From assembly GCA_004298155.1 (NCBI GenBank), contig SCRD01000017.1:1-64000 (forward strand): a stretch of 64,000 nucleotides of DNA, in the 5' to 3' direction. How positions within the stretch are numbered: the first letter of the stretch is position 1; every line of letters starts with the position of its first letter. The notes under the pieces are model-generated. The model saw only the letters and a list, made by a program, of their open reading frames with translations. It was not told where the DNA came from and ran no database searches. Source of the stretch: Acidobacteriota bacterium (GTDB lineage: Bacteria; Acidobacteriota; Terriglobia; UBA7540). This document shows, piece after piece, positions 1-64,000 of the stretch. The translations under genes were made by a program, and so were the position numbers.

Positions 1-1017
1 GCCGTCGGCGGTGGGGCCGATATCGAGCAGCAGGTTGCCGCCCTTTGCGACGCTGTCCACCAGCAGATGGATGAGCTGCGCGGCGCTTTTGTAATCCGAG
101 GCAGTTTCCATGCGGTTATACCCGAAGGATTTCCCGATGCCCTGGCATTCTTCCCACTTGTGCACGCTGGCGTATTCCGCCTGCTTGCCATGCGCCATGC
201 CGTACTCGGAGGTGTAGAAGCCGCCGTCCGCGCCGCGCGTCTCTTTGCCCCAGCGGTCGTTGATGACAATGTCACTCTTCACCGGGGAATCGTTGAACAG
301 CCAGGCGAGAAAATCGGTGGAATGCCAGTAGGAACTCGGCTGTTCCCATTCGCCGTCAGTCCACAGAATGGAAGGATGGTAGCGCTCGACGAGGTCCTTC
401 ATCTGGGGGACCATGTGCCCGGTAACGTAGCTCGCGGAATGCTGAAGGTAGAGCGGGTTGTACCATTCATAGAGCGAGTAGTAGAAGCCCATCTTCAGCC
501 CGCGGGCCACCACGGCCTTGCTCAGCTCTCCCGCCAGGTCCTGATGCGGACCGATGTCCACGCTGTTCCAGTTCCAGCTTGCCGGGCACGGCCACAGGCA
601 GAAGCCTTCGTGATGCTTCGAAGTCAGCACCACGTATTTTGCGCCGGCCTCAGCAAACAAAGCGGCCCACTGGCCGGGATTGAACAGCCGGGCTTTGAAC
701 TGGCCGGCAAAATCCTGATACTGGAAGTTCTCGCCGTAATTGCGCACGTGGAACGCCCAGGTTGGGCCGTTCTTGTCGTGCATGTGGTTCCAGTACCACT
801 CTGCGTAAGCCTCGCCTCCGGTGGCGTGCGGGTCTGCGAAGGCCGGAACGGAATAAACTCCCCAGTGGATGAAGATGCCGAACTTGGCCTGGTCAAACCA
901 CTGCGGAATGGGACGCTGGTTGAGCGAGGCCCAGTCAGGCTGGTAATGAACATCCTGCGCCCACGCGGCAAACGGCATGGCACACAAAAAGGCGAGACAA
1001 AGGAGTCGTGTTTTCAT
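1..1017 (-). CDS. Alpha-L-fucosidase, GH29, C-terminus cut by window edge
   Basis: Secreted or periplasmic glycoside hydrolase expected to release alpha-L-fucose from glycans. Reading the complement from the ATG at 1017 gives a signal peptide (MKTRLLCLAFLCAMPFAAWAQ) and then the GH29 catalytic barrel: WFDQAKFGIFIHWGVYSVP near residue 40, the block YVVLTSKHHEGFCLWP near 130, and WTDGEWE near residue 230, where the family's catalytic Asp nucleophile lies in WTDGEW. About 339 residues are visible. GH29 enzymes are usually 430-550 residues, so the rest lies beyond base 1. The next gene upstream on the same strand ends at 1138, leaving a 120-bp gap, so a shared transcript is possible but not shown. 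Long open frames on the plus strand here are shadows. Confidence 0.93.
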   Translation of the reverse strand, partial: MKTRLLCLAFLCAMPFAAWAQDVHYQPDWASLNQRPIPQWFDQAKFGIFIHWGVYSVPAFADPHATGGEAYAEWYWNHMHDKNGPTWAFHVRNYGENFQYQDFAGQFKARLFNPGQWAALFAEAGAKYVVLTSKHHEGFCLWPCPASWNWNSVDIGPHQDLAGELSKAVVARGLKMGFYYSLYEWYNPLYLQHSASYVTGHMVPQMKDLVERYHPSILWTDGEWEQPSSYWHSTDFLAWLFNDSPVKSDIVINDRWGKETRGADGGFYTSEYGMAHGKQAEYASVHKWEECQGIGKSFGYNRMETASDYKSAAQLIHLLVDSVAKGGNLLLDIGPTADG

Positions 1018-1137
1018 GCCGGGGATTTTACACCATTCGCGGAAGGACACGAACGGAATTTGGGGCGCTCGCGCGCATGGGAGATGGCGGCCTTCCGTAC
1101 GCGCCCAAACCTGAGAAGGCGCAACGCGCGCGGCACA

Positions 1138-2316
1138 TCAGAGGCGCAGGGCCTGCTCGAGGTCGGCGATCAGGTCGGCGGCTGCTTCAATGCCCACTGA
1201 CAAACGCACCAGTCCGTCGGTGATGCCGATGGCGCGGCGATCTTCCGGCGGCACGGCGCGATGGCTGGTGGAGGCCGGATGCACAATCAAAGACCGCGTA
1301 TCGCCCAGGCTGGCGGCGCGCGCAAACAGTTTGACACGGTCCATCACCTGCTTGCCGCCCTGGTAGCCGCCCTTCGCTTCAAAACTGATCATGGCCCCGA
1401 AATCGCTCATCTGTTTCTTCGCTAATTCGTGGCCGGGATGATGAGGCAGGCCGGGATAGTAAACGCGTTCAACATTGGAATGCGCCGCAAGAAAGCCTGC
1501 AATTTGCCGGGCGTTCGAGCAATGCGCGGGCATGCGCAGGTGGAGCGTGTGAATGCCCCGCAGAATCAGCCAGGCATTAAAAGGGCTGATGATACCTCCA
1601 TAATCGCGGATGACGTCATGGGCCAGAAGCGAGATGTGTTCGCTCGAACTGATGATGGCCCCGCCCATGGCGTCGCCATGCCCGCAAAGATACTTGGTGG
1701 CGGAATGGATCGACACCGTTACGCCCAGCCGCAGCGGCTGTTGAAGCGCGGGCGATGCAAACGTGTTGTCCAGCACGGTTGGGATTCCGCGGGCGCGACC
1801 CAGCGCGGCGATGGAAGCGATGTCCACCACGTCCAGCACGGGGTTGCTGGGCGTTTCAAAATAGATCAGACGCGTATTCGGCTGCAGCGCCTTTTCAAAA
1901 TCCTCCACGCGCGTGGATTTCACAAAGGTTGTCGAGGCGCCCATGCGCGGCAGTTTCCGGTTCAGGAAATTGTATGCAGCGCCGTAAAGCGAGCGCGCTG
2001 CCACCACGTGATCGCCCGACTTTACGTAACCGAGAATCGCCGTTGAAACAGCCGCCATGCCGGATGCGGTGGCCAGCGCGCCCCCGCCGCCTTCAAGCGC
2101 CGCGAGCTTGGCTTCCAGCGCATGAATGGTGGGGTTGCCGTAGCGGGTGTACATGTAGCCGGGCTTCTGTTCGCCATACACTGCGGCCATCTCGTCCGAG
2201 TCTCGAGAGACAAAGGTCGTTGACTGATAGATCGGCGTGTCAAGCGCCCCCGTCGCCGGACAAGGGGCCTCTCCGGCGTGCACAGCCAGCGTTGCGAAAT
2301 CGAATGGTTTTTCCAT
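1138..2316 (-). CDS. Cys/Met-metabolism PLP-dependent enzyme (gamma-synthase/gamma-lyase family)
   Basis: A fold-type I PLP enzyme of the trans-sulfuration family (cystathionine gamma-synthase, cystathionine gamma-lyase, methionine gamma-lyase, O-acylhomoserine sulfhydrylase). It begins with the family-typical FATLAVHAGE near residue 8. It carries ALASGMAA-type cofactor-phosphate residues (LATASGMAAVSTAILG), VLDNTFASPALQQPL with the PLP-ring Asp, and the Schiff-base lysine in HSATKYLCGHGDAMGG. Length is 392 residues, normal for the family. The frame is open 17 codons upstream, but the ATG at 2316 is preceded by GAAGAGGT and starts where homologues do. The sequence alone does not fix the substrate; a methionine gamma-lyase or O-succinylhomoserine sulfhydrylase role fits as well as cystathionine synthesis. 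It is transcribed away from the LysW-like gene at 2566. Confidence 0.93.
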   Translation of the reverse strand: MEKPFDFATLAVHAGEAPCPATGALDTPIYQSTTFVSRDSDEMAAVYGEQKPGYMYTRYGNPTIHALEAKLAALEGGGGALATASGMAAVSTAILGYVKSGDHVVAARSLYGAAYNFLNRKLPRMGASTTFVKSTRVEDFEKALQPNTRLIYFETPSNPVLDVVDIASIAALGRARGIPTVLDNTFASPALQQPLRLGVTVSIHSATKYLCGHGDAMGGAIISSSEHISLLAHDVIRDYGGIISPFNAWLILRGIHTLHLRMPAHCSNARQIAGFLAAHSNVERVYYPGLPHHPGHELAKKQMSDFGAMISFEAKGGYQGGKQVMDRVKLFARAASLGDTRSLIVHPASTSHRAVPPEDRRAIGITDGLVRLSVGIEAAADLIADLEQALRL

Positions 2317-2565
2317 CACGCACCTCTTCGGTTTGGGACCTTCGCGACGCCCGGCATTTTCCTGCAAAGGTCCCTCAGAGCATTCGGTTAAGCGTATCGT
2401 GTTCAGAGCAGGATGGCAAAAGCCCTATTGGCGGAAGGAGGCCGGCCCTGGTTGCCGGAAAACTTATGAAAATGCTGGCACAGACAAATTGACCCTCTAG
2501 ACACCGCTCGCAGAAATGAATAGACTTTTTATTGTTGATAATGCCAAACGATCGGGGGACAAACG

Positions 2566-2775
2566 ATGCCGACCTGTCCGGAATGCGATGCAATGATCGA
2601 CATCGATGATAACGAACTTGAAGAAGGCCAGACCATCGAGTGCCCGGAGTGCGGGTCGGAACTCGAAGTTGTGGGCACCGACCCGGTGGAACTCGACATC
2701 TTAAGCCAGGGCGAGGAAGACGAGGACGAGAAAGAAGAAAAGGATGTCGATGCTGACAATGAAGAGGATTCGTAA
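2566..2775 (+). CDS. LysW-like zinc-ribbon carrier protein with atypical acidic tail
   Basis: 69-residue acidic mini-protein. Two CPEC knuckles (CPECDAM near residue 4, ECPECGSELEVVGTDPVEL near residues 26-45) form a zinc ribbon matching LysW, the amino-group carrier protein of the lysine/arginine pathways. In LysW the alpha-amino group of aminoadipate or glutamate is attached to the last glutamate of a conserved EDWGE terminus. Here the protein ends in an Asp/Glu/Lys-rich tail and NEEDS, with no EDWGE. It may therefore be a paralogue with another role, or a carrier using a different terminus. GGGGGAC lies 6 bases before the ATG. No lysX, argX or lysZ neighbour is present in the window. Its last 32 bases overlap the longest possible start of the next gene. 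Confidence 0.82.
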   Translation: MPTCPECDAMIDIDDNELEEGQTIECPECGSELEVVGTDPVELDILSQGEEDEDEKEEKDVDADNEEDS

Positions 2776-3214
2776 AGCTTCAGAAGAAGGGCCCACCTTG
2801 TTTCAAACAGACGAGCTTTGCCGGGGCCGGAGACGCCTGCCAACTTGCGTCATCCGGAATTGCGCCATCGCCTTGTCCGTTGCGGCGCTTTGGCTGGCAT
2901 CTGGTTCAGCCCCGTTGACGGCGAAAAAGAAAGGGCCTCCCACGGCAAAGACCGTGGTGGGGCAGGTGTTCGATGGCCAGGACAACGCCATCACAGGCGC
3001 CGCGGTGGAAATCACCGACCTGACAACGGGCAAAACAGCGGCCATTTATACAGGGCCCGAAGGGCGATTCACCTTCACAGACCTCAAGCTGACAGAAGAT
3101 TACCAGATTAAGGCCCGTTTCAAGGGGCAGTCTTCCGAGGCGCGCAAGGTCAGCTCCTGGGATATCCGCACCGACCTGGTGCTGAACCTTCACATCCCCC
3201 CGCCAAAAGAATAG
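2744..3214 (+). CDS. Exported small protein with carboxypeptidase-regulatory-like domain
   Basis: Up to 156 residues. A hydrophobic export segment (IALSVAALWLASGSAPLTA, about residues 42-60) is followed by a KKKGPP linker and one beta-sandwich of the carboxypeptidase regulatory-like type: VVGQVFDGQDNAITGAAVEI, then GPEGRFTFTDL and a final LVLNLHIP strand. Such single domains occur in acidobacterial secreted and TonB-linked proteins and have no catalytic residues. The start is uncertain. The ATGs at 2744, 2750 and 2759 all lie inside the preceding gene, and a TTG at 2798 behind AAGAAGGGCCCACC would give a more normal signal peptide. Close spacing suggests co-transcription with the zinc-ribbon gene. 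The exact role is unknown. Confidence 0.72.
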   Translation: MSMLTMKRIRKASEEGPTLFQTDELCRGRRRLPTCVIRNCAIALSVAALWLASGSAPLTAKKKGPPTAKTVVGQVFDGQDNAITGAAVEITDLTTGKTAAIYTGPEGRFTFTDLKLTEDYQIKARFKGQSSEARKVSSWDIRTDLVLNLHIPPPKE

Positions 3215-3286
3215 TGCGTTGCTGAAACTCAGGGTTTCCGACCGTGTCTGCACCTACGCCAGAATCAGATAGTGTGTGGTTTATTA

Positions 3287-4537
3287 TCAGGGTTTGATGA
3301 CGACCTTGAGCAGCTTGCGCCCGACGCGAAATGTAACGGAACCATGGTCAGAATACTTTGCCGGGTCAAACTCCCACGCCGGATCGGATATGCGCTCCCA
3401 GGAGGGTTGATCGGAGTCTCCAACAGTGATCGAGACAGCACCTTCCTTGATTTTCCGCGTAACCTCCGTCTTGGATGAGGCCAATCCATACGTAGCGAGG
3501 AAGGTCGTAAGTTTTATAGGGACAAAGTGGCTCAGGCTCTCGGTGCGAACCTCGTCCGGAATGGATTTCTTCTGAAATTGCGTTTCCCAGTTTTTCTGTG
3601 CTTGATCCGCCGCAACAGCTCCGTGGAAGTCACCCACAATCCGGCGCGCGAGACCCTTCTTCATATCGAGCGGATGAGTGGCGCCGTCGCTGACCGACTT
3701 TTTGAGTCCTGCGATTTCCGCGGGCGGCAGGTCGGTGAGCAAATCGTAGTAGCGCCACATCAGGTCGTCGGAAATAGACATCAGCTTGCCGAACATTTCC
3801 TGGGGCGGCTCGCTGATGCCGACGTAATTGCCCAGGGACTTTGACATTTTCTGCACGCCGTCGAGGCCCTCGAGGATGGGCATCATCATAATCACCTGGG
3901 GTTCCTGGCCGTACTCTTGCTGGATCGCCCGGCCCGCAAGCAGGTTGAACTTCTGGTCAGTGCCGCCCAGTTCGACGTCGGCCTTGAGCGCGACCGAATC
4001 GTAAGCCATGGCCAGGGGGTAGACCAGTTCAAGCAGCGTGATCGGGCGCCCCTCCTTGAACCGCTTGCTGAAGTCATCACGCTCGAGCAGGCGGGCCACG
4101 GTGTATTTCGAGAGCAGGGTCATCCATTCCTGGCTGTTCAGTTTTCCCAGCCAGCGATTGTTGAACTCCACTAATGTTTTTTCCGGGTCGAGGATCTTGA
4201 AGACCTGTTTCTTGTAGGTTTCGGCGTTGGCGGCGATTTCTTCCGGCGTCATGGGCGGCCGCGTTACATTGCGTCCTGAGGGGTCTCCAATCAGCCCGGT
4301 AAAGTCTCCGATCAGAAAAATCACCGTGTGCCCGAGGTCCTGGAAGTGTTTCAGCTTGCGGAGCAGGACCGTGTGGCCCAGGTGGATGTCCGGCGCTGTG
4401 GGATCGAAACCTGCCTTGACCCGAAGCGGGATTCCGGTTTTTGCGGAGCGCTCGAGCCTGGTGTGAAGGTCTTCAGCCCGGATGGTTTCTTCCGCGCCCT
4501 TGGTGAGATAAGCGAGTTGTTCTTTGAGCGTCATCAT
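3287..4537 (-). CDS. tyrS: Tyrosyl-tRNA synthetase
   Basis: Class I aminoacyl-tRNA synthetase that charges tRNA-Tyr in the cytoplasm. The Rossmann catalytic core carries the HIGH-type motif as HLGHT near residue 53 and KMSKS near residue 231. The intervening VELGGTDQKFNLLAGR is the TyrRS tyrosine/tRNA acceptor block. An S4-like RNA-binding domain follows at the C-terminus (from about residue 350: SLSHFVPIKLTTFL...). About 416 residues, normal length. Three consecutive possible starts occur (TTG 4540, ATG 4537, ATG 4534) with no strong ribosome site, so the first ATG is taken. It is the last gene of the minus-strand block that begins with purF; purN ends 58 bases upstream. Confidence 0.97.
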   Translation of the reverse strand: MMTLKEQLAYLTKGAEETIRAEDLHTRLERSAKTGIPLRVKAGFDPTAPDIHLGHTVLLRKLKHFQDLGHTVIFLIGDFTGLIGDPSGRNVTRPPMTPEEIAANAETYKKQVFKILDPEKTLVEFNNRWLGKLNSQEWMTLLSKYTVARLLERDDFSKRFKEGRPITLLELVYPLAMAYDSVALKADVELGGTDQKFNLLAGRAIQQEYGQEPQVIMMMPILEGLDGVQKMSKSLGNYVGISEPPQEMFGKLMSISDDLMWRYYDLLTDLPPAEIAGLKKSVSDGATHPLDMKKGLARRIVGDFHGAVAADQAQKNWETQFQKKSIPDEVRTESLSHFVPIKLTTFLATYGLASSKTEVTRKIKEGAVSITVGDSDQPSWERISDPAWEFDPAKYSDHGSVTFRVGRKLLKVVIKP

Positions 4538-4595
4538 CAATTTCTACGTGCGGAAACGGGAGATTCAAAAAGCAAAACGGCAAAAAGGGTTTCCA

Positions 4596-5198
4596 TTAAT
4601 TGCTCAACACGGCACGACGCCCCTCGATGCGGACCCTATCTTCGAGCATCAGGCAGACCGCTTCGGAATAAATCCGGTGCTCTTCCTTCAGGATGCGCGC
4701 CGAGAGCGTTTCAACAGTGTCGCTGTCGAAGACCGGGACGGCGGCCTGGAGCACGATGGGGCCGGTATCCATGCCTTCGTCCACGATGTGGACGGTGCAG
4801 CCGGTGAATTTGACGCCATAATCGAGGGCCTGCTTCTGGGCGTCAAGGCCGGGAAACGCTGGAAGAAGTGCCGGGTGAATGTTGAGGATGCTCCGGGGAA
4901 ACGCCCTGATAAAAACCGGACTGAGTATTCGCATAAAGCCCGCCAGGCAAACCAGGTCCACCTGCGCCTCTTTAAGTGCGGCGACAACTTCCTGGTCATA
5001 GGCCTCGCGATCTTTACGCTGGGAGGGAATGTAAAGAGTCTTCAGTCCCATCCTGCGGGCGGTCTCAAGGCCCGGGGCCTGCTCACGGTTGCTGACAACC
5101 AGTGCGATTTTTCCGGGTATTTTTCCGGCTGCCGCGTTGCGAGCGATCGCCTCAAAATTCGACCCTCGCCCGGAAAGTAAAATGCCGATGTTCTTCAT
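4596..5198 (-). CDS. purN: Phosphoribosylglycinamide formyltransferase
   Basis: GAR transformylase, third step of purine synthesis, transferring the formyl group from 10-formyl-THF to GAR. 200 residues. The N-terminal NIGILLSGRGSNFEAI is the phosphate-binding start of PurN. ILNIHPALLPAFPG (about residues 106-119) holds the catalytic Asn and His, and DEGMDTGPIV the catalytic Asp. VCLAGFMRILSP is the folate-side block. It lies downstream of purM with a 108-bp gap that contains a dispersed TCATTCC...GAATC element (5234-5260). Co-regulation with purM and purF is likely from orientation, though the gap is large enough for its own promoter. Confidence 0.97.
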   Translation of the reverse strand: MKNIGILLSGRGSNFEAIARNAAAGKIPGKIALVVSNREQAPGLETARRMGLKTLYIPSQRKDREAYDQEVVAALKEAQVDLVCLAGFMRILSPVFIRAFPRSILNIHPALLPAFPGLDAQKQALDYGVKFTGCTVHIVDEGMDTGPIVLQAAVPVFDSDTVETLSARILKEEHRIYSEAVCLMLEDRVRIEGRRAVLSN

Positions 5199-5233
5199 TG
5201 GCGTTCAATCAAGGAAACAAGCAGGTCCAAAAG

Positions 5234-5260
5234 CAGATTCCTCGCTTTGCTGGGAATGAC
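5234..5260 (-). repeat. Dispersed TCATTCC...GAGGAATC element, copy 1
   Basis: On the minus strand, GTCATTCCCAGCAAAGCGAG is followed by GAATCTGC. It lies between purM and purN. It belongs to the same family as the copies at 54097-54125 and 55253-55357. The outer TCATTCC and GGAAT parts are partly self-complementary, so a short hairpin can form. All three lie downstream of minus-strand genes. Confidence 0.55.
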
Positions 5261-5306
5261 CGCGCGCGGGTTGGAATTGCATGGTTTCAGAACGCCTTTC
5301 AACTCA

Positions 5307-6350
5307 CTACTCAAGGCACTCGGGAGGACCGGCGAGATATTTTACCTCAGCCTTGCCGCGAGCGATCTTGCCCACCGTCCAAAACTTCTCTTTCTTCCTT
5401 TTGAGCGCGCGAGCGACGTTTTCGACGTTCTTCTTCGGAACGATCAGCAGCATGCCCAGCCCCATATTGAAAGTGCGCAGCATCTCTGCCGGGTGGACTT
5501 TCCCGAGACGGGCAATCATATTGAAGATGGGAGGAACCTGCCATGATCCCAGTTGGATTTCCGCCTGGCAATGCCTGGGAAGGATGCGCGGCGTGTTTTC
5601 CGTGATGCCGCCGCCCGTGACGTGGACAAGCCCTGTGAGCCATCCTTTCTGATGCAGCGGCTGGAGCAGCGGCCCATAACAGCGGTGCGGGGCCAGCAGT
5701 TCTTCATCGAGCCTGCGTCCGAGTTCCGGAACATATTGCGCGAGTCCGATGCCCGCCTGCTCCATCAAAACCTTGCGGGCAAGAGAGTAGCCGTTGGTGT
5801 GCAGCCCGAGCGAGGGCAGGCCCAGGACCACGTCACCAGGGCGGATCCGGCTCCCGTCCAGAATTTCCCGCTGCCGCACCCATCCGACAATGCAGCCTGC
5901 CAGGTCGTATTCGTTCTCAGCGTAAAAGCCGGGCATCTGCGCGGTTTCTCCGCCAATAAGCGCACAGCCCACCTGGCGGCAGGCGTCAGAAAGTCCGCGC
6001 ACGATGCCGGTGACGACTTTCGCGCGGATTTTTCCCGTCGCAAGGTAATCCAAAAAGAAGAGTGGCTGCGCGCCGTGGACCGCGATGTCGTTGACCGAGT
6101 GGAACACCAGATCGCGGGCGACACCTTCATGACGGTTGGCGGCAAAGGCGATCTTGAGCTTGGTGCCCACACCATCCATGCTGGAAACCAGCACGGCGCC
6201 GGGGGGCAGGCCCTTGAGCGAAAAAAACCCGCCAAAGGCGCCGAATCCTCTCAGAACGCGAGGGTTGAAGGTCGTGCTGACCAGCTCCTTAATCTGTGTC
6301 TTGGCGCGGTTCGCCGCGGCGATGTCGACACCCGCATCTCGATAGCGCAT
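5307..6350 (-). CDS. purM: Phosphoribosylformylglycinamidine cyclo-ligase (AIR synthetase)
   Basis: Converts FGAM to AIR with ATP in purine synthesis. About 347 residues. MRYRDAGVDI is the usual PurM start. SSMDGVGTKLKIAF is the conserved ATP/Mg block, HSVNDIAVHGAQPLFFLDY the dimer/active-site block, and ALIGGETAQMPGFY the signature loop. HVTGGGITENTPRILP marks the C-terminal AIRS domain. A TTG at 6353 directly precedes the ATG at 6350, and an AGAGGT lies farther upstream, so the start is certain to within one codon. It is downstream of lepB with a 56-bp gap, in a row purF-lepB-purM-purN-tyrS. Confidence 0.97.
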   Translation of the reverse strand: MRYRDAGVDIAAANRAKTQIKELVSTTFNPRVLRGFGAFGGFFSLKGLPPGAVLVSSMDGVGTKLKIAFAANRHEGVARDLVFHSVNDIAVHGAQPLFFLDYLATGKIRAKVVTGIVRGLSDACRQVGCALIGGETAQMPGFYAENEYDLAGCIVGWVRQREILDGSRIRPGDVVLGLPSLGLHTNGYSLARKVLMEQAGIGLAQYVPELGRRLDEELLAPHRCYGPLLQPLHQKGWLTGLVHVTGGGITENTPRILPRHCQAEIQLGSWQVPPIFNMIARLGKVHPAEMLRTFNMGLGMLLIVPKKNVENVARALKRKKEKFWTVGKIARGKAEVKYLAGPPECLE

Positions 6351-6406
6351 CAATTGTGAAGGACCTCTTTGGCGGAATCACAACAGAAAATCAGAAGGAC
6401 GGACCG

Positions 6407-7237
6407 TCAGAATATCTTGCCCATTCTGGACCAGCGTGTCCTGGCGAAAAAATTCCACAGGATGGAAGCATCAAATTTCAGCCGGTCTGAGAGCCGGTCG
6501 TCCAGCCATTCGCGCGTGGGCGCGTTGTAAGACCAGTAGACAAACAGGGGTTCTCCCACCACGTTCTGCACGGGCACGAACCCCCAGAACCGGCTGTCCA
6601 GAGAATCGTCACGGTTGTCGCCCATCACAAACAGGTGCCCCGCGGGGACATGAAGCCCATCCTTGTGAATGTAGCCGGGCATGGCACGGGCCCAGCCCGG
6701 GTCCAGTCCCCAGGCTGCCGGAAGTTCGCTGATTTCCCGCTCCGGCGGCGGAAAATTGTCGCGAAGCGGAAATACGGCGGACGACATAAATTGAGCGTAA
6801 GGCTCGCTGAGCGGATTTCCGTTAACGTAAACCTTCTTGTCCACAATCCGGACAACGTCTCCGCCCACGCCGATGACGCGCTTGACAAACATCTGGGTGG
6901 GGTTCACCGGATAGTGAAACGCCACGATGTCGCCGCGGTGGATCGGAGCCAGCCGCGGAAAGCGCATGCCGGTGTAGGGAAGCTGAGGGCCGTAAAGCAG
7001 CTTGTTGAGGAAAACGTGGTCACCGATCAGAATGGTGCTTTCCATGGATCCTGTCGGGATCACGGTGGCTTCAGCCACAAAGGTGCGGATGCAGAAAACG
7101 CCGACCAGCACAATCAGGAGTGAGCGGACGGTTTCCCACAGACCGTCGTGGCGGGAAGCGCGCTGGGGAGGCGCGGCAGGCTGCTCAACTGGCTTCGGAG
7201 TTTGTTCTCCGGCATTCAAGGCGTCAGAAGCTTCCAT
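6407..7237 (-). CDS. lepB: Signal peptidase I
   Basis: Membrane-bound serine protease that removes signal peptides from secreted proteins. 276 residues. A proline-rich cytoplasmic start is followed by one transmembrane helix (SLLIVLVGVFCIRTFV, about residues 38-53). Then comes the catalytic Ser block VIPTGSMESTILIGDHVF, the Lys general base in FVKRVIGVGGD, and the C-terminal signature MGDNRDDSLDSRFWGFV. An insert of about 60 residues between the Lys block and the last signature resembles that of larger Gram-negative signal peptidases. It starts 6 bases after purF stops and is followed by purM, so it is embedded in a purine gene row. Confidence 0.96.
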   Translation of the reverse strand: MEASDALNAGEQTPKPVEQPAAPPQRASRHDGLWETVRSLLIVLVGVFCIRTFVAEATVIPTGSMESTILIGDHVFLNKLLYGPQLPYTGMRFPRLAPIHRGDIVAFHYPVNPTQMFVKRVIGVGGDVVRIVDKKVYVNGNPLSEPYAQFMSSAVFPLRDNFPPPEREISELPAAWGLDPGWARAMPGYIHKDGLHVPAGHLFVMGDNRDDSLDSRFWGFVPVQNVVGEPLFVYWSYNAPTREWLDDRLSDRLKFDASILWNFFARTRWSRMGKIF

Positions 7238-7243
7238 AGGCTG

Positions 7244-8704
7244 TCAGTCCCGGTTTCGCAAAGCGATCAGTGGCTCCTGGATGGCTGTGGGGTAACTGGC
7301 CGTGTAGCAGGCCAGGCAATAATTGTCTTTGTCGTTTCCAACGGCGTCTTGCAGGCCTTCCAGTGAAAGATAACCCAGCGAGTCAGCCCCGACGTATTCC
7401 CGGATTTCTTCCACGGTGTGATTGGATGCAATCAATTCCTCTTTCGTTGGCGTGTCGATGCCGTAATAACAGGGCGAGACAGTGGGCGGGCAGCTGATCC
7501 GGAAGTGGACTTCGCGCGCTCCGGCCTCGCGCACCAGGCGGACAATTTTCCGGCTGGTGGTGCCGCGGATGATGGAGTCATCCACCAGCACGACTCTTTT
7601 GCCCTCCAGCAGGCTGCGCACGGGATTGAGCTTCATCTTGACTCCGAAATCTCGGACGGCCTGCGTAGGCTCAATAAAAGTGCGCCCAATGTAATGGTTG
7701 CGGATCAGGCCAAACTTCAACGGAATGCCGGATTCCTGCGAATACCCGATGGCCGCGGCAACTCCGGAATCGGGAACAGGAACCACGATGTCGGCCTCCG
7801 CCGGATGTTCCTGAGCAAGGCGCCGGCCCAGCATTTCCCGGCTGCTCTGTACGGAGCGGCCAAACACGATGCTGTCGGGCCGCGAGAAATAGACGTGCTC
7901 AAAAATGCATTTTGACAGCCTGGCGGGCGGCGAAAACCGGAGTGACGTGATGCCGCGCTTATCCAGAATCACCATTTCTCCCGGCTCGATTTCACGCAGG
8001 TAGGTGGCGCTGATGATGTCAAACGCGCAGGTCTCTGAGGCGACAACGTAAGCGCCGTCCAACTGCCCCAGGCTGAGCGGCCGGAACCCGCGCGGATCGC
8101 GAATGGCATAAACGCTGTCTTTGAAAAGCATTACCAGCGAGTACGCGCCCGACACACGATCGAGAGCCTCGGCAATCGATTCCGGAATTCCGGTGTGCCG
8201 TGAACGCGCAAAATAGTGAAGGATGACTTCCGTATCGCTGGTGGTCTGAAAGATGTCTCCGCGGGCCTCCAGTTCGCGCCGGATGCTGGCTGCGTTCACC
8301 AGGTTCCCGTTGTGGGCAAGGGCCACCTCGCCCTTCTGGCAGCTCACGCTGAGGGGCTGCGCATTCTTCAGGTTGGTGTCGCCCGCCGTTGAATACCGGG
8401 TATGGCCAATGGCGGCGTGTCCGGAGAGGGTCTTCAGAACTTCCTCGTTGAATACTTCCGCCACGTGCCCCATGTTCTTGCGGCCGACCAGCCGCTCTCC
8501 GTCCGTCACCACCATCCCGGCGCTCTCCTGCCCGCGATGCTGGAGCGCGTAAAGACCAAGATAGGTCAGCTTGGAAGCTTCAGGGTGGCCATAAACAGCG
8601 AACACACCACAGTGGTCGTGAAATTTATCGTCAGGTAGTGACAGTGCTGAAAATTTTTCAGGGATTAGTTGCAAAGCTGTTTCCCGCGGCCCCACGCCTG
8701 CCAA
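7244..8704 (-). CDS. purF: Amidophosphoribosyltransferase
   Basis: First committed step of purine synthesis (PRPP + Gln to phosphoribosylamine). 486 residues as drawn. The N-terminal Ntn glutaminase begins at HDHCGVFAVYG, and its Cys (about residue 33) would become the N-terminal nucleophile after propeptide removal. ALQHRGQESAG, GHTRYSTAGD and LAHNGNLVNA are glutaminase signatures. The C-terminal PRTase domain has the PRPP loop VVLVDDSIIRGTTS. Late Cys residues (SCPPTVSPCYYG and NYCLAC) match the Fe-S-cluster type of PurF. The start is uncertain: TTG at 8704 is the longest, and nearer TTG or GTG codons are possible, since the propeptide is normally about 10 residues. Head of the purF-lepB-purM-purN-tyrS block, divergent from the gene at 8972. 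Confidence 0.95.
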   Translation of the reverse strand: MAGVGPRETALQLIPEKFSALSLPDDKFHDHCGVFAVYGHPEASKLTYLGLYALQHRGQESAGMVVTDGERLVGRKNMGHVAEVFNEEVLKTLSGHAAIGHTRYSTAGDTNLKNAQPLSVSCQKGEVALAHNGNLVNAASIRRELEARGDIFQTTSDTEVILHYFARSRHTGIPESIAEALDRVSGAYSLVMLFKDSVYAIRDPRGFRPLSLGQLDGAYVVASETCAFDIISATYLREIEPGEMVILDKRGITSLRFSPPARLSKCIFEHVYFSRPDSIVFGRSVQSSREMLGRRLAQEHPAEADIVVPVPDSGVAAAIGYSQESGIPLKFGLIRNHYIGRTFIEPTQAVRDFGVKMKLNPVRSLLEGKRVVLVDDSIIRGTTSRKIVRLVREAGAREVHFRISCPPTVSPCYYGIDTPTKEELIASNHTVEEIREYVGADSLGYLSLEGLQDAVGNDKDNYCLACYTASYPTAIQEPLIALRNRD

Positions 8705-8971
8705 AGTAATCTACGGACGTGATCTTCGTGCCGGAGTCCGCTAAGCGTTTCGCTGCCTGGAGGCGTATGCCCCGGGCTTACAAAGTCGTTACCTTTTTAT
8801 TTTGCCCCGCCTGCATGTCCAGCGCAACTCTTTTCTGGGCCGGGTCCGAAGAGGGCCTTGAAAAGCTATCGTCCGCTGCGGAATTGCGGCTTAGACTTCC
8901 AGTTGGAGTGCTGGACACCAGGCAAGTTTATCCTCCACAATAGAATTTAGCGTTTCATTCGAGAGGACCCA

Positions 8972-9712
8972 TTGAGCGCACCGCAGGCTTCTGTGACAAA
9001 GAGTATTCCAGTGCGGGAATATGTCCAGCAGACGTTTGTGCCGCTCTCCCGTCTTGCGCATGACTGGGAAATGCACTCAGCCGTTGCGCTGAGCCCCTCC
9101 GAGGAGCGAACGATGGTCCGCGAGCCGGCGCGGGCCGTCCCGCAGGCGATTGCCCATCGGCTGGGGAAACTGAGAATTCTTCTGGTTCCTTTTGTGGCGT
9201 GCTACTCCGACGGCGACATGGTGGCTTTTTCCAATCCGGAAGGAGAAAAACATTCCGCTGTGTGGATAGAAAACGGAGACAGGATTGACCTGGTCCTCTC
9301 CTGCCGCGATCTTGATCCGCATGATACCGGATGGGAATTTCTGGCGAGCGTCGCCGAGCTTCTCCGCGCGCGCCTCACTTCAGGGGAGATGGAGCGCTAT
9401 ACATCCCTGCTGCAGGAGGAACTGGGCCAGGGGTTCGATGGTGAAATTGACGAGGATGCCTACGAGGCAAAGCAGCCCATTCGCCGGCGCAGCCGCTTGT
9501 CGCGAACCGGTCTGCAATTCCTGAAGTACCGGGACGTCTCTTTCACCTGCACCTGCGCGGAATATATCCACGGGCTCTGGCACGACGTCCAGATCCGGCT
9601 TGGTCCCGAACACCTTCCTGTCCCTGCCCTGCGCAAGCGCATGATTCTGATGGCCGAGATGTTCCCGCCGAATCCAGGGTACGAGCTGTTCGCCGAGGGC
9701 GAGCAAGTTTAA
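8972..9712 (+). CDS. Hypothetical protein, no family recognised
   Basis: 246-residue soluble, acidic protein with no signal peptide or membrane segment. The TTG start at 8972 is supported by GAGAGGA 5 bases upstream. Visible landmarks: CYSDGDMVAFSNPEGEKHSA near residue 75, RSRLSRTGLQFLKYRDVSF near 170, a Cys pair FTCTCAEY near 190, and a C-terminal FPPNPGYELFAEGEQV. A run of Arg (PIRRRSRLSR) follows an acidic stretch. Its divergent position from purF suggests a shared promoter region. I cannot assign a function. Codon use looks like its neighbours, so it is probably a real resident gene. Confidence 0.75.
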   Translation: MSAPQASVTKSIPVREYVQQTFVPLSRLAHDWEMHSAVALSPSEERTMVREPARAVPQAIAHRLGKLRILLVPFVACYSDGDMVAFSNPEGEKHSAVWIENGDRIDLVLSCRDLDPHDTGWEFLASVAELLRARLTSGEMERYTSLLQEELGQGFDGEIDEDAYEAKQPIRRRSRLSRTGLQFLKYRDVSFTCTCAEYIHGLWHDVQIRLGPEHLPVPALRKRMILMAEMFPPNPGYELFAEGEQV

Positions 9713-9875
9713 GGGAACGCGATTTAGAAACCTCCGCCGGGCCCTGTTGGAGGCGCCCTGCACGCCATAACCCCTTCCCCCTGCAATTTTTGCTTTTGAA
9801 CTTGCATAAAGGCCCGGCAAAGAATATTCTTTGTCCCCGGCCAGTCTCTATTGCGCGTATTCAATTGGGGGTAAC

Positions 9876-11207
9876 ATGTCTGCCGAACTACCGAATTACG
9901 TTGGATCGTCCGTTCCTAATCCCCTGAACAAGCGGGTCCCGTGGTACAAGAGCACGTTCCCTTCTTACGCGGGAATTTTCCTTTGGGTCGCATTCTACCT
10001 GGGTCTTTCAGCGCCAACGCTGAGCCTGGCCAGTCCCGCCGTCTGCCTGCTCGGATTATTTGTGGCGGGCCTGCTCTGCTTCGCGCTTTTTTATTACGCT
10101 CCGGCCATGCTGGGCATGCAGACCGGGCGCCCGCTTTACATTGTGGGGACATCCACGTTCGGCGTGAAGGGCGGTTACCTGATGCCCGGCCTTCTGATGG
10201 GTTGTCTCCAGATCGGGTGGTTTGCCGTGGCCACCTATTTTGCCGTGGATTACATCATGGAGGGGCTTGGCAGCCAATCGAAGACGCTGTTTATTGCCAT
10301 CGCAGTGGTGTGGGCGTATGGGCTGGCCTGGGTGGCTATCAAAGGGATTTCCTACGTGGCGCGCATCGCCCAGTTTCTGAACTGGGTGCCGCTGATTATG
10401 ATCGTCATCGTTTTCTGGGCCAATAAAAACGGCGTAGCCAGCTATCGGCCGCCACAAAACGATTCCTGGGGTGGCTTCCTGGCGATGCTCGCTATCGTCA
10501 TCGGATTTTTTGCCACCGCCGGCGCGGCAGGCGCTGATTTCGGGCTGAATAACAGGAACCGCCGAGATGTTTTTTGGGGCGGCCTCACCGGCATCGCCCT
10601 GGCCATCTTTGTGGCAGGCGGTCTGCCGGTACTTTCCGTCGCCGGCCATCTGGGAATGCTGGGGAGCGCTTCAGACTACACCTATGCCGGGACCATCAAG
10701 AGCGTGGGCGCGCTTGCCCCCGTGATGTTCTTTTTGTTTGCGGCGGCGTCCATGGTGCCGACAACTTTTTGCACCTTCATCGCCGGCAACAGCTTTGGAA
10801 CCATGTTGCCCAAAATCCCGCGCTCGGTTTCCACCATGGTTGGCGTGACCATTGGGGCCATCCTGGCAATCACGGGCGTAGCGCAGAATCTGATCGGGTT
10901 CTTCTCGATTGTGGGGGCTTCATTCGGACCGATTTGCGGCGCCATGGCTGCCGATTATCTCCTGGCCGGGAAAAAGTGGTCCGGGCCGCGCCGGGGCATC
11001 AACTGGGCCGGATACGTGGCGTGGGCGGTTGGCTTTGTGGTCGGAATCCTCGACAAGGTTCCCGGCGTTCCCTCCAGTTGGGTAAGGATTGACCGCCCCG
11101 CCGTTCTTTTCTCCTTTGTCGTGGGCTTTGTCATATACCTGGTTCTTGCCAAAGCGGGCGCTCTGCCTGAACTGGTCCCTCAAACAGAACTGAAGTCGGA
11201 AGCATAG
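9876..11207 (+). CDS. NCS1-family cytosine/purine permease-like transporter
   Basis: Inner-membrane transporter with about 12 hydrophobic helices over 443 residues. N-terminal PNPLNKRVPWYKSTFPSYAG and the stretch STFGVKGGYLMPGLLMGCLQIGWF match the CodB branch of the NCS1 family, which imports nucleobases, allantoin or thiamine with H+ or Na+. GAAGADFGLNNRNRRDVFWGG also fits. The ATG at 9876 follows TGGGGGTAAC, and the open frame 15 codons upstream is not needed. It stands alone, with no cytosine deaminase or other catabolic gene beside it, so the substrate is open. Confidence 0.87.
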   Translation: MSAELPNYVGSSVPNPLNKRVPWYKSTFPSYAGIFLWVAFYLGLSAPTLSLASPAVCLLGLFVAGLLCFALFYYAPAMLGMQTGRPLYIVGTSTFGVKGGYLMPGLLMGCLQIGWFAVATYFAVDYIMEGLGSQSKTLFIAIAVVWAYGLAWVAIKGISYVARIAQFLNWVPLIMIVIVFWANKNGVASYRPPQNDSWGGFLAMLAIVIGFFATAGAAGADFGLNNRNRRDVFWGGLTGIALAIFVAGGLPVLSVAGHLGMLGSASDYTYAGTIKSVGALAPVMFFLFAAASMVPTTFCTFIAGNSFGTMLPKIPRSVSTMVGVTIGAILAITGVAQNLIGFFSIVGASFGPICGAMAADYLLAGKKWSGPRRGINWAGYVAWAVGFVVGILDKVPGVPSSWVRIDRPAVLFSFVVGFVIYLVLAKAGALPELVPQTELKSEA

Positions 11208-11521
11208 CGGCGAGTTGGCTTCCCAACGCGGCGATGGCATTGGCGGAGTTGTTCTGCCAGGCACCCGTTTTGCAGACAGTCAGGCAGTGCGCAGGCTAAG
11301 CTCCGCCGAACTTCCGGGGCCTGAGGCTGCCGCCGCGCTGAACCTTTCCGCCACTGTGTGAGCGCGCTCACGCGCCGGTTCCTGCTTCGTGTTACATTAA
11401 TGTCTTTGCGTAAAGCCCCTGACGCGGAGGGAGGCTGCCGGGCATGCGGCGGCGGTTCGGCCGTTCAGGCGTGACGCCGTTTTCCGTTTGGCCGGGAGCG
11501 GAGAGGGTTGTGTCAAAGCGA
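11208..11521. other. 314-bp gap with CRP-like palindrome
   Basis: No gene seen. It contains the palindrome at 11357-11372 described separately, then a short GC-rich leader with overlapping candidate starts for the next gene. Confidence 0.5.
11357..11372. promoter_or_regulatory. CRP/FNR-family-like operator palindrome
   Basis: TGTGAGCGCGCTCACG contains a perfect 14-bp palindrome (GTGAGCGCGCTCAC) and fits TGTGA-N6-TCACA with one changed outer base. It lies about 150 bp upstream of the PIG-L gene. Family knowledge: CRP-type regulators bind this pattern. That one does so here is inference. Confidence 0.35.
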
Positions 11522-13543
11522 ATGCAAAAATTCATCTGCAGAAAGTTCGCGTTCGCCGTGGCAGCTCTGCTGTTGCCCGCGTTGGCGCAGGCGCAGAACA
11601 GCGTGCTGGCGGTCACCGACAGGACCACCTACAACGCTGGCTCGGACGTCCTGATGCGGCTGGCCACGCCACAAGCGGCTTCAGCGTGCGACAACACCGC
11701 TTTTTCAGCCACGGTGCGCTACGAAGGCGATGCGAACGCCGTGTACACGACTTCGCCCTCGCAGGTTTGGGCCTGCCCTGGCGGGACGGCTGCGGGTTTC
11801 TATTCGCTCCTTTGGAAAACCCCTGCGGATGCCCCCACAGGGCGGTATGAGATTGACCTCCGGGGTTATGACAAAATTTCAGCGCAGCTCACGGTTAAAA
11901 TTCCTGGGGCGGGATCTTTTGCCGTGCATCGCAAGGTGGTCAGGATCGAGCGGATCAAACTCGACAAAACTTTTTACACGGTGGGTGATCACGTCGCCTG
12001 CGACATCACGCTGAAGAACCTGACCCATCAGCCGCTCGACGGTCTTCGAGTTGAGTTCTCAAACCGTTACTGGCCGTGGATCGCCGGCCCGGCACAGCAG
12101 GCTGCTGCCAGCATCGTGATATTAAACAATGATCTGACCCTGGCTGGCGGCGCTGAACAGGACATCCACTCCAGCGACGCCGCTGTTGCGGGCAAGGTTA
12201 ACCAGCCGACGATCCATCAGTACGGAGTTGTCGTGTGGGACCATGACAGGAAGAATGTTCTGGACATTGCCTTCAGTAATCTGGTGCTGCTCCAGCCGCC
12301 CGGTGTTACGTCCCCCAGGCCCTACCCCTTGCAATTCACCTATCCTGAGCTAAGCGATATTGAGACCAGGGACTACCGGCAATTTTATCCTCCGGGGCTC
12401 GACGGCGGCGCAATCCAGTTCGACGCCAGCCACACCATGTTTGTTCCAGGGCAGGATGCATTGGTTCATTTCTCGATTGTGGACCCGGGAAAGAGCGCCT
12501 GGAAACAGGTAACCGCTGTCGCGCTGCTGGTGGGTCCGGACGGAAAATCAATCGAAAGGAAAGTTGTCGCCAGGCAGCTTGACCTCACGCCGGGTTCCGC
12601 CGCCAGGAAGGAGTCGGTTGCGTTTGCCCTCCCGGCCGGCCGGACGGGACTCTACCGCGCCGAAGTTGTTCTGAGCGATCCGAGTGGAAACACTGTGGCC
12701 GAGAATGATCTCGAGCTGGGCGTGAATCCGTTGCCCAAATCCATTTTGATTTTCTGCGCGCATGAGGATGACGAGGGTGGATGGGCGGGGCTGACGCGAG
12801 CGGCCATCGAGAACCACATTCCGATCCACTTTGTCTACTTTACCAGCGGCGATGCCGGGTCGTGTGACCGCTATTATCAGCACTCGTGCAGCCCTGCGGA
12901 GGCGTTGAATTTCGGCGCCTTGCGCATGGATGAAACTCGCGCGGTCCTGGGACATATGGGCGTGCCGAAGGACGATATCTATTTCCTCGGGATGCCGGAC
13001 GGAGGATCGGGAGAAATCTGGTACCATCATCCTGACCCAGCCCGCCCTTATCTGTCGGTCCTGCTGGCATCTGATCACACACCCTATCAGAACGTCTTCC
13101 AGCCCAACCTGCCCTATGCGCGCGAGTCGGTTGTGGCAGCGGTGAAGAGACTGCTGAAGGAGTTTCACCCGGAAGTGGTGGTGACGGCGCATCCCCCCGC
13201 TGAAGGGCACATTGACCACGTTGTGAACAACTATTTTGTGGTGAAGGCCCTGCAGGAAATGGTCAACGCAAAGGAACTATCGCCCCAAAGCATTAAACTC
13301 TACGTTGACAGGGTCTATAATCCGAAGGAAATCCCGTCAACCCCGTATCATTATACTGAACATGTATTGTTTGTCTCCGGCGAGGTGATGGCGCTCCACC
13401 AGGAAGCGGGCTGGTATTATCAGTCGCAGGGTGGAGACCGCGCGGCAGGACGCATTCGCCAATTCGACCTGCTCTCTCGCAGAATTGTTTACCGCCAGGT
13501 GTTAGACTGGGAAGAGCACCAGGGATGGAATTCCACACCATGA
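11522..13543 (+). CDS. Exported PIG-L/LmbE-family deacetylase with N-terminal beta domains
   Basis: 673 residues. Signal peptide FAFAVAALLLPALAQAQ is followed by about 400 residues of beta-rich, Ig-like repeats, seen as repeated patterns such as VTDRTTYNAGSDVLMRL and LDKTFYTVGDHVACDITLKN. A PIG-L domain begins at ILIFCAHEDDEGGWAG. The zinc site reads AHEDDE instead of the usual AHPDDE, and GHIDHVVNNY supplies the late His. Family members deacetylate N-acetylglucosamine conjugates, and export suggests a cell-envelope or environmental glycan. Start choice: the ATG at 11522 is immediately before the signal peptide. A GTG at 11510 and an ATG at 11444 are alternatives. Confidence 0.85.
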   Translation: MQKFICRKFAFAVAALLLPALAQAQNSVLAVTDRTTYNAGSDVLMRLATPQAASACDNTAFSATVRYEGDANAVYTTSPSQVWACPGGTAAGFYSLLWKTPADAPTGRYEIDLRGYDKISAQLTVKIPGAGSFAVHRKVVRIERIKLDKTFYTVGDHVACDITLKNLTHQPLDGLRVEFSNRYWPWIAGPAQQAAASIVILNNDLTLAGGAEQDIHSSDAAVAGKVNQPTIHQYGVVVWDHDRKNVLDIAFSNLVLLQPPGVTSPRPYPLQFTYPELSDIETRDYRQFYPPGLDGGAIQFDASHTMFVPGQDALVHFSIVDPGKSAWKQVTAVALLVGPDGKSIERKVVARQLDLTPGSAARKESVAFALPAGRTGLYRAEVVLSDPSGNTVAENDLELGVNPLPKSILIFCAHEDDEGGWAGLTRAAIENHIPIHFVYFTSGDAGSCDRYYQHSCSPAEALNFGALRMDETRAVLGHMGVPKDDIYFLGMPDGGSGEIWYHHPDPARPYLSVLLASDHTPYQNVFQPNLPYARESVVAAVKRLLKEFHPEVVVTAHPPAEGHIDHVVNNYFVVKALQEMVNAKELSPQSIKLYVDRVYNPKEIPSTPYHYTEHVLFVSGEVMALHQEAGWYYQSQGGDRAAGRIRQFDLLSRRIVYRQVLDWEEHQGWNSTP

Positions 13544-13582
13544 ACCGGACTTTGGGCAACCCCAGGAAAGAAAGCGCAGCCA

Positions 13583-14290
13583 ATGGTTGAGTCTTCCGAC
13601 GCACACGATCTCCCGCAGGAACGAGCTTTCCCTGACGAACCTTTTGCCTGTCCTCACTGCGGCCAGATGCTTGCGGCCTCGGTCCGCGTATGCCCTTCCT
13701 GCAAAGCGGCGATTGACCCGAATGAGATCGTCCCTCCAGAGGCTGTTATCCCCGTGGTAGAGCAGGTTGCCCCGCCACCGCCCAAAGAGTACGCGCGATT
13801 TTCCTGGAACATTTTTTTTGTAACCCTTGGGATCTGGCTGGTGGCCGCGCTGATTGCCCAGCGGCTGCTGGGGCCGGTAAAAAGCCAGTTTGTGCTGGGC
13901 GGGCTGGTGGTCCTTTCTTCAGTGTGGGTCTATCGTGACGCTCAAGCAAAGAACATCCCCACACCATTCCGGTGGAGCCTTGGTTCGGTTTTACTGTGGA
14001 TGATTATTTTTCCCTGGTACCTGGCGCGGAGAAGAACGCCGAACGCGGCCTGCCCATTTATTGAAGGCGAGGGAGGCCGGGTCGCCCGCACCTTGCTCTT
14101 CATCCTGCTCTTTTTCTTCCTGCTCAGCGCCCTGATGCTGCTGCTGAAGGCCCCGCGGAAACCTGCCTCCGGAGGAAAGACTCCTGATACGCACGGCAGC
14201 GCCGCACCCGCGGGCAAAATCGCGGCCCTGAGGAATTCAGTGGCCGGTCAGCCGCTGGCCAGCGCGCCGTCAGAAGCCTCGCAGACATAG
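13583..14290 (+). CDS. Zinc-ribbon membrane protein, function unknown
   Basis: 235 residues. The N-terminal zinc ribbon CPHCGQML...CPSCKAAI (about residues 23-44) faces the cytoplasm. A proline-rich linker follows, then four hydrophobic segments (about residues 77-97, 104-120, 132-148 and 168-190), and a low-complexity Ala/Pro/Ser tail. The organisation resembles many unassigned bacterial zinc-ribbon membrane proteins. It begins 39 bp after the PIG-L gene stops. Its 3' end overlaps the convergent galK stop by 43 bp. No catalytic motif is seen. Confidence 0.75.
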   Translation: MVESSDAHDLPQERAFPDEPFACPHCGQMLAASVRVCPSCKAAIDPNEIVPPEAVIPVVEQVAPPPPKEYARFSWNIFFVTLGIWLVAALIAQRLLGPVKSQFVLGGLVVLSSVWVYRDAQAKNIPTPFRWSLGSVLLWMIIFPWYLARRRTPNAACPFIEGEGGRVARTLLFILLFFFLLSALMLLLKAPRKPASGGKTPDTHGSAAPAGKIAALRNSVAGQPLASAPSEASQT

Positions 14291-15390
14291 ACTTCGGAAT
14301 TCAGCCCCGTCGCCTGCCCGTAGCTTTCTTTGACCGCTTTCGCAAACGCTTCAGCCGCGTCAGAGCGAACCAGGTTAACAGTGCAACCTCCAAAGCCGGC
14401 GCCGGTCATGCGTGATCCGATAATGCCGGGCTGCTTGAGGGCAAGTTCCACCAGAAGGTCGAGCTCTCTGCAACTGACCTCGTAGTCGTCTCTCAGACTT
14501 TCATGCGAGGCGATCATGAGACGGCCGAAGCTCTCAAGATCACCCTTCTCCAAATCCTTGACGGCCTTGAGCACACGGTCGTTTTCGCTCACTACATGCC
14601 GGGCGCGCCTCAACAGAATTTCATTCAGGCTTTGGCTTGCGACTTCAAGGTCGGTCAGGTCAATCTCTCGCAGGGAGTTGACTGCCAACCCTGTGGTCCC
14701 AAGTTGCGCTACTGCCTGGCGGCATTGCTTCAGCCGGATTTCGTATTCTGAAGCGGCCAGCGCCCGGCGGACTCCCGAATAACACACCACAATTTTGACG
14801 CGCCCGGATAAGGGGACATAACGATAGGAAAGGTCGCGGCAATCGAGGAAAAGGGCGTGATCGCGCTTCCCCATCGCGCAGGCGAACTGGTCCATGATTC
14901 CGCAGGGTACCTTGACGAACTCATTCTCGGCGCGGCGAGCGAGGCGAACGACCTCCAGAGGGCCGAGTTTAATTTCGAACATCTTCATTGCCAGGGCCAC
15001 CGCGCCCACCTCAACCGCCGCCGACGAACTGAGCCCGGCCTCGCGCGGCACGTTGCCGCCAAACGCAAGGTCAGCCCCTGCCAGCCGATGCCCCTCCTCC
15101 TGCATGAGCTTAAACACGCCGCGGAGGTAGTTGCTCCAGGGATGTTCCTCGTCTTTTTCAATCGCATCCAGGCTGAACTCGACCTGGTCGTTGAAGTCAA
15201 TCGAGTAAGCGTGTACGACATGGTCATTCCGCGGCTGTGCCGCAAATTCAATGGCACGGTCAATCGCGGCGGGAAGCACAAAACCGTCGTTGTAATCGGT
15301 GTGTTCGCCGATCAGATTCACGCGGCCAGGCGCGTGGGCCGTAACAGCGGGCGGCCTTCCGAAAATCTTTTGAAAAGCTTCCTTAATCAT
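14248..15390 (-). CDS. galK: Galactokinase
   Basis: GHMP kinase phosphorylating alpha-D-galactose at O1 in the Leloir pathway. About 380 residues. APGRVNLIGEHTDYNDGFVLP is the galactokinase signature. GNVPREAGLSSSAAVEVGA is the ATP-binding GLSSSA loop, and RMTGAGFGGCTVNLV the third GHMP motif. The ATG at 15390 gives MIKEAFQKIFG, the typical start; 33 more codons are open upstream but run into galT. It follows galT by 25 bases, so the two form an operon. The 3' end overlaps the opposing zinc-ribbon gene. No galE or mutarotase is in the window. Confidence 0.97.
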   Translation of the reverse strand: MIKEAFQKIFGRPPAVTAHAPGRVNLIGEHTDYNDGFVLPAAIDRAIEFAAQPRNDHVVHAYSIDFNDQVEFSLDAIEKDEEHPWSNYLRGVFKLMQEEGHRLAGADLAFGGNVPREAGLSSSAAVEVGAVALAMKMFEIKLGPLEVVRLARRAENEFVKVPCGIMDQFACAMGKRDHALFLDCRDLSYRYVPLSGRVKIVVCYSGVRRALAASEYEIRLKQCRQAVAQLGTTGLAVNSLREIDLTDLEVASQSLNEILLRRARHVVSENDRVLKAVKDLEKGDLESFGRLMIASHESLRDDYEVSCRELDLLVELALKQPGIIGSRMTGAGFGGCTVNLVRSDAAEAFAKAVKESYGQATGLNSEVYVCEASDGALASG

Positions 15391-15415
15391 GATGTACCGC
15401 CCGAGGTTCGCGCCA

Positions 15416-16384
15416 TCAGCCGATTTCACGGACCGTCTTTGGCGCCACTCGACGCAATTCGGCAGCCCTTTCTTCGGCCAGCGAATCATTCAAAAAAGTT
15501 CCCGCACCTGTTTCGACGCTGGCCAGGTACTTCAGTTTCTTCTTGCTGCGGTGCGGCGGATAGAACTCAATGTGAAAATGATAAAAAGGATGCCGGCCGC
15601 GTGCAGGCGCCTGGTGCAAAAGCATCATATACGGGAACGACATCCCAAACAGGTTGTCGTATTTCCGGGTCACCCACTTCAGCATCTCCGCCAGCTCTTT
15701 TTCTTCCGATGGCTTGAACTCATCGAGCGCCCCCAGGTGCCGCCGGGAATAGATGTGCACTTCGTAGGGCCAGCGCGCGTAGAAAGGAATGAAGGCTGTG
15801 AACGCGCGGTTCTCAGCCACAATCCGCAGCTTCTGCTTGCGCTCCTTCCGGAGAATGTCACAGAAAAGGCAGCGGCCATGCTTCCGGCGATAGGCGCGCG
15901 CGGCGGCAAGCTCCTTTTTGATGATGGGCGGCACCAGCGGCAGGGAATAGATCTGCCCGTGGGGATGCGGCATGGTGACGCCGATCACTTCTCCCTTGTT
16001 CTCAAAAATCAAAACGTATTGAATGCCCGGCGTCGCCTTGAGTTCTTCAAACCGCTTGCGCCAGATCTTCACCAGCCGCGTGAGGTGCTCAACGGAAATC
16101 TGGGGGATGGAGGTGTTGTGGTCCGGATGGTAAAGCACTACGTCGCACTTGCCGTGCGAGGGCCTGACCGGATAGAAATCGTCACCTTTGATGGCTGGCG
16201 TCTGGGCGGGAATGGAGAATGCGGGGAAATCGTTCGGATAGATATAGACGTCGTAGTCGTCCGGCACGCGGCCGGAACCCGGGCAGAAAGGGCACCAGTC
16301 GCGCGGCATCTGGGGCCTGTCCTGGCGATGTGATGCGGTTGAGACCCATTCGCGCACCGTCGGATTCCATCGAAGCTCGGTCAT
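15416..16384 (-). CDS. galT: Galactose-1-phosphate uridylyltransferase
   Basis: Exchanges UMP between UDP-glucose and galactose-1-phosphate. 322 residues. Zn-site and substrate block CPFCPGSGRVPDDYDVYIYPNDFP (positions 30-55; key Cys pair). The catalytic His-Pro-His is in VTMPHPHGQIYSLP near residue 180, where the second His is uridylylated. LFCDILRKE and a late HFHIEFYPPHR complete the HIT-like fold. First gene of galT-galK. The ATG at 16384 gives MTELRWNPTVREWV, the conserved galT start. Confidence 0.97.
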   Translation of the reverse strand: MTELRWNPTVREWVSTASHRQDRPQMPRDWCPFCPGSGRVPDDYDVYIYPNDFPAFSIPAQTPAIKGDDFYPVRPSHGKCDVVLYHPDHNTSIPQISVEHLTRLVKIWRKRFEELKATPGIQYVLIFENKGEVIGVTMPHPHGQIYSLPLVPPIIKKELAAARAYRRKHGRCLFCDILRKERKQKLRIVAENRAFTAFIPFYARWPYEVHIYSRRHLGALDEFKPSEEKELAEMLKWVTRKYDNLFGMSFPYMMLLHQAPARGRHPFYHFHIEFYPPHRSKKKLKYLASVETGAGTFLNDSLAEERAAELRRVAPKTVREIG

Positions 16385-16432
16385 CTGCGTAGAGCCACTG
16401 GCAGCACCCGGTTGGCAGTTCGCGAGGCTGTC

Positions 16433-17470
16433 TTAATTCAGGAAGTAGTTGCGATAAAGCGTGTCGCGCTTGATGGGGCGAAAGCCGGCGTCGCAAATCA
16501 TCCGGCGAAGTTTCTCCTCAGAGGTGGTGCGGCCGCAACCCGCAGCGGAGACGACATTCTCTTCAATCAGGATACTCCCGACATCATTGCCACCGAAGCG
16601 AAGAGCGATCTGGCAGACCTTGTGCCCTGGGGTCAGCCAGGACGCCTGAACGTTCTGAATGTTATCCAGGAAAAGCCGGCTGACGGCAAGCATCTTGAGA
16701 TATTCCACTGCCGTCACTTCCTCCTTAATAAAGCGCCCCAGCGATGTGTTTTCACGCTGGAAGAACCAGGGAATAAAAGCGGTAAAGCCGCCGGTCTCTT
16801 CCTGCAGCCTGCGAATGCGTACGAGATGTGCGACGCGGTGTTGAAGGGTCTCTCCGCAGCCGAACATCATGGTGGCGGTGGTCCGCATGCCCAGCTTGTG
16901 CGCCTCGCGGTGCACGGAGAGCCATTCTTCAGTACTGCACTTCAGGCGTGCGATCCGCTGCCGGACTTCGTCGTCCAGAATTTCCGCGCCTGCTCCGGGA
17001 ATGGAATCGAGGCCCGCATCCATCAGGCGCATCAGCGTATCGCGAACGGTCAGCCCGCAGATCTCGGCGATGTTCAGGATCTCCGGCGCCGAGAGGCAGT
17101 GCAGATGGACCTGGGGATATCGCCGCTTGATGCTGGACAGGAGATTTTCATAGTAGTCCATCTTGAGGTCGGGGTGCAGCCCGCCCTGCATCAGGACGCC
17201 GGTACCGCCCAGCGCCAGCGTCTCTTCAATCTTTTGGCAAATGGTATCGAGCGGCAGGACGTATCCTTCCGGCGAGCCCACGGGCCGGTAAAACGCGCAG
17301 AAGGAGCAGTACTCCGTGCAGATGTTGGTGTAATTGATGTTACGATCGATCTGGTAGGTAACGACGTTACCGGGATGCAGCTTCTTTCGCTGAGCGTCGG
17401 CCTCCATGCCAATTCCGATCAGATCGTCGGAGCGCAGCATTTCGAGAGCCTGTGTATCGTTTAAACCCAT
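16433..17470 (-). CDS. mqnC: Cyclic dehypoxanthinyl futalosine synthase (radical SAM)
   Basis: Radical SAM enzyme of the futalosine route to menaquinone, forming the cyclic product from dehypoxanthine futalosine. 345 residues. The cluster motif reads CTEYCSFCAFYR (CxxxCxxC) near residues 52-63, followed by GSPEGYVL, which distinguishes MqnC from the related MqnE. GVLMQGGLHPDLK and DSIPGAGAEILDDEVR are further MqnC blocks. It lies 54 bp downstream of mqnA, same strand. The other pathway genes (mqnB, mqnD, mqnE) are not in this window. Confidence 0.95.
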   Translation of the reverse strand: MGLNDTQALEMLRSDDLIGIGMEADAQRKKLHPGNVVTYQIDRNINYTNICTEYCSFCAFYRPVGSPEGYVLPLDTICQKIEETLALGGTGVLMQGGLHPDLKMDYYENLLSSIKRRYPQVHLHCLSAPEILNIAEICGLTVRDTLMRLMDAGLDSIPGAGAEILDDEVRQRIARLKCSTEEWLSVHREAHKLGMRTTATMMFGCGETLQHRVAHLVRIRRLQEETGGFTAFIPWFFQRENTSLGRFIKEEVTAVEYLKMLAVSRLFLDNIQNVQASWLTPGHKVCQIALRFGGNDVGSILIEENVVSAAGCGRTTSEEKLRRMICDAGFRPIKRDTLYRNYFLN

Positions 17471-17524
17471 AGCCCTTTACCCGTCAATAAAACCTTCACT
17501 CGGCGCAATGCAGAAAACCACGCC

Positions 17525-18331
17525 TCATTCGCAGGCGAATTGGACCGCTTTTGCTCCCGGGATAATGCCGATTTCGTGCGCAAGGCGGTAAAAAAGCTCT
17601 AAGCCCCTGCGGTTTTCCTCATCCAAAGAATAATCGATATTCTCTTTCAGGTAAACCTTCACCGCCTGCGGCGCCAGCCCCAGTCTGGGCGCATAATAAC
17701 AAGCAATGTCGTCAATGTGGGCGAGGCCATAGTCTCTTGACGCCTCAAAATCCGCGCAAAACCGATTGAGATCGGCGTCTTCATGTCCCGCCCAGACCGC
17801 AAAGACAAAAGGCAGCCCCGTAAATTTTTTCCACTCAGCCGCGAGATCGTACACCATTACACCCTGGCCATCAAACGTGAGGGCCGGGTCGCCGATCAGC
17901 AGCGCCGCGTCGGCATGCAGCAGCATCTTCCGCGGTTCCGGATCTGCGGACGTCATACTGACGGGCCGCGAATAAAATTTCTGCAACAGCACCCGGACCA
18001 GGGCAGCCGAAGTCCGCGAAGAATTATCGAGCGCCACAGTTTCCACACGTTCTACGGGTACCTTGCTGAGCAGCAGAACGCTCTTGACAGCCCCTTTGGA
18101 GGCAATGGAACATCCCGGCAGCACGCGCAACCGGTCCAGGCGTTGGTACTCGATGGACGGCACAATTCCTACCGCTGCTTCGCGCCGGCCCAGGTCATCC
18201 GCGCACTTTGCCGGGGTCGTGAAATCAAGGTGGTATTTTCCCTGCTGATCGCCTTTCAGCATCCCCCAGATCAACGGGGCGGTGTTCAGGTATTTGACAA
18301 CCGAAACCCTGGGTCGCGTAATCGTGTCCAT
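17525..18331 (-). CDS. mqnA: Chorismate dehydratase (menaquinone biosynthesis MqnA)
   Basis: Periplasmic-binding-like fold enzyme converting chorismate to 3-enolpyruvylbenzoate, first futalosine-pathway step. 268 residues. VSVVKYLNTAPLIWGM at the N-terminus and VGIVPSIEYQRLD are MqnA hallmarks. LDNSSRTSAALVRVLL and LIGDPALTF complete the substrate cleft. It is upstream of mqnC on the same strand, with the next upstream 436 bp empty, so the promoter for mqnA-mqnC should lie just above 18331. Confidence 0.94.
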   Translation of the reverse strand: MDTITRPRVSVVKYLNTAPLIWGMLKGDQQGKYHLDFTTPAKCADDLGRREAAVGIVPSIEYQRLDRLRVLPGCSIASKGAVKSVLLLSKVPVERVETVALDNSSRTSAALVRVLLQKFYSRPVSMTSADPEPRKMLLHADAALLIGDPALTFDGQGVMVYDLAAEWKKFTGLPFVFAVWAGHEDADLNRFCADFEASRDYGLAHIDDIACYYAPRLGLAPQAVKVYLKENIDYSLDEENRRGLELFYRLAHEIGIIPGAKAVQFACE

Positions 18332-18767
18332 GTGTTCGCCGTAAGTATTTCATTCTAGCGCATCCCGCCACCCCGTCAACGCGGGGGCACGGTGGCGGAA
18401 GCAGGGCCTGTCATGCCCCGCCACCGTCTGCGCCCGGTCCTTCGCCGATAGGAGCGGGCGAGCGAACTCGATGACGCGGCGGAGGAGTTCGAAAAGCTGG
18501 AATTCCTGATGCCTTCTTGCAGCGCGGGATTGCCGGCCTGGCGCTTTGCGCGTAGCTTGCGGGTAACACAGCGCCTGACGCTGATGATCATGAGACTTTA
18601 TAAGGGGCCTGCCGGGGCATGCCTGCCGTCGATCATTTATTGGGGGCAGCGGGAAAGGCAAGCGAGGGCATAGCGGCGAGATCACCTTGCCGCGTTCGGA
18701 ACGAACAGCAGGATGGAACCGGACCTGGGCGAAAAGCCCTCTACCGCGGGGCGCCGGCAGCCTGCAT
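18332..18767. other. 436-bp gap without recognisable gene
   Basis: Between mqnA start and the pirin stop. Open frames here have no credible start or composition. It should carry the mqnAC promoter at its left end. No hairpin, repeat or RNA gene stands out. Confidence 0.4.
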
Positions 18768-19682
18768 TCACTCTGGCATTTTATGTTTGAGGAAGGTCCC
18801 GTGTTTGAGCTCGCTGAACGCCTCGCGCAGTTCTTCCTGGGTGTTCATAACGATGGGTCCGTACCACGCCACTGGCTCTTGAAGCGGCTTGCCGGAGACC
18901 AGAAGAAAGCGGATGCCCTTCTCGTCGGCCTGGATGGTGACCTCGTCGCCGCGGTCGAAGAGCACCAGCGAGCGATTGTCGGCCTCAGTGGGCGGAGTGG
19001 TGTCTAACCAGCCGGCGGGTTCCGTGGGCACTGCCAGCGGGCCCGAAGCATTGCCGAATTTCCCCGCGCCATCAAAAACGTAGGCGAAGGCGTGGCGGGT
19101 TGTTTCAACCGGCAGGGTCTTCCGTTTGCCGGGCGGGACCGTGACGTCAATGTAGATGGGGTCGGCCGCAACGCCTTCCACAGGACCCTTCTTGCCCCAG
19201 AACTTTCCACACACAACTCGGACCATCGTGCCGTCATCATCGATGATTTCCGGGATTTCGGGCGACTTCACTTCCTGGTAACGCGGCGCGGTCATCTTGA
19301 GCGAGGCTGGCAGGTTCCCCCAGAGCTGGAAGCCATGCATGCGACCCGAACGATCTCCTTTGGGCATCTCCTGGTGAATGATACCGCTGCCGGCCGTCAT
19401 CCACTGCACGTCGCCCGCATTGATGGTGCCGCTGTGGCCCAGGCTGTCACCATGCTCAACGTCGCCCGCCAGAACGTAGGTGATGGTCTCAATGCCACGG
19501 TGCGGATGCCACGGAAACCCGGCGAGGTAATCCTCCGGACGCTCATTGCGGAAGTCGTCCAGAAGAAGAAACGGGTCAAAATCTGTAGTGTTGCCAAAAC
19601 CGAACGCCCGGCGGAGATGGACGCCAGCTCCTTCCAGCGTCGGCTTGGATTTAATCAGCCGCTTTACAGGTCGGATTGACAT
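18768..19682 (-). CDS. Pirin family cupin protein
   Basis: Bicupin protein of the pirin/YhhW family, some of which act as quercetin dioxygenases or redox-sensing co-regulators. About 304 residues. The metal site is in PWHPHRGIETITYVLAG (about residues 49-65) with the later MTAGSGIIHQEMPKGD. LWGNLPASLKMTAPRYQ is also typical. The ATG at 19682 gives MSIRPVKRLI, and GGGGGAAAAAAC precedes it; 23 extra codons upstream are open but have no ribosome site. Stands alone. The substrate is unknown. Confidence 0.93.
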   Translation of the reverse strand: MSIRPVKRLIKSKPTLEGAGVHLRRAFGFGNTTDFDPFLLLDDFRNERPEDYLAGFPWHPHRGIETITYVLAGDVEHGDSLGHSGTINAGDVQWMTAGSGIIHQEMPKGDRSGRMHGFQLWGNLPASLKMTAPRYQEVKSPEIPEIIDDDGTMVRVVCGKFWGKKGPVEGVAADPIYIDVTVPPGKRKTLPVETTRHAFAYVFDGAGKFGNASGPLAVPTEPAGWLDTTPPTEADNRSLVLFDRGDEVTIQADEKGIRFLLVSGKPLQEPVAWYGPIVMNTQEELREAFSELKHGTFLKHKMPE

Positions 19683-19880
19683 GTTTTTTCCCCCAGCAAT
19701 GCAAGTGTAACTTTTTAGATGCGCAATGGCAATCCAGGCTCCAGGCAACAAGGCTGCTTCCGGCTGCGGATTTGGCGGCCTCGGAACAACGGGAGTTCCG
19801 GTTCGGAGGGCTAAAACGCATTTCCCAAGCCGGTTGTGACGCTTCTGAAACGGACAAGATATGGAAGCATCGAAACCTTG

Positions 19881-21512
19881 CTATTTGCTGTCTGCCGCTT
19901 CCCGGGCGTACAACATGTAGGAAACAGAGGGTGCCGACTCGCCCTGATGGAAACTCCAGGCATGATCGCGGAGTTCGCGGTCAGGTGCAGAGACTCGTTC
20001 GCGCTGGCGCAGGAAGTCAATCCAGGAATCGACGACAAAATTCTCGACAAAACGGTCTGGCTGCCCTGCGTCCTGGAACACCCCCCAGCGGATGGCGCCG
20101 TTGCGCATGCGCATGTCGCGGACCTTGTGGATGGCGCTGGTGAAGGCGGCGTAATCGTCCTGACGGATCTTGAATTCAATGGTGACCATCACGGGACCAT
20201 CGTCCGGATGGGGCTCGACCACCACCTGCGGGGCGGCGCGGTTAAGCCGGTATGGGCTGAGGTCTGGCGGGATTTCCTCCAAAAGATGAAAGCGGCGCAC
20301 AAGAGGAATGCTGGCCAGCGCGCTTCCCGCTGCCACCAGCAGCGCTACTGGAGTGGAAATATGTTCTGCTATAAACCCCCAGAACGCGCTGCCGGAAGCA
20401 ACGCCTCCCCAGAAAATCATCTGGTAGGTCCCAAGCGCCCGCGCCTGCACCCAGGGCGGCGTGGAGATCTGGACGGTGACGTTCAGCGTGGAGAGAGCAC
20501 TGGTCCAGGCGAACCCCGCCGCCAGCAGCGAGAGGACAATGAGGGGCACACTGCGCACAAGCCCCAGGGTGGCAAGCGTACCGGCGAAAACGGCGGACGA
20601 TCCGGCCACAATCATGTCTGCTGACAACCGCTGTCGAAGCCGGGGAAGGAATGAGGCCCCAACAACAGCGCCCGCGCCCAGGCAGCCATTCAGAATGCCG
20701 TAGGCCATCGCGCCCTTGTGGAGGTCCTGGCTGGCTACAACGGCCAGCAGCGCCCAGACGGCACTGGCGAAGCCTGCAAACACAAACACCCGAGCGAATG
20801 TTGCGCCAAGCTCGGGAGTGTAACGCAGGTAACGCAGGCCGGACAACAACGCTCCGGACAGCCGCTCCGCCGGAAGAGCGCTTTTGTAAAGTGGCGTGCT
20901 TCGCCATTGATAGAGAACAACGATGATTGCCACAAAGGAGAGTGAATTCACCAGGAAGACCGCACCCGCTCCCAACATGACGGTGGCAAACGCCGCCACC
21001 ATCAGCCCGCCAAGCGCCGGACCCACTGCGCGCGCCAGGTTGTAACCGGCGCTGTTTACCGCGATGGCGTTGGGGAGTTCTGAGCGTGGAACGAGCTCCG
21101 GCACAATGGCCTGCCAGGCGGGATTGTTCATGGCAGAGCCGATGTTCAGCAGAAAGGTGAGTGCCAGCAGCGTCCAGGGTGAAATGATTCCGGCAAAAGT
21201 GAGCACGCTGAGACAGGCCACGGTGGCCAGCATCCAGACCTGCCAGAAGATCAACAGCCGGCGGCGGTCAACAATGTCGGCGGTAGCGCCGGCGGGATAA
21301 CCCAGCAGCAGGACGGGCAGGCCCGCGGCAGTCTGCATCAGCGCGATCAGCAGCGGCGAGGTGGTAAGCGAGGTCATCAGCCACGTGCCAGCCGTGTCCT
21401 GCATCCAGCTCCCCACGTTTGATACGACGGCAGAAGCCCAGCAATTGCGGAAAACCGGATGGCGAAGCGTTGCCCACGCAGAGGGTTTTTCGATTTCTGT
21501 TGCTGTCGTCAC
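19881..21512 (-). CDS. MFS exporter fused to C-terminal ABM-like domain
   Basis: 543 residues. Residues 1 to about 410 form a 12-helix major facilitator of the EntS/MFS_3 type (FRNCWASAVVSNVGSWMQDT near residue 22; LGYPAGATADIVDRRR is the motif-A loop). Residues from about 430 form a soluble dimeric alpha/beta-barrel domain resembling antibiotic-biosynthesis monooxygenases (VMVTIEFKIRQDDYAAF...). The GTG start at 21512 has GGGTGA 6 bases upstream. Expected to export small molecules; the tail may bind or modify substrate. An 85-bp diverged copy of part of this gene sits at 22273-22357. No biosynthetic neighbours identify a substrate. Confidence 0.88.
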   Translation of the reverse strand: MTTATEIEKPSAWATLRHPVFRNCWASAVVSNVGSWMQDTAGTWLMTSLTTSPLLIALMQTAAGLPVLLLGYPAGATADIVDRRRLLIFWQVWMLATVACLSVLTFAGIISPWTLLALTFLLNIGSAMNNPAWQAIVPELVPRSELPNAIAVNSAGYNLARAVGPALGGLMVAAFATVMLGAGAVFLVNSLSFVAIIVVLYQWRSTPLYKSALPAERLSGALLSGLRYLRYTPELGATFARVFVFAGFASAVWALLAVVASQDLHKGAMAYGILNGCLGAGAVVGASFLPRLRQRLSADMIVAGSSAVFAGTLATLGLVRSVPLIVLSLLAAGFAWTSALSTLNVTVQISTPPWVQARALGTYQMIFWGGVASGSAFWGFIAEHISTPVALLVAAGSALASIPLVRRFHLLEEIPPDLSPYRLNRAAPQVVVEPHPDDGPVMVTIEFKIRQDDYAAFTSAIHKVRDMRMRNGAIRWGVFQDAGQPDRFVENFVVDSWIDFLRQRERVSAPDRELRDHAWSFHQGESAPSVSYMLYAREAADSK

Positions 21513-21748
21513 ATGTCACCCAAACGGAAATCATAGCAGGAAGCTGGAATTAAAAGCAGCCGTCAGCCCGATGACGCAGTATCTAGCCAGGGTGGCGTGG
21601 AACAGATTGTGCGCAGGCACGAGCAGAAGTATACTCTCGGGACAGAACTTCTAGGTCTAATAATCCCGGTTTCATGCCTGGAAGGGGCGTTCCCGCTTGA
21701 CGTTCAAAACAAATTCCATTTCTTCAATATTATGAGGTGACATCCATC

Positions 21749-22264
21749 ATGCGTAAACCTTTGGGTTTATTCTCAGCACTGGTCTTGACGGTTTCTCTTT
21801 TCGCCGTCTTTACTCTCGCCAAAGCAAATGATGTAAAGCAAGTCCGGGAAGCCGTTACGGGGTTTTCGAAAGCCTGGAACCATCATGATATGGAAAAGTT
21901 CGGAAAGCTCTTTGCGATGGACGCCGACTTCGTCAACGTCGCAGGGGTCTGGATGAAAGGCCGTCAGGAGATCCAGGCGCATCACGCGTATTCGCACGGC
22001 ACAATCCCTGTGGACACTCCCGTTGTCGGGACGTCTCGTGTGCACTACGGAATATTCAGGACCAGCACCATGCGGTTCAAGGAAATCCACGTACGCTTCT
22101 TGCGGAAAGACGTGGCCGTGGCCCATGTAAACTGGGAGTTGCTTGGGGACACCCGAACGCCGAAGGCACGCCATGGCGTGTTTACATTTGTGCTCACCCA
22201 GCAAGAAGGCAGGTGGCTGATTGCCGCCGCTCAGAACACCGAAATCGCGCGCTCGGTGAAATGA
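21749..22264 (+). CDS. Exported SnoaL-like/DUF4440 (NTF2-fold) protein
   Basis: 171 residues. Signal peptide FSALVLTVSLFAVFTLAKA, then an NTF2-like fold of the DUF4440/SgcJ type: VREAVTGFSKAWNHHDMEKFGKLFAMDADFVNVAG near residues 31-65, and a C-terminal VFTFVLTQQEGRWLIAAAQNTEI. Such proteins bind small hydrophobic ligands or act as isomerases; no catalytic residue can be assigned. The ATG at 21749 has GAGGTGA upstream; a GTG at 21737 is in frame but is part of that site. Immediately downstream is the tlpA/MFS debris. Confidence 0.88.
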   Translation: MRKPLGLFSALVLTVSLFAVFTLAKANDVKQVREAVTGFSKAWNHHDMEKFGKLFAMDADFVNVAGVWMKGRQEIQAHHAYSHGTIPVDTPVVGTSRVHYGIFRTSTMRFKEIHVRFLRKDVAVAHVNWELLGDTRTPKARHGVFTFVLTQQEGRWLIAAAQNTEIARSVK

Positions 22265-22272
22265 TGCCGGCT

Positions 22273-22357
22273 CGGCGGTGGCCCCAGCAGCATAATCCAG
22301 CAGCACAGGCAGGCCCGCGGTAGTCTGCATCAGCGCGATCAACAGCGGAAAGGTGGT
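22273..22357 (-). pseudogene. Fragment of an MFS exporter gene, paralogous to 19881-21512
   Basis: About 85 bp that align in frame with 21278-21365 of the intact MFS gene. The minus strand reads PLLIALMQTTAGLPVLLDY then AAGATA, against PLLIALMQTAAGLPVLLLGY then PAGATA, with one codon missing. Substitutions are mostly at third positions and there is one in-frame deletion, so it came from a diverged homologue and not a recent copy. Its right end fuses into the tlpA remnant at a shared GGTGGT. Confidence 0.7.
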
Positions 22358-22688
22358 CCTGGTGAACTTCTGGGCCACCTGGTGCCCGCCCTGCCGGAAG
22401 GGAATTCCCGACCTCAAGGCGCTTTACCAGCGGTTCAAAGCGGAAGGCCTGGTGGTCTTGGGATTCTTCGATGAGACCACGACGACGGTGCTGCATTTTG
22501 TCCGCCAAGAAAAGACCTCCTACCCCGTGTTGATTGGTCCGTGACGAAAGGTGAACAAGTTGCATTCGGTGGCAGGTATCCCAATGAGCTTTGTTTACGA
22601 CCGCCGCGGCAAGCTGGTGGCGGAGTCGATGGACATGCGGACCAGGCAACAATTTCTCGCCATGCTGGTCGAAGCGGGGTTGAAATAG
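22347..22688 (+). pseudogene. Decayed TlpA/AhpC-like thioredoxin, N-terminus lost, in-frame stop
   Basis: A single frame reads GKVVLVNFWATWCPPCRKG (redox CPPC), then DLKALYQRFKAEGLVVLG and SYPVLIGP. A TGA stop at 22542-22544 interrupts it. The same frame continues RKVNKLHSVAGIPMSFVYDR and ends LVEAGLK at TAG 22686. TlpA proteins have the order WCPPC, YPV, then cis-Pro GIPxxF, so both halves are one gene. No start codon or signal peptide precedes it; the region upstream is MFS sequence. Probably non-functional. A re-start of the first half at GTG 22353 would give only 63 residues. Confidence 0.75.
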
Positions 22689-22949
22689 CACGGGGCTGCA
22701 CAGCCTTTCTCCCTGCTGTCGTGGCAACCAATGAACTGCCGCTACACACATGTCTGGACCGCAGCGTGTTACGACGGCCACCACATTCCTGATCACTGCC
22801 TTTTGACGCCGGAGCATCTTCAGCCAAATAGGATACCGGCAGTCGAACCTTTCACTGCGAGCCAACCAAGGGTTGCGGCCTGAACGATTCTGTGTTACTT
22901 CTCTTCACGATTATCGATTGCAAGTCTTCATCTCAGCGGGAGGAGAATC

Positions 22950-24191
22950 ATGGAACAGGGCAAAGCAACGGGAGCGGTATCCAGGCGGGATTTTCTGAAG
23001 GAGACGGCCCTTGTCACCACCGGTGTGGCTGTGCTTGGTGGGCTTGCGCCAGCGAGCGCGCTGGGCGCGAACGATCGCATCCGGGTGGCTGTTCTGGGGT
23101 GCGGGGAGCGGGCGCGCTATCTGGCGTCGATCTTTGTTAAGCAACCGTCGGTGGAAATTGTGGAGGTTTGCGATGTTTACGGGCCACATCGTCGCGCCGG
23201 GATCAAAGTTGCCGGAGCAAAAGCCACCGGCTCAGAGGACTACCGCGCGGTGCTTGACCGCAAGGACATTGACGTGGTGGTGATCGGCGCTCCCGATCAC
23301 TGGCACAAACAGATGCTGGTGGACGCCGTCCGGGCCGGCAAAGACGCTTATTGCGAGAAGCCCCTGATCCATTCCATCCAGGAGGGGGCGGAAATCCTGC
23401 GCGCCGTGCATGAGTCGAAACGCATCGTGCAAGTGGGCATGCAACAGCGGAGCTGGCCGCATTACGTGCTGGGCAAACAACTGGTGGAATCCGGCAAGCT
23501 GGGCAAGCTGACCTTTGTGCATACGTACTGGTATCAAAACTATTACTCCGCCGAAGGATGGAACGCCCTGCCCAAAATTGACCAGGCACAGTTGAACTGG
23601 AAACAGTGGCTCGGCGAAGCGCCCATACAACCGTTTGACAAAGAGAAGTTCGCGTGGTGGCGCTTCTACTGGGATTTCGGCGGCGGCATCCTCACCGACC
23701 TGCTGACACACTGGATTGACGTAATCCAGTGGTATACCAACCAGCCCGCTCCCAAAACCGCTACCACCACGGGCGATCTCTACCTGATGAACTGGCAGTG
23801 CCCGGACACCATTACGGCAGCTTACGAATTTCCGCAGAATTTTATGGTGACTTTTACCGGTGCGCTCTGCGATGGCATTGACGACGGTGGCATCACATTT
23901 CGTGGCACCAACGGGGCGCTCAAAGTAGACCGCTCGCGCCTGGCTTTTTATCCCCAGGGTAGCAAATGGGAGCCGGGCACCATGGAGCCCAAACCGGAGA
24001 TTCTGGCGGAATCCCTGCACGACGGGACTATTGAACATATCCAAAACTTTCTTGATTGTGTCCGCACACGCAAAACCCCGAACGCTCCGGTGGAGGCCGG
24101 CTTTGAGGCAGCGCGGACTTCCTGGATTGGTAATCTGGCGCTCAAGGCTGGCAAGAAATTGGACTGGGACCCGGCGTGGGGCGAGGTGTGA
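22950..24191 (+). CDS. Tat-exported Gfo/Idh/MocA family oxidoreductase
   Basis: 413 residues. Twin-arginine signal SRRDFLKETALVTTGVAVL at the N-terminus, then a Rossmann domain with VAVLGCGERARYLA near residue 48, and the family EKP motif in GKDAYCEKPLIHS near 130 with the dinucleotide-side DHWHKQM before it. The C-terminal alpha/beta domain includes WWRFYWDFGGGILTDLLTHW with the likely catalytic His. Family members oxidise or reduce sugars and inositols with NAD(P); secreted members use a tightly bound cofactor and can act as glycosidases. GGGAGGAG lies 4 bases upstream of the ATG. Stands alone. Confidence 0.93.
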   Translation: MEQGKATGAVSRRDFLKETALVTTGVAVLGGLAPASALGANDRIRVAVLGCGERARYLASIFVKQPSVEIVEVCDVYGPHRRAGIKVAGAKATGSEDYRAVLDRKDIDVVVIGAPDHWHKQMLVDAVRAGKDAYCEKPLIHSIQEGAEILRAVHESKRIVQVGMQQRSWPHYVLGKQLVESGKLGKLTFVHTYWYQNYYSAEGWNALPKIDQAQLNWKQWLGEAPIQPFDKEKFAWWRFYWDFGGGILTDLLTHWIDVIQWYTNQPAPKTATTTGDLYLMNWQCPDTITAAYEFPQNFMVTFTGALCDGIDDGGITFRGTNGALKVDRSRLAFYPQGSKWEPGTMEPKPEILAESLHDGTIEHIQNFLDCVRTRKTPNAPVEAGFEAARTSWIGNLALKAGKKLDWDPAWGEV

Positions 24192-24258
24192 CGAGCACTC
24201 GCAATCGAAGGGTTTAAAAAAGCTGCAGGGTAATGCGTTGAACTCGTGCAACGATGTG

Positions 24259-24765
24259 CTATGTCGATCCCAACGTTACAACGATTTCCGAGGGCTTCGA
24301 GAGCATCTGATAGACAACACAGTAGCGTTCGGTCAGGCGAATTAAAGTCTCAAGTTGCTCACTGGTTGCATCGCTATCCAGATCGAACCTCAGGCGGATG
24401 CGCTGAAGGCCCACCGGAGCATCTTTAGCAACGGCCAGTGTCCCTCTGAAGTCGATGTCGCCCTCAGCCGTGATGGTTGCATCACGCAGCGGGATGCTGG
24501 TTGCAGTTGCTACGGCCCGCAGCGTTACACCCGCGCACGCTGCGAGAGCTTCCAGCAGCATGTCTCCAGAGCAGGCGGACAGGCCGTCGCCCCCCGTAGC
24601 CGGATGCAGCCCGGCCTCAAGCAGCGCCTTTCCGGTTTCCACCTTGCAGGTGATCCCTTCGCCCAGCCGCGCTTGCGCCCGTAGCGTCACGACCGCCAAC
24701 TGAGGGTCGTCGCGATACTTCTGTTTTAAAGGCGCCTGCAGGGCCTTGATCTCGTTCGCATCCAT
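24259..24765 (-). CDS. OsmC family protein
   Basis: 168 residues, cytoplasmic OsmC/YhfA fold, members of which reduce organic hydroperoxides with two cysteines. The first Cys is in MLLEALAACAGVTLRAVA near residue 75 and the second in LTERYCVVYQML near residue 147, both at the expected places. An extra SACSGD Cys is 11 residues before the first. GGAGGCCTCA precedes the ATG at 24765. It follows the NmrA-type gene by 17 bp, so the two are probably one transcript. Confidence 0.92.
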   Translation of the reverse strand: MDANEIKALQAPLKQKYRDDPQLAVVTLRAQARLGEGITCKVETGKALLEAGLHPATGGDGLSACSGDMLLEALAACAGVTLRAVATATSIPLRDATITAEGDIDFRGTLAVAKDAPVGLQRIRLRFDLDSDATSEQLETLIRLTERYCVVYQMLSKPSEIVVTLGST

Positions 24766-24782
24766 TGAGGCCTCCCGTGAGA

Positions 24783-25733
24783 TTACTCGATCGGGATCAG
24801 GTGCTTATTTTTGGCGAGCCAGGTATCGAAGTTCTGGAGTTCAGGGTTCAGGCTGCGGGCGAACTCAGGGTTGCGCGCACCGCAATAATACTCATTGAAG
24901 TCGCGTTTGAACTGGAACATGTTGCCAAGGTCGTCGGCGCCCTGGAATCCAAAGCTGCGGTACTGGTCCGGCGTCACGGCGTTGTACCGAACTTCCTGGC
25001 CCAGCGCCCTGGACATGGATGCCGCCATCTGGGTGCCGGTAAGGTGCTCGCCTGCGATACCTACCTTCTTGCCGATAAACTCCTCCCCACGCTTGAAGAT
25101 GCCGTAAGCGCACTTGCCAATGTCTTCAGCGGCGATGCCCGGGAGCTTCTTATCGTCCATGGGAAGGGTGATGGAGAGCTTGCCGTCAGGGCCTTTCCTG
25201 GGACCTGCACCAAAGTAAATAAAGTTGTCCCAGTAAAACGAAGTAAGCAGCAATGTGACCGGCAAACCCATGCTCGTAAACACCCCATCGGCTTCGCCCT
25301 TGGCGTCAAAGTGAGGTACTTTGTACTTTCCCATCAGAGTGGGCATGCGATTGTCGTCGAGCGGTACCCACCTGCGCGTGTCTTCCAGCGTGGACCAGAT
25401 GACGTGCTTCACGCCAGTCTCCTTCGCGGCCTGCGCCATGAGGGCGGCCTCGGCCAGTTCCTTTTCCGGGGAGAAGTGCGACCAGTAAAACGTGACGCAA
25501 AACGCTCCGTAAGCATCAGCGAAGGCATTCTTGAGGCTTTCGAGGTTGTCCACGTCGGCGGCCACAACTTCCGCGCCCTGCCGGGCCAGCGCTTTGGCTT
25601 TTTCCGAATTAGCATCTCGCGTCAGCGCGCGCACTGCAAAGCCGCCATTTGGATCGGCCAGAATTGCGCGGGCCAGGCCACCACCCTGCGCGCCTGTCGC
25701 CCCCAGAACGGCGATGACTTTTTTGTCTGCCAT
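24783..25733 (-). CDS. NmrA-type NAD(P)-binding protein
   Basis: 316 residues, atypical short-chain dehydrogenase fold. The dinucleotide motif is VLGATGAQGGGLARAIL near residues 7-23. NmrA/HSCARG relatives act as redox sensors or isoflavone-type reductases and often lack the catalytic Tyr/Lys. VKHVIWSTLEDTRRW and TLLLTSFYWDNFIYFG resemble the human HSCARG-like branch. The ATG at 25733 (MADKKVIAVL) has AAAGGAG upstream; 19 more open codons upstream come from the adjacent small ORF. Forms an operon with osmC. Confidence 0.92.
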   Translation of the reverse strand: MADKKVIAVLGATGAQGGGLARAILADPNGGFAVRALTRDANSEKAKALARQGAEVVAADVDNLESLKNAFADAYGAFCVTFYWSHFSPEKELAEAALMAQAAKETGVKHVIWSTLEDTRRWVPLDDNRMPTLMGKYKVPHFDAKGEADGVFTSMGLPVTLLLTSFYWDNFIYFGAGPRKGPDGKLSITLPMDDKKLPGIAAEDIGKCAYGIFKRGEEFIGKKVGIAGEHLTGTQMAASMSRALGQEVRYNAVTPDQYRSFGFQGADDLGNMFQFKRDFNEYYCGARNPEFARSLNPELQNFDTWLAKNKHLIPIE

Positions 25734-25755
25734 GCCAAGTCTCCTTTTATCCGAT

Positions 25756-25893
25756 TCAAAAACAGGCCACCACGGCCCGGTTTTCCCCACATGTGTTTAT
25801 GAAGATGCTGCAGATACGCCCCTCATTGCGCATTATTGCTGCGGCGACGTTGAAAGGTTCGTGCGGTAATTTGACCTGGAGTAGCATTTTCAT
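25756..25893 (-). pseudogene. Small ORF or gene remnant with conserved-looking N-terminus
   Basis: 45 codons from the ATG at 25893, which has GGGAGG 6 bases upstream, to TGA at 25756. It begins MKMLLQVKLPHEPFN, a start I associate from memory with a roughly 90-100 residue small-protein family (DUF3303-like). After that it diverges and ends early in CGENRAVVACF. It probably lost the central and C-terminal part by deletion or frameshift. It would be the first gene of the transcript with the NmrA-type gene and osmC (22-bp gap). It could also be a real short peptide. Confidence 0.42.
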
Positions 25894-25996
25894 TGTTGCC
25901 TCCCGGGCCTAAATGTGAGCCGCTATTTTGGGAATGACGTTAAATCTCGCTATTACAGATCGAAGGCCGCTCACAAAAACAGCATAAAAGCCTGCT

Positions 25997-27352
25997 CTAA
26001 GGCACCTTGGGCAGATGCGCCAAAGCCTCGTGGACTTTTTCTTCGGGGTACTCGTAATCTGTAAGTTCGCCGGCGAAGTATTTCTCATACGCCGCCATGT
26101 CAAAGTACCCGTGACCGCTGAGGTTGAAGAGAATGGTCTTATCCTTCCCTTCTTCCTTCGCTCTCAGGGCCTCATCGATGGCCGAGCAGACGGCGTGCGA
26201 GGTTTCCGGCGCCACCACAATGCCTTCCGCGCGCGCGAAAGTGACGGCAGCCTCGAAGCACTGCAATTGCGGATAGCTGACCGCCTCGACTACACCCTCC
26301 CGATGAAGCAAACTTACCAGCGGCGACATGCCGTGATAGCGCAGGCCGCCCGCGTGGATACCGGGCGGAATGAAGTCGTGCCCCAGTGTTTCCATCTTCA
26401 GCAACGGAGTCATGCCGCTCTTGTCGCCGAAGTCGTAGGCATAGACGCCCCTGGTCATGGTGGGACACGCCGCGGGCTCAACCGCAACAAGCCGGATGTT
26501 CCTGCCCGCGGCCTTCATAGGCACAAAAGGAAAAGCGATGCCTCCAAAATTGCTTCCGCCACCGCAGCAACCTATCACGATATCTGGAAAAGCGCCGGCC
26601 AGCTTGAGCTGTTCAATCGCCTCCTGGCCAATCACCGTCTGGTGGAGCAGGACGTGGTTGAGCACACTGCCGAGAGAGTAGTTGGTGTCAGGGCGGCTGG
26701 CGGCATCCTCCACGGCCTCGCTGATGGCAATTCCAAGGCTGCCGGGACATTCGGGGTCGGCGGCCAGAATTTCGCGGCCGGCAGCCGTCTTGTCGCTGGG
26801 CGAAGGAATGCAGTTGGCGCCCCAGCACTGCATGATGGTGCGGCGGTGGGGCTTCTGATAGAAACTGCACTTCACCATGTAGACCATACAATCGATGCCG
26901 AAGAGGTTGCAGGCGTAAGAGAGCGCACTACCCCACTGCCCGGCTCCGGTTTCAGTTGAGAGCCTCTTGATGCCCGCGGCCTTGTTGTAATAGGCCTGGG
27001 CGACGGAGGTGTTGGTCTTATGGCTGCCGGCGGGTGAAACGCCTTCATACTTGTAGAAAATCCTGGCCGGCGTGCCGAGCGCCTGCTCCAGCCGATGCGC
27101 GCGGTAAAGCGGCGTGGGCCGCCACAGGCGGAGCACATCGAGAACGGGCTCGGGAATGGCAATCCAGGGCGCGGCGGACACTTCCTGCTCAATCAGCGCC
27201 ATGGGGAAGATGGGCGCCAGGTCCCGCGGCCCTGCTGGGGCCCCTGTACCCGGGTGCAGTGGCGGCGGCAAAGAAGCAGGCAGGTCCGGGATCACGTTGT
27301 ACCAAGCCTTGGGAATGTCACGTTCAGACAAAGCGTAACGATACTGAGTCAT
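25997..27352 (-). CDS. trpB2: Tryptophan synthase beta-like protein, TrpB2 type
   Basis: PLP enzyme of the TrpB2 (TrpEb_2) branch, 451 residues, longer at the N-terminus than classical Trp[21 protein letters not shown] near residue 115 contains the PLP lysine. [16 protein letters not shown] and [18 protein letters not shown] (phosphate loop) match. [12 protein letters not shown] ends the core. TrpB2 enzymes work without TrpA and may use O-phosphoserine or scavenge indole. No other trp gene is present here. The ATG at 27352 fits the family start; 68 upstream codons are open by chance. Confidence 0.94.
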
Positions 27353-27476
27353 AAAAAGCCTCAGAGTTGGTATCGCTCGAGCGCCAGGAAGCTCAAAGCA
27401 AGACGGGAAGCATAGCACAGGAAGCCCACGTGTGGCGTGAGCTTCCCGTGACGGCCATCCCGCCGCTGCGGCGAGT

Positions 27477-29462
27477 TCAATTCTTCGACAAAGAATCAGC
27501 GACGGGGTTGCCGAGGTAATGAGGCTCCCACTTTGTCGGCCCGGCCATGGCAGCAATCATGTCGAGGTCGAAATCCTTGTAGAGATCAAGGCAGAACAGA
27601 TCGGGTGCGGAGCGGAAGGGGACCGGGGCATCCAGCAAATAGCCCAGGCTCTTCATCGCGTCGTGGCTGACCACTTCGGAGAACGCGCCGGGATCGAGCG
27701 CGGCCGCGGCAAGGCCGATGACTTCACTGCGAATGCCGGTGGTTTCCAGGCGAACTTTGGCGTGGCCCGATTGTTGTTCAAACCATTTGGTCACAGCCAG
27801 TAATTGTTCAACCTCCAGGCCCAGAGCGCGGCCGCCCGTGGTTGAAACCATCAGGGCATAGGGAGTGGAATCGGGAACGAGAGGCATGGATTCACCTACA
27901 AAAAGCGGATCGAGCGCCAGGACCTGTTCGTCGCGATTGACACGATCGGAAACAACGACGCCTGCGGCTTCCCGCCCTTTGTCATTCAGCACAATGGTCA
28001 CCGGCACATCCGGCGCCGCAGCAATAGCCTTAAGCCACGTGCCTGCAGCCGTCAGGCCGTCGGAGAAATCGAATCGATAAGTGAGCGACTGCAGCAGGTG
28101 GTTCTTGGTGTTCCACATTCGCCAGGCGTTTTTGACTTCAACCGGCTTGTAGCGAATGACAGAAGCCAGCTTGCGCCTTTCAGTGGAAGCCCAGGCCGCA
28201 CGGCCCGTGCCTTCAGCAGGGATTGGCTGGCGCTGGATTTGGCTGGCAAACTGTTTAGCAAGGCCAAGCAAGGTCAGATTGTCTTTTGGCAGGCCGACTT
28301 TGAGTTGATCGTAAGTTTTGATTTCTGCGCCGCTGGGGATTTCGTGCTCGGCCACGGGCAGATTGAAATGCTCGGTGAAGAAACGGTAAGCGTGCTCGCG
28401 GTTGTCAATATAATAATTGTGCGTGCTGGGATCACGGTTTTCGTACCATGCGAGATTTTCAGGCTGGCCGAACAGCTTGAAGAACGCCTTGTTCGGTTCG
28501 TAAGTATAGGGCCTGACCAGGTCGGCGCGGAAGCAACAATTGTCCTCGGCGTTATGGATCAGCATGGTCGGCCGCGGGGCGCGCATAGCCACATAGAACG
28601 TGTAATCGCGACCGCGCGCGAGGTCCGGAGGGTCCTGCTCATCGCAATCGGTGTCCACGGGATGAGTGATGTTCGACTGGAGAGAGCCAAAGCCCGCTAC
28701 TTCCACCATGACGCTGACGCGCGGATCGAGCGAACTGAGAGTGATAGTCTGCCAGCCGCCACCCGAAAGTCCGGAGACGCCCAGGCGCGTTGGATCAACC
28801 TGCGGGAGACCGGCCAGGTAATCGAGCCCGCGCCGCATGGCAAGATAAAAGACTCCCAGCACATTCGATCCCACCAGGTCAAGGTCGGCGCCGGTCTCGT
28901 GAGCATTTTCCGGATTAAGCAACTCACCGAAGCCAATCCATTCCAGGCTGAGCGCGTAGATGCCTCGTTTGGCGAAATTGATGCAGCGCTTCTGTTTGTA
29001 TTCCGCGGCCTTGCCCAGCGGATCATGGCCGTTCACGTTGAGGATCGCCGGCGCTTTTCCGCTTACATGGAGCGGCTCATAGAGAATTGCGGTGGATTGA
29101 AAACCAGGCACGATCTCGAATCGCAGCTTGCGCATTCGATACCCATTGCCGCCGGGAACCTCACCCATGTCTTCAAACTTGGGCGGGGAGTTGACCCACG
29201 CTTCGGGCCACCCGTGGAAAGCGACTTCGTCAAGAATCTGCTTTCGGAGCCGCACCTCCTCCTCCGTCCACTGCCTGGCGCTTGCGGGAGCGGGAAGCCT
29301 GGGAATGCTCTTGAAAAGATATTCCTGGAGCTGATAGGCAACAGTTTGATGGGCTTGGACGGCCCGGTGCAGCACCTCGGTAACCTGCGATGGTTCAGTC
29401 TGCGCAAAAGCCGAGCCAACTGAAAAAATAAACAGAATGGCGAAAAGGCCCTTTAACCTCAT
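27477..29462 (-). CDS. Exported alpha/beta hydrolase (prolyl-oligopeptidase/acetylxylan-esterase-like)
   Basis: 661 residues. Signal peptide [17 protein letters not shown], then an alpha/beta hydrolase with the nucleophile elbow in [13 protein letters not shown] near residue 230. [12 protein letters not shown] forms the oxyanion region. Acidic and His triad residues cannot be fixed by eye. The last 200 residues are a second, degenerate hydrolase-like or accessory domain. Such proteins in acidobacteria often act on acylated plant glycans. The start ATG at 29462 is set by CGGAGGAATC. It lies downstream of the TPR gene by 72 bp. Confidence 0.85.
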
Positions 29463-29534
29463 GATTCCTCCGTCAGACACTTCGGGATTTCCACGCTCAC
29501 TTTGCGATTCAACTCCAGCCCGCCGAATTCTGCC

Positions 29535-31001
29535 CTAAAGTGACAAAGTACAGCCTTGCAAACCCGCTTGAACACAGGCCAGGTTCTTTCCATACTTGGG
29601 ATTACCTGAATCCAATCGTCGGGCGATTTCAAGCTCGGTAATGGCGTGGCCAAACTGGTTGTCTTTTGCAAGAGCGATGCCAAGAGCATTATGGGCATGC
29701 GCATCGTTCGGCGACATGGCGGTAGTCTTCTCCAGGTTATCAACAGCTTCCCTCGCCTGGCCTTCACCAAGGAGCGCCAATCCAAGATAATAGTGCGTGT
29801 CGGGATCGTCCGGCACCGATTGTAGATACGTTCGCAGCTCCTGGGTTGCATCGTGAAAACGGTTTTGAAGGAGCAGCGCAACGCCCAGGTTGTAATGCGC
29901 ATATCCGTCGTTGGGGTTCAGCTGCAAAGCCTGGCGAAACTTTGCTTCGGCTTCCGTTGTTTTTCCCTCCTGCAACAGCTTGGTTCCTTCATTGTTATAA
30001 GCTTTTTCCAGCGGCGCACCTGCCTCTTTTTGGGTCAGCTCTTGGGCCACTCGAATTTCCTTACTTGCCTCGTCAGGCTCTCCCAGCCTCTGCAGAACGC
30101 GAGCCAGCATGAAGTGCGACTGGTTGTCCTCCGGAAGCAATTCTGTCGCCCGGCGCAATTCAATTGACGCCTCCTCAAGCTTTCCCTGTCTCTGCAACAC
30201 TGCGCCAAGGTCGCGGCAGGCTTTCCCTGATTTTGGGTCCAGCCGGATGGCTTGCCGCAGATTAGTTTCCGCGGCAGGAAGATTCGCTGCCTGAAGCAAA
30301 GTGGATCCAAGAATCTGGTAGTAGCCGGCGTTGTTTGGCTCCAGTCGTACCGCAGCTTGAAATTCAGAAATTGCTTTGTCAAACAGACTGTTATTCCTGT
30401 AGAGCTCTCCCAGTTCGTAATGGAGCGACCCCGTCTGGGCCACTTTTAGCGCGGCGACGTATTGTTTTTCCGCTTCATCCGTACGGCGTTCCACGGCAAA
30501 CAACCGCCCCAATTCCTGATGAGTAGCAGCGCTGTTTGGATCAATCTCCAGCGATTTACGTAGTTCCTCTTCCGCCTCATGGTTTTCACCCGCGCGGAAT
30601 AAAAGGATTCCCATATTTCTGTGAATGCTTGCGTCCCTTGGGGCAATTGTGGCTGCGTGGCGAAGCTCCACAACCGCCTCGTTCAACCGCCCCGCCTGCT
30701 GCAAGGCGAGCGCGAGGTTGCTGCGAATGCGGGGGTCGTTTGGCCGTACGTCCGCAGCCTGCTCGAGGAAATCGACAGCCTCGCCAGGCTGACCTTTACG
30801 ACGGAGGATTACGCCCAGATTGTTCAAGGCGTCGCCGTCCTGCGGGTTGATCTCAAGCGCTTTTCGAAATTTTGCCTCGGCTTCGGTAAACCGCCCTTTG
30901 GCCATCAGAGCAATTGCAGCGGAATCCAAATCAGAGGCCGATTGGACCTTTGATCCCTGGGAGAAAAGGAGAAGACCGGCCAATAAAATCCCGTGCCACA
31001 T
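29535..31001 (-). CDS. Exported tetratricopeptide-repeat protein
   Basis: 488 residues. Signal peptide MWHGILLAGLLLFSQGSKVQS, then about 12 tandem TPR units of 34 residues (for example AKFRKALEINPQDGDALNNL, AIRLDPKSGKACRDLGAVL, FRQALQLNPNDGYAHYNLGV). A break of about 30 residues near residue 320 splits two superhelices. No catalytic domain. Probably a periplasmic scaffold. Located between the TonB receptor and the hydrolase on the same strand. Confidence 0.9.
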   Translation of the reverse strand: MWHGILLAGLLLFSQGSKVQSASDLDSAAIALMAKGRFTEAEAKFRKALEINPQDGDALNNLGVILRRKGQPGEAVDFLEQAADVRPNDPRIRSNLALALQQAGRLNEAVVELRHAATIAPRDASIHRNMGILLFRAGENHEAEEELRKSLEIDPNSAATHQELGRLFAVERRTDEAEKQYVAALKVAQTGSLHYELGELYRNNSLFDKAISEFQAAVRLEPNNAGYYQILGSTLLQAANLPAAETNLRQAIRLDPKSGKACRDLGAVLQRQGKLEEASIELRRATELLPEDNQSHFMLARVLQRLGEPDEASKEIRVAQELTQKEAGAPLEKAYNNEGTKLLQEGKTTEAEAKFRQALQLNPNDGYAHYNLGVALLLQNRFHDATQELRTYLQSVPDDPDTHYYLGLALLGEGQAREAVDNLEKTTAMSPNDAHAHNALGIALAKDNQFGHAITELEIARRLDSGNPKYGKNLACVQAGLQGCTLSL

Positions 31002-31112
31002 TGTCGAACATCGAGCTATTGAGTCCCCGAATCAGCCCAAACAACCAGATGGAATGAGTAACGGAGAAACGATTATAAGCCACGCGTGCGTCACAATCGA
31101 GCCCAGCCCTTG

Positions 31113-31147
31113 AAGGAGATCCCGGCGGTCACTCACGGGATCCCCTT
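31113..31147 (-). terminator. Hairpin after the TonB receptor gene
   Basis: AAGGAGATCCCG (31113-31124) pairs with CGGGATCCCCTT (31136-31147) through 12 positions, one of them a G-U wobble, with an 11-base loop. It lies 28 bp past the receptor stop codon. There is no U-run after it on the minus strand, so it may be an RNA-stabilising or rho-assisted terminator. Confidence 0.55.
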
Positions 31148-31174
31148 CGGGCTTAACCTCTGCGAGGTACACAG

Positions 31175-34100
31175 TTAGAACAAGATCTTCAGCGCGAACT
31201 GAAGGATTCTCGGATCGCGCGCCGATGTGATCTGGCCAATGGTCGAGTCTGCAACACTGTTGTCAGGCTGGCCGAAGTTGACGTTGTTGAAAAGATTGAA
31301 AAACTCTGCCCGGAACTGGAGATTCGTGTGTTCCGTAATGCGAGTATCTTTGATCAAACCAAAATCCGTGTCGAACATACCCGGCCCTCGCAGGATGTTC
31401 CTGCCGGTGTTTCCAAATGTTCCGATAGCGTTGGGAACAAAAACCGCCGGGTTGAAGTATTCCTGGATCAGTTGGCCATGGGACCGGTTCGCGTCAAGAT
31501 TGGCCTGGCTCAGGCTCGTTCCGATAAAGTCAGCGCGATCAACTCCCACAGCGCTGAAGGAGTTATCAGTGCCGCTGTAAATCGGGAATGCGAAACCGCT
31601 GTGCCATGTCGTAATGCCGGTTACTTCCCAGCCATTCACCAAGCTACCCGCGAACCCTTTGAACTGCGGTTTGGGAACTTGCCAGATCGCAGATAAATGG
31701 ATGACGTGGGGAACATCGTCATTGGAGACGCTGCGGTCGAAGTTAGGATTAAATGGGTTGGTGTTAAAACCTCCAAACACCCCGAAATTATCAATCATCT
31801 TGGACCAGGAATAATTGGCAAGCAAGGATAGGCCGTGGCTGAAGCGCTTCTCAAGATTGAGCTGTAAGGCGTTGTAGTTGGAGTTATAAAGTGATCCGTA
31901 CAGTCCAACGGAACCAAAATTCGGGTTGATGCGCCGCTGCTGAGTATTATCCGGGGTCGAACAGGGTCCGCCGTTGCATGTCCCCGGAATATAAATTGCG
32001 GGGTTAGCCTCATTGGCGCCTCCGTCGACAGCGGTCGAGAGGTGCGTCCCTTTATTGCCGACGTAGGCTGCGCGCGCAACCCAGTTGTTCCCGAATTGCC
32101 GTTCCACCGTCATGTTCCATGTGGCCACCTGCGCCATTTTCCAGTCGAGAGCAAATGTCCCGTAAATCGATACGGGAAGGGTGAACGTGGCGCTGGATCC
32201 CGGCAAGGACGGTCCGTACTGTGCTGGGAAGGGGTTGGGACTTATTCCCTGGCTGCCAAAAGGATCGACGAAATTGACATTGCCCTCGAAATCGAAACGG
32301 GGTCCGAACGGCGCTGTATCGACAAAGCCGTTGGAGGCAACCGTAGACGGCGGGGTGTAGTAGAATCCTGCCCCGCCTCGAACCACTGTCTTGGAATCCA
32401 GCTTGTAAGCAAAACCAACTCGGGGAGAGAAATTGGCGAGATTGTTGTTCGATCCGAACCCTGCCGGGCAACCCGGATCGTTGTTAGGACCGCCAAAAAG
32501 CATACCCACCGGCGCATTGGGGAACCGCGATGATTGCGCTCCCGGGTGATAGCAGACAACGCGCCCTTTTTCCTCCGTGTAAGGCCAGTACGGGTCCCAA
32601 CGAAAACCTAAATTGAGCGTCAGCTTCTGGCTGACTCGCCAGTTATCCTGCACGTAGGGTGCGTATAACAGGCCGTGCATATCCTTGAACTCGCCGCCTC
32701 CCTGCAGGAAATGATTGGCACTTCCGAGCATGAAGTCCGTCAAGTTACTGCCAGACAACTGGTTGTTGAAGCCAAATTCTCCCGACATCGTAAACTCATT
32801 GACAAGATGGTTCTTGAGGCGGACGATGTCGCCTCCAATATGCAGCTCATGAGAACCGCGCTGCATGGTGACGTCCTCGTGAATGGTCCAATCGCCACGA
32901 CCAAAGTCCCCCATGTGGTTGGTTCCGAAGCTGAAGAACCCGCCAACGCCCACCGACATCTCCGGGGGCGTGGGCGCAGCAATTTTTACGCCCGCATCCG
33001 GAAAGCCGAAAGGAGCCCCGGAAAGTGAACCGCCTGTTTGCGAATCCCAGCCAAACCAGCTATTAATCAATAGCGTCGGCGAGAAGGAGTATGTGTGGTT
33101 CAAAGAAAGGTTCTGGACCTTGACTCGGTTGCCGTTGCCGTCCGCCGCCAGGATGTTCCTCTGTGCAGACGTGATGTCTGGCGGCTCGTTGAACTTGGTC
33201 CAGAAGTAGCTGCCGCTCAACTGGTTCCTGCCGTGGATCCAGTCAATTTTTGTCATCCACTGGTCATCATTCTGGACCACCGACGGGCCTGCATAGGTCA
33301 ACTGCCGGCCGGGCCCGTTTGGCAGCGGTATATGCTGAAGAAAGAAGTTCGACGGAGCACTGAAATCTGTTGTGGGAATCTGGTTGCCGGCATAAGGCAC
33401 GTTTGTCCGAGGATTCACTATTTGGGTCGGAAGAAGATCTGAGAAATCTCCGTTTCGTTCGGCGGCTGTGGGAACGAAAGCAATCTGGCCCTGGGCGGCG
33501 CTGCGAATGCGCGTTCCCTGGTAAGTCCCAAAGAAAAACAATTTGTCCTTGACGATCGGGCCGCCTACGCTGCCCCCGAACTGGTTGCGCTTCAATGTAT
33601 CCTGTGTGGGTGCAAAGAAGTTCCGGGCATTCAAAGCCCCGTTACGGAGAAACTCAAACGCGTCTCCGTGGAATTCGTTGGTGCCTGACTTCGTGACAAT
33701 GTTCACCACCGCCCCGCCCCGCCCATACTGGGCCGAAAGGTTCTGGTCCTGAACATTGAACTCCTGAACGGCATCGGGGTTGGGGAAGGGAAGGTTAGCG
33801 TTCACGTAAGTGTCGTTGTGGCCGGCTCCGTCCATCTGGTAATTCACTCCCCGTGTTCCCAGCCCACTCACGCCTGCGTCTTGTTCTCCCGGATAAACTC
33901 CGCCCTCGCAGTTGGCAAGGCAGTAGCCCGGGCCAGTACCGGTCTCATCCACCGTCCCCGCAGCTAGAAACAAAAGCGACTGGGCTTGCCTGCCGTTTAG
34001 CGGGAGATCAACTATCTTCTTTTGGTCAACAAGCTGGCTGAGAGTTGCCGTTCGAGTGGTGAGCACCTGAGCGTTTGCGGCAACCGTGACCTCTTGAGTT

Positions 34101-34495
34101 ACGGCGCCGACTTTTAAAGTGACCATCTGAGTGGCTGCCTGATTGACTGTCAAGACGATGCCTGTTTGAACGTAGGTCGCGAAGCCAGGTTTGGCAACCG
34201 TCAGCTTGTAATTGCCAACAGGCAATGCGGGGAAAAGAAATTCTCCATTGGGTTGTGACGTTACAGTTCTTGTAAGTCCGGTCCCCTCATTTTGCACCGT
34301 GACTGTGGCTTCAGGGACAACCGCCCCTGCAGGGTCCTCGACGCTTCCCCCCAGACTGGCAGTAGTGTACTGGCCCGCCGCGGGGATTCCCCCTAGAAGA
34401 ACCAAAAGGAGTACCCCTAGTGTGAAAGGCTTAAGCGAAAATCTTGAGTATTGTCGGGGAAACGACGGAACACGAAAATCATTTGCAAATGACAT
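31175..34495 (-). CDS. TonB-dependent receptor, Oar-like, with carboxypeptidase-regulatory domain
   Basis: Outer-membrane protein of 1106 residues. Signal region LGVLLLVLLGGIPAAGQ. Residues about 45-125 form a carboxypeptidase regulatory-like sandwich (LGGSVEDPAGAVVPEATVTV). The plug follows (VDLPLNGRQAQSLLFLAAGT near 165; QDQNLSAQYGRGGAVVNIVT). Then comes a long beta-barrel, ending in ILQFALKILF with the C-terminal Phe expected for barrel assembly. This architecture is typical of the many acidobacterial Oar-like receptors, usually linked to oligosaccharide or peptide uptake. GGGAGGCG precedes the ATG. The next gene on this strand starts 74 bases beyond its terminator hairpin and is a TPR protein. 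Confidence 0.93.
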   Translation of the reverse strand: MSFANDFRVPSFPRQYSRFSLKPFTLGVLLLVLLGGIPAAGQYTTASLGGSVEDPAGAVVPEATVTVQNEGTGLTRTVTSQPNGEFLFPALPVGNYKLTVAKPGFATYVQTGIVLTVNQAATQMVTLKVGAVTQEVTVAANAQVLTTRTATLSQLVDQKKIVDLPLNGRQAQSLLFLAAGTVDETGTGPGYCLANCEGGVYPGEQDAGVSGLGTRGVNYQMDGAGHNDTYVNANLPFPNPDAVQEFNVQDQNLSAQYGRGGAVVNIVTKSGTNEFHGDAFEFLRNGALNARNFFAPTQDTLKRNQFGGSVGGPIVKDKLFFFGTYQGTRIRSAAQGQIAFVPTAAERNGDFSDLLPTQIVNPRTNVPYAGNQIPTTDFSAPSNFFLQHIPLPNGPGRQLTYAGPSVVQNDDQWMTKIDWIHGRNQLSGSYFWTKFNEPPDITSAQRNILAADGNGNRVKVQNLSLNHTYSFSPTLLINSWFGWDSQTGGSLSGAPFGFPDAGVKIAAPTPPEMSVGVGGFFSFGTNHMGDFGRGDWTIHEDVTMQRGSHELHIGGDIVRLKNHLVNEFTMSGEFGFNNQLSGSNLTDFMLGSANHFLQGGGEFKDMHGLLYAPYVQDNWRVSQKLTLNLGFRWDPYWPYTEEKGRVVCYHPGAQSSRFPNAPVGMLFGGPNNDPGCPAGFGSNNNLANFSPRVGFAYKLDSKTVVRGGAGFYYTPPSTVASNGFVDTAPFGPRFDFEGNVNFVDPFGSQGISPNPFPAQYGPSLPGSSATFTLPVSIYGTFALDWKMAQVATWNMTVERQFGNNWVARAAYVGNKGTHLSTAVDGGANEANPAIYIPGTCNGGPCSTPDNTQQRRINPNFGSVGLYGSLYNSNYNALQLNLEKRFSHGLSLLANYSWSKMIDNFGVFGGFNTNPFNPNFDRSVSNDDVPHVIHLSAIWQVPKPQFKGFAGSLVNGWEVTGITTWHSGFAFPIYSGTDNSFSAVGVDRADFIGTSLSQANLDANRSHGQLIQEYFNPAVFVPNAIGTFGNTGRNILRGPGMFDTDFGLIKDTRITEHTNLQFRAEFFNLFNNVNFGQPDNSVADSTIGQITSARDPRILQFALKILF

Positions 34496-34749
34496 AGAAA
34501 CGCCTCCCTGTCATACATGGAGATTGCCCGCCGGTTCGTTCCGACGCTGATTGGCATAATCTAGCATCGGAGATGAAGACATTCAAGCAGAAAATTATCA
34601 TACCGATAGACAGCTTTTTCGAAAACGTATGAAAAGAAGCCTCGAATTCAAAAGGCATCCGTAATGATCAGACGGAAGGGAACGTCTCATCTGGGATGGG
34701 TGCTTCAAAGCCAAAATCTGGGACGAATGCAAGGCCGTCCATTTCAGTT

Positions 34750-35940
34750 TCAATTTTTGGGGGTACTTTCTTCTCGATGGTAAAACTTCTTTAGGATCTC
34801 GCGTACTTGATCATGAGGCAGCGCCAGTGACGTGTGGCCATCAACACCTGTCATGGTCTTTGCGGCGACCAGAGCATTTACAATAGCTTCTTCGGTGGCG
34901 TCGACGGTGGCCAGGAAGAGCGGATTTATCCGGCCGTTCGGGAGCATCTGGACGTGCGCAATGCCTCCGGCAGGTATCACCGCCCCGGAATTTGCCGTGG
35001 TGAACGAGACAAAGAGATCTCCCGATCCATCCCCGGAATAGCTCCCCAATCTCCCAAGAGCCAGCGTCGCGCGGCGGGCCAGGCGGTCCATCTGGGTTGG
35101 AATCAGGGGAGCGTCAGTGGCGATAACAATAATGATGGAACCCATGTCGCGCTGCTCGGGGTCCTTCGCTTCGGCCTGCAAACCAGGCAGCTTGACTTCG
35201 CGCCCAACAGGAACTCCGGCAATGCGCAAATCCTTCCTGCTGCCGGTGTTGCATTGCACCAGCACTCCAACGGTGTAGCCGCCCTCATCCGCCGTGAGCA
35301 CTCTCGAGGAAGTTCCTGTGCCACCCTTGAACCCGAAGCACTGCATGGCCGTTCCACCGCCCACGTTTCCCTCAGCGACGGGCCCTGATTCGGCTGTGTC
35401 CAGCGCATGCCAAGTGTCCGCAGGCTTCACATGGAAACCGTCCGCGTCGTTCAGAAAGCCGTCCCACGTTTCTGCCACCACCGGCAACGACCACGGATAA
35501 AGCGTCCCGCCGTGTTTCAACTGCCACGCGATCACAGCGTCACGAACAACTCCGACGCTGTGTGTATTGGTAATCATGATGGGGCCTTCCAGGAACCCGG
35601 ATTCCTTGACCCAATGGATGCCGGTCATTTCGCCATTGCCATTCTGTGAGAAGAATCCGGACATAACCGGGTCCTTGGCCTTCATGCCTCGCGGCAGGAT
35701 CGCCGTAACCCCGGTGCGCACAGGCCCTCGCCCAACTACCAACTTGCCGTTGCCTGAGATCAGAGTGGTGAAGCCAACGGTGACGCCCTTGACATCGGTG
35801 ATGGCGTTAAAGTGTCCCGGCGTTCCTTCAAATGGAATACCCAGATCGCGCGCCCGAGCGGGGCGCAGTTGAGGCAAAGCAGAGTCAACGAAAATAAGAA
35901 CAAGTGCCAACGGAAGATATATGAAGACCTTTCGCGTCAT
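34750..35940 (-). CDS. Exported P1-family (DmpA-type) peptidase
   Basis: 396 residues. Signal peptide FIYLPLALVLIFVDSALP. N-terminal nucleophile hydrolase of family S58/P1: an L-aminopeptidase/D-Ala-esterase that self-cleaves before a Ser nucleophile. GNVGGGTAMQCFGFKGG followed by TGTSSRVL is the expected cleavage-site neighbourhood near residue 225. NAITDVKGVTVGFTTL is the N-terminal core. IIVIATDAPLIPTQMDRLARR is the C-terminal core. The ATG at 35940 with GGAGGCCCAAAAT is preferred over the TTG at 35955. Probably degrades short or beta-peptides. Confidence 0.92.
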   Translation of the reverse strand: MTRKVFIYLPLALVLIFVDSALPQLRPARARDLGIPFEGTPGHFNAITDVKGVTVGFTTLISGNGKLVVGRGPVRTGVTAILPRGMKAKDPVMSGFFSQNGNGEMTGIHWVKESGFLEGPIMITNTHSVGVVRDAVIAWQLKHGGTLYPWSLPVVAETWDGFLNDADGFHVKPADTWHALDTAESGPVAEGNVGGGTAMQCFGFKGGTGTSSRVLTADEGGYTVGVLVQCNTGSRKDLRIAGVPVGREVKLPGLQAEAKDPEQRDMGSIIIVIATDAPLIPTQMDRLARRATLALGRLGSYSGDGSGDLFVSFTTANSGAVIPAGGIAHVQMLPNGRINPLFLATVDATEEAIVNALVAAKTMTGVDGHTSLALPHDQVREILKKFYHREESTPKN

Positions 35941-36135
35941 ATTTTGGGCCTCCAATCAAGAACGATTCACGCTGTGTGGAATGGCCTGGTGGAGCGCGTC
36001 GATTATGCTGCAGGCGTACCCGTGTGCGTCAATCGGCAAATACGGAGCGAGGTGTGCGATTGTCTACGGTGCCAGCGACCGCGCGATACAGACAAAAAAG
36101 AAAATAATCTGGTTGCTGAATCCGGTCGTTTGACG

Positions 36136-37113
36136 CTACGCGGAACCAAGGTGGAACAGCGGCTCCACCCCTTTGGCCTGGGCCATCAGGGTCTTCGTTT
36201 CGTCATCATTCACCGGGGTGAAGCGCTCGGCGACGTCCATGGCCAGACGGAAGTAATCGATATCCCCGGGAGGAATTGCGGCCGTCACAGGCTGCGAGAG
36301 CGTCCAGCGCAGGGCCAGTTCAGCCTGCTGCGGGAGCGCGGCCGGCTTGTACCAGCACTTATCGTAAGGATGCTTTTTCTTTTCGGAGGCCGGCCATACC
36401 GTTTTGGCCATGGCTTTGATGGCCATCATGCCCATCTCCTTTTCCCGGGCCCTCTGGACAATCTGAGGTCCGAAGTTGGCCTGCGAGTACATGACGAAAT
36501 TGATGGGAAAGAGCACGGTATCAAAATCGAATTGGTCCATGGCGATGAGCGCAGCTTCAACCGAGTGGGCGGAAAAGCCGAGGAAGCGCACCTTGCCAGC
36601 CTTTTTGGCCTCCACAAATGTCTCGACAGCGCCGCCCGGCCCGAGGGCCTTGTGCACCTCCTCCACCTTAGCCAGAGCATGAAGCTGGTAGAGATCGACG
36701 TGGTCAGTCTGAAGCTGCCGTAGTGACTCGTCCAGTTCCTTCTGCGCACCGGCTTTATCGCGCGCCAACTCCTTGCAGGCCAGGAAAACGCGGTTACGGT
36801 AAGGCTTGAGTGCGGGTCCCAGGCGCTCTTGCGCGTTGCCGTAAGAGGGAGCGATGTCAACGTAATTCACACCGCGGTCGACAGCTTCAGCAACCATATT
36901 GTTGGCGAAGGACTGGGCAACATCCATTACCACAATGCCACCCATGGCGATGATGGAAAGATGCTCGCCGGTTTTCCCCAGCGGGCGCCGGGGAATCGTC
37001 CTCCCCGCAGTCGCACCCCTTTCACCTGCCGCAAGCGGCTGCAACAAGCTTTGAGAAGCTGCCAGGCCTGCAGCGGCAGCGGTGCCTTTTTTCAGGAAAT
37101 CTCGTCGTTTCAT
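36136..37113 (-). CDS. Tat-exported aldo/keto reductase
   Basis: 325 residues. Twin-arginine start MKRRDFLKKGTAAAAGLAAS, then an AKR barrel. Catalytic Asp and Tyr lie in NYVDIAPSYGNAQERLG near residues 78-94, Lys in VFLACKEL near 108, and His in HVDLYQLHAL near 142. Tat export implies cofactor loading before translocation. AAGGAGCTGACG precedes the ATG. Divergent from the GH63-type gene at 37322, so the 208 bp between them holds both promoters. Confidence 0.92.
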   Translation of the reverse strand: MKRRDFLKKGTAAAAGLAASQSLLQPLAAGERGATAGRTIPRRPLGKTGEHLSIIAMGGIVVMDVAQSFANNMVAEAVDRGVNYVDIAPSYGNAQERLGPALKPYRNRVFLACKELARDKAGAQKELDESLRQLQTDHVDLYQLHALAKVEEVHKALGPGGAVETFVEAKKAGKVRFLGFSAHSVEAALIAMDQFDFDTVLFPINFVMYSQANFGPQIVQRAREKEMGMMAIKAMAKTVWPASEKKKHPYDKCWYKPAALPQQAELALRWTLSQPVTAAIPPGDIDYFRLAMDVAERFTPVNDDETKTLMAQAKGVEPLFHLGSA

Positions 37114-37321
37114 CGTCAGCTCCTTCGTGCAAGGTGGCGGAACAGCCTGGCGACCCTCTGAGCCCGGCAGATAAGCTCGCAGGTCAATGGCTGCTTAAAG
37201 ACTCTCCCCTGCCCTGCGTTGTTTTTATTCTATCTATTGCTTGTAACACCATCTAAGACGAGGGTCAATCTGTGCCGCAACATAAAAGGGGGAAGCTTGC
37301 GACATAGTATACAATCCCACT

Positions 37322-39967
37322 ATGACGGCAGAGGAAAAACGAATTGAAGAATCGCGGCAACGTGAAGGCCACTGGAACCGCTGGGGGCCGTATCTCTCAG
37401 AGCGGGAATGGGGGACGGTGCGCGAGGATTACAGCGGCAACGGGACGGCATGGGAATACCTGCCTCACGACCACGCACGCAGCCGGGCTTACCGCTGGGG
37501 CGAAGACGGCATCGGAGGCATCTGTGACCGCCATCAATATATCTGCCTCGCATTTGCCTTCTGGAACGGCCGCGACCCCATCCTGAAAGAGCGCCTGTTC
37601 GGGCTGACGGGAAACGAAGGTAACCACGGAGAAGACGTCAAGGAATACTACTTTTATATCGATTCCACTCCGACGCACTCTTACATGAAGTTTCTATATA
37701 AATATCCCCAGGCAGAGTTCCCTTATACGCAACTGGTGGAAGAAAACCGCAGGCGGGGGCGAAGGGATCTGGAGTTTGAACTGCTCGACACGGGGGTTTT
37801 CAACGAAAACCGCTACTATGATGTTTTCGTGGAATACGCCAAGGCCAATGAAGAGGACATTCTTATCAGGTTAACGGCGTGGAACCGCGGCCCGGAAACT
37901 GCTGAACTGGACCTGCTGCCGACCGTCTGGTTCCGCAACCGGTGGTCATGGGGTCGCGGTGATCATCGTCCCAAGGTGTCAAAAGACCAAAGCATCGACG
38001 GCGACGCCGTCATGAAAGTGGAGCATGAATACTACGGCACGCGATGGCTGATTTGCGCGGACGCTCCCAGTCTGCTGTTTACAGAGAACGAAACCAATAT
38101 GCAACGGCTCTTCGGAGTGCAGAACCGGACGCCCTTTGTGAAAGACGGCATCAACAACTTGCTTGTCAATGGCGACAAGTTCGCCGTGAATTTGAGCGAT
38201 GGGACGAAAGGCGCGGCCCATTATCACCTGAAGATTGAGCCGACCAAAAGCGCGGAGATTCGATTGCGGTTCACGAACAATCAGCCTGCCTCTGGAATGC
38301 TGGGGGATTCGTTCTCTGGCATGTTCGAAGGCCGCATTGCGGAAACTGAGGAATATTACCGGACCATTGTGCCGGAAGGTCTTGCTGCTGATGCCAAAAG
38401 CGTGATGCGACAGGCGTTCGCTGGAATGCTGTGGAACAAGCAGTACTACCACTACGACGTGCGCACCTGGCTGGAAGGTGATCCTCCGTACCCCGCTCCT
38501 CCATCGGAGCGCTGGCAGGGCAGGAATCGCGATTGGGTTCATCTTTACAACAATGATGTGATCTCCATTCCTGATAAGTGGGAGTATCCATGGTACGCGG
38601 CGTGGGACCTGGCCTTCCATTGCATCACGCTGGCTCTGGTTGACCCGGACTTTGCCAAACAGCAATTGATCCTTCTGCTGCGCGAATGGTACATGCACCC
38701 GAACGGGCAGCTGCCGGCCTATGAGTGGGCTTTCGGGGACGTGAACCCGCCCGTGCATGCCTGGGCGGCGTGGCGCGTATACAAGATCGAAAAGAAGCGC
38801 AGGGGCAAGCCGGACCGCAATTTTCTTGAGCGTGCATTCCACAAGCTGATGCTCTATTTCACATGGTGGGTGAACCGGAAGGATCCGCAAGGCAACAATA
38901 TTTTCCAGGGTGGATTTCTCGGGCTCGACAATATCGGAATTTTCGACCGCTCCAAACCACTCCCGATGGGTGGATCCATCGAACAGTCCGACGGGACAAG
39001 CTGGATGGCCATGTACAGCCTGACCATGCTGGTCATGGCTTTTGAGTTGGCGAAGGAAGACGCCGCTTACGAGGACGTGGCGAGCAAGTTCTTCGAGCAC
39101 TTTGTCTACATTGTGGACGCCATGAACAACCGCGGCGGCGAGGGTATTGAGCTATGGGACGAAGAGGATGGCTTCTACTACGACGTCCTTCATATGCCTG
39201 ATTCACGCCACGTCTTCATGAAAGTCCGCTCGATGGTAGGCCTGATTCCATTGTTTGCGGTGCAGTCGCTGGACCCGGAAATCGTAAACAGGTTTCCAGG
39301 TTTCAAGGCACGGATGCAGTGGTTTATAGACTTCCATCCCAACATGGCCGACCTGATGGATACCAGCCGGAGCTCCAAGCATGGTGTGCGGCGGCTGCTT
39401 TCGATCCCCACGCGTGAACGGCTGCTGCGCGTGCTGAAATACATGTTGGATGAAAACGAGTTTCTCTCGCCCTACGGGATTCGCGCGCTTTCGAAATATC
39501 ATGAGGCGCACCCCTACTCACTGCAACTGGACAGCGAAACGCATTCGGTGGACTACGAACCGGCAGAATCCACCACGGGGCTGTTTGGAGGCAACAGCAA
39601 CTGGCGCGGGCCGGTTTGGTTTCCCGTAAACTTCCTGATCATCGAATCATTGCAAAAGTATCATTACTACTACGGCGACAATCTTAAGGTGGAATGCCCG
39701 ACAGGCTCGGGGAACATGTTGACACTCTGGCAGGTGGCCCGGATGATCTCGCAGCGCTTGTGCAGGATCTTCCTGCGAGGGGCGGACGGGCGACGTCCGG
39801 TTTATGGCGGCACAGAAATGTTCCAGACCGATCCCCACTGGCGTGACTTGATCTTATTCAACGAATATTTCCATGGCGACAACGGAGCTGGGATCGGAGC
39901 CAGCCACCAGACCGGCTGGACAGGCCTGGTGGCCAAGCTGCTGCAGCAGAGCGGCGTGGGTTGCTGA
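37322..39967 (+). CDS. GH63-like glucosidase
   Basis: 881 residues with no signal peptide, so cytoplasmic. [18 protein letters not shown] at the start, then a beta-sandwich and an alpha/alpha-barrel with conserved blocks [50 protein letters not shown]. This is the MGH1/GH63-like bacterial glucosidase group, which acts on alpha-glucosides such as glucosylglycerate or related storage sugars. No ribosome site precedes the ATG; TAGTAT lies 11-16 bases upstream, so translation may start from a leaderless RNA. Followed by the GH133-type gene. Confidence 0.88.
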
Positions 39968-40150
39968 AGCGCAGTTATCTCTGAGTTAAACCTCGCCCTT
40001 TACATCAGGTGAACACCTGCAAACGGAGTTTAGAACCGGCTCTACCCAATAAATTGACCCCAAGCCCTTGCGAGGTTAATGTTGAGCCTTGTGGGGAGGG
40101 TGGCGGCGCCTCACCACAGACGCTGCGGCGGAGGTCCGACAGGTGCCCTT

Positions 40151-42175
40151 ATGCATGATACCAGGGAGACGGAGTGTACACCTCTCATCAGCTTTGGACG
40201 TGAACTCTGCGGCGACCTCGCCTCAGCGGAATCGCGTGAATGGTTGGTCACGAACGGGCTGGGCGGATTTGCCTCCGGTACAGTGGGTGGACAGCTCACG
40301 CGCCGCTACCACGGTCTGCTGATTGCCGCCCTCAACCCCCCCGCGGGCCGCACGCTGCTGGTTCCGAAATTCGACGAGGTTGTTGAATACGATGGCAGAC
40401 CTTACCCCCTGGCTACCAATCACTGGCGCAGCGGAGTTATCGAACCGCAGGGCTACCGGAGGATTGAGGAGTTTCATCTTGAGGGCATGAGCCCGGTATG
40501 GACATATGCCTGCGGTGACGCGCTGCTGAGCAAAAAGGTCTGGATGGAGAAGGGTGCGAACACCACCTATGTGCGCTACCGACTCGAGCGGGCCGGCGAA
40601 AGCGCAACCCTGAGCATCAAAGCCCTGGTTAACTATCGTGACTTTCACAGCCTCACGCGAGCCGGCACCTGGCAGATGGAAATCAGCCAGGTAGAACGTG
40701 GCTTGTGCATCAACGCCTTTTATGGGGCCACTCCATTCTATGTGGTCAGCTCCTCGGGGAGTGTGAACCTCTTCCACCAGTGGTATAGGGCCTTTGAACT
40801 GTCTGCCGAAGCGTTTCGCGGCATGAACCACCAGGAGGACCATCTCCACGCGGGAACTTTTGAAGTGGAATTGAAGGCGGGCGAATCGGCCCTGATGGTT
40901 GTCAGCACTGATGCACGCCCCCACCTGGACGAACGCTCGGCGCTTGATCGTCTTGATGAGGACAGGAAAACGGTCATGGGGCAGTTTGGCGATGTGCACC
41001 GCGGTGTTCCAATTCCAGACTGGATTGACCAGCTTGCGCTGGCCGCTGACCAGTTTATTGTCAAGAGAAAGGTGAAGGATACAGACGAATACACAGTAAT
41101 TGCCGGTTACCACTGGTTCAGCGACTGGGGCCGTGACACGATGGTAGCTCTTCCAGGGTTGACGCTTGTAACCGGTCGGCCGGAAGTGGCCCGCAGTATC
41201 CTTCTGGCATGGTCTGGGTTTGTGGATGGTGGCATGCTTCCCAATCGCTTTATGGAATCTGGCGAGAAACCTGACTACAATACCGCGGACGCCGCCCTTT
41301 GGTATTTCAACGCTGTGCGTTCCTACTGGAGTCATACGCGTGACAAGGAGTTTCTCAAGCAAATTTTCCCGGTGCTCTGCGACATAATTGCAGCCCATAT
41401 GCGCGGCACACGCTACAACATTCATCTTGACCGGAGTGATGGGCTGCTCTACGCAGGGCAGCAAGGCCTGCAACTGACCTGGATGGATGCCAAAGTGGGC
41501 AATCAGGTCGTGACGCCGCGCATCGGCAAACCGATTGAGATCAACGCGCTGTGGCTGAACGCGCTGGCCGCGATGAAGGAATTTGCGGACGAACTGGGAA
41601 GCCCGGCGGACGACTTCCAGCAAGCTGTCCAGGACGCGACGAAAGGATTTGAGCGGTTCTGGAATGATTCAAAAGGATACTGCTTTGACGTTCTGGACGG
41701 GCCCGCAGGAAATGACTCTTCGTTGAGGCCCAACCAGATCTTTACAGTGGCATTACCGGAAAGTCCATTTGAGCCCGAACGGCAGCGGACCATCGTAGAT
41801 GCAGTGAGCCGTTACTTGCAGGCATCCCCGGGATTGAGGACCTTAGCACCCGATGATCCCCAATACAAGGGTACTTACGCCGGGAACCAGGAGGATCGCG
41901 ACGGGGCTTACCATCAGGGGACTGTTTGGGGATGGCTGCTGGGCCCGTTTGTAAAAGCGCATCTCCGGGTCCACAATGATCCATCTGCTGCAGCATCATT
42001 TCTGGCGCCAGTAGCCCACCAGATCCATGCACAGGGCCTCGGTACGGTCGGCGAGATTTATGACGCCGACCCGCCGTTCCTGCCACGTGGTTGCATCGCC
42101 CAGGCCTGGACTGTGGGTGGAATTCTCGAAGCTTGGGAAAAGACGGCAATGCACGACTTGCCTGTGGGGAAATAG
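40151..42175 (+). CDS. Amylo-alpha-1,6-glucosidase / glycogen-debranching-like enzyme (GH133)
   Basis: 674 residues, cytoplasmic. N-terminal GDE domain with [16 protein letters not shown] near residue 30 and [14 protein letters not shown]. The C-terminal alpha/alpha-barrel contains [19 protein letters not shown], the characteristic block of archaeal-type debranching enzymes, and [20 protein letters not shown]-type residues (here [17 protein letters not shown]). It likely hydrolyses alpha-1,6 branch glucose in glycogen. Start at ATG 40151 is preceded by AGGTGCCCTT; 24 upstream codons are open. 183 bp separate it from the GH63-type gene. Confidence 0.93.
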   Translation: [674 protein letters not shown]

Positions 42176-42241
42176 GGCCGAGCATACCTGGCAAGATGTG
42201 TCTTTGCCGCTCTGTGGGATCCTGCGGCGCTGGCCGGCACT

Positions 42242-42484
42242 TTACAATTTGGCTGGTTTTGGCACCAGGGGCGCTAGCGCGCGCGCCTTGATTTCAGACT
42301 GGAATCCCACCTTCTTATGGGACCCATCGCAAAAAGGTTTGTCTTCCGAATGCCCACAGCGGCAAAGGCTGACCATTGTGCGGCCGGCAAGGTCAAACGC
42401 CGCGCCTTCAGAATCGACGATTTCAAAATCTCCCTCGATACGGATTGAGCCATTGCTACGGACCGTAATTTTTGTTGCTGCCAA
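42242..42484 (-). CDS. CDGSH iron-sulfur domain protein
   Basis: 80 residues. The C-terminal half carries CRCGHSEDKPFCDGSH, the mitoNEET-type motif with three Cys and one His that binds a redox-active [2Fe-2S] cluster. The N-terminal 40 residues form a small beta-cap (ITVRSNGSIRIEGDFEIVD). Starts at TTG 42484, strongly supported by AGGAGGAACC 1 base upstream. Downstream of the hemJ-like gene by 54 bp, so it may join the haem/oxidase row. Confidence 0.92.
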   Translation of the reverse strand: MAATKITVRSNGSIRIEGDFEIVDSEGAAFDLAGRTMVSLCRCGHSEDKPFCDGSHKKVGFQSEIKARALAPLVPKPAKL

Positions 42485-42538
42485 AGGTTCCTCCTAGTTA
42501 GCAAACAATAAGGACTGGCCGTGAATGAATTGTGCACC

Positions 42539-42973
42539 TTAAAAAGGCTTGATGAAGACCATGATCAGAACCCCGATAAACAGAAGCGCAATGCCGCCGT
42601 GGAGCATCATGCACTCCTTCCGTTGTAACCTGATCCTGCCGGCCTGAAAGGCCTTGGCACGGACGTATGTGATGACGTCCAGCACAATGATGATGACCAC
42701 CAGGAGCAGTTTGACGTGAAGCCATCCCGCGTGAAGGTAATAATTCATATTCATGGAAATCAGGATGGCGCCGGAAATCACTGTGATGATGGCGCCGGGA
42801 TGCGCGATACCATTGAACAGCTTCGCTTCCAGCCGGCCGAGAGCTTTGTGAGCTTCAGCAGAATCCGATTCGGCATCGCAGGCTAGAACGTGAGTGACTA
42901 CCAGGAGGCTTCCCAGCCAGAAAACGACGCCAAGAATGTGAAAGACCAGCGTCCACGTCATTAATGTACCCAT
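42539..42973 (-). CDS. HemJ/CopD-like membrane protein
   Basis: 144 residues with four hydrophobic helices. WTLVFHILGVVFWLGSLL near residue 7 and WLHVKLLLVVIIIVLDV near residue 85 contain a His and a His-Lys pair placed as in HemJ protoporphyrinogen oxidase, where they bind haem. The CopD/DUF2269 copper families are close alternatives. Neighbouring ctaB, DUF420 and cox3 favour a haem or cytochrome-oxidase role. The ATG at 42973 is chosen because the 36 codons upstream give a non-membrane, Arg-rich segment. Confidence 0.78.
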   Translation of the reverse strand: MGTLMTWTLVFHILGVVFWLGSLLVVTHVLACDAESDSAEAHKALGRLEAKLFNGIAHPGAIITVISGAILISMNMNYYLHAGWLHVKLLLVVIIIVLDVITYVRAKAFQAGRIRLQRKECMMLHGGIALLFIGVLIMVFIKPF

Positions 42974-43186
42974 GCCCAGTCGCCTCGGAATTTTTTCGAA
43001 TTCTGAAGATGGTTCTGTTAACCGCCATCCGCGCCGGCTTCGCCCGGCGGGGGGAGGCCGCAACCCATTATTGAAACACAAAACTTATTTCCATGCGAAA
43101 TGGATAAACAATCTGCCGAATGGGCAACGCTCTCCAGACTTCACCGGCTAGGCACCCGAGTTTGAAGACGGGTTAGCAAGGGCCTG

Positions 43187-43609
43187 TCATGCCGGCCGGT
43201 AGAGATGATAGAGCATCCAGTAAACCATCACGCCCGTGATGGAGACGTAGAGCCAGATGGGCAACGTCCAGCGTGCAACTTGCTTATGAAGTGCGAAGCG
43301 TTGGCGCAAGGCTCGATAAAGTGTGATGAAAACAAGCGGAACGATAACGACTGCCAGTACGGAGTGCGTTCCCAGCAGCAAAAAATAAAAAGTTCGAATG
43401 GCTCCGCGGCCCTGAAAGTAGACAATTCCTCGCAGATAGTGGTCGGCAAGATAGAGCACGAGGAAGACAGCGGAGGCAACAAAAGCGGACAGCATGCACA
43501 CCCTATGAGCCTGAATCTGCTTTCGACGGATAAAAAAGTATCCAGTGGCCAGCAATATGGCACTGAGAGTGTTGAGACAAGCTTCGATGGCTGGGAAATG
43601 GGAGATCAT
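43187..43609 (-). CDS. DUF420 membrane protein (CtaM/YozB-like)
   Basis: 140 residues and four transmembrane helices. HRVCMLSAFVASAVFLVLY and HSVLAVVIVPLVFITLYRAL contain His residues conserved in DUF420. In Gram-positive bacteria the homologue CtaM is needed to build aa3 cytochrome oxidase. It starts 5 bases after the ctaB stop, so translational coupling is probable. The oxidase-assembly role fits the context. Confidence 0.88.
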   Translation of the reverse strand: MISHFPAIEACLNTLSAILLATGYFFIRRKQIQAHRVCMLSAFVASAVFLVLYLADHYLRGIVYFQGRGAIRTFYFLLLGTHSVLAVVIVPLVFITLYRALRQRFALHKQVARWTLPIWLYVSITGVMVYWMLYHLYRPA

Positions 43610-43614
43610 GCGGC

Positions 43615-44544
43615 TCAGAGCCGGATTTTATCAATCATCATCAGGGCGAACACGAGCGGAAGGTAGAGTACGGAAGCCATCACCAGGCGCCTTGCCAGAG
43701 CATTGGTCCGCCTCCGTGCCAGGCGCGCTCCGTGGAGCAGAAAATAAGAGCCCAGGACGGCAGCGCCGAACAGGTAAACCTTCCCCATCTGGCCGATCAA
43801 CGTTGGGATCATGGTTACCACCACCAGAGCCACAAGGAAGGCAATGATCTGCATGCTGGTCAAGCGCCCATCCGCATCTTCCGGCGGGAGCATGTGAAGT
43901 CCGGCGCGGGAGTAATCTTCGCGATACATCCAGGCGATCGCCAGAAAATGAGGGAACTGCCAGAGGAACAGGATGGTATATAGGACCAGGGACCCAGCGT
44001 CCAGACTGCCGCGCGCTGCAGCCCAACCGATCAGCGGAGGCATGGCGCCCGGAAAGGCGCCGATCAGAGTGCAGAACGCTGTTCTCTTTTTAAGTGGAGT
44101 GTAAATCAGCAGATATGTCGTGAGCGTCAGCAAAGCGAGAACGCTTGCCAGCGGGTTGACTTCAACCCAGAGCAGCAGCCCCCCGCCAATTGCCAGAAGA
44201 AGGCCGAAGACCAATGCTTCCGTGGCTTTAATGCGTCCGGCCGGCAAGGGACGTCGGGCTGTCCGCCGCATGAATGCGTCTGACTTACGCTCGATATATT
44301 GGTTCAGGGTCCCGGTGCCGCTGGCGACCATCAGCGTACCCATCAGAGTATTCATTAACAGAAAAAAGTCCACGCGGCCGCGTAGTGCAACATAGTATCC
44401 AGCCAGTGTACTGATAACCACCAGGAAATTGACTTCCGGTTTGGTAAGCACCCAGTAATCTGCGAGCCTGCCAAAGACAATTTCCCGGAGGCTTCTGGAG
44501 GTCGCGCCACGGTCCCGGATTCTGTTCTCTGCTGCGGTACTCAT
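43615..44544 (-). CDS. ctaB: Protoheme IX farnesyltransferase (haem O synthase)
   Basis: UbiA-family prenyltransferase attaching farnesyl to haem b to give haem O for haem-copper oxidases. 309 residues and about eight helices. The first Asp-rich region reads NQYIERKSDAFMRRTARRPL near residue 82 (the CtaB version of NxxxDxxxDxxMxRTxxRP). MYREDYSRAGLHMLPPEDAD near 205 is the second polar loop. Between cox3 and DUF420 on the same strand, but a 470-bp gap separates it from cox3. Confidence 0.95.
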   Translation of the reverse strand: MSTAAENRIRDRGATSRSLREIVFGRLADYWVLTKPEVNFLVVISTLAGYYVALRGRVDFFLLMNTLMGTLMVASGTGTLNQYIERKSDAFMRRTARRPLPAGRIKATEALVFGLLLAIGGGLLLWVEVNPLASVLALLTLTTYLLIYTPLKKRTAFCTLIGAFPGAMPPLIGWAAARGSLDAGSLVLYTILFLWQFPHFLAIAWMYREDYSRAGLHMLPPEDADGRLTSMQIIAFLVALVVVTMIPTLIGQMGKVYLFGAAVLGSYFLLHGARLARRRTNALARRLVMASVLYLPLVFALMMIDKIRL

Positions 44545-45014
44545 GCTGCAAACCTATCTGGCCCTTTTACCGTGGGCGCAACGAACCAGAGGGCTGTGAA
44601 GGTTTACACGCTCCTGGTTCTCGGACGAGTCTCCGGAAGGCAATGCGAACCTTCGTTTTCGCCGAAGGGAAGAGATCCAACTGCGGATGATCTTACAACC
44701 CAACAATTTCCAACAGCGCTGCTGAATCCAGCTGGAACCTACGAATTCTTCCGTAACCGGGGCGCAAACTCACCCAAAAGTGAATCCGGAATCGGCAGGA
44801 AGAGTAATGTTCCTGTTGCGCCAGGCCGCCGCTTTCAAACCCAAACGCCTTCATAGACCCGGAAATCTGCAACACCCTCAAATTCTCGTGGCTGAGAGCT
44901 CACGATCGTGCCTGAGATCGAAACTGCGTATTCTACCATGTTTCTGTCGGCTTGTGGCACCCCATCCCTTACTTTATTCAGTCTGCGTGGATTCCCGGAA
45001 ACATGGCGGTTTGG
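44545..45014. other. 470-bp gap without recognisable gene
   Basis: Between ctaB and cox3. Neither strand holds a convincing open frame and no strong hairpin was found. The length is unusual inside a functional row and might hold a decayed gene or the ctaB promoter. Confidence 0.35.
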
Positions 45015-45695
45015 CTACAACTTAATTACCAGCAGAATTAGGAGGTATATCCACAGGCCATCCATAAAATGCCAGTATATGGCTGTGATGTCGACCGCGA
45101 TGCGCTTTCGTGGATTGATTACGATCCGGTGCCTGCGCAAGACCAGATACAACAAGGCGAGAATTCCACCCAGCAGGTGCAATCCATGGGCAGCCGTAAG
45201 GAGGTAGAGGAAAGAGCTACTGGGGTTTGTTGTAATGTATATGCCCTGCGCGGCCAGCTCTCTCCAGGCGACGAACTGACCCCCTATGAAAGTGATCCCA
45301 AGCGCCGTTGTGACGTATAGCCAGGCGGAAAATCGAGCGGGAGCATCCAACTTCAAAGCCCTTCTTGAGAGCTCAAGCGTAAGGCTGCTGGTGACGAGTA
45401 CAAGCGTGTTGAAATAAAGGAGATGGGGGACGGCGGTATGGACCCAGTCGGTTGATTCTACGGCGCGTTCAACCATGACGACCGTCAGCGCCAGGAAGAT
45501 CATAGAAATCGAGGCAATGGCGATCCATATGGCAATCCGGTACGCGCCCAGGGGGAGAGGCGTATTCGAAGGGCCCCGGTTCCTGCCTCTGCCCGAGCCG
45601 CCATTCCCACCACGGCCGTCATTGCCCCTTCCCGGCGGAGGAGAAGAGTGTCCGGGCAGCTTCGGTTCGGCTGGCGTTAAGACTGTCGATCCCAT
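45015..45695 (-). CDS. Cytochrome c oxidase subunit III, with Gly/Arg-rich N-terminus
   Basis: 226 residues from the ATG at 45695. The first ~45 residues are low-complexity Pro/Gly/Arg (SSPPPGRGNDGRGGNGGSGR), followed by five hydrophobic helices of the subunit III family: GAYRIAIWIAIASISMIFLA, LLYFNTLVLVTSSLTLE and LLTAAHGLHLLGGILALLY with the conserved His. It stabilises the haem-copper oxidase core, subunits I and II of which are not in the window. GGGG lies 6 bases upstream. It could instead be a subunit III of a cao/alternative oxidase. Confidence 0.9.
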   Translation of the reverse strand: MGSTVLTPAEPKLPGHSSPPPGRGNDGRGGNGGSGRGRNRGPSNTPLPLGAYRIAIWIAIASISMIFLALTVVMVERAVESTDWVHTAVPHLLYFNTLVLVTSSLTLELSRRALKLDAPARFSAWLYVTTALGITFIGGQFVAWRELAAQGIYITTNPSSSFLYLLTAAHGLHLLGGILALLYLVLRRHRIVINPRKRIAVDITAIYWHFMDGLWIYLLILLVIKL

Positions 45696-46063
45696 ATTAT
45701 TGCCCCGATCCGATAAGGTTAACACGACGGCCCACCGCCCGCCGCAGAAATTTGAAGCGTTGCAGGCTGCGCCAATCTATTTGGTTCAGCCTCATGGGTG
45801 GCAAAATCTCATTACGCAGTCGAACTGGTGTTATCATTCTGCCCTAAGTTCGGCACCTTGGACTTGGCTAGGCGTTAGAGCGCTTCGTGCGCAATTCTCT
45901 TTACCCCCCGCTGCAAAGAACAAGCCATGAGCAGCAGGGCTCCATTCCTACCGGACTTACCGGTACCTATCAAGGGCCGTCTTATCGATCGGAAAATGCA
46001 GCCCGGGTTCGTGCTTTTTAACTTCCGGTTGAGCAGCCCTTAGAATAATAAGGAGCCAACGAA
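45696..46063. other. 368-bp divergent gap
   Basis: Between cox3 (minus) and the M50 protease (plus). It should contain both promoters. Near the right end AAGGAGCCAACGAA forms the protease ribosome site. No RNA gene or repeat recognised. Confidence 0.4.
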
Positions 46064-46969
46064 ATGGCCGGCACGCAGGATCGTTCTCTCCACCTTTTTA
46101 ATTTCAAAGGGATTGATGTATTTCTCCACTGGTCGTGGTTTCTGGTTGCCCTCTTCGAAATCGAGTCTCGATCTGGGATGTATTCATCGATCATCTGGAA
46201 TGTGCTTGAGTATCTGGCGCTGTTCTTGATCGTTATGCTGCACGAATTCGGCCATGCGCTTGCTTGCCGGCAGGTGGGAGGCAAGGCCAATAGAATCCTC
46301 TTGTGGCCTCTTGGCGGGATTGCCTACGTACAGCCTCCGCAACGGCCGGGGGCCACGCTCTGGAGCATCGCCGCAGGCCCCCTGGTGAATGTTATCTTAG
46401 CGCCGATTCTATGGGCATTGATGATGATCTCGTTGTCTGGCTGGCCCAGGTCTGCGTCCGATGCCCACACCTTTCTCTCGACAATTGCCCTCATTAATTG
46501 GGTCCTGCTAGGCTTTAACCTGTTGCCAATCTACCCGCTGGACGGTGGACAAATATTGCGGTCGCTTCTCTGGTTCTGGGTAGGGCGTGCCAGGAGCCTG
46601 ATGGTCGCCTCGGTTATCGGGATGGTGGGTGTGGCGGGACTGTTCTTATACTCTTACGAGACACGCTCTGTTTGGAATGCTACCATTTCTGCTTTTATCC
46701 TAATTTACTGCTGGAGCGGATTGCGAAAGGCCCAGGGGCTCTCCCGAGTTGCCAGAGCGCCTCGGCGCGAGGGATTTGCATGCCCGTCCTGCAAAACCGT
46801 GCCTCCTTTGGGACCGTATTGGCTCTGTTATCGTTGCCGGAAAGCATTTGATACCTTCCAGGGAGAGGCCGTCTGCCCGAGCTGCCAGACGCGTTTCCCC
46901 ACGACATCGTGTCCCGAGTGTGGCTCCGTCAACCCGTTGAGCGCCTGGGCGATTGGTGCTTCCACCTAG
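46064..46969 (+). CDS. M50 site-2-protease-like peptidase with C-terminal zinc ribbons
   Basis: 301 residues. Membrane zinc protease. HEFGHALACR (HExxH, about residues 66-70) lies within helix ALFLIVMLHEFGHAL. The second metal motif is LLPIYPLDGGQIL near residue 153, the LDG form. About six helices in total. From residue 230 the tail contains four Cys knuckles (CPSC, CYRC, CPSC, CPEC), making two zinc ribbons that may recognise substrate or nucleic acid. Family members cut transmembrane regulators. Its ORF ends 106 bp before a strong terminator hairpin. Confidence 0.9.
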   Translation: MAGTQDRSLHLFNFKGIDVFLHWSWFLVALFEIESRSGMYSSIIWNVLEYLALFLIVMLHEFGHALACRQVGGKANRILLWPLGGIAYVQPPQRPGATLWSIAAGPLVNVILAPILWALMMISLSGWPRSASDAHTFLSTIALINWVLLGFNLLPIYPLDGGQILRSLLWFWVGRARSLMVASVIGMVGVAGLFLYSYETRSVWNATISAFILIYCWSGLRKAQGLSRVARAPRREGFACPSCKTVPPLGPYWLCYRCRKAFDTFQGEAVCPSCQTRFPTTSCPECGSVNPLSAWAIGAST

Positions 46970-47074
46970 TGTTCACTGATCGAGCCATTGAGAGCGATGC
47001 TGCAGGGCACCGATTGATGGCTGTGATTAAAGGTGGATTGGGCGCGAGCCCTTTGGAAATCCGCGGGCAGCATT

Positions 47075-47112
47075 GCACTGTCAGAGCCTATCGAGATAGG
47101 CTCTGACAGTGC
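47075..47112 (+). terminator. 18-bp perfect inverted repeat followed by T-run
   Basis: GCACTGTCAGAGCCTATC, then GA, then its exact reverse complement, then TTTT at 47113-47116. Placed 105 bp after the M50 stop. The stem is longer than a usual rho-independent terminator and strong in both directions. Confidence 0.75.
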
Positions 47113-47148
47113 TTTTGGAATCCGTCGATAGAGGGTTCAACGGTTGAA

Positions 47149-47164
47149 TGTTTCACGTGAAACA
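47149..47164. promoter_or_regulatory. parS site 1
   Basis: TGTTTCACGTGAAACA, a perfect match to the chromosomal parS consensus bound by ParB. It lies 127 bp before rsmG. Confidence 0.95.
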
Positions 47165-47290
47165 CGAGCTTACCGCGCCCTTACCTCTCGTCATTCTTCA
47201 GTCCGATCATCGGTTGGGCCTCTGCCGAACAACGGCGCCGCTTTCTAGACAAGTTGCGAGCGTTCCTGACATATTCTAAAATGCACCTTG

Positions 47291-47929
47291 ATGCTTGAGA
47301 GAAACATTGTTAGAGGATGGCTCGCCCCCTTTGATATTTCCCTCTCAGATGAAATGATAGATAAGCTTCTTATCTATCTTGACCTTCTCCTCAAATGGAA
47401 TCAGAAAATGAATCTGACCGCGATTGAGGTTCCGGAGGTGTGTGTCACCAGGCACTTCGGCGAGAGCTTCTTCATTTTGAAGGCAACCCAACCGAGCGGT
47501 AGGCTTTTGGATATTGGGAGTGGAGCCGGATTCCCGGGTCTTGCCATCAGATTGATCGCTCCCAGCCTTGATATCGCCCTCCTCGAGCCGACAGCCAGGA
47601 AGAGAGCTTTTTTGAAAGAGGTTGCAAGGGCTTGTGGAATGGATCGAGTGGGAGTCTTCGATAGCAGACTTGAGAAGTTTATGCAAACTCCGAAGCAACA
47701 ACCATTTGACATCATAACTGTGAGGGCGGTAGGAGGAACGGCATCCCTGGTTCGGAAAGCTACGGTTCTGCTGAGAAATGGGGGCTCTTTTTGCCTCTGG
47801 GCCGGAGGGCAGCAGATTCATCAAATTAGAGATTCCAATCCGGATCTTCACTGGAGAAACCCGATACCAATTCCACTAAGCCATGATAGATTTATTTTGG
47901 CGGGAGTGAAAGTTCACGCCAAATCGTAG
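47291..47929 (+). CDS. rsmG: 16S rRNA (guanine527-N7)-methyltransferase
   Basis: Methylates G527 of 16S rRNA using SAM. 212 residues. WNQKMNLTAI near residue 38 and LLDIGSGAGFPGLAIRL near 74 (SAM-binding GxGxGxP). LLEPTARKRAFLKEVARA and ITVRAVGG complete the GidB profile. A TTG at 47288 is followed directly by the ATG at 47291. Codons are visibly A/T-richer than in neighbouring genes. rsmG next to parA-parB is the classical origin-proximal arrangement; gidA is not here. Confidence 0.96.
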   Translation: MLERNIVRGWLAPFDISLSDEMIDKLLIYLDLLLKWNQKMNLTAIEVPEVCVTRHFGESFFILKATQPSGRLLDIGSGAGFPGLAIRLIAPSLDIALLEPTARKRAFLKEVARACGMDRVGVFDSRLEKFMQTPKQQPFDIITVRAVGGTASLVRKATVLLRNGGSFCLWAGGQQIHQIRDSNPDLHWRNPIPIPLSHDRFILAGVKVHAKS

Positions 47930-47982
47930 CAATCTATTTGCAATCAGATAGATACTTAACCATACCGAGAAACACTAGGCGA

Positions 47983-47998
47983 TGTTTCACGTGAAACA
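47983..47998. promoter_or_regulatory. parS site 2
   Basis: TGTTTCACGTGAAACA, perfect, within the 20-bp palindrome GATGTTTCACGTGAAACATC. Between rsmG and parA, 834 bp from site 1. Likely also near the parA promoter. Confidence 0.95.
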
Positions 47999-48069
47999 TC
48001 GGAATTTCCCTTGTTTTGGAGGTTCAGATTTGATAAGTTTTGCTCCTCCTGTTTCGACCTAAAATAGCC

Positions 48070-48876
48070 ATGGGACGTGTTATCGCAATCGCCAATCAGA
48101 AGGGTGGAGTCGGAAAGACCACGACTACCATCAATCTGGCCGCGGCACTGGCTGCGCAGGACATGTGGACACTTGTGATAGATTGTGACCCCCAAGGGAA
48201 TACAACCAGCGGCTTCGGATTTCCAAAAGACCCCTCGCGACGGTCCCTCTACCATTCGCTGATTCTAGAAGTTCCACTCACAGAGCTGATTCTGCCGGGA
48301 CCCGCTGAGGGTATTCAATTAGTCCCCTCTGATAAAAACCTTGTTGGTGCCAATGTCGAGCTCGTTTCGAGGGCAGGCAGAGAACATATTCTCCGCGAGA
48401 GGCTGGCTCCTATTCGGGATCGCTATAACTACACTCTGCTTGATTGTCCGCCCGCTCTTGATTTGCTTACGCTCAATGCCCTTGTGGCGGCAGATTCGGT
48501 TCTTGTTCCTATTCAATGTGAGTATTTCGCTCTCGAAGGTGTCTCGGAATTGCTTGACACGTTGATACGTATTCGGCGGACTCATAACCCAAAGTTGGCA
48601 GTCGAGGGGATTCTGCTGACCATGTTTGATGAAAGAACGAATTTGTCGCATCAGGTTCGAGACGATCTCAAGGATTTTTTTGGGGACCAAGTCTTTGATA
48701 CCCTGATTCCCAGGAATATCCGCTTGGCGGAGGCCCCTAGCCACGGAAAACCCGTGCTTTTGTATGACCCGGAATGCCGTGGCTCGGAAAGCTATATTAA
48801 ACTTGCAAAAGAGGTTATTAATCATGACCAGAAAGGCGCTGGGGCGAGGATTGAACGCTCTGTTGCGGGAGACTGA
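48070..48876 (+). CDS. parA: Chromosome-partitioning ATPase ParA (Soj)
   Basis: 268 residues. Deviant Walker A ANQKGGVGKTTTTINLAAAL at residues 8-27, with the signature Lys. VIDCDPQGNTTSGFG is switch I and LLDCPPALDLLTLNAL Walker B. ATP-dependent DNA binding drives ParB-parS segregation. The ATG at 48070 (MGRVIAIANQKGG) is chosen; 10 upstream codons are open. The last 53 bases overlap parB, so the two are translationally coupled. Confidence 0.97.
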   Translation: MGRVIAIANQKGGVGKTTTTINLAAALAAQDMWTLVIDCDPQGNTTSGFGFPKDPSRRSLYHSLILEVPLTELILPGPAEGIQLVPSDKNLVGANVELVSRAGREHILRERLAPIRDRYNYTLLDCPPALDLLTLNALVAADSVLVPIQCEYFALEGVSELLDTLIRIRRTHNPKLAVEGILLTMFDERTNLSHQVRDDLKDFFGDQVFDTLIPRNIRLAEAPSHGKPVLLYDPECRGSESYIKLAKEVINHDQKGAGARIERSVAGD

Positions 48877-49675
48877 AACCGTAACGATTTCTGCCGGGCT
48901 TGAGCAAATCCCTCTTAGCCTGATCGATCCCAATCCCTTTCAGCCGCGCACTGTGCTCTCGGTGGAAGGCCTGGACGAGCTTGCCAACTCTATCCGCTCC
49001 AACGGGCTCATCCAACCCATTCTTCTTCGCCAGGCTGGCGAGCGATATCAGTTGGTCGCCGGTGAGCGGCGATGGCGTGCAGCAGGCAAAGCTGGCCTTG
49101 AAAAGGTGCCAGCAATTGTTCGCGAGATTGATGATACTGAAGCACTCGAGCTGGCGCTTGCTGAAAATCTCCTGCGCGAAGCGCTCAACCCTATTGAAAT
49201 TGCGCGAGCTTACGAGCGGTTGCAGCAACAGTTTCGCCTCACTCATGAACAGATTGCCGAACGGCTGGGCGTCAATCGTTCGACGGTAACAAATACTCTC
49301 CGCCTCCTCGGACTCCCACCCATCATACAAACTCTCCTCATAGAGGATAAAATCACAGCGGGCCATGCCCGCGCCCTGTTGCCAATTACATCGCCGGGCG
49401 TTCAAGAGAAGCTGGCGGACAGAGTCATCGAAAAAGGCCTTTCGGTCCGGAACCTGGAGAACCTCGTAGCCTCGCATAAGCCGGCGCAGGAAAAACAGGA
49501 TTCAAAGCCAGCCCCCAAAATTGATCCGAACCTCCGAGCTGCCGTGGTTGAAATGGAGCGCGCTCTCGGAACGCGGGTGAAAGTTGTTGGAAGTGGGCGC
49601 CGCGGAAAAATTGAAATCAGCTATTTCTCTGCGGACGATCTGAGCCGTATTTATGATTATATAATGCGTGTTTGA
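48824..49675 (+). CDS. parB: Chromosome-partitioning protein ParB
   Basis: 283 residues. The N-terminal CTP-binding domain includes SIRSNGLIQPILLR and LVAGERRWRAAGKAG, the conserved GERRxRA box that binds CTP. The central helix-turn-helix THEQIAERLGVNRSTVTNTL near residue 145 recognises parS. The C-terminal dimerisation segment is about residues 225-283. The ATG at 48824 gives MTRKALGRGLNALL, the classical start, preceded by GAGGTTATTAATC. Two parS sites lie within 1.7 kb upstream. Confidence 0.97.
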   Translation: MTRKALGRGLNALLRETETVTISAGLEQIPLSLIDPNPFQPRTVLSVEGLDELANSIRSNGLIQPILLRQAGERYQLVAGERRWRAAGKAGLEKVPAIVREIDDTEALELALAENLLREALNPIEIARAYERLQQQFRLTHEQIAERLGVNRSTVTNTLRLLGLPPIIQTLLIEDKITAGHARALLPITSPGVQEKLADRVIEKGLSVRNLENLVASHKPAQEKQDSKPAPKIDPNLRAAVVEMERALGTRVKVVGSGRRGKIEISYFSADDLSRIYDYIMRV

Positions 49676-49751
49676 TGTCTGTTTCATCGTATGATAATAA
49701 TGTTATTTGATAATCAGATTTCGATAAATAAAAATATACATGGAGGTCCCC
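49676..49751. other. A+T-rich spacer between parB and bactofilin
   Basis: About 80% A+T by hand count over 49680-49740, very unlike the rest of the window. Contains repeated GATAAT/TGATAAT blocks. May be the bactofilin promoter. No DnaA-box consensus (TTATNCACA) found. Confidence 0.5.
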
Positions 49752-50180
49752 ATGGCTTTGAAGCTTGGCAAGCTGTTCCGAGGGCGGTCGGCAAACAAGA
49801 TGATGGATCATGAATTGGTCGGGCTGCTCGAGCCAGGGATTGAGTTCGAAGGCAAAATGACCGTTGCTACCGGGATGGTACGGATCAACACGCATGTCAA
49901 GGGCGAGGTCGATTGTGCCGGGCTCGTCGTTCTTGCAGAACAGGGCGAAGTGGAAGGACTCATTCGATCCAGGTTCGTTAGTATTGCTGGAAAAGTCAAG
50001 GGAACGATCCATGCCTCTGAAAAGGTTGAAATCAATGCAACCGGGATTGTGCTGGGAGACATCCATACGCCTTCTCTGTTTATAATGCCCGGAGGATATT
50101 TTGACGGGCAATGCAAGATGCCTGTTTCCGAGACGGCAAATATTTCCGAGGAAACAATCGAGGCGAAACACAAAGTCTAG
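49752..50180 (+). CDS. Bactofilin
   Basis: 142 residues of the DUF583/bactofilin family, nucleotide-free filament-forming cytoskeletal proteins. The core is a right-handed beta-helix with hydrophobic hexad pattern (VKGEVDCAGLVVLAEQGEVE, VSIAGKVKGTIHASEKVEIN, GIVLGDIHTPSLFIMPGGYF). Short disordered ends flank it. ATG at 49752 has GGAGG 5 bases upstream; an ATG at 49740 overlaps that site. It follows parB by 76 bp. In Myxococcus, bactofilins scaffold ParABS, so a partitioning link is plausible here too. Confidence 0.93.
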   Translation: MALKLGKLFRGRSANKMMDHELVGLLEPGIEFEGKMTVATGMVRINTHVKGEVDCAGLVVLAEQGEVEGLIRSRFVSIAGKVKGTIHASEKVEINATGIVLGDIHTPSLFIMPGGYFDGQCKMPVSETANISEETIEAKHKV

Positions 50181-50378
50181 TGCGTGCGCCCTGGCCACGG
50201 CTGGAAAACAATCTCCCTCCGGCTGATAGATTTTCGGGCGGGCGGCGGTACAGCAGCGGTCAAGGACAACTCGTGATCCCGAACCTCTGTCACCTCTTTC
50301 ATCGCCTGCCTGGATGCTCCGCCCGGCTGCCATCTCATTGAGCGACTTCCTCGCAGTAACCCCCGGGTGGGTTTTGCT

Positions 50379-51011
50379 ATGACCTCGGTTATCATCGGCG
50401 GACATTCCCGCAACATCGGCAAGACTTCGGTCATGGCAGAACTGGTCCGGCGCGTGCGTCCGCCGGATTGGGCTGCTGTGAAGATCACTCAATACGGGCA
50501 CGGCATCTGCTCTCTTGATGGCGAGTCGTGTTCCTGCGATCCGGGCGAGCACGGATTCGTACTCACCGAGGAACGTGAGCGCAAAGGGCGCGGCGACACC
50601 CGGCGTTTTCTCCAGGCGGGGGCCCACCGGGCGCTTTGGTTGCGAGTCCGCCAGGGGCAGCTTCATCGTGCCATCCCCGCGCTTCTGCGTGCCCTGCGCC
50701 GCGAAGAGTGGGTGATGATCGAGAGCAACAGTATTCTGGGCCATATCGATCCTGCGCTCTATCTGTTTGTCCTTGATCCTTTGCAGAACGATTTCAAAGT
50801 CTCCGCCCACAGGTACCTGGAGCGCGCTGACGCACTGGTCACGATCGGAACCGCTCCCCACAGTTCTCCCTGGCCAAGCATCGATGCCGCTCTGCTCAGC
50901 AGCAAGCCGGCATTTAAACTTGCACGGCCCGATGAAGTCAGCGACGACCTTGTGCGATTTGTTCGGCAGAGGCTGGGCCTGGGTGATGCTGCGGGCTTCA
51001 GCAAGGGATGA
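50379..51011 (+). CDS. MobB-like P-loop protein, uncharacterised
   Basis: About 210 residues. N-terminal P-loop IIGGHSRNIGKTSVMAELV resembles MobB, the GTPase of molybdopterin-guanine-dinucleotide synthesis. A Cys-containing segment GICSLDGESCSCDPGEHGFV follows near residue 45. WVMIESNSILGHIDPALYLF near residue 115 and ADALVTIG resemble Walker B and base-recognition blocks. True MobB is shorter and lacks these Cys residues. Convergent with the molybdenum oxidoreductase (stops 54 bp apart). Start: MTSVIIGGH at 50379; a GTG at 50367 is in frame. A function in cofactor delivery is inference. Confidence 0.7.
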   Translation: MTSVIIGGHSRNIGKTSVMAELVRRVRPPDWAAVKITQYGHGICSLDGESCSCDPGEHGFVLTEERERKGRGDTRRFLQAGAHRALWLRVRQGQLHRAIPALLRALRREEWVMIESNSILGHIDPALYLFVLDPLQNDFKVSAHRYLERADALVTIGTAPHSSPWPSIDAALLSSKPAFKLARPDEVSDDLVRFVRQRLGLGDAAGFSKG

Positions 51012-51064
51012 AGCGCCTGCCCCTGGGGGAGAATCCATCGCCCTCGATGCCAGCCTGGCTGTTT

Positions 51065-53293
51065 CTACCTCCGTGATATTTCCACCACCGCGTTGTAGTC
51101 TGGCACCCCGCTCTCATCCAGCCGGTCGGAAGGGATCAACACGTTGCCTTCCGGCCAGTGGACCTGCACGCTTCCAGGCTTAATGCGGTCAATCCTCACC
51201 CGCCCGCGAAACCGGCCATGCTCACTTCGCAGGACCACCGTATCACCCGGTCGCAGCGCCAGCCGTGCGGCGTCCTCCGCAGCCATCAGGATGTCTTCAC
51301 GGCGGGCACCGGTCAGCGGGTCGTTACCGTCGTGCACGATGCTGTTGAATTGCTTCCCACGCCGCGTGCTAAGCACAAACATTCCTTTTGGAACCTGTTC
51401 CTGCGGCAACTCTACCGCGGAAAAATAGCCTTTGCCGCTCGGGGTCCCAAAAATTTCGGCGAACAGGCGCGGACCGCCGTACTGGAAGCTGTCGCCTTTC
51501 TGCTTCAGCCCTCCGATGCCATGATAGGCGGGGCAGACGTGTTCGATTTCAGCCCTGATGTCGCTCGTGTCCTTCCAGGGGAACGCTTCTGCCGCGCCTT
51601 CCGGGTCCATGTGCCGCGCCAGCATCACGGGAATTTCCCACTCGTCGCGCGCCTCGCCCGGGCGCGGACCGGGAATTTCCGGACTGTAGATTACGCGCCG
51701 CTCGGTGCTGGTTTCCGTGCCGCCGCCCCGTTGTTCATAACGGTTGCGCGAGGGCAGCAACACAACGGTTTCTCCGGGATCCACCAGCATGGTGGGATTC
51801 ACAACAATATCCTGATGAACGCGCAGCCGCAGCCGCGCCAGAGCATCGTGGACGCGTTCGGGCTCCGGCATCGTATCCATAAAGTTCCCGCCGCTCTGCC
51901 ATAGCATATCGATTTCACCGCGTTCGGCGCCGAGAATCATCTCTGCCGCGCCCATGCCCTTCCAGGCAGGCGGCCGGAAGCCCCATCGGTCGGAAGAAGC
52001 AAACCGGTCAGCGTTCTCATCGTTCACAGGAAACCCCATCACGTAAGCGGACGGCACGGCGCCCATTTCGGCGCCGCCTTGCACGCCGCTGTGGCCCCGG
52101 ATGGGCATCAGGCCGGTGTGCGGCCGCCCCACGTTGCCACGTGCCAGTTGCAAGTTGACGATGGCGCGCACATTGTCGCTGCCGTAGCGATGATGGGTAA
52201 TACCCATGCTCCAGACAATGACAGCGCTGCGGGCTTTGCCGAAGGCTTCAGCGAACCGGAGCATGTCTGACTGCGTGAGTCCCGAGCCGCGCTCCAGGTC
52301 CTCCCAGTGCAGGCTGCGGGCCTTCTTTTCGAGAGCGCGCCAGCCGGTGGTGCGGTCGTCGATGAAGCCGCGGTCCACCCAGTTGTTCTCGATCAGGTGC
52401 TTAAGCACTCCGTAGAAGAAAGGAATATCGCCGCCTGGCAGCACCTGGAAGAAGTCGTCGGCGATGCGCGTTCCAAACAGCGCGCTTTCTGTAACCGACG
52501 GCACCCAATAGCGCTCCATGCCCGGCTCGAGATATGGATTAACCAGAAAGACTTTCGTGCCCGCTTTCTTGGCGTAGTAGAGATATTTCGTCGCTACGGG
52601 CTGACTGTTGGCGACGTTGGCCCCCACAAAGATCACCAGGTCGCTCCCAATCCAGTCGCTGTAGCTGCAGGTGGTGGCCGCGCAGCCCACCGTGGCGTTC
52701 AGCGCCGAGGTGCTGGGAGCGTGGCAGATGCGCGCGCTGGTGTCGATGTGGTTGGTGCCGATAAAGCGTGCCACTTTCTGGTGGGCGTAATAGGCTTCGT
52801 TGGTAAGGCCGCGGGAAGTAAGGTACCAGGCCAGTCCGCGAGGATCAGTCTGGCGTAGTTTGTTGGCGATCGCGCCGATGGCTTCTTCCCAGCTCACACG
52901 GCGGAAGCCTTTTTCGCCGCGCTGCCGCACCATCGGAACGGCCAGCCGCCCGAGGCGCCGCAAATCCTGCTCACTCTTGTTCTGGAGCTGCCCGGCGTCT
53001 TCCAGCAACCGCCAGTCCATGGCCGGCATGGTGTTAAGCCGCAACAGCCGCAGCCGCACGGCGCAGAGATGGATGCCGCTCATGGTCCAGTCGCGCATTC
53101 CCATAGTGCCCAGCGCGCAGCCGTCGCAGCAGCCGTCGTTAAGGATGCGCCAGGCGTAGCGCAGGCTGTCCCGGTTCTCCCAGATGGCCTCCAGGATGTC
53201 CTTGTAGCCGTTCGGGTGCTGCTGGTTGAGCCCATAAGGCACCAGGCTTACCCATTCTTTCGGATTCCACCCCTTCAAGCGTTCTCGCCCCAT
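51065..53293 (-). CDS. FdhF/YdeP-type molybdopterin oxidoreductase
   Basis: 742 residues. Molybdopterin enzyme of the formate-dehydrogenase-H/YdeP group. An N-terminal Cys cluster DGCCDGCALG with a later LCAVR may hold a [4Fe-4S]. ARICHAPSTSALNATVG near residue 190 places Cys at the metal-ligand position where FdhF has selenocysteine. VIFVGANVANSQPVATKYLY and IRGHSGVQGGAEMG are cofactor-binding. The C-terminal beta-barrel domain (LRPGDTVVLRSEHGRFRGRV) binds the pterin. No signal peptide or FdhD neighbour. Substrate unknown; YdeP affects acid resistance in E. coli. Convergent with the MobB-like gene. Confidence 0.9.
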   Translation of the reverse strand: MGRERLKGWNPKEWVSLVPYGLNQQHPNGYKDILEAIWENRDSLRYAWRILNDGCCDGCALGTMGMRDWTMSGIHLCAVRLRLLRLNTMPAMDWRLLEDAGQLQNKSEQDLRRLGRLAVPMVRQRGEKGFRRVSWEEAIGAIANKLRQTDPRGLAWYLTSRGLTNEAYYAHQKVARFIGTNHIDTSARICHAPSTSALNATVGCAATTCSYSDWIGSDLVIFVGANVANSQPVATKYLYYAKKAGTKVFLVNPYLEPGMERYWVPSVTESALFGTRIADDFFQVLPGGDIPFFYGVLKHLIENNWVDRGFIDDRTTGWRALEKKARSLHWEDLERGSGLTQSDMLRFAEAFGKARSAVIVWSMGITHHRYGSDNVRAIVNLQLARGNVGRPHTGLMPIRGHSGVQGGAEMGAVPSAYVMGFPVNDENADRFASSDRWGFRPPAWKGMGAAEMILGAERGEIDMLWQSGGNFMDTMPEPERVHDALARLRLRVHQDIVVNPTMLVDPGETVVLLPSRNRYEQRGGGTETSTERRVIYSPEIPGPRPGEARDEWEIPVMLARHMDPEGAAEAFPWKDTSDIRAEIEHVCPAYHGIGGLKQKGDSFQYGGPRLFAEIFGTPSGKGYFSAVELPQEQVPKGMFVLSTRRGKQFNSIVHDGNDPLTGARREDILMAAEDAARLALRPGDTVVLRSEHGRFRGRVRIDRIKPGSVQVHWPEGNVLIPSDRLDESGVPDYNAVVEISRR

Positions 53294-53448
53294 GGATTTT
53301 CCCAGGTTAACCGCACATTAAATCATAATTCGTCAGGAAGCGCACCGCCCAGGGCCAGACGGGCGGTTGAATGGACCGATGAGGCCCTGGATGAAGCCCA
53401 GCGGGTCAGCCTGGTTCTGAACTCGAGCCCATTTTTGGCGTTTCTTTA

Positions 53449-53670
53449 TTTTCAACAACATGGCCAGGTCCGTTTTTAGCTTCCCTCCGGTTCGTTTTTT
53501 CCACACCTACGTATTTTCAATAACTTCTCCGCTTCGTTTTCCGGTTCGTTCCGGTTCGTTTTTTGGGCACGATCCTTTGTTTTCAACAACCTCTCCGGTT
53601 CGTTTTTGAAATTTAATGTTTTTTGTCCCACACAATTTTAGTTCCAAAATGCTTTGCCTATGTTTTCAAT
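53449..53670. repeat. Degenerate tandem repeat, period about 65 bp
   Basis: TTTTCAACAAC at 53449, TTTTCAATAAC at 53514, TTTTCAACAAC at 53580 and TTTTCAATGG at 53663. Each of the first three is followed by one or more CTCCGGTTCGTTTTT-like boxes (53485, 53527, 53540-53564, 53593). Spacings 65, 66 and 83 bp. Strongly T-rich in a G+C-rich genome. Confidence 0.7.
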
Positions 53671-54096
53671 GGTTTCCAGCAATATGAATAGTCTAATCAG
53701 CCCGCCTATTTCCGCCCTGGCTTCCATAGGTCAATGCTCCTATGCTGCCTGCTCCTTCGCGAAGCGAATACGTCCATACCGTATGCCAGCGCGGCGCCCC
53801 CAACAATTTGACTTCAGGCGGCGCCCAAGGGCGGACACAAGGAGCGTCCCTGCCCTGGAAACGCCCTGAAATGCATGGCGAAGCTCCGATGATTTTTGCC
53901 GCTCCGAGGAGCAACCTTGTGAGGCTACCATACTAGCCCATGAAAGTCAAGCGGTTCCAGCGCGAAGACAGTGGCCCGAACCTCTCGGCCTTGGGTCCCG
54001 CTCTACACTCCCCCACGGCATCACGTAGCGTCGAGTTCATCTCGCCACATGACGGCATAAAGCCGCCGCTACAGTTTCGTTCTGTGTGGACGAACA

Positions 54097-54125
54097 GCAG
54101 ATTCCTCGTCGCTCTTCAGCTCCTC
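54097..54125 (-). repeat. Dispersed TCATTCC...GAATC element, copy 2
   Basis: On the minus strand GAAGAGCGACGAGGAATCTG follows TTCATTCCGAGGAGC. It lies downstream of xerC. Same family as 5234-5260 and 55253-55357. Confidence 0.5.
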
Positions 54126-54291
54126 GGAATGAAGGAGCGGGGGCCGGGATCGGAATGATGGGGGATGGGAGCGATGGAATGACGCCGGCCGGGCTCGCCA
54201 TGCATGGGAAACAAAAAAGAACCGCGGGCCATAAAGGCCAGCGCTACCCAAGGTCGGCCAGCGCCGCGTGGGATGCCCGGGCCACAACGCG

Positions 54292-55209
54292 TCAGGCTTT
54301 CGGGTGGGTGCGGTCGTAGACATCAATCAGATGCTTGATGGAGACCTGGGTATACCGCTGAGTGGTGGCGAGGCTTTTGTGGCCCAGCATTTCCTGGATA
54401 GCGCGCAAGTCGGCGCCTTCGGCCAGCAGGTGTGAGGCGAAGGCGTGGCGCAGGGAGTGCGGGCTGACTTTCACATTCACATCGGGGCTGTAGGTTAGCA
54501 CGTAGCGTTTGAGAATGCGGTCGATGGACCGCGTCGTGAGCCGCTGGCCGTGTACGTTGAGGAACAGCGCGGCACATCCGGTGCGGGTTTCGCGCAGCAG
54601 CCGCTCGCGGGCGGGCAGGTATGCCTCGAGCGCTCCTTTGGCTTTTGAACCGAAGGGAACAATCCTTTCCTTGTCACCCTTGCCGCGCACCAGGACAAAG
54701 GAGTCGCCGAAGTTGACGCTTCGCAGATCGAGTCCAGCCAGTTCGCTGACGCGCAGGCCGGAGGCATAGAGCATTTCAAGGATGGCGCGATCGCGCAGGA
54801 TCGCTGGCTCGCCGCCCTGGGCCGCCTCGGCCACGCGGTCGAGGAAGTTATTCATCTCCTCCTCGGTCATAATGCGTGGAAGCTTCTTTTCGAGCTTGGG
54901 CGTCGAGACGCTGGCCGCGGGATTTTCAGCAATCAGGCGTTCCCTTGCCAGGAATTTGAAAAACGCCCGCATGGCGGCCAGCTTGCGCGCGATGGAAGCC
55001 TTCTTCTCCTCCATGTGAAACAGGTGAGAGAGAAAGGCACGAATCCTGAGCGCGTTCACCGAGTGCACATCAACGGCAGCGTCCTTTTCCTTTCCGGCCA
55101 GAAAATTGCGGAACTGGACGAGGTCGCTTTGGTAGTTGCGGACCGTGTGCGGGGAAGCGTTTCGCTCGTATTTTAAATACTGGATGTAACGCTCGATCAG
55201 GTCGTCCAT
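54292..55209 (-). CDS. xerC: Tyrosine recombinase XerC
   Basis: 305 residues. Resolves chromosome dimers at dif together with XerD. N-terminal SAM-like DNA-binding domain (about residues 1-85; YIQYLKYERNASPHTVRNY). C-terminal catalytic residues: Arg in YASGLRVSELAGL, Lys in VRGKGDKERIVPF, His-x-x-Arg in SPHSLRHAFASHLL, His in EMLGHKSL, and the Tyr nucleophile in TTQRYTQV. Lies after trmFO on the same strand as in many Firmicutes and acidobacteria; XerC versus XerD is chosen from this context. Confidence 0.95.
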   Translation of the reverse strand: MDDLIERYIQYLKYERNASPHTVRNYQSDLVQFRNFLAGKEKDAAVDVHSVNALRIRAFLSHLFHMEEKKASIARKLAAMRAFFKFLARERLIAENPAASVSTPKLEKKLPRIMTEEEMNNFLDRVAEAAQGGEPAILRDRAILEMLYASGLRVSELAGLDLRSVNFGDSFVLVRGKGDKERIVPFGSKAKGALEAYLPARERLLRETRTGCAALFLNVHGQRLTTRSIDRILKRYVLTYSPDVNVKVSPHSLRHAFASHLLAEGADLRAIQEMLGHKSLATTQRYTQVSIKHLIDVYDRTHPKA

Positions 55210-55252
55210 AAAATTGGCATCACGCTCTTTCGCTCATATTCGCATTACTTCT

Positions 55253-55333
55253 TGTCATCCTGAGCGCACGCGAAGGGTCCCGGCAGTGATTATCAAAGAA
55301 CTACAGCGATTCTTCGCTTCGCTCAGAATGACA
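55253..55333 (-). repeat. Dispersed element, copy 3, as an imperfect inverted pair
   Basis: TGTCATCCTGAGCG...GAAGG (55253-55279) and GATTCTTCGCTTCGCTCAGA ATGACA (55308-55333) are imperfect inverted repeats of about 26 bp around a 28-bp centre. A third part, CTCAGAATGACG, at 55350-55361 overlaps the trmFO stop codon. Between trmFO and xerC. Confidence 0.65.
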
Positions 55334-55351
55334 TGAAAAAACACACCCGGC

Positions 55352-56731
55352 TCAGAATGACGCATCGGCCTTGGCTGGCTCCCAGCGAGGCTCAATCCCG
55401 CTCTCGCTGCCGGCAAGCCAGGGCTGTAAATCCTGGAGGGCCCGCTCGCACTGCCATTCGCGGCGAGCACGGCGGTCACGCGCCACGGGCCTCGGGAGAT
55501 CTTCGATGGGCGGCAGGAGATCGAACGAAATGTTCGCGGGCTGATAATTTTGCGGGCTGGCGTGCGTGATGTAGTGGACCAGCGAGCCGAGGGCCGTCGT
55601 CCGGGGCGGCGGTGCGAAGGTTTCCTGCCGCATGCGGCGGGCCAGCGCCATGCCGGCCAGCAGGCCTGTGGCAATGCACTCGACGTAACCCTCTACGCCT
55701 GACAATTGCCCGGCGATGAAAACTTGCGGGCTCGAGCGAAAACTCAGATCGGGGCCGAGCAGCCGTGGCGCGTTGATGTAGGTGTTGCGGTGGATCTGTC
55801 CGTAGCGGAGAAATTCAGCATTCTCGAGGCCCGGAACCATGCGCAGGATCCGTTTCTGTTCCGGAAATTTCAAGTGATTTTGAAAGCCAACCAGGTTGTA
55901 GCTTGAAAAACGCAGATTTTCCGCGCGGAGCTGTACCAGAGCGTAAGGCCGTTTGCCCGTGCTAGGATCGACAAAACCCACTGGCCGCATGGGGCCGAAG
56001 CGCAATGTGTCAAAGCCGCGCCGCGCCAGCTCTTCGATGGGAAGGCAGGCCTCGAAATATTTTACGTCCTCGAATTCGTGCGCCTTCACCGTTTCCGCGC
56101 TCATCAACGCCTCGTGAAAGGCGCGGTACTCGTTATGCGTCATCGCGCAGTTCAGGTAGTCGTCGCCGCCCTTCCCGTAACGCGAGGCGCGGAAGATGCG
56201 GTCCATGTTCAGCGTGTCGGCATCAACAATGGGGCTGATGGAATCGTAAAACGCAAGGCTTTCGCTCCCGGTCAAGCGCTGGAGGCTTTCAGCGAGCGCA
56301 TCAGAAGTGAGCGGGCCAGTAGCAATAAGTGTGAGGCAGTCGCCAGGGATTTCGGTTACCTCTTCGCGGCGCAAGGCGATGAGCGGATGCGAATCAATAG
56401 CGTGAGTGACGGACGCCGCAAAGCGCTCGCGGTCAACGGCCAGCGCGGACCCGCCTGGAACGGCGCATTCATCGGCCAGACGGAGCAGCAGTGAACCCGC
56501 GCGGCGCATCTCTTCTTTGAGCAGCCAGGAAGCCGCACCAGGGGTGTTCGATTTAAGTGAGTTGCTGCAGACCAGCTCCGCCAGCTGGTCCGTTTTGTGG
56601 GCGGGAGTCGAGCGCCGCGGCCGCATTTCGCACAGCGTGACCGGCACGCCACGACTGGCAAGCTGCCAGGCCGCTTCGCTGCCCGCAAGCCCGCCTCCGG
56701 CAATGAGGACGTGTTCTTTCATCGCTGGCAT
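55352..56731 (-). CDS. trmFO: Folate-dependent tRNA U54 methyltransferase TrmFO
   Basis: Flavoprotein that methylates U54 of tRNA with methylene-THF. 459 residues. N-terminal FAD-binding HVLIAGGGLAGSEAAWQLAS, then VTLCEMRPRRSTPAHKTDQL and LVCSNSLKSN with a conserved Cys. FIAGQLSGVEGYVECIATGL near residue 335 closes the FAD site. The last residues (ADASF) and the TGA are formed by sequence of the dispersed repeat family, so the natural C-terminus may have been replaced. The ATG at 56722 is an equally good start. Followed by xerC; upstream is an SMP-30 lipoprotein. Confidence 0.95.
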   Translation of the reverse strand: MPAMKEHVLIAGGGLAGSEAAWQLASRGVPVTLCEMRPRRSTPAHKTDQLAELVCSNSLKSNTPGAASWLLKEEMRRAGSLLLRLADECAVPGGSALAVDRERFAASVTHAIDSHPLIALRREEVTEIPGDCLTLIATGPLTSDALAESLQRLTGSESLAFYDSISPIVDADTLNMDRIFRASRYGKGGDDYLNCAMTHNEYRAFHEALMSAETVKAHEFEDVKYFEACLPIEELARRGFDTLRFGPMRPVGFVDPSTGKRPYALVQLRAENLRFSSYNLVGFQNHLKFPEQKRILRMVPGLENAEFLRYGQIHRNTYINAPRLLGPDLSFRSSPQVFIAGQLSGVEGYVECIATGLLAGMALARRMRQETFAPPPRTTALGSLVHYITHASPQNYQPANISFDLLPPIEDLPRPVARDRRARREWQCERALQDLQPWLAGSESGIEPRWEPAKADASF

Positions 56732-56960
56732 GATTATAGCAACGCAGGCGGGTATTTGCGGGGCGCGGGTCTATTCTGCCGCCGGCGATGTGTCTTTGCA
56801 TCTTCGACCGGCCGGAAGATTTAACGCAGAGGGAACAGAGAGAGGCCGCAGTGCTGATCAAAGAGCATGCCGTGGAAAAACGCGCGGCCGTCCGTCCTGG
56901 AACTTCTTGACAACCGAGTCCAGCCGTTGCCATCAGCCCACGTTTGTTCTCCAGTTTTTT

Positions 56961-58031
56961 CTACGGCCGAACGCCCGTGATGCTGAGTTTGATGCGATAC
57001 ACGCTCGAGCTCGCGGTCATGTAAAGGGTTTTGCCGTCCGCATCGCCCCAATTGCAATTGGCAGCCCGTTCTGGAAGATTGATGGTGCCGATATGCTTCC
57101 CCTCCGGCGAAATGATCCAGATGCCGCCCGGACCTGCGCCGTAGAGATTTCCCTTTTCATCTACCTTGATGCCGTCCGGGCCGCCCGCGCCCTGGCTGGA
57201 ATCGGCCTTGCAGAAGACCTTGCCGTTGGCCACCATGCCATCGGGCTTCACATCGTAACGCATCCAGGCCATGTTGTCGGGATCGGAAACGGCAATGTAG
57301 AGATACTTTTCATCGGGCGAGAAAGCAATGCCGTTGGGGCGGGTGAGGTCCTTGATCACAAGCTGAAGATGACGATTGTCGGGCGGCGCGCCCGGTTTGT
57401 GGGATGCTGCTCCAGGCAGGCGGAAAACGCCGTTGAACGGCAATTCCTTCAGCGGATCCTTATCGCTCTGGGTGGGCAGGCCGTAAGGCGGATCGGTAAA
57501 GTAGAGTGAGCCGTCAGATTTGTAGACCAGGTCGTTGGGACTGCTCAGCCGCTTGCCCTGATAACGATCACACAGAACGGTCTGCCTGGCGCCGGGTTCG
57601 AGCGATTCCAGGCGATAAACATCGCGCTGCGCATGGCCCGCGACGACGAGGCGGCCGTCCTTGTCGAGCGTCATACCGTTTGAGCCGGACTCCGTGCCTG
57701 GATAGGGCTTGGTTCCCTGGTAGCCGCTGGGATGGAGAAAAACAGAGACGCCCTGGCCTGGGACCCATTTGATGATGCTGTTGTGATGGATCGCGGCAAA
57801 GTAAAGGTCGCCGGTGTGAGTCCAGATGGGGCCCTCGGTCCATTCATAACCCCCGGCGATTTTCTCGACGGTCGCTCCCTGAGGGATGATGGCATCAATC
57901 GCCGGATCGAGACGTGCGATCGAGCCGATTGTTGATGAGGCCGGCTGCTCCGCCTTCTTTGGCGCTTCCTGCTGAGAACAGCCGGTGATTAGACCCAGCA
58001 AACATAATGTGACCACCCAGCGCGTTTTCAT
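56961..58031 (-). CDS. SMP-30/gluconolactonase-like lipoprotein
   Basis: 356 residues. Lipoprotein signal MKTRWVVTLCLLGLITGC with the Cys lipobox near residue 18, then a six-bladed SMP-30/gluconolactonase propeller: EGPIWTHTGDLYFAAIHHN near residue 65, SSPNDLVYKSDGSLYFTDPP and LTRPNGIAFSPDEKYLYIAV with the metal-binding Asn/Asp. Members hydrolyse sugar lactones with Ca or Zn. It interrupts the conserved dprA-topA-trmFO-xerC order. The ATG at 58031 is chosen; 12 upstream codons are open. Confidence 0.9.
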   Translation of the reverse strand: MKTRWVVTLCLLGLITGCSQQEAPKKAEQPASSTIGSIARLDPAIDAIIPQGATVEKIAGGYEWTEGPIWTHTGDLYFAAIHHNSIIKWVPGQGVSVFLHPSGYQGTKPYPGTESGSNGMTLDKDGRLVVAGHAQRDVYRLESLEPGARQTVLCDRYQGKRLSSPNDLVYKSDGSLYFTDPPYGLPTQSDKDPLKELPFNGVFRLPGAASHKPGAPPDNRHLQLVIKDLTRPNGIAFSPDEKYLYIAVSDPDNMAWMRYDVKPDGMVANGKVFCKADSSQGAGGPDGIKVDEKGNLYGAGPGGIWIISPEGKHIGTINLPERAANCNWGDADGKTLYMTASSSVYRIKLSITGVRP

Positions 58032-58197
58032 GCGGGCGATTCTACTGCGGAGGTTGCCGCAAAGCAATTAGAAGTTGCAGGAAAATTGACCCGTCAATTG
58101 CTGGCTTGAAAAAAGGCCCACGGCCTGACAAGCACTGGCCCTGGCGGCCATTGAAGAAGAGTAGACTTAATTGCTGGAATGATCGGGCTGGCGGTGA

Positions 58198-60609
58198 TTA
58201 TTCCACCACACGCTCGTACTTGCAGGTCTCGTTACGGCAGTAGCGCGTGACCTCGCCGGTTTTCTTGTCGTTCTTCTCCAGCAGGATGGGTGAGCCGCAG
58301 TCCGGGCAGGGTTCCGCCACGGGCTTGTCCCACACCGTGAACTTGCAGTCGGGATAGCGCGTGCAGCCGTAAAAGACCTTGCGGCGTTTTGTGCGGCGGA
58401 CCACAATTTCACCGGTGCAGCCTTCCTCGGGGCAGGCGATTCCCAGCGTCTCCCGCTTGACGTATTTGCACGTAGGGTAGTTGCTGCAGGCGATAAATTC
58501 GCCGTAGCGCCCATGCTTTTTCGCCAGGTTGTTGCCGCATTCAGGACACTTCTCGTCCAGTTGCACGTCGCCCACGGCGGTGGCCGCGCCTTCCTTCATC
58601 ACAATCTTCTTCGTGTTGCGGCATTCGGGATATCCGGTGCAGGCCATGAAGTAGCCAAAGCGTCCGCGCTTCAGGGCCATCGGCTTGCCGCATTTTTCGC
58701 ATGTCTGCTCAGGGACCTCGGGAGCCGTGGAAGGCGTTCCATACTTCGCGGCCAGTTCCGGCGGAACGTCACTGGTGTTCTTGCAATCGGGATAGCCGGT
58801 GCAGGCAAGGAACCTGCCGCTGCGCCCCATCCGGATCACCATCGGTTTGCCGCACTTCTCGCATTTGATCTCGGTGGGGATGCCCTCGCCTTTGAGGTCA
58901 ACCATCTCCCGCTCAGCGGCCTTAAGTTCCTTTTTGAACTTCTCATAGAACTCGGCCAGCGCTCCGGTCCAGGCCAGTTTGCCGTCTTCAACTTCATCAA
59001 GCTCTTCTTCCATGCGTGCCGTGTAGGCGACGTCGAAGATGTCGGTAAAACTCTTGACGAGCAGATCATTCACCACCATGCCGAGTTCGGTGGGAAGGAA
59101 ACGTCCCTGAAGTTTCTCCACGTAATCGCGGTTCTGGATGACCGAAAGGATGGTGGCATAAGTTGAAGGACGCCCAATGCCCTTCTCTTCCAGCGCTTTT
59201 ACAAGAGTCGCCTCATTGTAACGCGGCGGCGGCTCCGTAAAGTGCTGTTCAGGCAGCAGGCCAAGCAGGCGCAACACTTCTTCCTTTTCGACCGCCGGGA
59301 GCCGTGATTTTGTCTCATCGTCATTGTCGGCGGCTTTGTCATCCTCTCCCTCTTCATAAACGGCGCGGAAGCCTTTGAACTTTTCTACCGACCCGGTGGC
59401 GCGCAGCAAATAATCGCCGGCGGCAATGTCGATGGTAGTCTGGTCAAAGATGGCCGGGTTCATTTGCGATGCGACAAACCGCTGCCAGATCAGCCGGTAG
59501 AGCTTGAGCTCATCGGCAGAAAGTTGCCCGCGCAGCGAGTCCGGCGGGCGGTCCATGGCGGTAGGGCGGATGGCCTCGTGGGCGTCCTGAGCGCCCTTCT
59601 TGCTCTTGTACCGGATGGCCTGTTCCGGCAGATATTCATCGCCATAAGTCGTTTTGACGTAGGCCCGAGCGGCCTCGAGAGCGCTCTCTGCAACCCGGGT
59701 CGAATCCGTGCGCATGTAAGTGATGAGGCCCACCGAACCTTCACCGAGGTCGAGGCCCTCATAAAGCTTCTGGGCCAGCATCATGGTTTTCTTGGCGGTG
59801 AACCGGAGCTTGCGGACAGCCTCCTGCTGCAGCTTGCTGGTGATGAACGGAGGCACCGGAAACTTGCGCCGCTCGCGCGTTTCAACGGAACCTACCTGGT
59901 ATGTGGCGGTTTCAAGGGCCGCGCGGTGTTTGTCAGCGGCGGCCTGGTCTGGGATTTCCAGTTCCTTGCCCTTGAATTTCAACAGCCGCGCCTCAAATGG
60001 CGGCGGATTCCTGCCCTCGAGTTGGGCGCCAATCGTCCAGTACTCTTCCTTTTTGAAGGCCTGAATCTCCCGCTCGCGTTCGACAATCAGGCGCAGAGCC
60101 ACGGTCTGCACGCGGCCCGCGGAAATCCCGCGTCTCACCTTGTCCCACAACAGCGGGCTCACCTGGTAGCCGACCAGACGGTCCAGGACGCGCCGCGCCT
60201 GCTGCGCATCAACCAGGCGGGTATCGATTTCCTGAGGGTTTTCAAAAGCTTTGCGGATGGCCTCGCGGGTGATTTCATTGAAAAGCACCCGATAGAATTT
60301 TCTCTTCTTCGAGTCCAGCAACTCGCGCAGATGCCAGCAGATCGCCTCGCCTTCGCGGTCAGGGTCGGCAGCAAGGTAGATGGTGTCTGCATCCTTCGCT
60401 GCGGACTTCAGCGACTTGATGGTCTCCTTCTTGCTGGGTATCACTTCATAATTCGGCTTGAAGTTGTTTTTGAGGTCCACGCCCAGTTCCTTCTTGGGAA
60501 GGTCCATGACATGCCCCATCGAGGCTTTAACGGTATACCCGGCACCCAGATACCGGTTAATCGTCTTGGCCTTAGCCGGTGATTCGACGATAACTAGCGA
60601 TTTAGCCAT
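58198..60609 (-). CDS. topA: DNA topoisomerase I
   Basis: 803 residues, type IA. TOPRIM start SLVIVESPAKAKTINRYLG, acidic triad in ADPDREGEAICWHL near 82. The active-site Tyr is in VGLITYMRTDSTRVA near residue 297. From about 575 the tail has five zinc-finger-like units (CEKCGKPM twice, CPECGNNL, CPEEGCTG, CPDCGSPI), more than in E. coli. Relaxes negative supercoils. Follows dprA by 81 bp, as in the dprA-topA-trmFO-xerC cluster. Confidence 0.97.
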   Translation of the reverse strand: MAKSLVIVESPAKAKTINRYLGAGYTVKASMGHVMDLPKKELGVDLKNNFKPNYEVIPSKKETIKSLKSAAKDADTIYLAADPDREGEAICWHLRELLDSKKRKFYRVLFNEITREAIRKAFENPQEIDTRLVDAQQARRVLDRLVGYQVSPLLWDKVRRGISAGRVQTVALRLIVEREREIQAFKKEEYWTIGAQLEGRNPPPFEARLLKFKGKELEIPDQAAADKHRAALETATYQVGSVETRERRKFPVPPFITSKLQQEAVRKLRFTAKKTMMLAQKLYEGLDLGEGSVGLITYMRTDSTRVAESALEAARAYVKTTYGDEYLPEQAIRYKSKKGAQDAHEAIRPTAMDRPPDSLRGQLSADELKLYRLIWQRFVASQMNPAIFDQTTIDIAAGDYLLRATGSVEKFKGFRAVYEEGEDDKAADNDDETKSRLPAVEKEEVLRLLGLLPEQHFTEPPPRYNEATLVKALEEKGIGRPSTYATILSVIQNRDYVEKLQGRFLPTELGMVVNDLLVKSFTDIFDVAYTARMEEELDEVEDGKLAWTGALAEFYEKFKKELKAAEREMVDLKGEGIPTEIKCEKCGKPMVIRMGRSGRFLACTGYPDCKNTSDVPPELAAKYGTPSTAPEVPEQTCEKCGKPMALKRGRFGYFMACTGYPECRNTKKIVMKEGAATAVGDVQLDEKCPECGNNLAKKHGRYGEFIACSNYPTCKYVKRETLGIACPEEGCTGEIVVRRTKRRKVFYGCTRYPDCKFTVWDKPVAEPCPDCGSPILLEKNDKKTGEVTRYCRNETCKYERVVE

Positions 60610-60690
60610 AACTTACCAATCCGTGCCCGGACCAAACCTGCATGGTCCGCTTTTCCTTAGATGCCCGTATCTTGAGCTTGTTACAATCCA

Positions 60691-61824
60691 TCATAGCTTA
60701 CGGATAAAGTTTTTGCCTGGTAGCTGGCGGACAAGTCCGTTCATTTCCAGCTCCAGCAGGGCCTGCATAACCTGCGCCTGAGGCAGCGAGACCGAGTCCA
60801 GAATCGAATCCACGAAGAGCGCTTCATCCACCCGCAGAGACTCAAAAACCTTCTTCTGCTCCACCGTTAGAGACTCCTCGAAGAGCTTGCCGGATTCCTT
60901 AATGCCCCGCCCATCATCCGATGCCTCGCCGGACGGCAGGAGTTGCATCCGGACATCCGGCGGGAATTCCTCGACTATATCCATCCACTCGCCCACCAGC
61001 TTGGCGCCTTGCTTGATGAGATGGTTGGGGCCAAAGCTCTGGGCCGAGGTGATGTTGCCCGGCACAGCAAAAACCTCCCGGTTGTGCTCAGCGGCCAGCC
61101 GCGCCGTAATTAATGAACCGCTGTACTCACTGGCCTCGATGACCATGACGCCCAGTGAGAGCCCACTGATCACGCGGTTGCGGATGGGGAAATTTTCGGG
61201 CGTGGGGCCCGTGCCCAGCGGAAATTCCGAAATGACAGCTCCGGATTCCATAATCTTGTCTGCCAGCCGCCTGTTCTCCGCGGGATAAATGCCGTCCATG
61301 CCTCTGCCCTGGACAGCGATGGTTTTCCCTTTCCCCTCTAACGCACCGTGGTGGGCGGCAGAATCAATTCCTCGTGCCAGACCGCTGACAATCACCAGGT
61401 TCCGTTCCGCCAGATCGCGGGCCAACCGCCGCGCAACCTGCAATCCGTAAGCTGACGGGCGCCGGGAGCCCACGACAGCCAGGCAGTGCCCGGAAAGCGC
61501 CTGGACATCGCCCTTAACGTAAAGCACGAGGGGCGGATCGGCAATCTGCCTGAGCAGTGAAGGATAAGCCGGATTATCGTAATCGATCAACTGGCAGCCG
61601 CATTTCGCCCCAGCCTCTATTTCCTTTTCGGCTTCTTTCAGCCCAGCCTGAGAAAAAACTGACTGGCACACGGCCGCAGGAAGGCCGGAACCCTCGAGTT
61701 CCGTCAGAGAGGCCATGTACGCGGCCTTGGGCGATCCGAAGTAGGAAACCAGTTTATGGATCCCACGAACTCCCAAACCTTCAATCCGCGACAGCCCAAC
61801 CCAAAAGACGGTCCCGTTATCCAT
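60691..61824 (-). CDS. dprA: DNA processing protein DprA
   Basis: 377 residues. Loads RecA on incoming single strands during transformation. N-terminal SAM-like domain, then a Rossmann core: LAVVGSRRPSAYGLQVARRL near 115, VSGLARGIDSAAHHGAL near 145, and RNRVISGLSLGVMVIEAS with GSLITARLAAEHNREVFAVPG. The usual VLGxGxDxxYP segment is changed to AVQGRGMDGIYP. C-terminal winged helix from about 310 (VFESLRVDEALFVDSILDSV). First gene of the conserved cluster. Confidence 0.95.
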   Translation of the reverse strand: MDNGTVFWVGLSRIEGLGVRGIHKLVSYFGSPKAAYMASLTELEGSGLPAAVCQSVFSQAGLKEAEKEIEAGAKCGCQLIDYDNPAYPSLLRQIADPPLVLYVKGDVQALSGHCLAVVGSRRPSAYGLQVARRLARDLAERNLVIVSGLARGIDSAAHHGALEGKGKTIAVQGRGMDGIYPAENRRLADKIMESGAVISEFPLGTGPTPENFPIRNRVISGLSLGVMVIEASEYSGSLITARLAAEHNREVFAVPGNITSAQSFGPNHLIKQGAKLVGEWMDIVEEFPPDVRMQLLPSGEASDDGRGIKESGKLFEESLTVEQKKVFESLRVDEALFVDSILDSVSLPQAQVMQALLELEMNGLVRQLPGKNFIRKL

Positions 61825-62304
61825 AAATTCTCTCTACGTCCTCGCCCTGCACGATGCCTTCCCAGAAAGGCGAGCGGCCAGTAACGGATGTGCTAATTGC
61901 TGCCCCCATAAAATCGCAGAAGCAAGACGAAAAAGGCAAGCCTTTTTGCATCTTCATGACACGGCCAAGCCCGGCAGACAGGAGCCTCGAGCATTTGGCG
62001 AGGCTGGTGGTCCGGCCCAAATCCTTCTGCAATCGACTGTAAAATCCGGCGATGAAGCGCGTCGCCATGGGCCGCCACTGGCTTGCCTTCCCGATGTTCC
62101 GGGGCATGCGATGCGCGTTACCATGGGATGCCGCCGGGTGATTGGTATCACAGCATCTGGATTCAAGGTGGGGGAAGATATCAGTGGCGGTAGAATCGGG
62201 CAGTCAGCTTCGAGTGCGACGGCGCCAGCATCGGGCACCGGAATCGAAAAGCAAAAGGCATAAGACAAACCCCGCCTCGCACCGGGAAGGGGGGAGTTCC
62301 TAAC
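61825..62304. other. 480-bp divergent gap with short perfect hairpin
   Basis: Between dprA (minus) and the cytidylate-kinase-like gene (plus). AAAAAGGC-AA-GCCTTTTT (61930-61947) is a small bidirectional terminator-like palindrome. No gene fits it, so an unseen short RNA may end there. The rest looks featureless. Confidence 0.45.
61930..61947. terminator. Bidirectional terminator-like palindrome
   Basis: AAAAAGGCAAGCCTTTTT: 7-8 bp stem, loop CAAG, with A- and T-runs on either side as in rho-independent terminators for both strands. No gene ends next to it. Confidence 0.45.
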
Positions 62305-63045
62305 ATGATACACCCAGAGCATGGAACAAGCCTTGAACAGCTCGTTGAGCAGCAAATGGCACGCTGGGAATTGGCCAGCCATCAGCGAAAACAGCTCGAA
62401 CGGCCGGGCCGAGGCAAACTGGGGCGAATCTACTTTGGGCCCTACCTACTGATCTCGCGCGATAAGGGAGCAGGAGGCCACCAGGTCGCAAACATGATTG
62501 GGCAGAAACTAGGCTGGCAGGTGTTTGACCGCCAGATTGTTGACGCCATTGCCCTGCGGACCCGGATGCGCCAGCAAATGGTGGAGAACCTCGACGAGAA
62601 AACGCGAGGTGGACTGGAGGAATTTATTCGCAATGTCCTGACTCGGGAAATCGGCTCAACGGATTACGTGCTCCACCTCCGGCAGGTCCTGCTGACACTG
62701 GGGCAGCAGGGTGACGTGGTGATACTCGGCCGGGGCGCTGAACACATTCTGCCTGGGCAGTTCGGACTTCGCGTCAGGTTGGTGGCCGCGTTTGATGTTC
62801 GAACCGAGCGTATTGCCAGGGCGGGCGGGCTGGAGCAGCAATCCGCGCGTCCACTCGTAGAGAAAGTTGATCGGGAACGAAAGCACTTTGTCCATGACCA
62901 GTTCCAGAAAGACTTGCGCGATCCCTTGAACTACGACCTGGTGATTAACACCGATGCCCTGACGGTAGAGGGGACTGCGGAAATTGTGCTGGCAGCACTC
63001 AAGCAGAAACTGGCGGTTGTACAAACGTTCGAGCCAGCAATGTAG
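62305..63045 (+). CDS. Cytidylate kinase-like family protein
   Basis: 246 residues. After a ~45-residue N-terminal segment comes LLISRDKGAGGHQVANMIG (P-loop of the cytidylate-kinase-like family, with GAGG replacing GxGK) and KLGWQVFDRQIVDAIALR. DVVILGRGAEHILPGQFGLR and a C-terminal YDLVINTDALTVEG match that family. Substrate is uncertain; these proteins are often near stress or regulatory genes and may not phosphorylate CMP. GGGGGGAG lies 11 bases upstream of the ATG. Confidence 0.86.
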   Translation: MIHPEHGTSLEQLVEQQMARWELASHQRKQLERPGRGKLGRIYFGPYLLISRDKGAGGHQVANMIGQKLGWQVFDRQIVDAIALRTRMRQQMVENLDEKTRGGLEEFIRNVLTREIGSTDYVLHLRQVLLTLGQQGDVVILGRGAEHILPGQFGLRVRLVAAFDVRTERIARAGGLEQQSARPLVEKVDRERKHFVHDQFQKDLRDPLNYDLVINTDALTVEGTAEIVLAALKQKLAVVQTFEPAM

Positions 63046-63129
63046 AGAATGTAGAAGAGGAAGGCGTTCCTGCCCATCAGCGTTTTTCGATTGTCCGCCG
63101 GGTCGCCGTTGCTGCGAGGAGGCGGTGAA

Positions 63130-63402
63130 TCATCGCTCGGGGGCAGAGGCGAGGCTGCGAGGGCGGCCCAGAATAGCCATCGGACGCTCACGCCACACGC
63201 CGTTTTCCTCGTATTTCAGCGTGTAGATGTGAAGCAGCTTCCAGCCTTCTGAGAGCAGCCGGTTTACTTCCTCTCTCCCGCGGGCTTCGATGTTGTGCCC
63301 TGCAAGCTCTGCGATGTCAAGCTGCCAGAGTGGAGTTGTCCCCGAGGTCAGGGTTTCGAATGGGTCGCTTTGACTTTCGCCAATGATTCTAGCTCGCTTC
63401 AT
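63130..63402 (-). CDS. Small hypothetical protein
   Basis: 90 residues, no family recognised. Starts MKRARIIGESQSDPFETLTS and contains EEVNRLLSEGWKLLHIYTLKYE, a pattern seen in short DUF1737-like proteins, where a Trp-Lys-Leu segment follows a helix. The ATG at 63402 is preceded by GGGAGG 10 bases upstream. The 64 further open codons upstream cross the palindrome at 63468 and are not expected to be translated. Cytoplasmic. Confidence 0.62.
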   Translation of the reverse strand: MKRARIIGESQSDPFETLTSGTTPLWQLDIAELAGHNIEARGREEVNRLLSEGWKLLHIYTLKYEENGVWRERPMAILGRPRSLASAPER

Positions 63403-63741
63403 ACGCTTCAAACCTCCCTGCAAGCCGCCAGTCAACTTAACGAATAGAACAAAACGCTCGTCAAGGAAGTGACAACTGTCACTGTGCGAAGTGACTGCTC
63501 TGCGGCGGTGATGCGGATACCCAATCGCTCCAGCTCTTTCTTTCCCATTCACATCTGCTGTGGTGGACGTCCAAAAAGGGGGCGGCAACATCACCTGAAA
63601 TTGTGAGAGCGGTCACTGTCAAACGACGAAAAATATTATATCTGTTTGAATAGGACGGAGGAAAGCAAGTGTACCCGCACTGTTCCAAAGCGCGACGCGG
63701 CTTCCCTAATTTAAGTTCCAGAAAGCATAAGGAGAGCACCA
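63403..63741. other. 339-bp divergent gap with palindromic operator-like sites
   Basis: Between the small gene (minus) and the HPF gene (plus). Holds the AGTGACAACTGTCACT palindrome and related GTCACTGTC/AGTGACT half-sites. AATATTATAT at 63632-63641 is A+T-rich and could be a -10 region for hpf. Confidence 0.5.
63468..63483. promoter_or_regulatory. Palindromic operator candidate
   Basis: AGTGACAACTGTCACT, 7-bp perfect arms around AC. Extra half-sites AGTGACT (63490-63496) and GTCACTGTC (63612-63620). Possible repressor site for the small gene or hpf; the regulator is unknown. Confidence 0.4.
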
Positions 63742-64000
63742 ATGGTCCTTCCACTCCAAATCACCTTTCGCAACCTGCACTCGTCAGAAATGGTAAAAGG
63801 ATGGATCCAGGAAGAAGCCAACAAATTGAATGAATTTTACGGAAAGATTACCAGTTGCCGGGTGGTGGTAGAACTCCCCAACCGGCGCCACAAGGCAGGC
63901 AATCTGTACCACGTGAGGATTGATCTGACCGTACCCGGAGGAGAGATGGTTGTGGAACGGCAGCCTGGTCTCCGAGGACTGCCTGGCCACATTGAGATAA
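63742..64000 (+). CDS. HPF/RaiA-family ribosome-associated protein, 3' end cut by window
   Basis: 86 codons visible. Starts MVLPLQITFRNLHSSEMVKG and continues with WIQEEANKLNEFYGKITSC, LPNRRHKAGNLYHVRIDLTV and PGGEMVVERQ. This is the beta-alpha-beta-beta-beta-alpha fold of hibernation-promoting factor/RaiA, which binds the 30S decoding site in stationary phase. AAGGAGAGCACCA precedes the ATG. It is the first 60-90% of a short HPF, or the N-terminal half of a long one. Confidence 0.88.
   Translation, partial: MVLPLQITFRNLHSSEMVKGWIQEEANKLNEFYGKITSCRVVVELPNRRHKAGNLYHVRIDLTVPGGEMVVERQPGLRGLPGHIEI

What the first reader, a model, noticed from the sequence alone, without database searches (positions are those of the whole stretch)
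47149..47998. Two perfect parS sites flank rsmG, marking a likely origin-proximal domain
TGTTTCACGTGAAACA occurs twice without mismatch at 47149 and 47983, on either side of rsmG and just upstream of parA-parB. Perfect parS sites beside rsmG-parAB are known to lie near oriC in most bacteria. It fixes the position of this contig relative to the origin.
Basis: partly seen in the sequence, partly recalled or inferred. Interest (0 to 1): 0.6.

Follow-up and report, generated by a model that had tools for sequence, protein, structure and literature searches.

The report
Ordinary chromosomal centromere beside rsmG-parAB
Two perfect copies of the standard bacterial centromere sequence (parS) flank the rsmG gene next to the chromosome-segregation genes parA and parB in an acidobacterium, about 55,000 bases from the likely replication origin; this is a textbook arrangement found across the phylum.

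Summary
TGTTTCACGTGAAACA occurs exactly at 47149-47164 and 47983-47998, either side of rsmG and upstream of parA-parB. These are the only copies with up to 2 mismatches in the 5.21-Mb genome. The neighbours are genuine RsmG, ParA and CTP-type ParB, then a bactofilin. The genome is an acidobacterium; most relatives keep parS-like sites around rsmG-parA inside otherwise diverged spacers. The origin-proximal reading is supported by new evidence: dnaA-dnaN-gyrB-gyrA lies on the same contig 55 kb to the right (about 1% of the genome), and the dnaA-dnaN gap holds the densest DnaA-box cluster of the 456-kb contig. In a phylum sample, dnaA lies 1-67 kb from parS in all 24 genomes where both are on one contig. 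One expectation failed: GC skew does not centre on parS and is uninformative here. A fourfold-site T/A skew switch falls at about 80-106 kb, nearer dnaA. Site B sits 12 nt upstream of a conserved sigma70-type parA promoter, so ParB may regulate its own operon (inferred). Verdict: a real, ordinary ParABS centromere. The only mildly unusual point is a clade-wide change in ParB's parS-contact residues.

The parts
47149..47164 (.). parS site A, perfect 16-bp palindrome TGTTTCACGTGAAACA, in the intergenic region upstream of rsmG
   Evidence: retained (0-1 mismatch) in the two closest relatives with this region, L065 and L066, where the flanks hardly align
47983..47998 (.). parS site B, perfect, in the rsmG-parA intergenic region
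   Evidence: a parS-like site at this place in most acidobacterial relatives; main conserved block of the spacer
47291..47929 (+). rsmG (gidB), 16S rRNA m7G527 methyltransferase
   Evidence: TIGR00138, 123.3 bits over cut-off 99.5; PF02527
47254..47282 (+). putative rsmG promoter TTGCGA-17-TAAAAT, start point close to the ATG
   Evidence: sequence; same register in the L065 and L066 alignment
48011..48039 (+). putative parAB promoter TTGTTT-17-TAAGTT with extended -10 (TG), beginning 12 nt after parS site B
   Evidence: matching TTG-N17/18-(TG)nTAnnTT in most relatives, consensus TTGCNN-17-TCTGnTAGNTT
48070..48876 (+). parA, Walker-type partition ATPase
   Evidence: PF13614, 1.6e-60; N-terminus [23 protein letters not shown]
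48818..49675 (+). parB, CTP-clamp centromere-binding protein; start overlaps the 3' end of parA
   Evidence: TIGR00180 over cut-off; ParB_N, HTH_ParB and ParB_C domains; GERRWRA and ENLLR motifs; homologous over its core to solved ParB chains such as 7bnk and 6t1f
49740..50180 (+). bactofilin, downstream neighbour of parB
   Evidence: PF04519, 6.5e-25; next to parB in most relatives

Best explanation
The two sites are the centromere (parS) of this acidobacterium's chromosomal ParABS system. ParB made by the adjacent gene loads at each parS, closes as a CTP-dependent clamp, spreads over rsmG-parAB and neighbouring DNA, and is moved by ParA so that the origin region, about 55 kb away, is segregated first. 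Site B also abuts the parAB promoter, so ParB loading there probably lowers parAB transcription (autoregulation). Shown here: the sites, the genes, their conservation, and dnaA, dnaN and DnaA boxes nearby. Inferred from the family: CTP-dependent loading and spreading, ParA-driven movement, autoregulation.
For: Exact sites with chance expectation near 0. No other copies in the genome at up to 2 mismatches. True ParA, ParB and RsmG. ParB carries GERRWRA and ENLLR and the parS-reading R173/G201 pair, and none of the other three ParB-like proteins of the genome has that pair. parS-like sites lie around rsmG-parA in most acidobacterial relatives, with the rest of the spacer largely unalignable apart from the promoter. 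dnaA-dnaN-gyrB-gyrA is 55 kb away, with the top DnaA-box cluster of the contig at the dnaA-dnaN gap (7 per 250 bp against at most 4 elsewhere). In the phylum sample parS is 1-67 kb from dnaA in all 24 genomes with both on one contig, median about 12 kb. The parA promoter is conserved beside parS.
Against: No binding or segregation data. GC skew does not mark this region. Three parS-contact residues conserved in ParB and Noc (Q162, K171, S172 in Caulobacter numbering) are H, V and N here (PMC7383237), so affinity cannot be assumed identical. In 14 of 38 genomes parS and dnaA are on different contigs and cannot be measured. Exact parS was found in only 39 of 149 phylum genomes; the others were not searched for variants.
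Confidence: 0.96

Rival explanations
1. The palindromes are chance matches or sites of an unrelated regulator that recognises CACGTG.
For: CACGTG-centred palindromes serve as operators elsewhere (general knowledge); site B lies beside a promoter.
Against: Chance expectation about 0.01 in the window; only two in 5.2 Mb, both next to parAB; retained at homologous positions in relatives with diverged flanks.
Confidence: 0.01
2. Site B serves mainly as an operator for parAB autoregulation, and the segregation centromere is site A or other degenerate sites.
For: Site B ends 12 nt upstream of the conserved parA -35 box, and the gap is 11-16 nt in several close relatives.
Against: In other relatives the parS-promoter gap varies from 28 to 145 nt while both elements persist, so parS is kept without fixed promoter spacing. 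Many relatives have only the site-B position within the DNA held, so it is their only candidate centromere there.
Confidence: 0.02
3. The sites target a Noc-type nucleoid occlusion factor or a plasmid or secondary-replicon system rather than chromosome segregation.
For: ParB scores on the Noc model (228.7 bits), and three other ParB-domain proteins exist in the genome.
Against: Below the Noc cut-off of 315. Specificity positions are R-T-G-G, not Q-K-K-R (PMC7383237). The site is parS, not NBS. Same contig as dnaA, dnaN, gyrB and gyrA. The other ParB-like proteins lack the R173/G201 pair.
Confidence: 0.01

Closest known systems
Chromosomal ParABS centromeres (Bacillus subtilis Spo0J/parS, Caulobacter ParB/parS)
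   Same: Same 16-bp parS, ParA-ParB pair next to rsmG, origin-proximal, CTPase motifs in ParB
   Different: Only two sites, both within 0.85 kb; ParB contact residues 162, 171 and 172 changed; mnmG (gidA) is elsewhere (C18)
Myxococcus xanthus parAB with bactofilin bacM downstream (PMC5703909)
   Same: Bactofilin gene immediately downstream of parAB
   Different: Different phylum; Myxococcus has many more parS sites (22 near the origin, PMC3899335); role of the acidobacterial bactofilin unknown
Other Acidobacteriota loci (e.g. L065, L066, L084)
   Same: rsmG - parS - parA - parB - bactofilin order with the same promoter layout
   Different: Sites carry 0-2 mismatches; the site upstream of rsmG is present in only some relatives

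Membership tests
Chromosomal ParABS / parS | 16-bp palindrome TGTTTCACGTGAAACA or close variant | tested here: met
   Two exact copies
Chromosomal ParABS / parS | Adjacent parA (Walker ATPase) and parB (ParB_N, HTH, dimerisation domain) | tested here: met
Chromosomal ParABS / parS | ParB CTP-binding motifs GERRxR and ENxxR | tested here: met
   GERRWRA and ENLLR
Chromosomal ParABS / parS | parS-reading residues R173 and G201, said to be invariant in ParB orthologues (PMC7383237) | tested here: met
   R and G at the aligned positions
Chromosomal ParABS / parS | Other parS-contact residues Q162, G170, K171, S172, N178, R204 | tested here: inconclusive
   G170, N178 and R204 kept; Q162 is H, K171 is V, S172 is N; H162 and non-K171 also in most acidobacterial relatives
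[quoted passage not shown] PMC7022226) | tested here: met
   55 kb from dnaA-dnaN with the top DnaA-box cluster; oriC itself predicted, not mapped
   Weak, mostly positive skew along C17 with no minimum at 47 kb; skew is not informative in this genome
Chromosomal ParABS / parS | ParB binds and spreads from the sites; loss impairs segregation | not testable with these tools
   needs ChIP-seq and genetics
Noc/NBS | QKKR specificity residues and NBS-type site | tested here: not met
   RTGG at those positions and a parS site; below the Noc model cut-off

The most novel reading that the evidence does not exclude
In this acidobacterial clade ParB reads an unchanged parS with altered contact residues (Q162H, K171V/L and S172N/D in Caulobacter numbering, seen across most relatives), so parS recognition may have been rewired on the protein side while the DNA site stayed constant.
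Probability: 0.25. Interest if true: 0.35.

Novelty: new member of a known kind. Interest (0 to 1): 0.13.

Why it matters
It places this window in the origin domain of an acidobacterial chromosome and shows that ParABS with parS sites beside rsmG-parA, close to the parA promoter, is the normal layout in this group. It is useful for annotation but not surprising. It also warns that GC skew cannot be used to place the origin in this genome.

Tried and rejected
GC skew as origin marker: uninformative, both raw and at fourfold-degenerate sites. Exact DnaA box TTATCCACA: a single copy at 412 kb, far from dnaA, so only relaxed matches were informative. Cumulative gene-strand bias: minimum at 179 kb, not useful for pinpointing the origin. 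Other parS variants in the genome: none convincing. Literature on parS in Acidobacteria: nothing directly relevant found.

Full report
Observation. TGTTTCACGTGAAACA is present without mismatch at 47149-47164 and 47983-47998. Shuffled sequence gives 0.01 matches at up to 2 mismatches, against 2 found. In the whole genome (5,213,467 bases, 29 contigs, 97.6% complete) these are the only copies with up to 2 mismatches. A relaxed core search added only broken palindromes at the frequency of the control pattern.

Genes. RsmG (TIGR00138 over cut-off), ParA (AAA_31, 1.6e-60) and ParB (parB_part over cut-off; ParB_N, HTH_ParB and ParB_C domains) are confirmed, followed by a bactofilin. ParB most likely begins at 48818 (MTRKALGRGLNALL) and overlaps the end of parA. 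It is homologous over its core to solved ParB chains. It carries the CTP motifs GERRWRA and ENLLR, and has R and G at the positions aligned to Caulobacter R173 and G201, which PMC7383237 reports as absolutely conserved in ParB orthologues. The other three ParB-like proteins of the genome lack that pair. Hence this ParB is the likely partner of these sites (inference).

Who it is. The nearest ParB relatives with names (the best 20 or so, 78-54% identity) are all Acidobacteriota, several labelled Terriglobia or subdivision 13 / gp13. In them the order rsmG - parA - parB - bactofilin is kept in most, and parS-like sites (0-2 mismatches) lie in the rsmG-parA gap in most, and upstream of rsmG in some (L065, L066, L078, L082). 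In spacer alignments the parS block is the main conserved stretch; the flanks do not align apart from promoter elements.

Phylum-wide sample. Exact parS occurs in 39 of 149 genomes, the window's own included. Of 29 loci inspected, most lie next to rsmG, parA or parB; one (L042) has both flanks of rsmG occupied as here, and four (L038, L039, L047, L048) showed no hit to the window's proteins in the 3 kb held. dnaA was located in 38 of the 39 genomes. It is on the same contig as parS in 24, at 1-67 kb (median about 12 kb; the G109 value assumes its contig is circular), and on another contig in 14.

Origin. On this contig dnaA (C17:102866-104188), dnaN (104394), gyrB (105735) and gyrA (108194-110707) form the classical cluster, about 55 kb right of the parS sites and outside the window. 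The dnaA-dnaN gap holds the densest cluster of DnaA-box-like sequences on the 456-kb contig: 7 per 250 bp including the end of dnaA, and the next best place has 4. This makes it the probable oriC, about 1% of the genome length from parS, well inside the 20% origin domain described in PMC7022226.

Skew. Fourfold-site T/A skew does switch (permutation P 0.0006), with a flat minimum between about 80 and 106 kb, compatible with an origin at dnaA rather than at parS. This was one of several skew measures tried, and ORFs were called by a simple longest-ORF rule, so I treat it as supporting evidence only.

Regulation. A TTG-N17/18-TAnnTT promoter with an extended -10 lies before parA in most relatives (consensus TTGCNN-17-TCTGnTAGNTT). 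In the window it is TTGTTT (48011) and TAAGTT (48034), starting 12 nt after site B; in close relatives the gap is 11-16 nt, in others up to 145 nt. Autoregulation by ParB is therefore plausible but not shown, and the variable gap argues that parS is kept for its own sake. A similar promoter, TTGCGA-17-TAAAAT, lies directly before rsmG.

Unusual detail. Contact residues Q162, K171 and S172, conserved between ParB and Noc according to PMC7383237, are H, V and N in this ParB. H162 and a non-K residue at 171 are shared by most of the acidobacterial relatives, although their sites remain parS. This was noticed on alignment and not tested further.

Verdict. It is an ordinary member of a well-known system.

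Noticed in passing
window 49740-50180; L065-L086: A bactofilin gene follows parB here and in most acidobacterial relatives, as bacM does in Myxococcus xanthus (PMC5703909); a possible link between bactofilin and segregation or cell shape in this phylum.
   Followed up: partly
window 48818-49675 (ParB HTH, from residue 141): Clade-wide changes at parS-contact positions (Q162H, K171V/L, S172N/D) while the DNA site stays canonical.
   Followed up: partly
G000 C17:104394-105503, C24:213035-214141, C8:185069-186172: Three full-length dnaN (beta clamp) genes in one genome, each over the family cut-off.
   Followed up: no
window 47075-47116: Perfect 18-bp inverted repeat with a 2-base centre followed by TTTT, between the M50 peptidase gene and parS site A; looks like an intrinsic terminator (sequence).
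   Followed up: no
L074 1241-9250: In this relative about 7 kb of extra DNA separates rsmG from parA, and a parS-like site is found near both ends of it.
   Followed up: no
G000 C18:38069-40018: mnmG (gidA), often beside rsmG in other bacteria, lies on another contig; the window has the related trmFO at 55352-56731.
   Followed up: no

Follow-up and report, generated by a model that had tools for sequence, protein, structure and literature searches.

A 2026 study (PMC13197769) presents MobB, the molybdopterin-guanine dinucleotide biosynthesis adaptor protein, as an accessory protein of E. coli that binds GTP and is not essential, and reports that the MobB of Methylorubrum, which interacts with MoeA1, is indispensable for a tungsten FDH but not for Mo-FDHs. 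A second accessory protein, the FDH sulfurtransferase/chaperone FdhD (PF02634), sulfurates bis-MGD and binds both GDP and bis-MGD according to two papers (PMC10609526, PMC6239281), which also report that its CXXC motif is dispensable for active FDH and that fdhD is missing from some FDH-expressing organisms. The former (PMC10609526) assigns FdhD a largely helical structure that includes a Rossmann nucleotide motif; its family is unrelated to the P-loop protein considered here.

The window analysed is a stretch of 64,000 nucleotides from a Terriglobia member of the Acidobacteriota (assembly GCA_004298155.1, contig SCRD01000017.1, positions 1 to 64,000), in which a small MobB-like gene, termed mobX below, converges with a gene for a molybdopterin oxidoreductase. 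We regard a role of mobX in molybdenum or tungsten cofactor maturation as the best-supported reading and as likely, and mobX would then be a MobB-like maturation NTPase with a thiol-rich loop that may bind metal.

mobX and the convergent molybdopterin enzyme

The features of the locus are as follows.

50379–51011, + strand: mobX, open reading frame with ATG start for a 210-aa MobB-like P-loop protein
50397–50429, + strand: P-loop GGHSRNIGKTS, mobX residues 7–17, with G8, G14, K15 and T16 invariant or at least 90% conserved (34-row alignment)
50499–50552, + strand: Cys/His loop H41-x2-C44-x6-C51-x-C53-x4-H58 of mobX, formed by conserved residues
50595–50624, + strand: DTRRFLQAGA, mobX residues 73–82, in register with GKDS...AGA of MobB (hhalign, 34-row alignment against MobB rows)
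50721–50732, + strand: ESNS, mobX residues 115–118, at a Walker-B-like position, with E115 invariant (34 rows)
50796–50798, + strand: K140 of the mobX DFK.SA block, invariant (34 rows)
51065–53293, − strand: FdhF/YdeP-type molybdopterin oxidoreductase, 742 aa, with a TIGR01701 match and the active-site motif RICHAPST (alignment)

A GTG 12 bases 5' of the mobX ATG is a possible alternative start. Open reading frame and family-model searches confirmed the features on which the original prediction was built, namely the reading frame itself, the P-loop, the C-x6-C-x-C segment, the ESNSILGHIDPALYLF block and the convergent Mo enzyme; the convergence also stands as described, with 53 bases counted between the stop codons rather than the 54 bp first given. 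The gene order is parA-parB-bactofilin-mobX, followed by the convergent fdhF, whose product matches the TIGR01701 FdhF/YdeP model with 623.6 bits, above the curated cut-off of 582.15, and has the Pfam matches Molybdopterin and Molydop_binding. A terminator scan gave sites not above those in shuffled sequence and none between the stops of mobX and the Mo enzyme, and Rfam had no match over 44000–62000.

The window genome holds a single copy of mobX, together with MoaC and MobA; no FdhD was found in a PF02634 search and no MobB at E ≤ 0.01. Five PF00384 matches are present, one of which is the window Mo enzyme, and the remaining ones we take to be two NarG-like proteins, one alternative complex III-like protein and one NuoG-like protein. 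As the genome has other molybdopterin enzymes, mobX cannot be claimed for the convergent enzyme alone. The FdhF/YdeP family enzyme of Thermus thermophilus plasmid pTT27 is 55.6% identical to the window enzyme; its gene is followed by fdhD, whereas the window enzyme converges with mobX in a genome that lacks fdhD.

Kinship, conservation and predicted fold

A single-sequence search with mobX matched 53 of 297 sampled Acidobacteriota genomes, and a 34-row profile matched 55, of which two (G101 and G239) contain fragments, leaving 53 genomes with full-length mobX and 54 full-length loci (G075 holds two). A scan of genome contigs returned 403 relatives, the best 80 of which are referred to below as close relatives; one of these 80 (L121) is titled Verrucomicrobia. 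Viral contigs gave no match to mobX, nor did plasmids, whether the query was the window protein or a distant relative. The relatives in 53 genomes, the 403 found in contigs and the invariance of the Cys residues show that mobX is not a chance reading frame. No description of the family was found in the open-licence literature searched, and by its sequence mobX is an unnamed small P-loop protein of some Acidobacteria, predicted to bind nucleotide and distantly related to MobB, with an added Cys loop.

Searches with the window protein alone revealed little of this relationship: Pfam and NCBIfam gave no significant match (weak EGF-type matches only, E 0.3 to 0.7 including PHROG), PHROGs none apart from one at E = 0.3, the PDB none with mobX as a single sequence, and the MobB models PF03205 and TIGR00176 nothing at E ≤ 1. 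The failure of the curated MobB models to pick up the window protein counts against the cofactor reading and is the reason why mobX is filed here as a MobB-like family and not as MobB. At the family level, PF03205 was matched, weakly, by 9 of 34 members and TIGR00176 by 11 of 34 at E ≤ 0.01, while a search of the PDB with the family profile retrieved the MobB structures 4oyh (E 9.4e-4) and 4nkr (E 0.002). Comparison of the mobX alignment with four MobB sequences by hhalign gave 97% over 61 columns, and comparison with E. coli MobB as single sequences gave 59% with a P value of 9e-5, better than those obtained against single E. coli LpxK (0.004), HypB (0.006) and BioD (0.013). Profile comparison thus identifies mobX as a homologue of MobB, and the proposed MobB-type P-loop was borne out by the family models, the PDB profile search and hhalign.

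Both proteins share the P-loop, a K-x-T after the second strand, a D..(R)...AGA block and an acidic Walker-B position, and genes of both adjoin or fuse with MobA. The Walker A and GKDS...AGA motifs of MobB are present in mobX, as indicated by 34-row conservation and the hhalign register; in the alignment with the four MobBs, the P-loop, the K that follows the second strand and the D..AGA block fall in register and the Cys segment appears as an insertion, so that the Cys triad sits between two MobB-like motifs. The ESNSILGHIDPALYLF block had been described as unlike MobB, and although it is present, its foreignness is reduced, since by eye ESNS stands at the place of the MobB VEG motif (the hhalign alignment ends before ESNS). 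In contrast to MobB, mobX has the Cys/His insertion, ESNS instead of VEG and an extra DFK.SA block.

Residues are conserved at the nucleotide site and, in the branch of the window, in the loop. K15, T16, K35, G81, A82, E115 and K140 are invariant over 34 diverse rows, with D73 and R76 conserved in at least 90% of them, while C44, C51 and C53 are invariant in 17-row and 48-row alignments, the latter, which covers the window's subfamily, also having H41 invariant and H58 conserved in at least 90%. The triad (C-x5/6/7-C-x0/1/2-C) is present in 79 close relatives out of 80 (best 80 of 403). In the window's mobX branch the Cys loop is thus genuine and conserved, and the refuting condition of unconserved Cys residues does not hold for this subfamily. 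Among 41 phylum loci (the window plus 40 of the other 53), 32 have the triad and nine lack it, so it is not required family-wide, and a family-wide sulfur site was rejected as a candidate on the same count. Loss of the triad in these nine maps to three positions in the mobX tree, in which the long deep branches have weak placement. In a 58-row tree the window protein groups with L071, L072, L073, L075, L076, L081 and L097; the deeper branches of the mobX tree have other Cys spacings.

The AlphaFold2 model of mobX has a mean pLDDT of 90.5, with low values for residues 41–60 (the Cys loop, block means 67 and 69) and for the C-terminal end. The predicted fold is of SIMIBI type, with matches to LpxK, HypB, UreG, MeaB, CTP synthase and cyclic-2,3-diphosphoglycerate synthetase, the last of which has the best VIA Z (14.2); MobB (4nkr) stands at Foldseek rank 21, and no MobB chain was among the 50 VIA-align matches listed. 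These similarities allow a different reading, in which mobX would be a nickel- or zinc-type metallochaperone NTPase resembling HypB or UreG, with no role in the Mo pathway. HypB and UreG match the model with TM 0.48 to 0.57 and VIA Z 11.6 to 12.7 (rmsd 3.6 to 4.0, 162 to 166 aligned residues), and in the model, as in UreG, HypB and MeaB, Cys and His residues would lie near the nucleotide site. The overall fold is, however, common to all SIMIBI proteins, the Cys spacing of the metal motifs of UreG, HypB and MeaB differs from that of mobX, there is no sequence match with HypB (hhalign 5.9%), and the window protein, read directly, lacks the NKxD guanine-specificity motif of UreG and HypB. Hydrogenase and urease genes were not recognised in the neighbourhoods read by eye, and we consider a metallochaperone role very unlikely. 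The absence of NKxD from the window protein also means that GTP specificity is not indicated.

Genomic neighbourhoods

A link between mobX and the molybdenum cofactor is supported by fusion or adjacency with MobA, MoaA, MoaC and Mo enzymes in several lineages. One member of the family is fused to MobA: a single open reading frame in L041 encodes mobX and then MobA, and the mobX-MobA fusion in G146 is divergent from an FDH; the MobA match of G071 ends 21 bp before mobX, mobX, MoaC and MobA lie inside about 3.7 kb in both G263 and G145, and moaA overlaps or abuts mobX in L149 and L063 (G259). One run of genes in G213 comprises a Mo enzyme, an Fe-S protein, a small protein, a NarJ/TorD-type chaperone and mobX, and G025 has an FdhF/YdeP gene about 0.7 kb upstream of mobX on the same strand. 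A MobA or TIGR01701 match lies at most 3 kb from mobX in 6 of the 53 genomes, where 0.284 would be expected (Poisson 6e-7), a count in which related genomes are not independent and for which the two markers were chosen after the window and L041 had been seen (four genomes remain without those two).

Among the close relatives (best 80 of 403), two adjoin an FdhF-type gene, one an FDH and one moaA (L149), giving four class-wide loci of 80 with Mo-related neighbourhoods, or five when a pterin-4a-carbinolamine dehydratase that overlaps the end of mobX in L076 is counted; such dehydratases are linked to molybdenum cofactor metabolism. The two FdhF-type cases are L071, with the same convergent mobX/fdhF arrangement as the window, including parA-parB-bactofilin, and a mobX 76% identical to that of the window, and L081, in which fdhF lies on the same strand 3 bp behind mobX and is 53% identical to the window Mo enzyme. 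L072 has parAB-bactofilin-mobX and no fdhF within its 16.6 kb. The FDH case is L125, in which mobX is divergent from an FDH that is 51.7% identical to E. coli FdoG and whose frame is broken where, presumably, selenocysteine would lie. What we take to be LarC is found two genes from mobX in L035.

The usual setting of mobX in Terriglobia is a lipid A neighbourhood. Of the 80 close relatives (best 80 of 403), 62 have lpxD as the immediate upstream gene in the same orientation, and three more are cut off by the contig start; lpxD also comes directly before mobX in 15 phylum loci, where loci without a tblastn match to mobX were skipped. In a second alternative, mobX would act in lipid A synthesis, as a P-loop kinase or an accessory factor with an LpxK-like fold, its molybdenum neighbours being incidental. 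LpxK (tetraacyldisaccharide 4'-kinase) has the best Foldseek E-value of the model (5.8e-5) and a VIA Z of 13.0; that this best E belongs to LpxK and not to MobB, like the position of 62 of the best 80 of 403 after lpxD, speaks against the cofactor reading. The LpxK TM-scores to the mobX query are nevertheless only 0.43 to 0.49, with HypB, UreG, MeaB and others similar or better, and the relationship predicted from the fold extends in sequence to the P-loop alone (hhalign 8.5% for E. coli LpxK against 59% for MobB, both as single sequences), so that sequence homology with LpxK was not detected by hhalign. The lpxD link, moreover, is one of same-class loci, absent from the window and from the C- and D-type loci read, and a lipid A role leaves the MobA fusion and the moa neighbours unexplained. 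We consider it unlikely.

The original prediction of a dedicated cofactor-delivery GTPase, possibly Fe-S or metal-binding, that forms a pair with the molybdenum enzyme survives in part. Cofactor genes recur as neighbours, and homologues in the window's subfamily do occur with molybdenum enzymes, but a pairing of mobX with an FdhF-type enzyme is not general, given the number of close relatives that follow lpxD.

Co-occurrence with FdhD and the proposed role

The most interesting new lead is that mobX and FdhD are mutually scarce. FdhD was found in 6 of 53 genomes with mobX and 103 of 244 without (Fisher 1.4e-5; one of the 109 FdhD matches lies below the cut-off), and three genera hold both against 11.5 expected. 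The trend persists outside the class of the window (1 of 29 compared with 98 of 235, 2e-5) and within the families f22, f25, f40 and f57, in which both states occur and which comprise, among the genomes listed in the MoaC survey, 7 with mobX only, 18 with FdhD only, none with both and 5 with neither (4e-4); all these P values are optimistic because of shared ancestry. Of the 53 mobX genomes, 52 have MoaC (G146 being the exception; lists compared by eye), which says little, as MoaC is common anyway (256 of 297). Canonical MobB exceeds its cut-off in 4 of 80 genomes (3 of 27 without mobX and, as a partial match, 1 of 53 with it), too rarely to tell whether mobX replaces it, and a proven replacement was rejected. 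MobA matches at E ≤ 1e-10 occur in 79 of these 80 genomes, none over the curated cut-off.

FdhD and mobX, mostly found in different genomes, may do the same job. In this case mobX would hold bis-MGD through its nucleotide site and either sulfurate it or protect and deliver it for FDH and FdhF-type enzymes in many Acidobacteriota, the Cys loop serving as a sulfur or metal site where present. We hold this reading tentatively, as less probable than its negation by a clear measure; it is a special case of cofactor maturation, so the confidences in the two overlap and need not sum to one. Besides the distribution, it is favoured by Cys-His or Sec-His FDHs in mobX genomes without FdhD (L183–L189), by the lack of FdhD in the window genome and, from the parts of the FdhD papers available (PMC10609526, PMC6239281), by the binding of GDP and bis-MGD, the non-essential CXXC and the FDH-expressing organisms without fdhD.

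Other observations weigh against substitution. With FDH-positive genomes defined by TIGR01591 over the cut-off (87 genomes) or by about 600–660 bits and one in-frame TGA (21), the 108 such genomes comprise 24 with mobX only, 55 with FdhD only, 6 with both and 23 with neither, 14 of the last belonging to family f24. A rule by which no FDH genome would lack both FdhD and mobX, apparent in same-class genomes, was accordingly discarded for the phylum; the Terriglobales enzyme behind the same-class pattern has RYCQ at its active site. Of 20 FDH-like regions read, nine show RYCQ at the active site rather than RxCH or RxUH (8 of 15 in mobX-only and 1 of 5 in FdhD-only genomes), and such FDHs may need no sulfuration. 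The inflation of the P values by shared ancestry and the nine of 41 loci without the Cys triad also count against a role as FdhD substitute.

Under the broader reading of cofactor maturation, which we prefer, mobX would be an accessory P-loop NTPase acting late in the molybdenum/tungsten bis-MGD cofactor pathway, its thiol- and imidazole-rich insertion after the second strand presumably taking the switch-I position. The bound nucleotide would be GTP, ATP or the GDP moiety of MGD, with mobX probably dimeric, and the Cys/His loop may have the cofactor or a soft metal as its ligand. Turnover of the nucleotide could then help MoeA/MobA to pass the cofactor on to an apo-enzyme; the recipients would be the convergent FdhF-type oxidoreductase and, probably, further bis-MGD enzymes in the same cell.

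The pattern of mobX and FdhD offers a concrete candidate and makes the gap left by missing fdhD testable. The mobX genomes are mostly without canonical MobB, whose own role is uncertain, and a thiol-bearing relative would help to define the job of such NTPases.

Gene neighbourhoods of mobX

Among the close relatives of mobX (L071-L150, the best 80 of 403), lpxD directly precedes mobX in 62 loci. Most relatives from Terriglobia show this arrangement, and in these an lpxL-like gene is often found ahead of the lpxD-mobX pair. An example of the pair is:

L057, 3998-5609: lpxD-mobX

The order lpxL-lpxD-mobX was also observed in L121, a record titled Verrucomicrobia, the mobX of which clusters with Acidobacteriaceae in the tree; the title or the contig may be misplaced. 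Comparison of neighbourhoods revealed the gene order parA-parB-bactofilin-mobX to be common to the window and two of these close relatives (L071 and L072), the third gene being bactofilin-like on our reading. Two features of the window are:

49740-50180: bactofilin-like gene, directly behind parA-parB
53439-53608: upstream region of the Mo enzyme gene, with imperfect direct repeats around TCCGGTTCGTTTTT

Absence of the Cys triad and truncation

Within the same best 80 of 403 relatives, a single protein lacks the Cys triad (L079), and its gene is located at the start of a contig. A truncated form was recovered from genome G101 by profile match (E 5.8e-8), with moaC and mobA approximately 2 kb away:

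L155, 4826-4969: truncated mobX-like stretch

A Pfam search with the 48 residues of this stretch returned no match.

Relatives of the Mo enzyme and formate dehydrogenase-like genes

The closest plasmid relative of the window Mo enzyme is carried by Thermus thermophilus pTT27 (L162), where it is followed by fdhD and, a few kb further, by type I-E cas genes. In 9 of the 20 formate dehydrogenase (FDH) regions read (L175-L182 and L190), RYCQ replaces the RxCH or RxUH of FDHs; the FDH-alpha-like enzyme of L175 (1009 aa), which has RYCQ, scores 836 bits, above the TIGR01591 cut-off. In the regions printed, a gene of ~150 aa follows the RYCQ-type gene.

FdhD and mobX are both absent from 14 genomes of family f24 with an FDH-alpha match above the cut-off (G027, G053, G065, G106, G115, G133, G142, G150, G166, G174, G190, G236, G244 and G284), which possibly use a different maturation route or encode an enzyme other than FDH.
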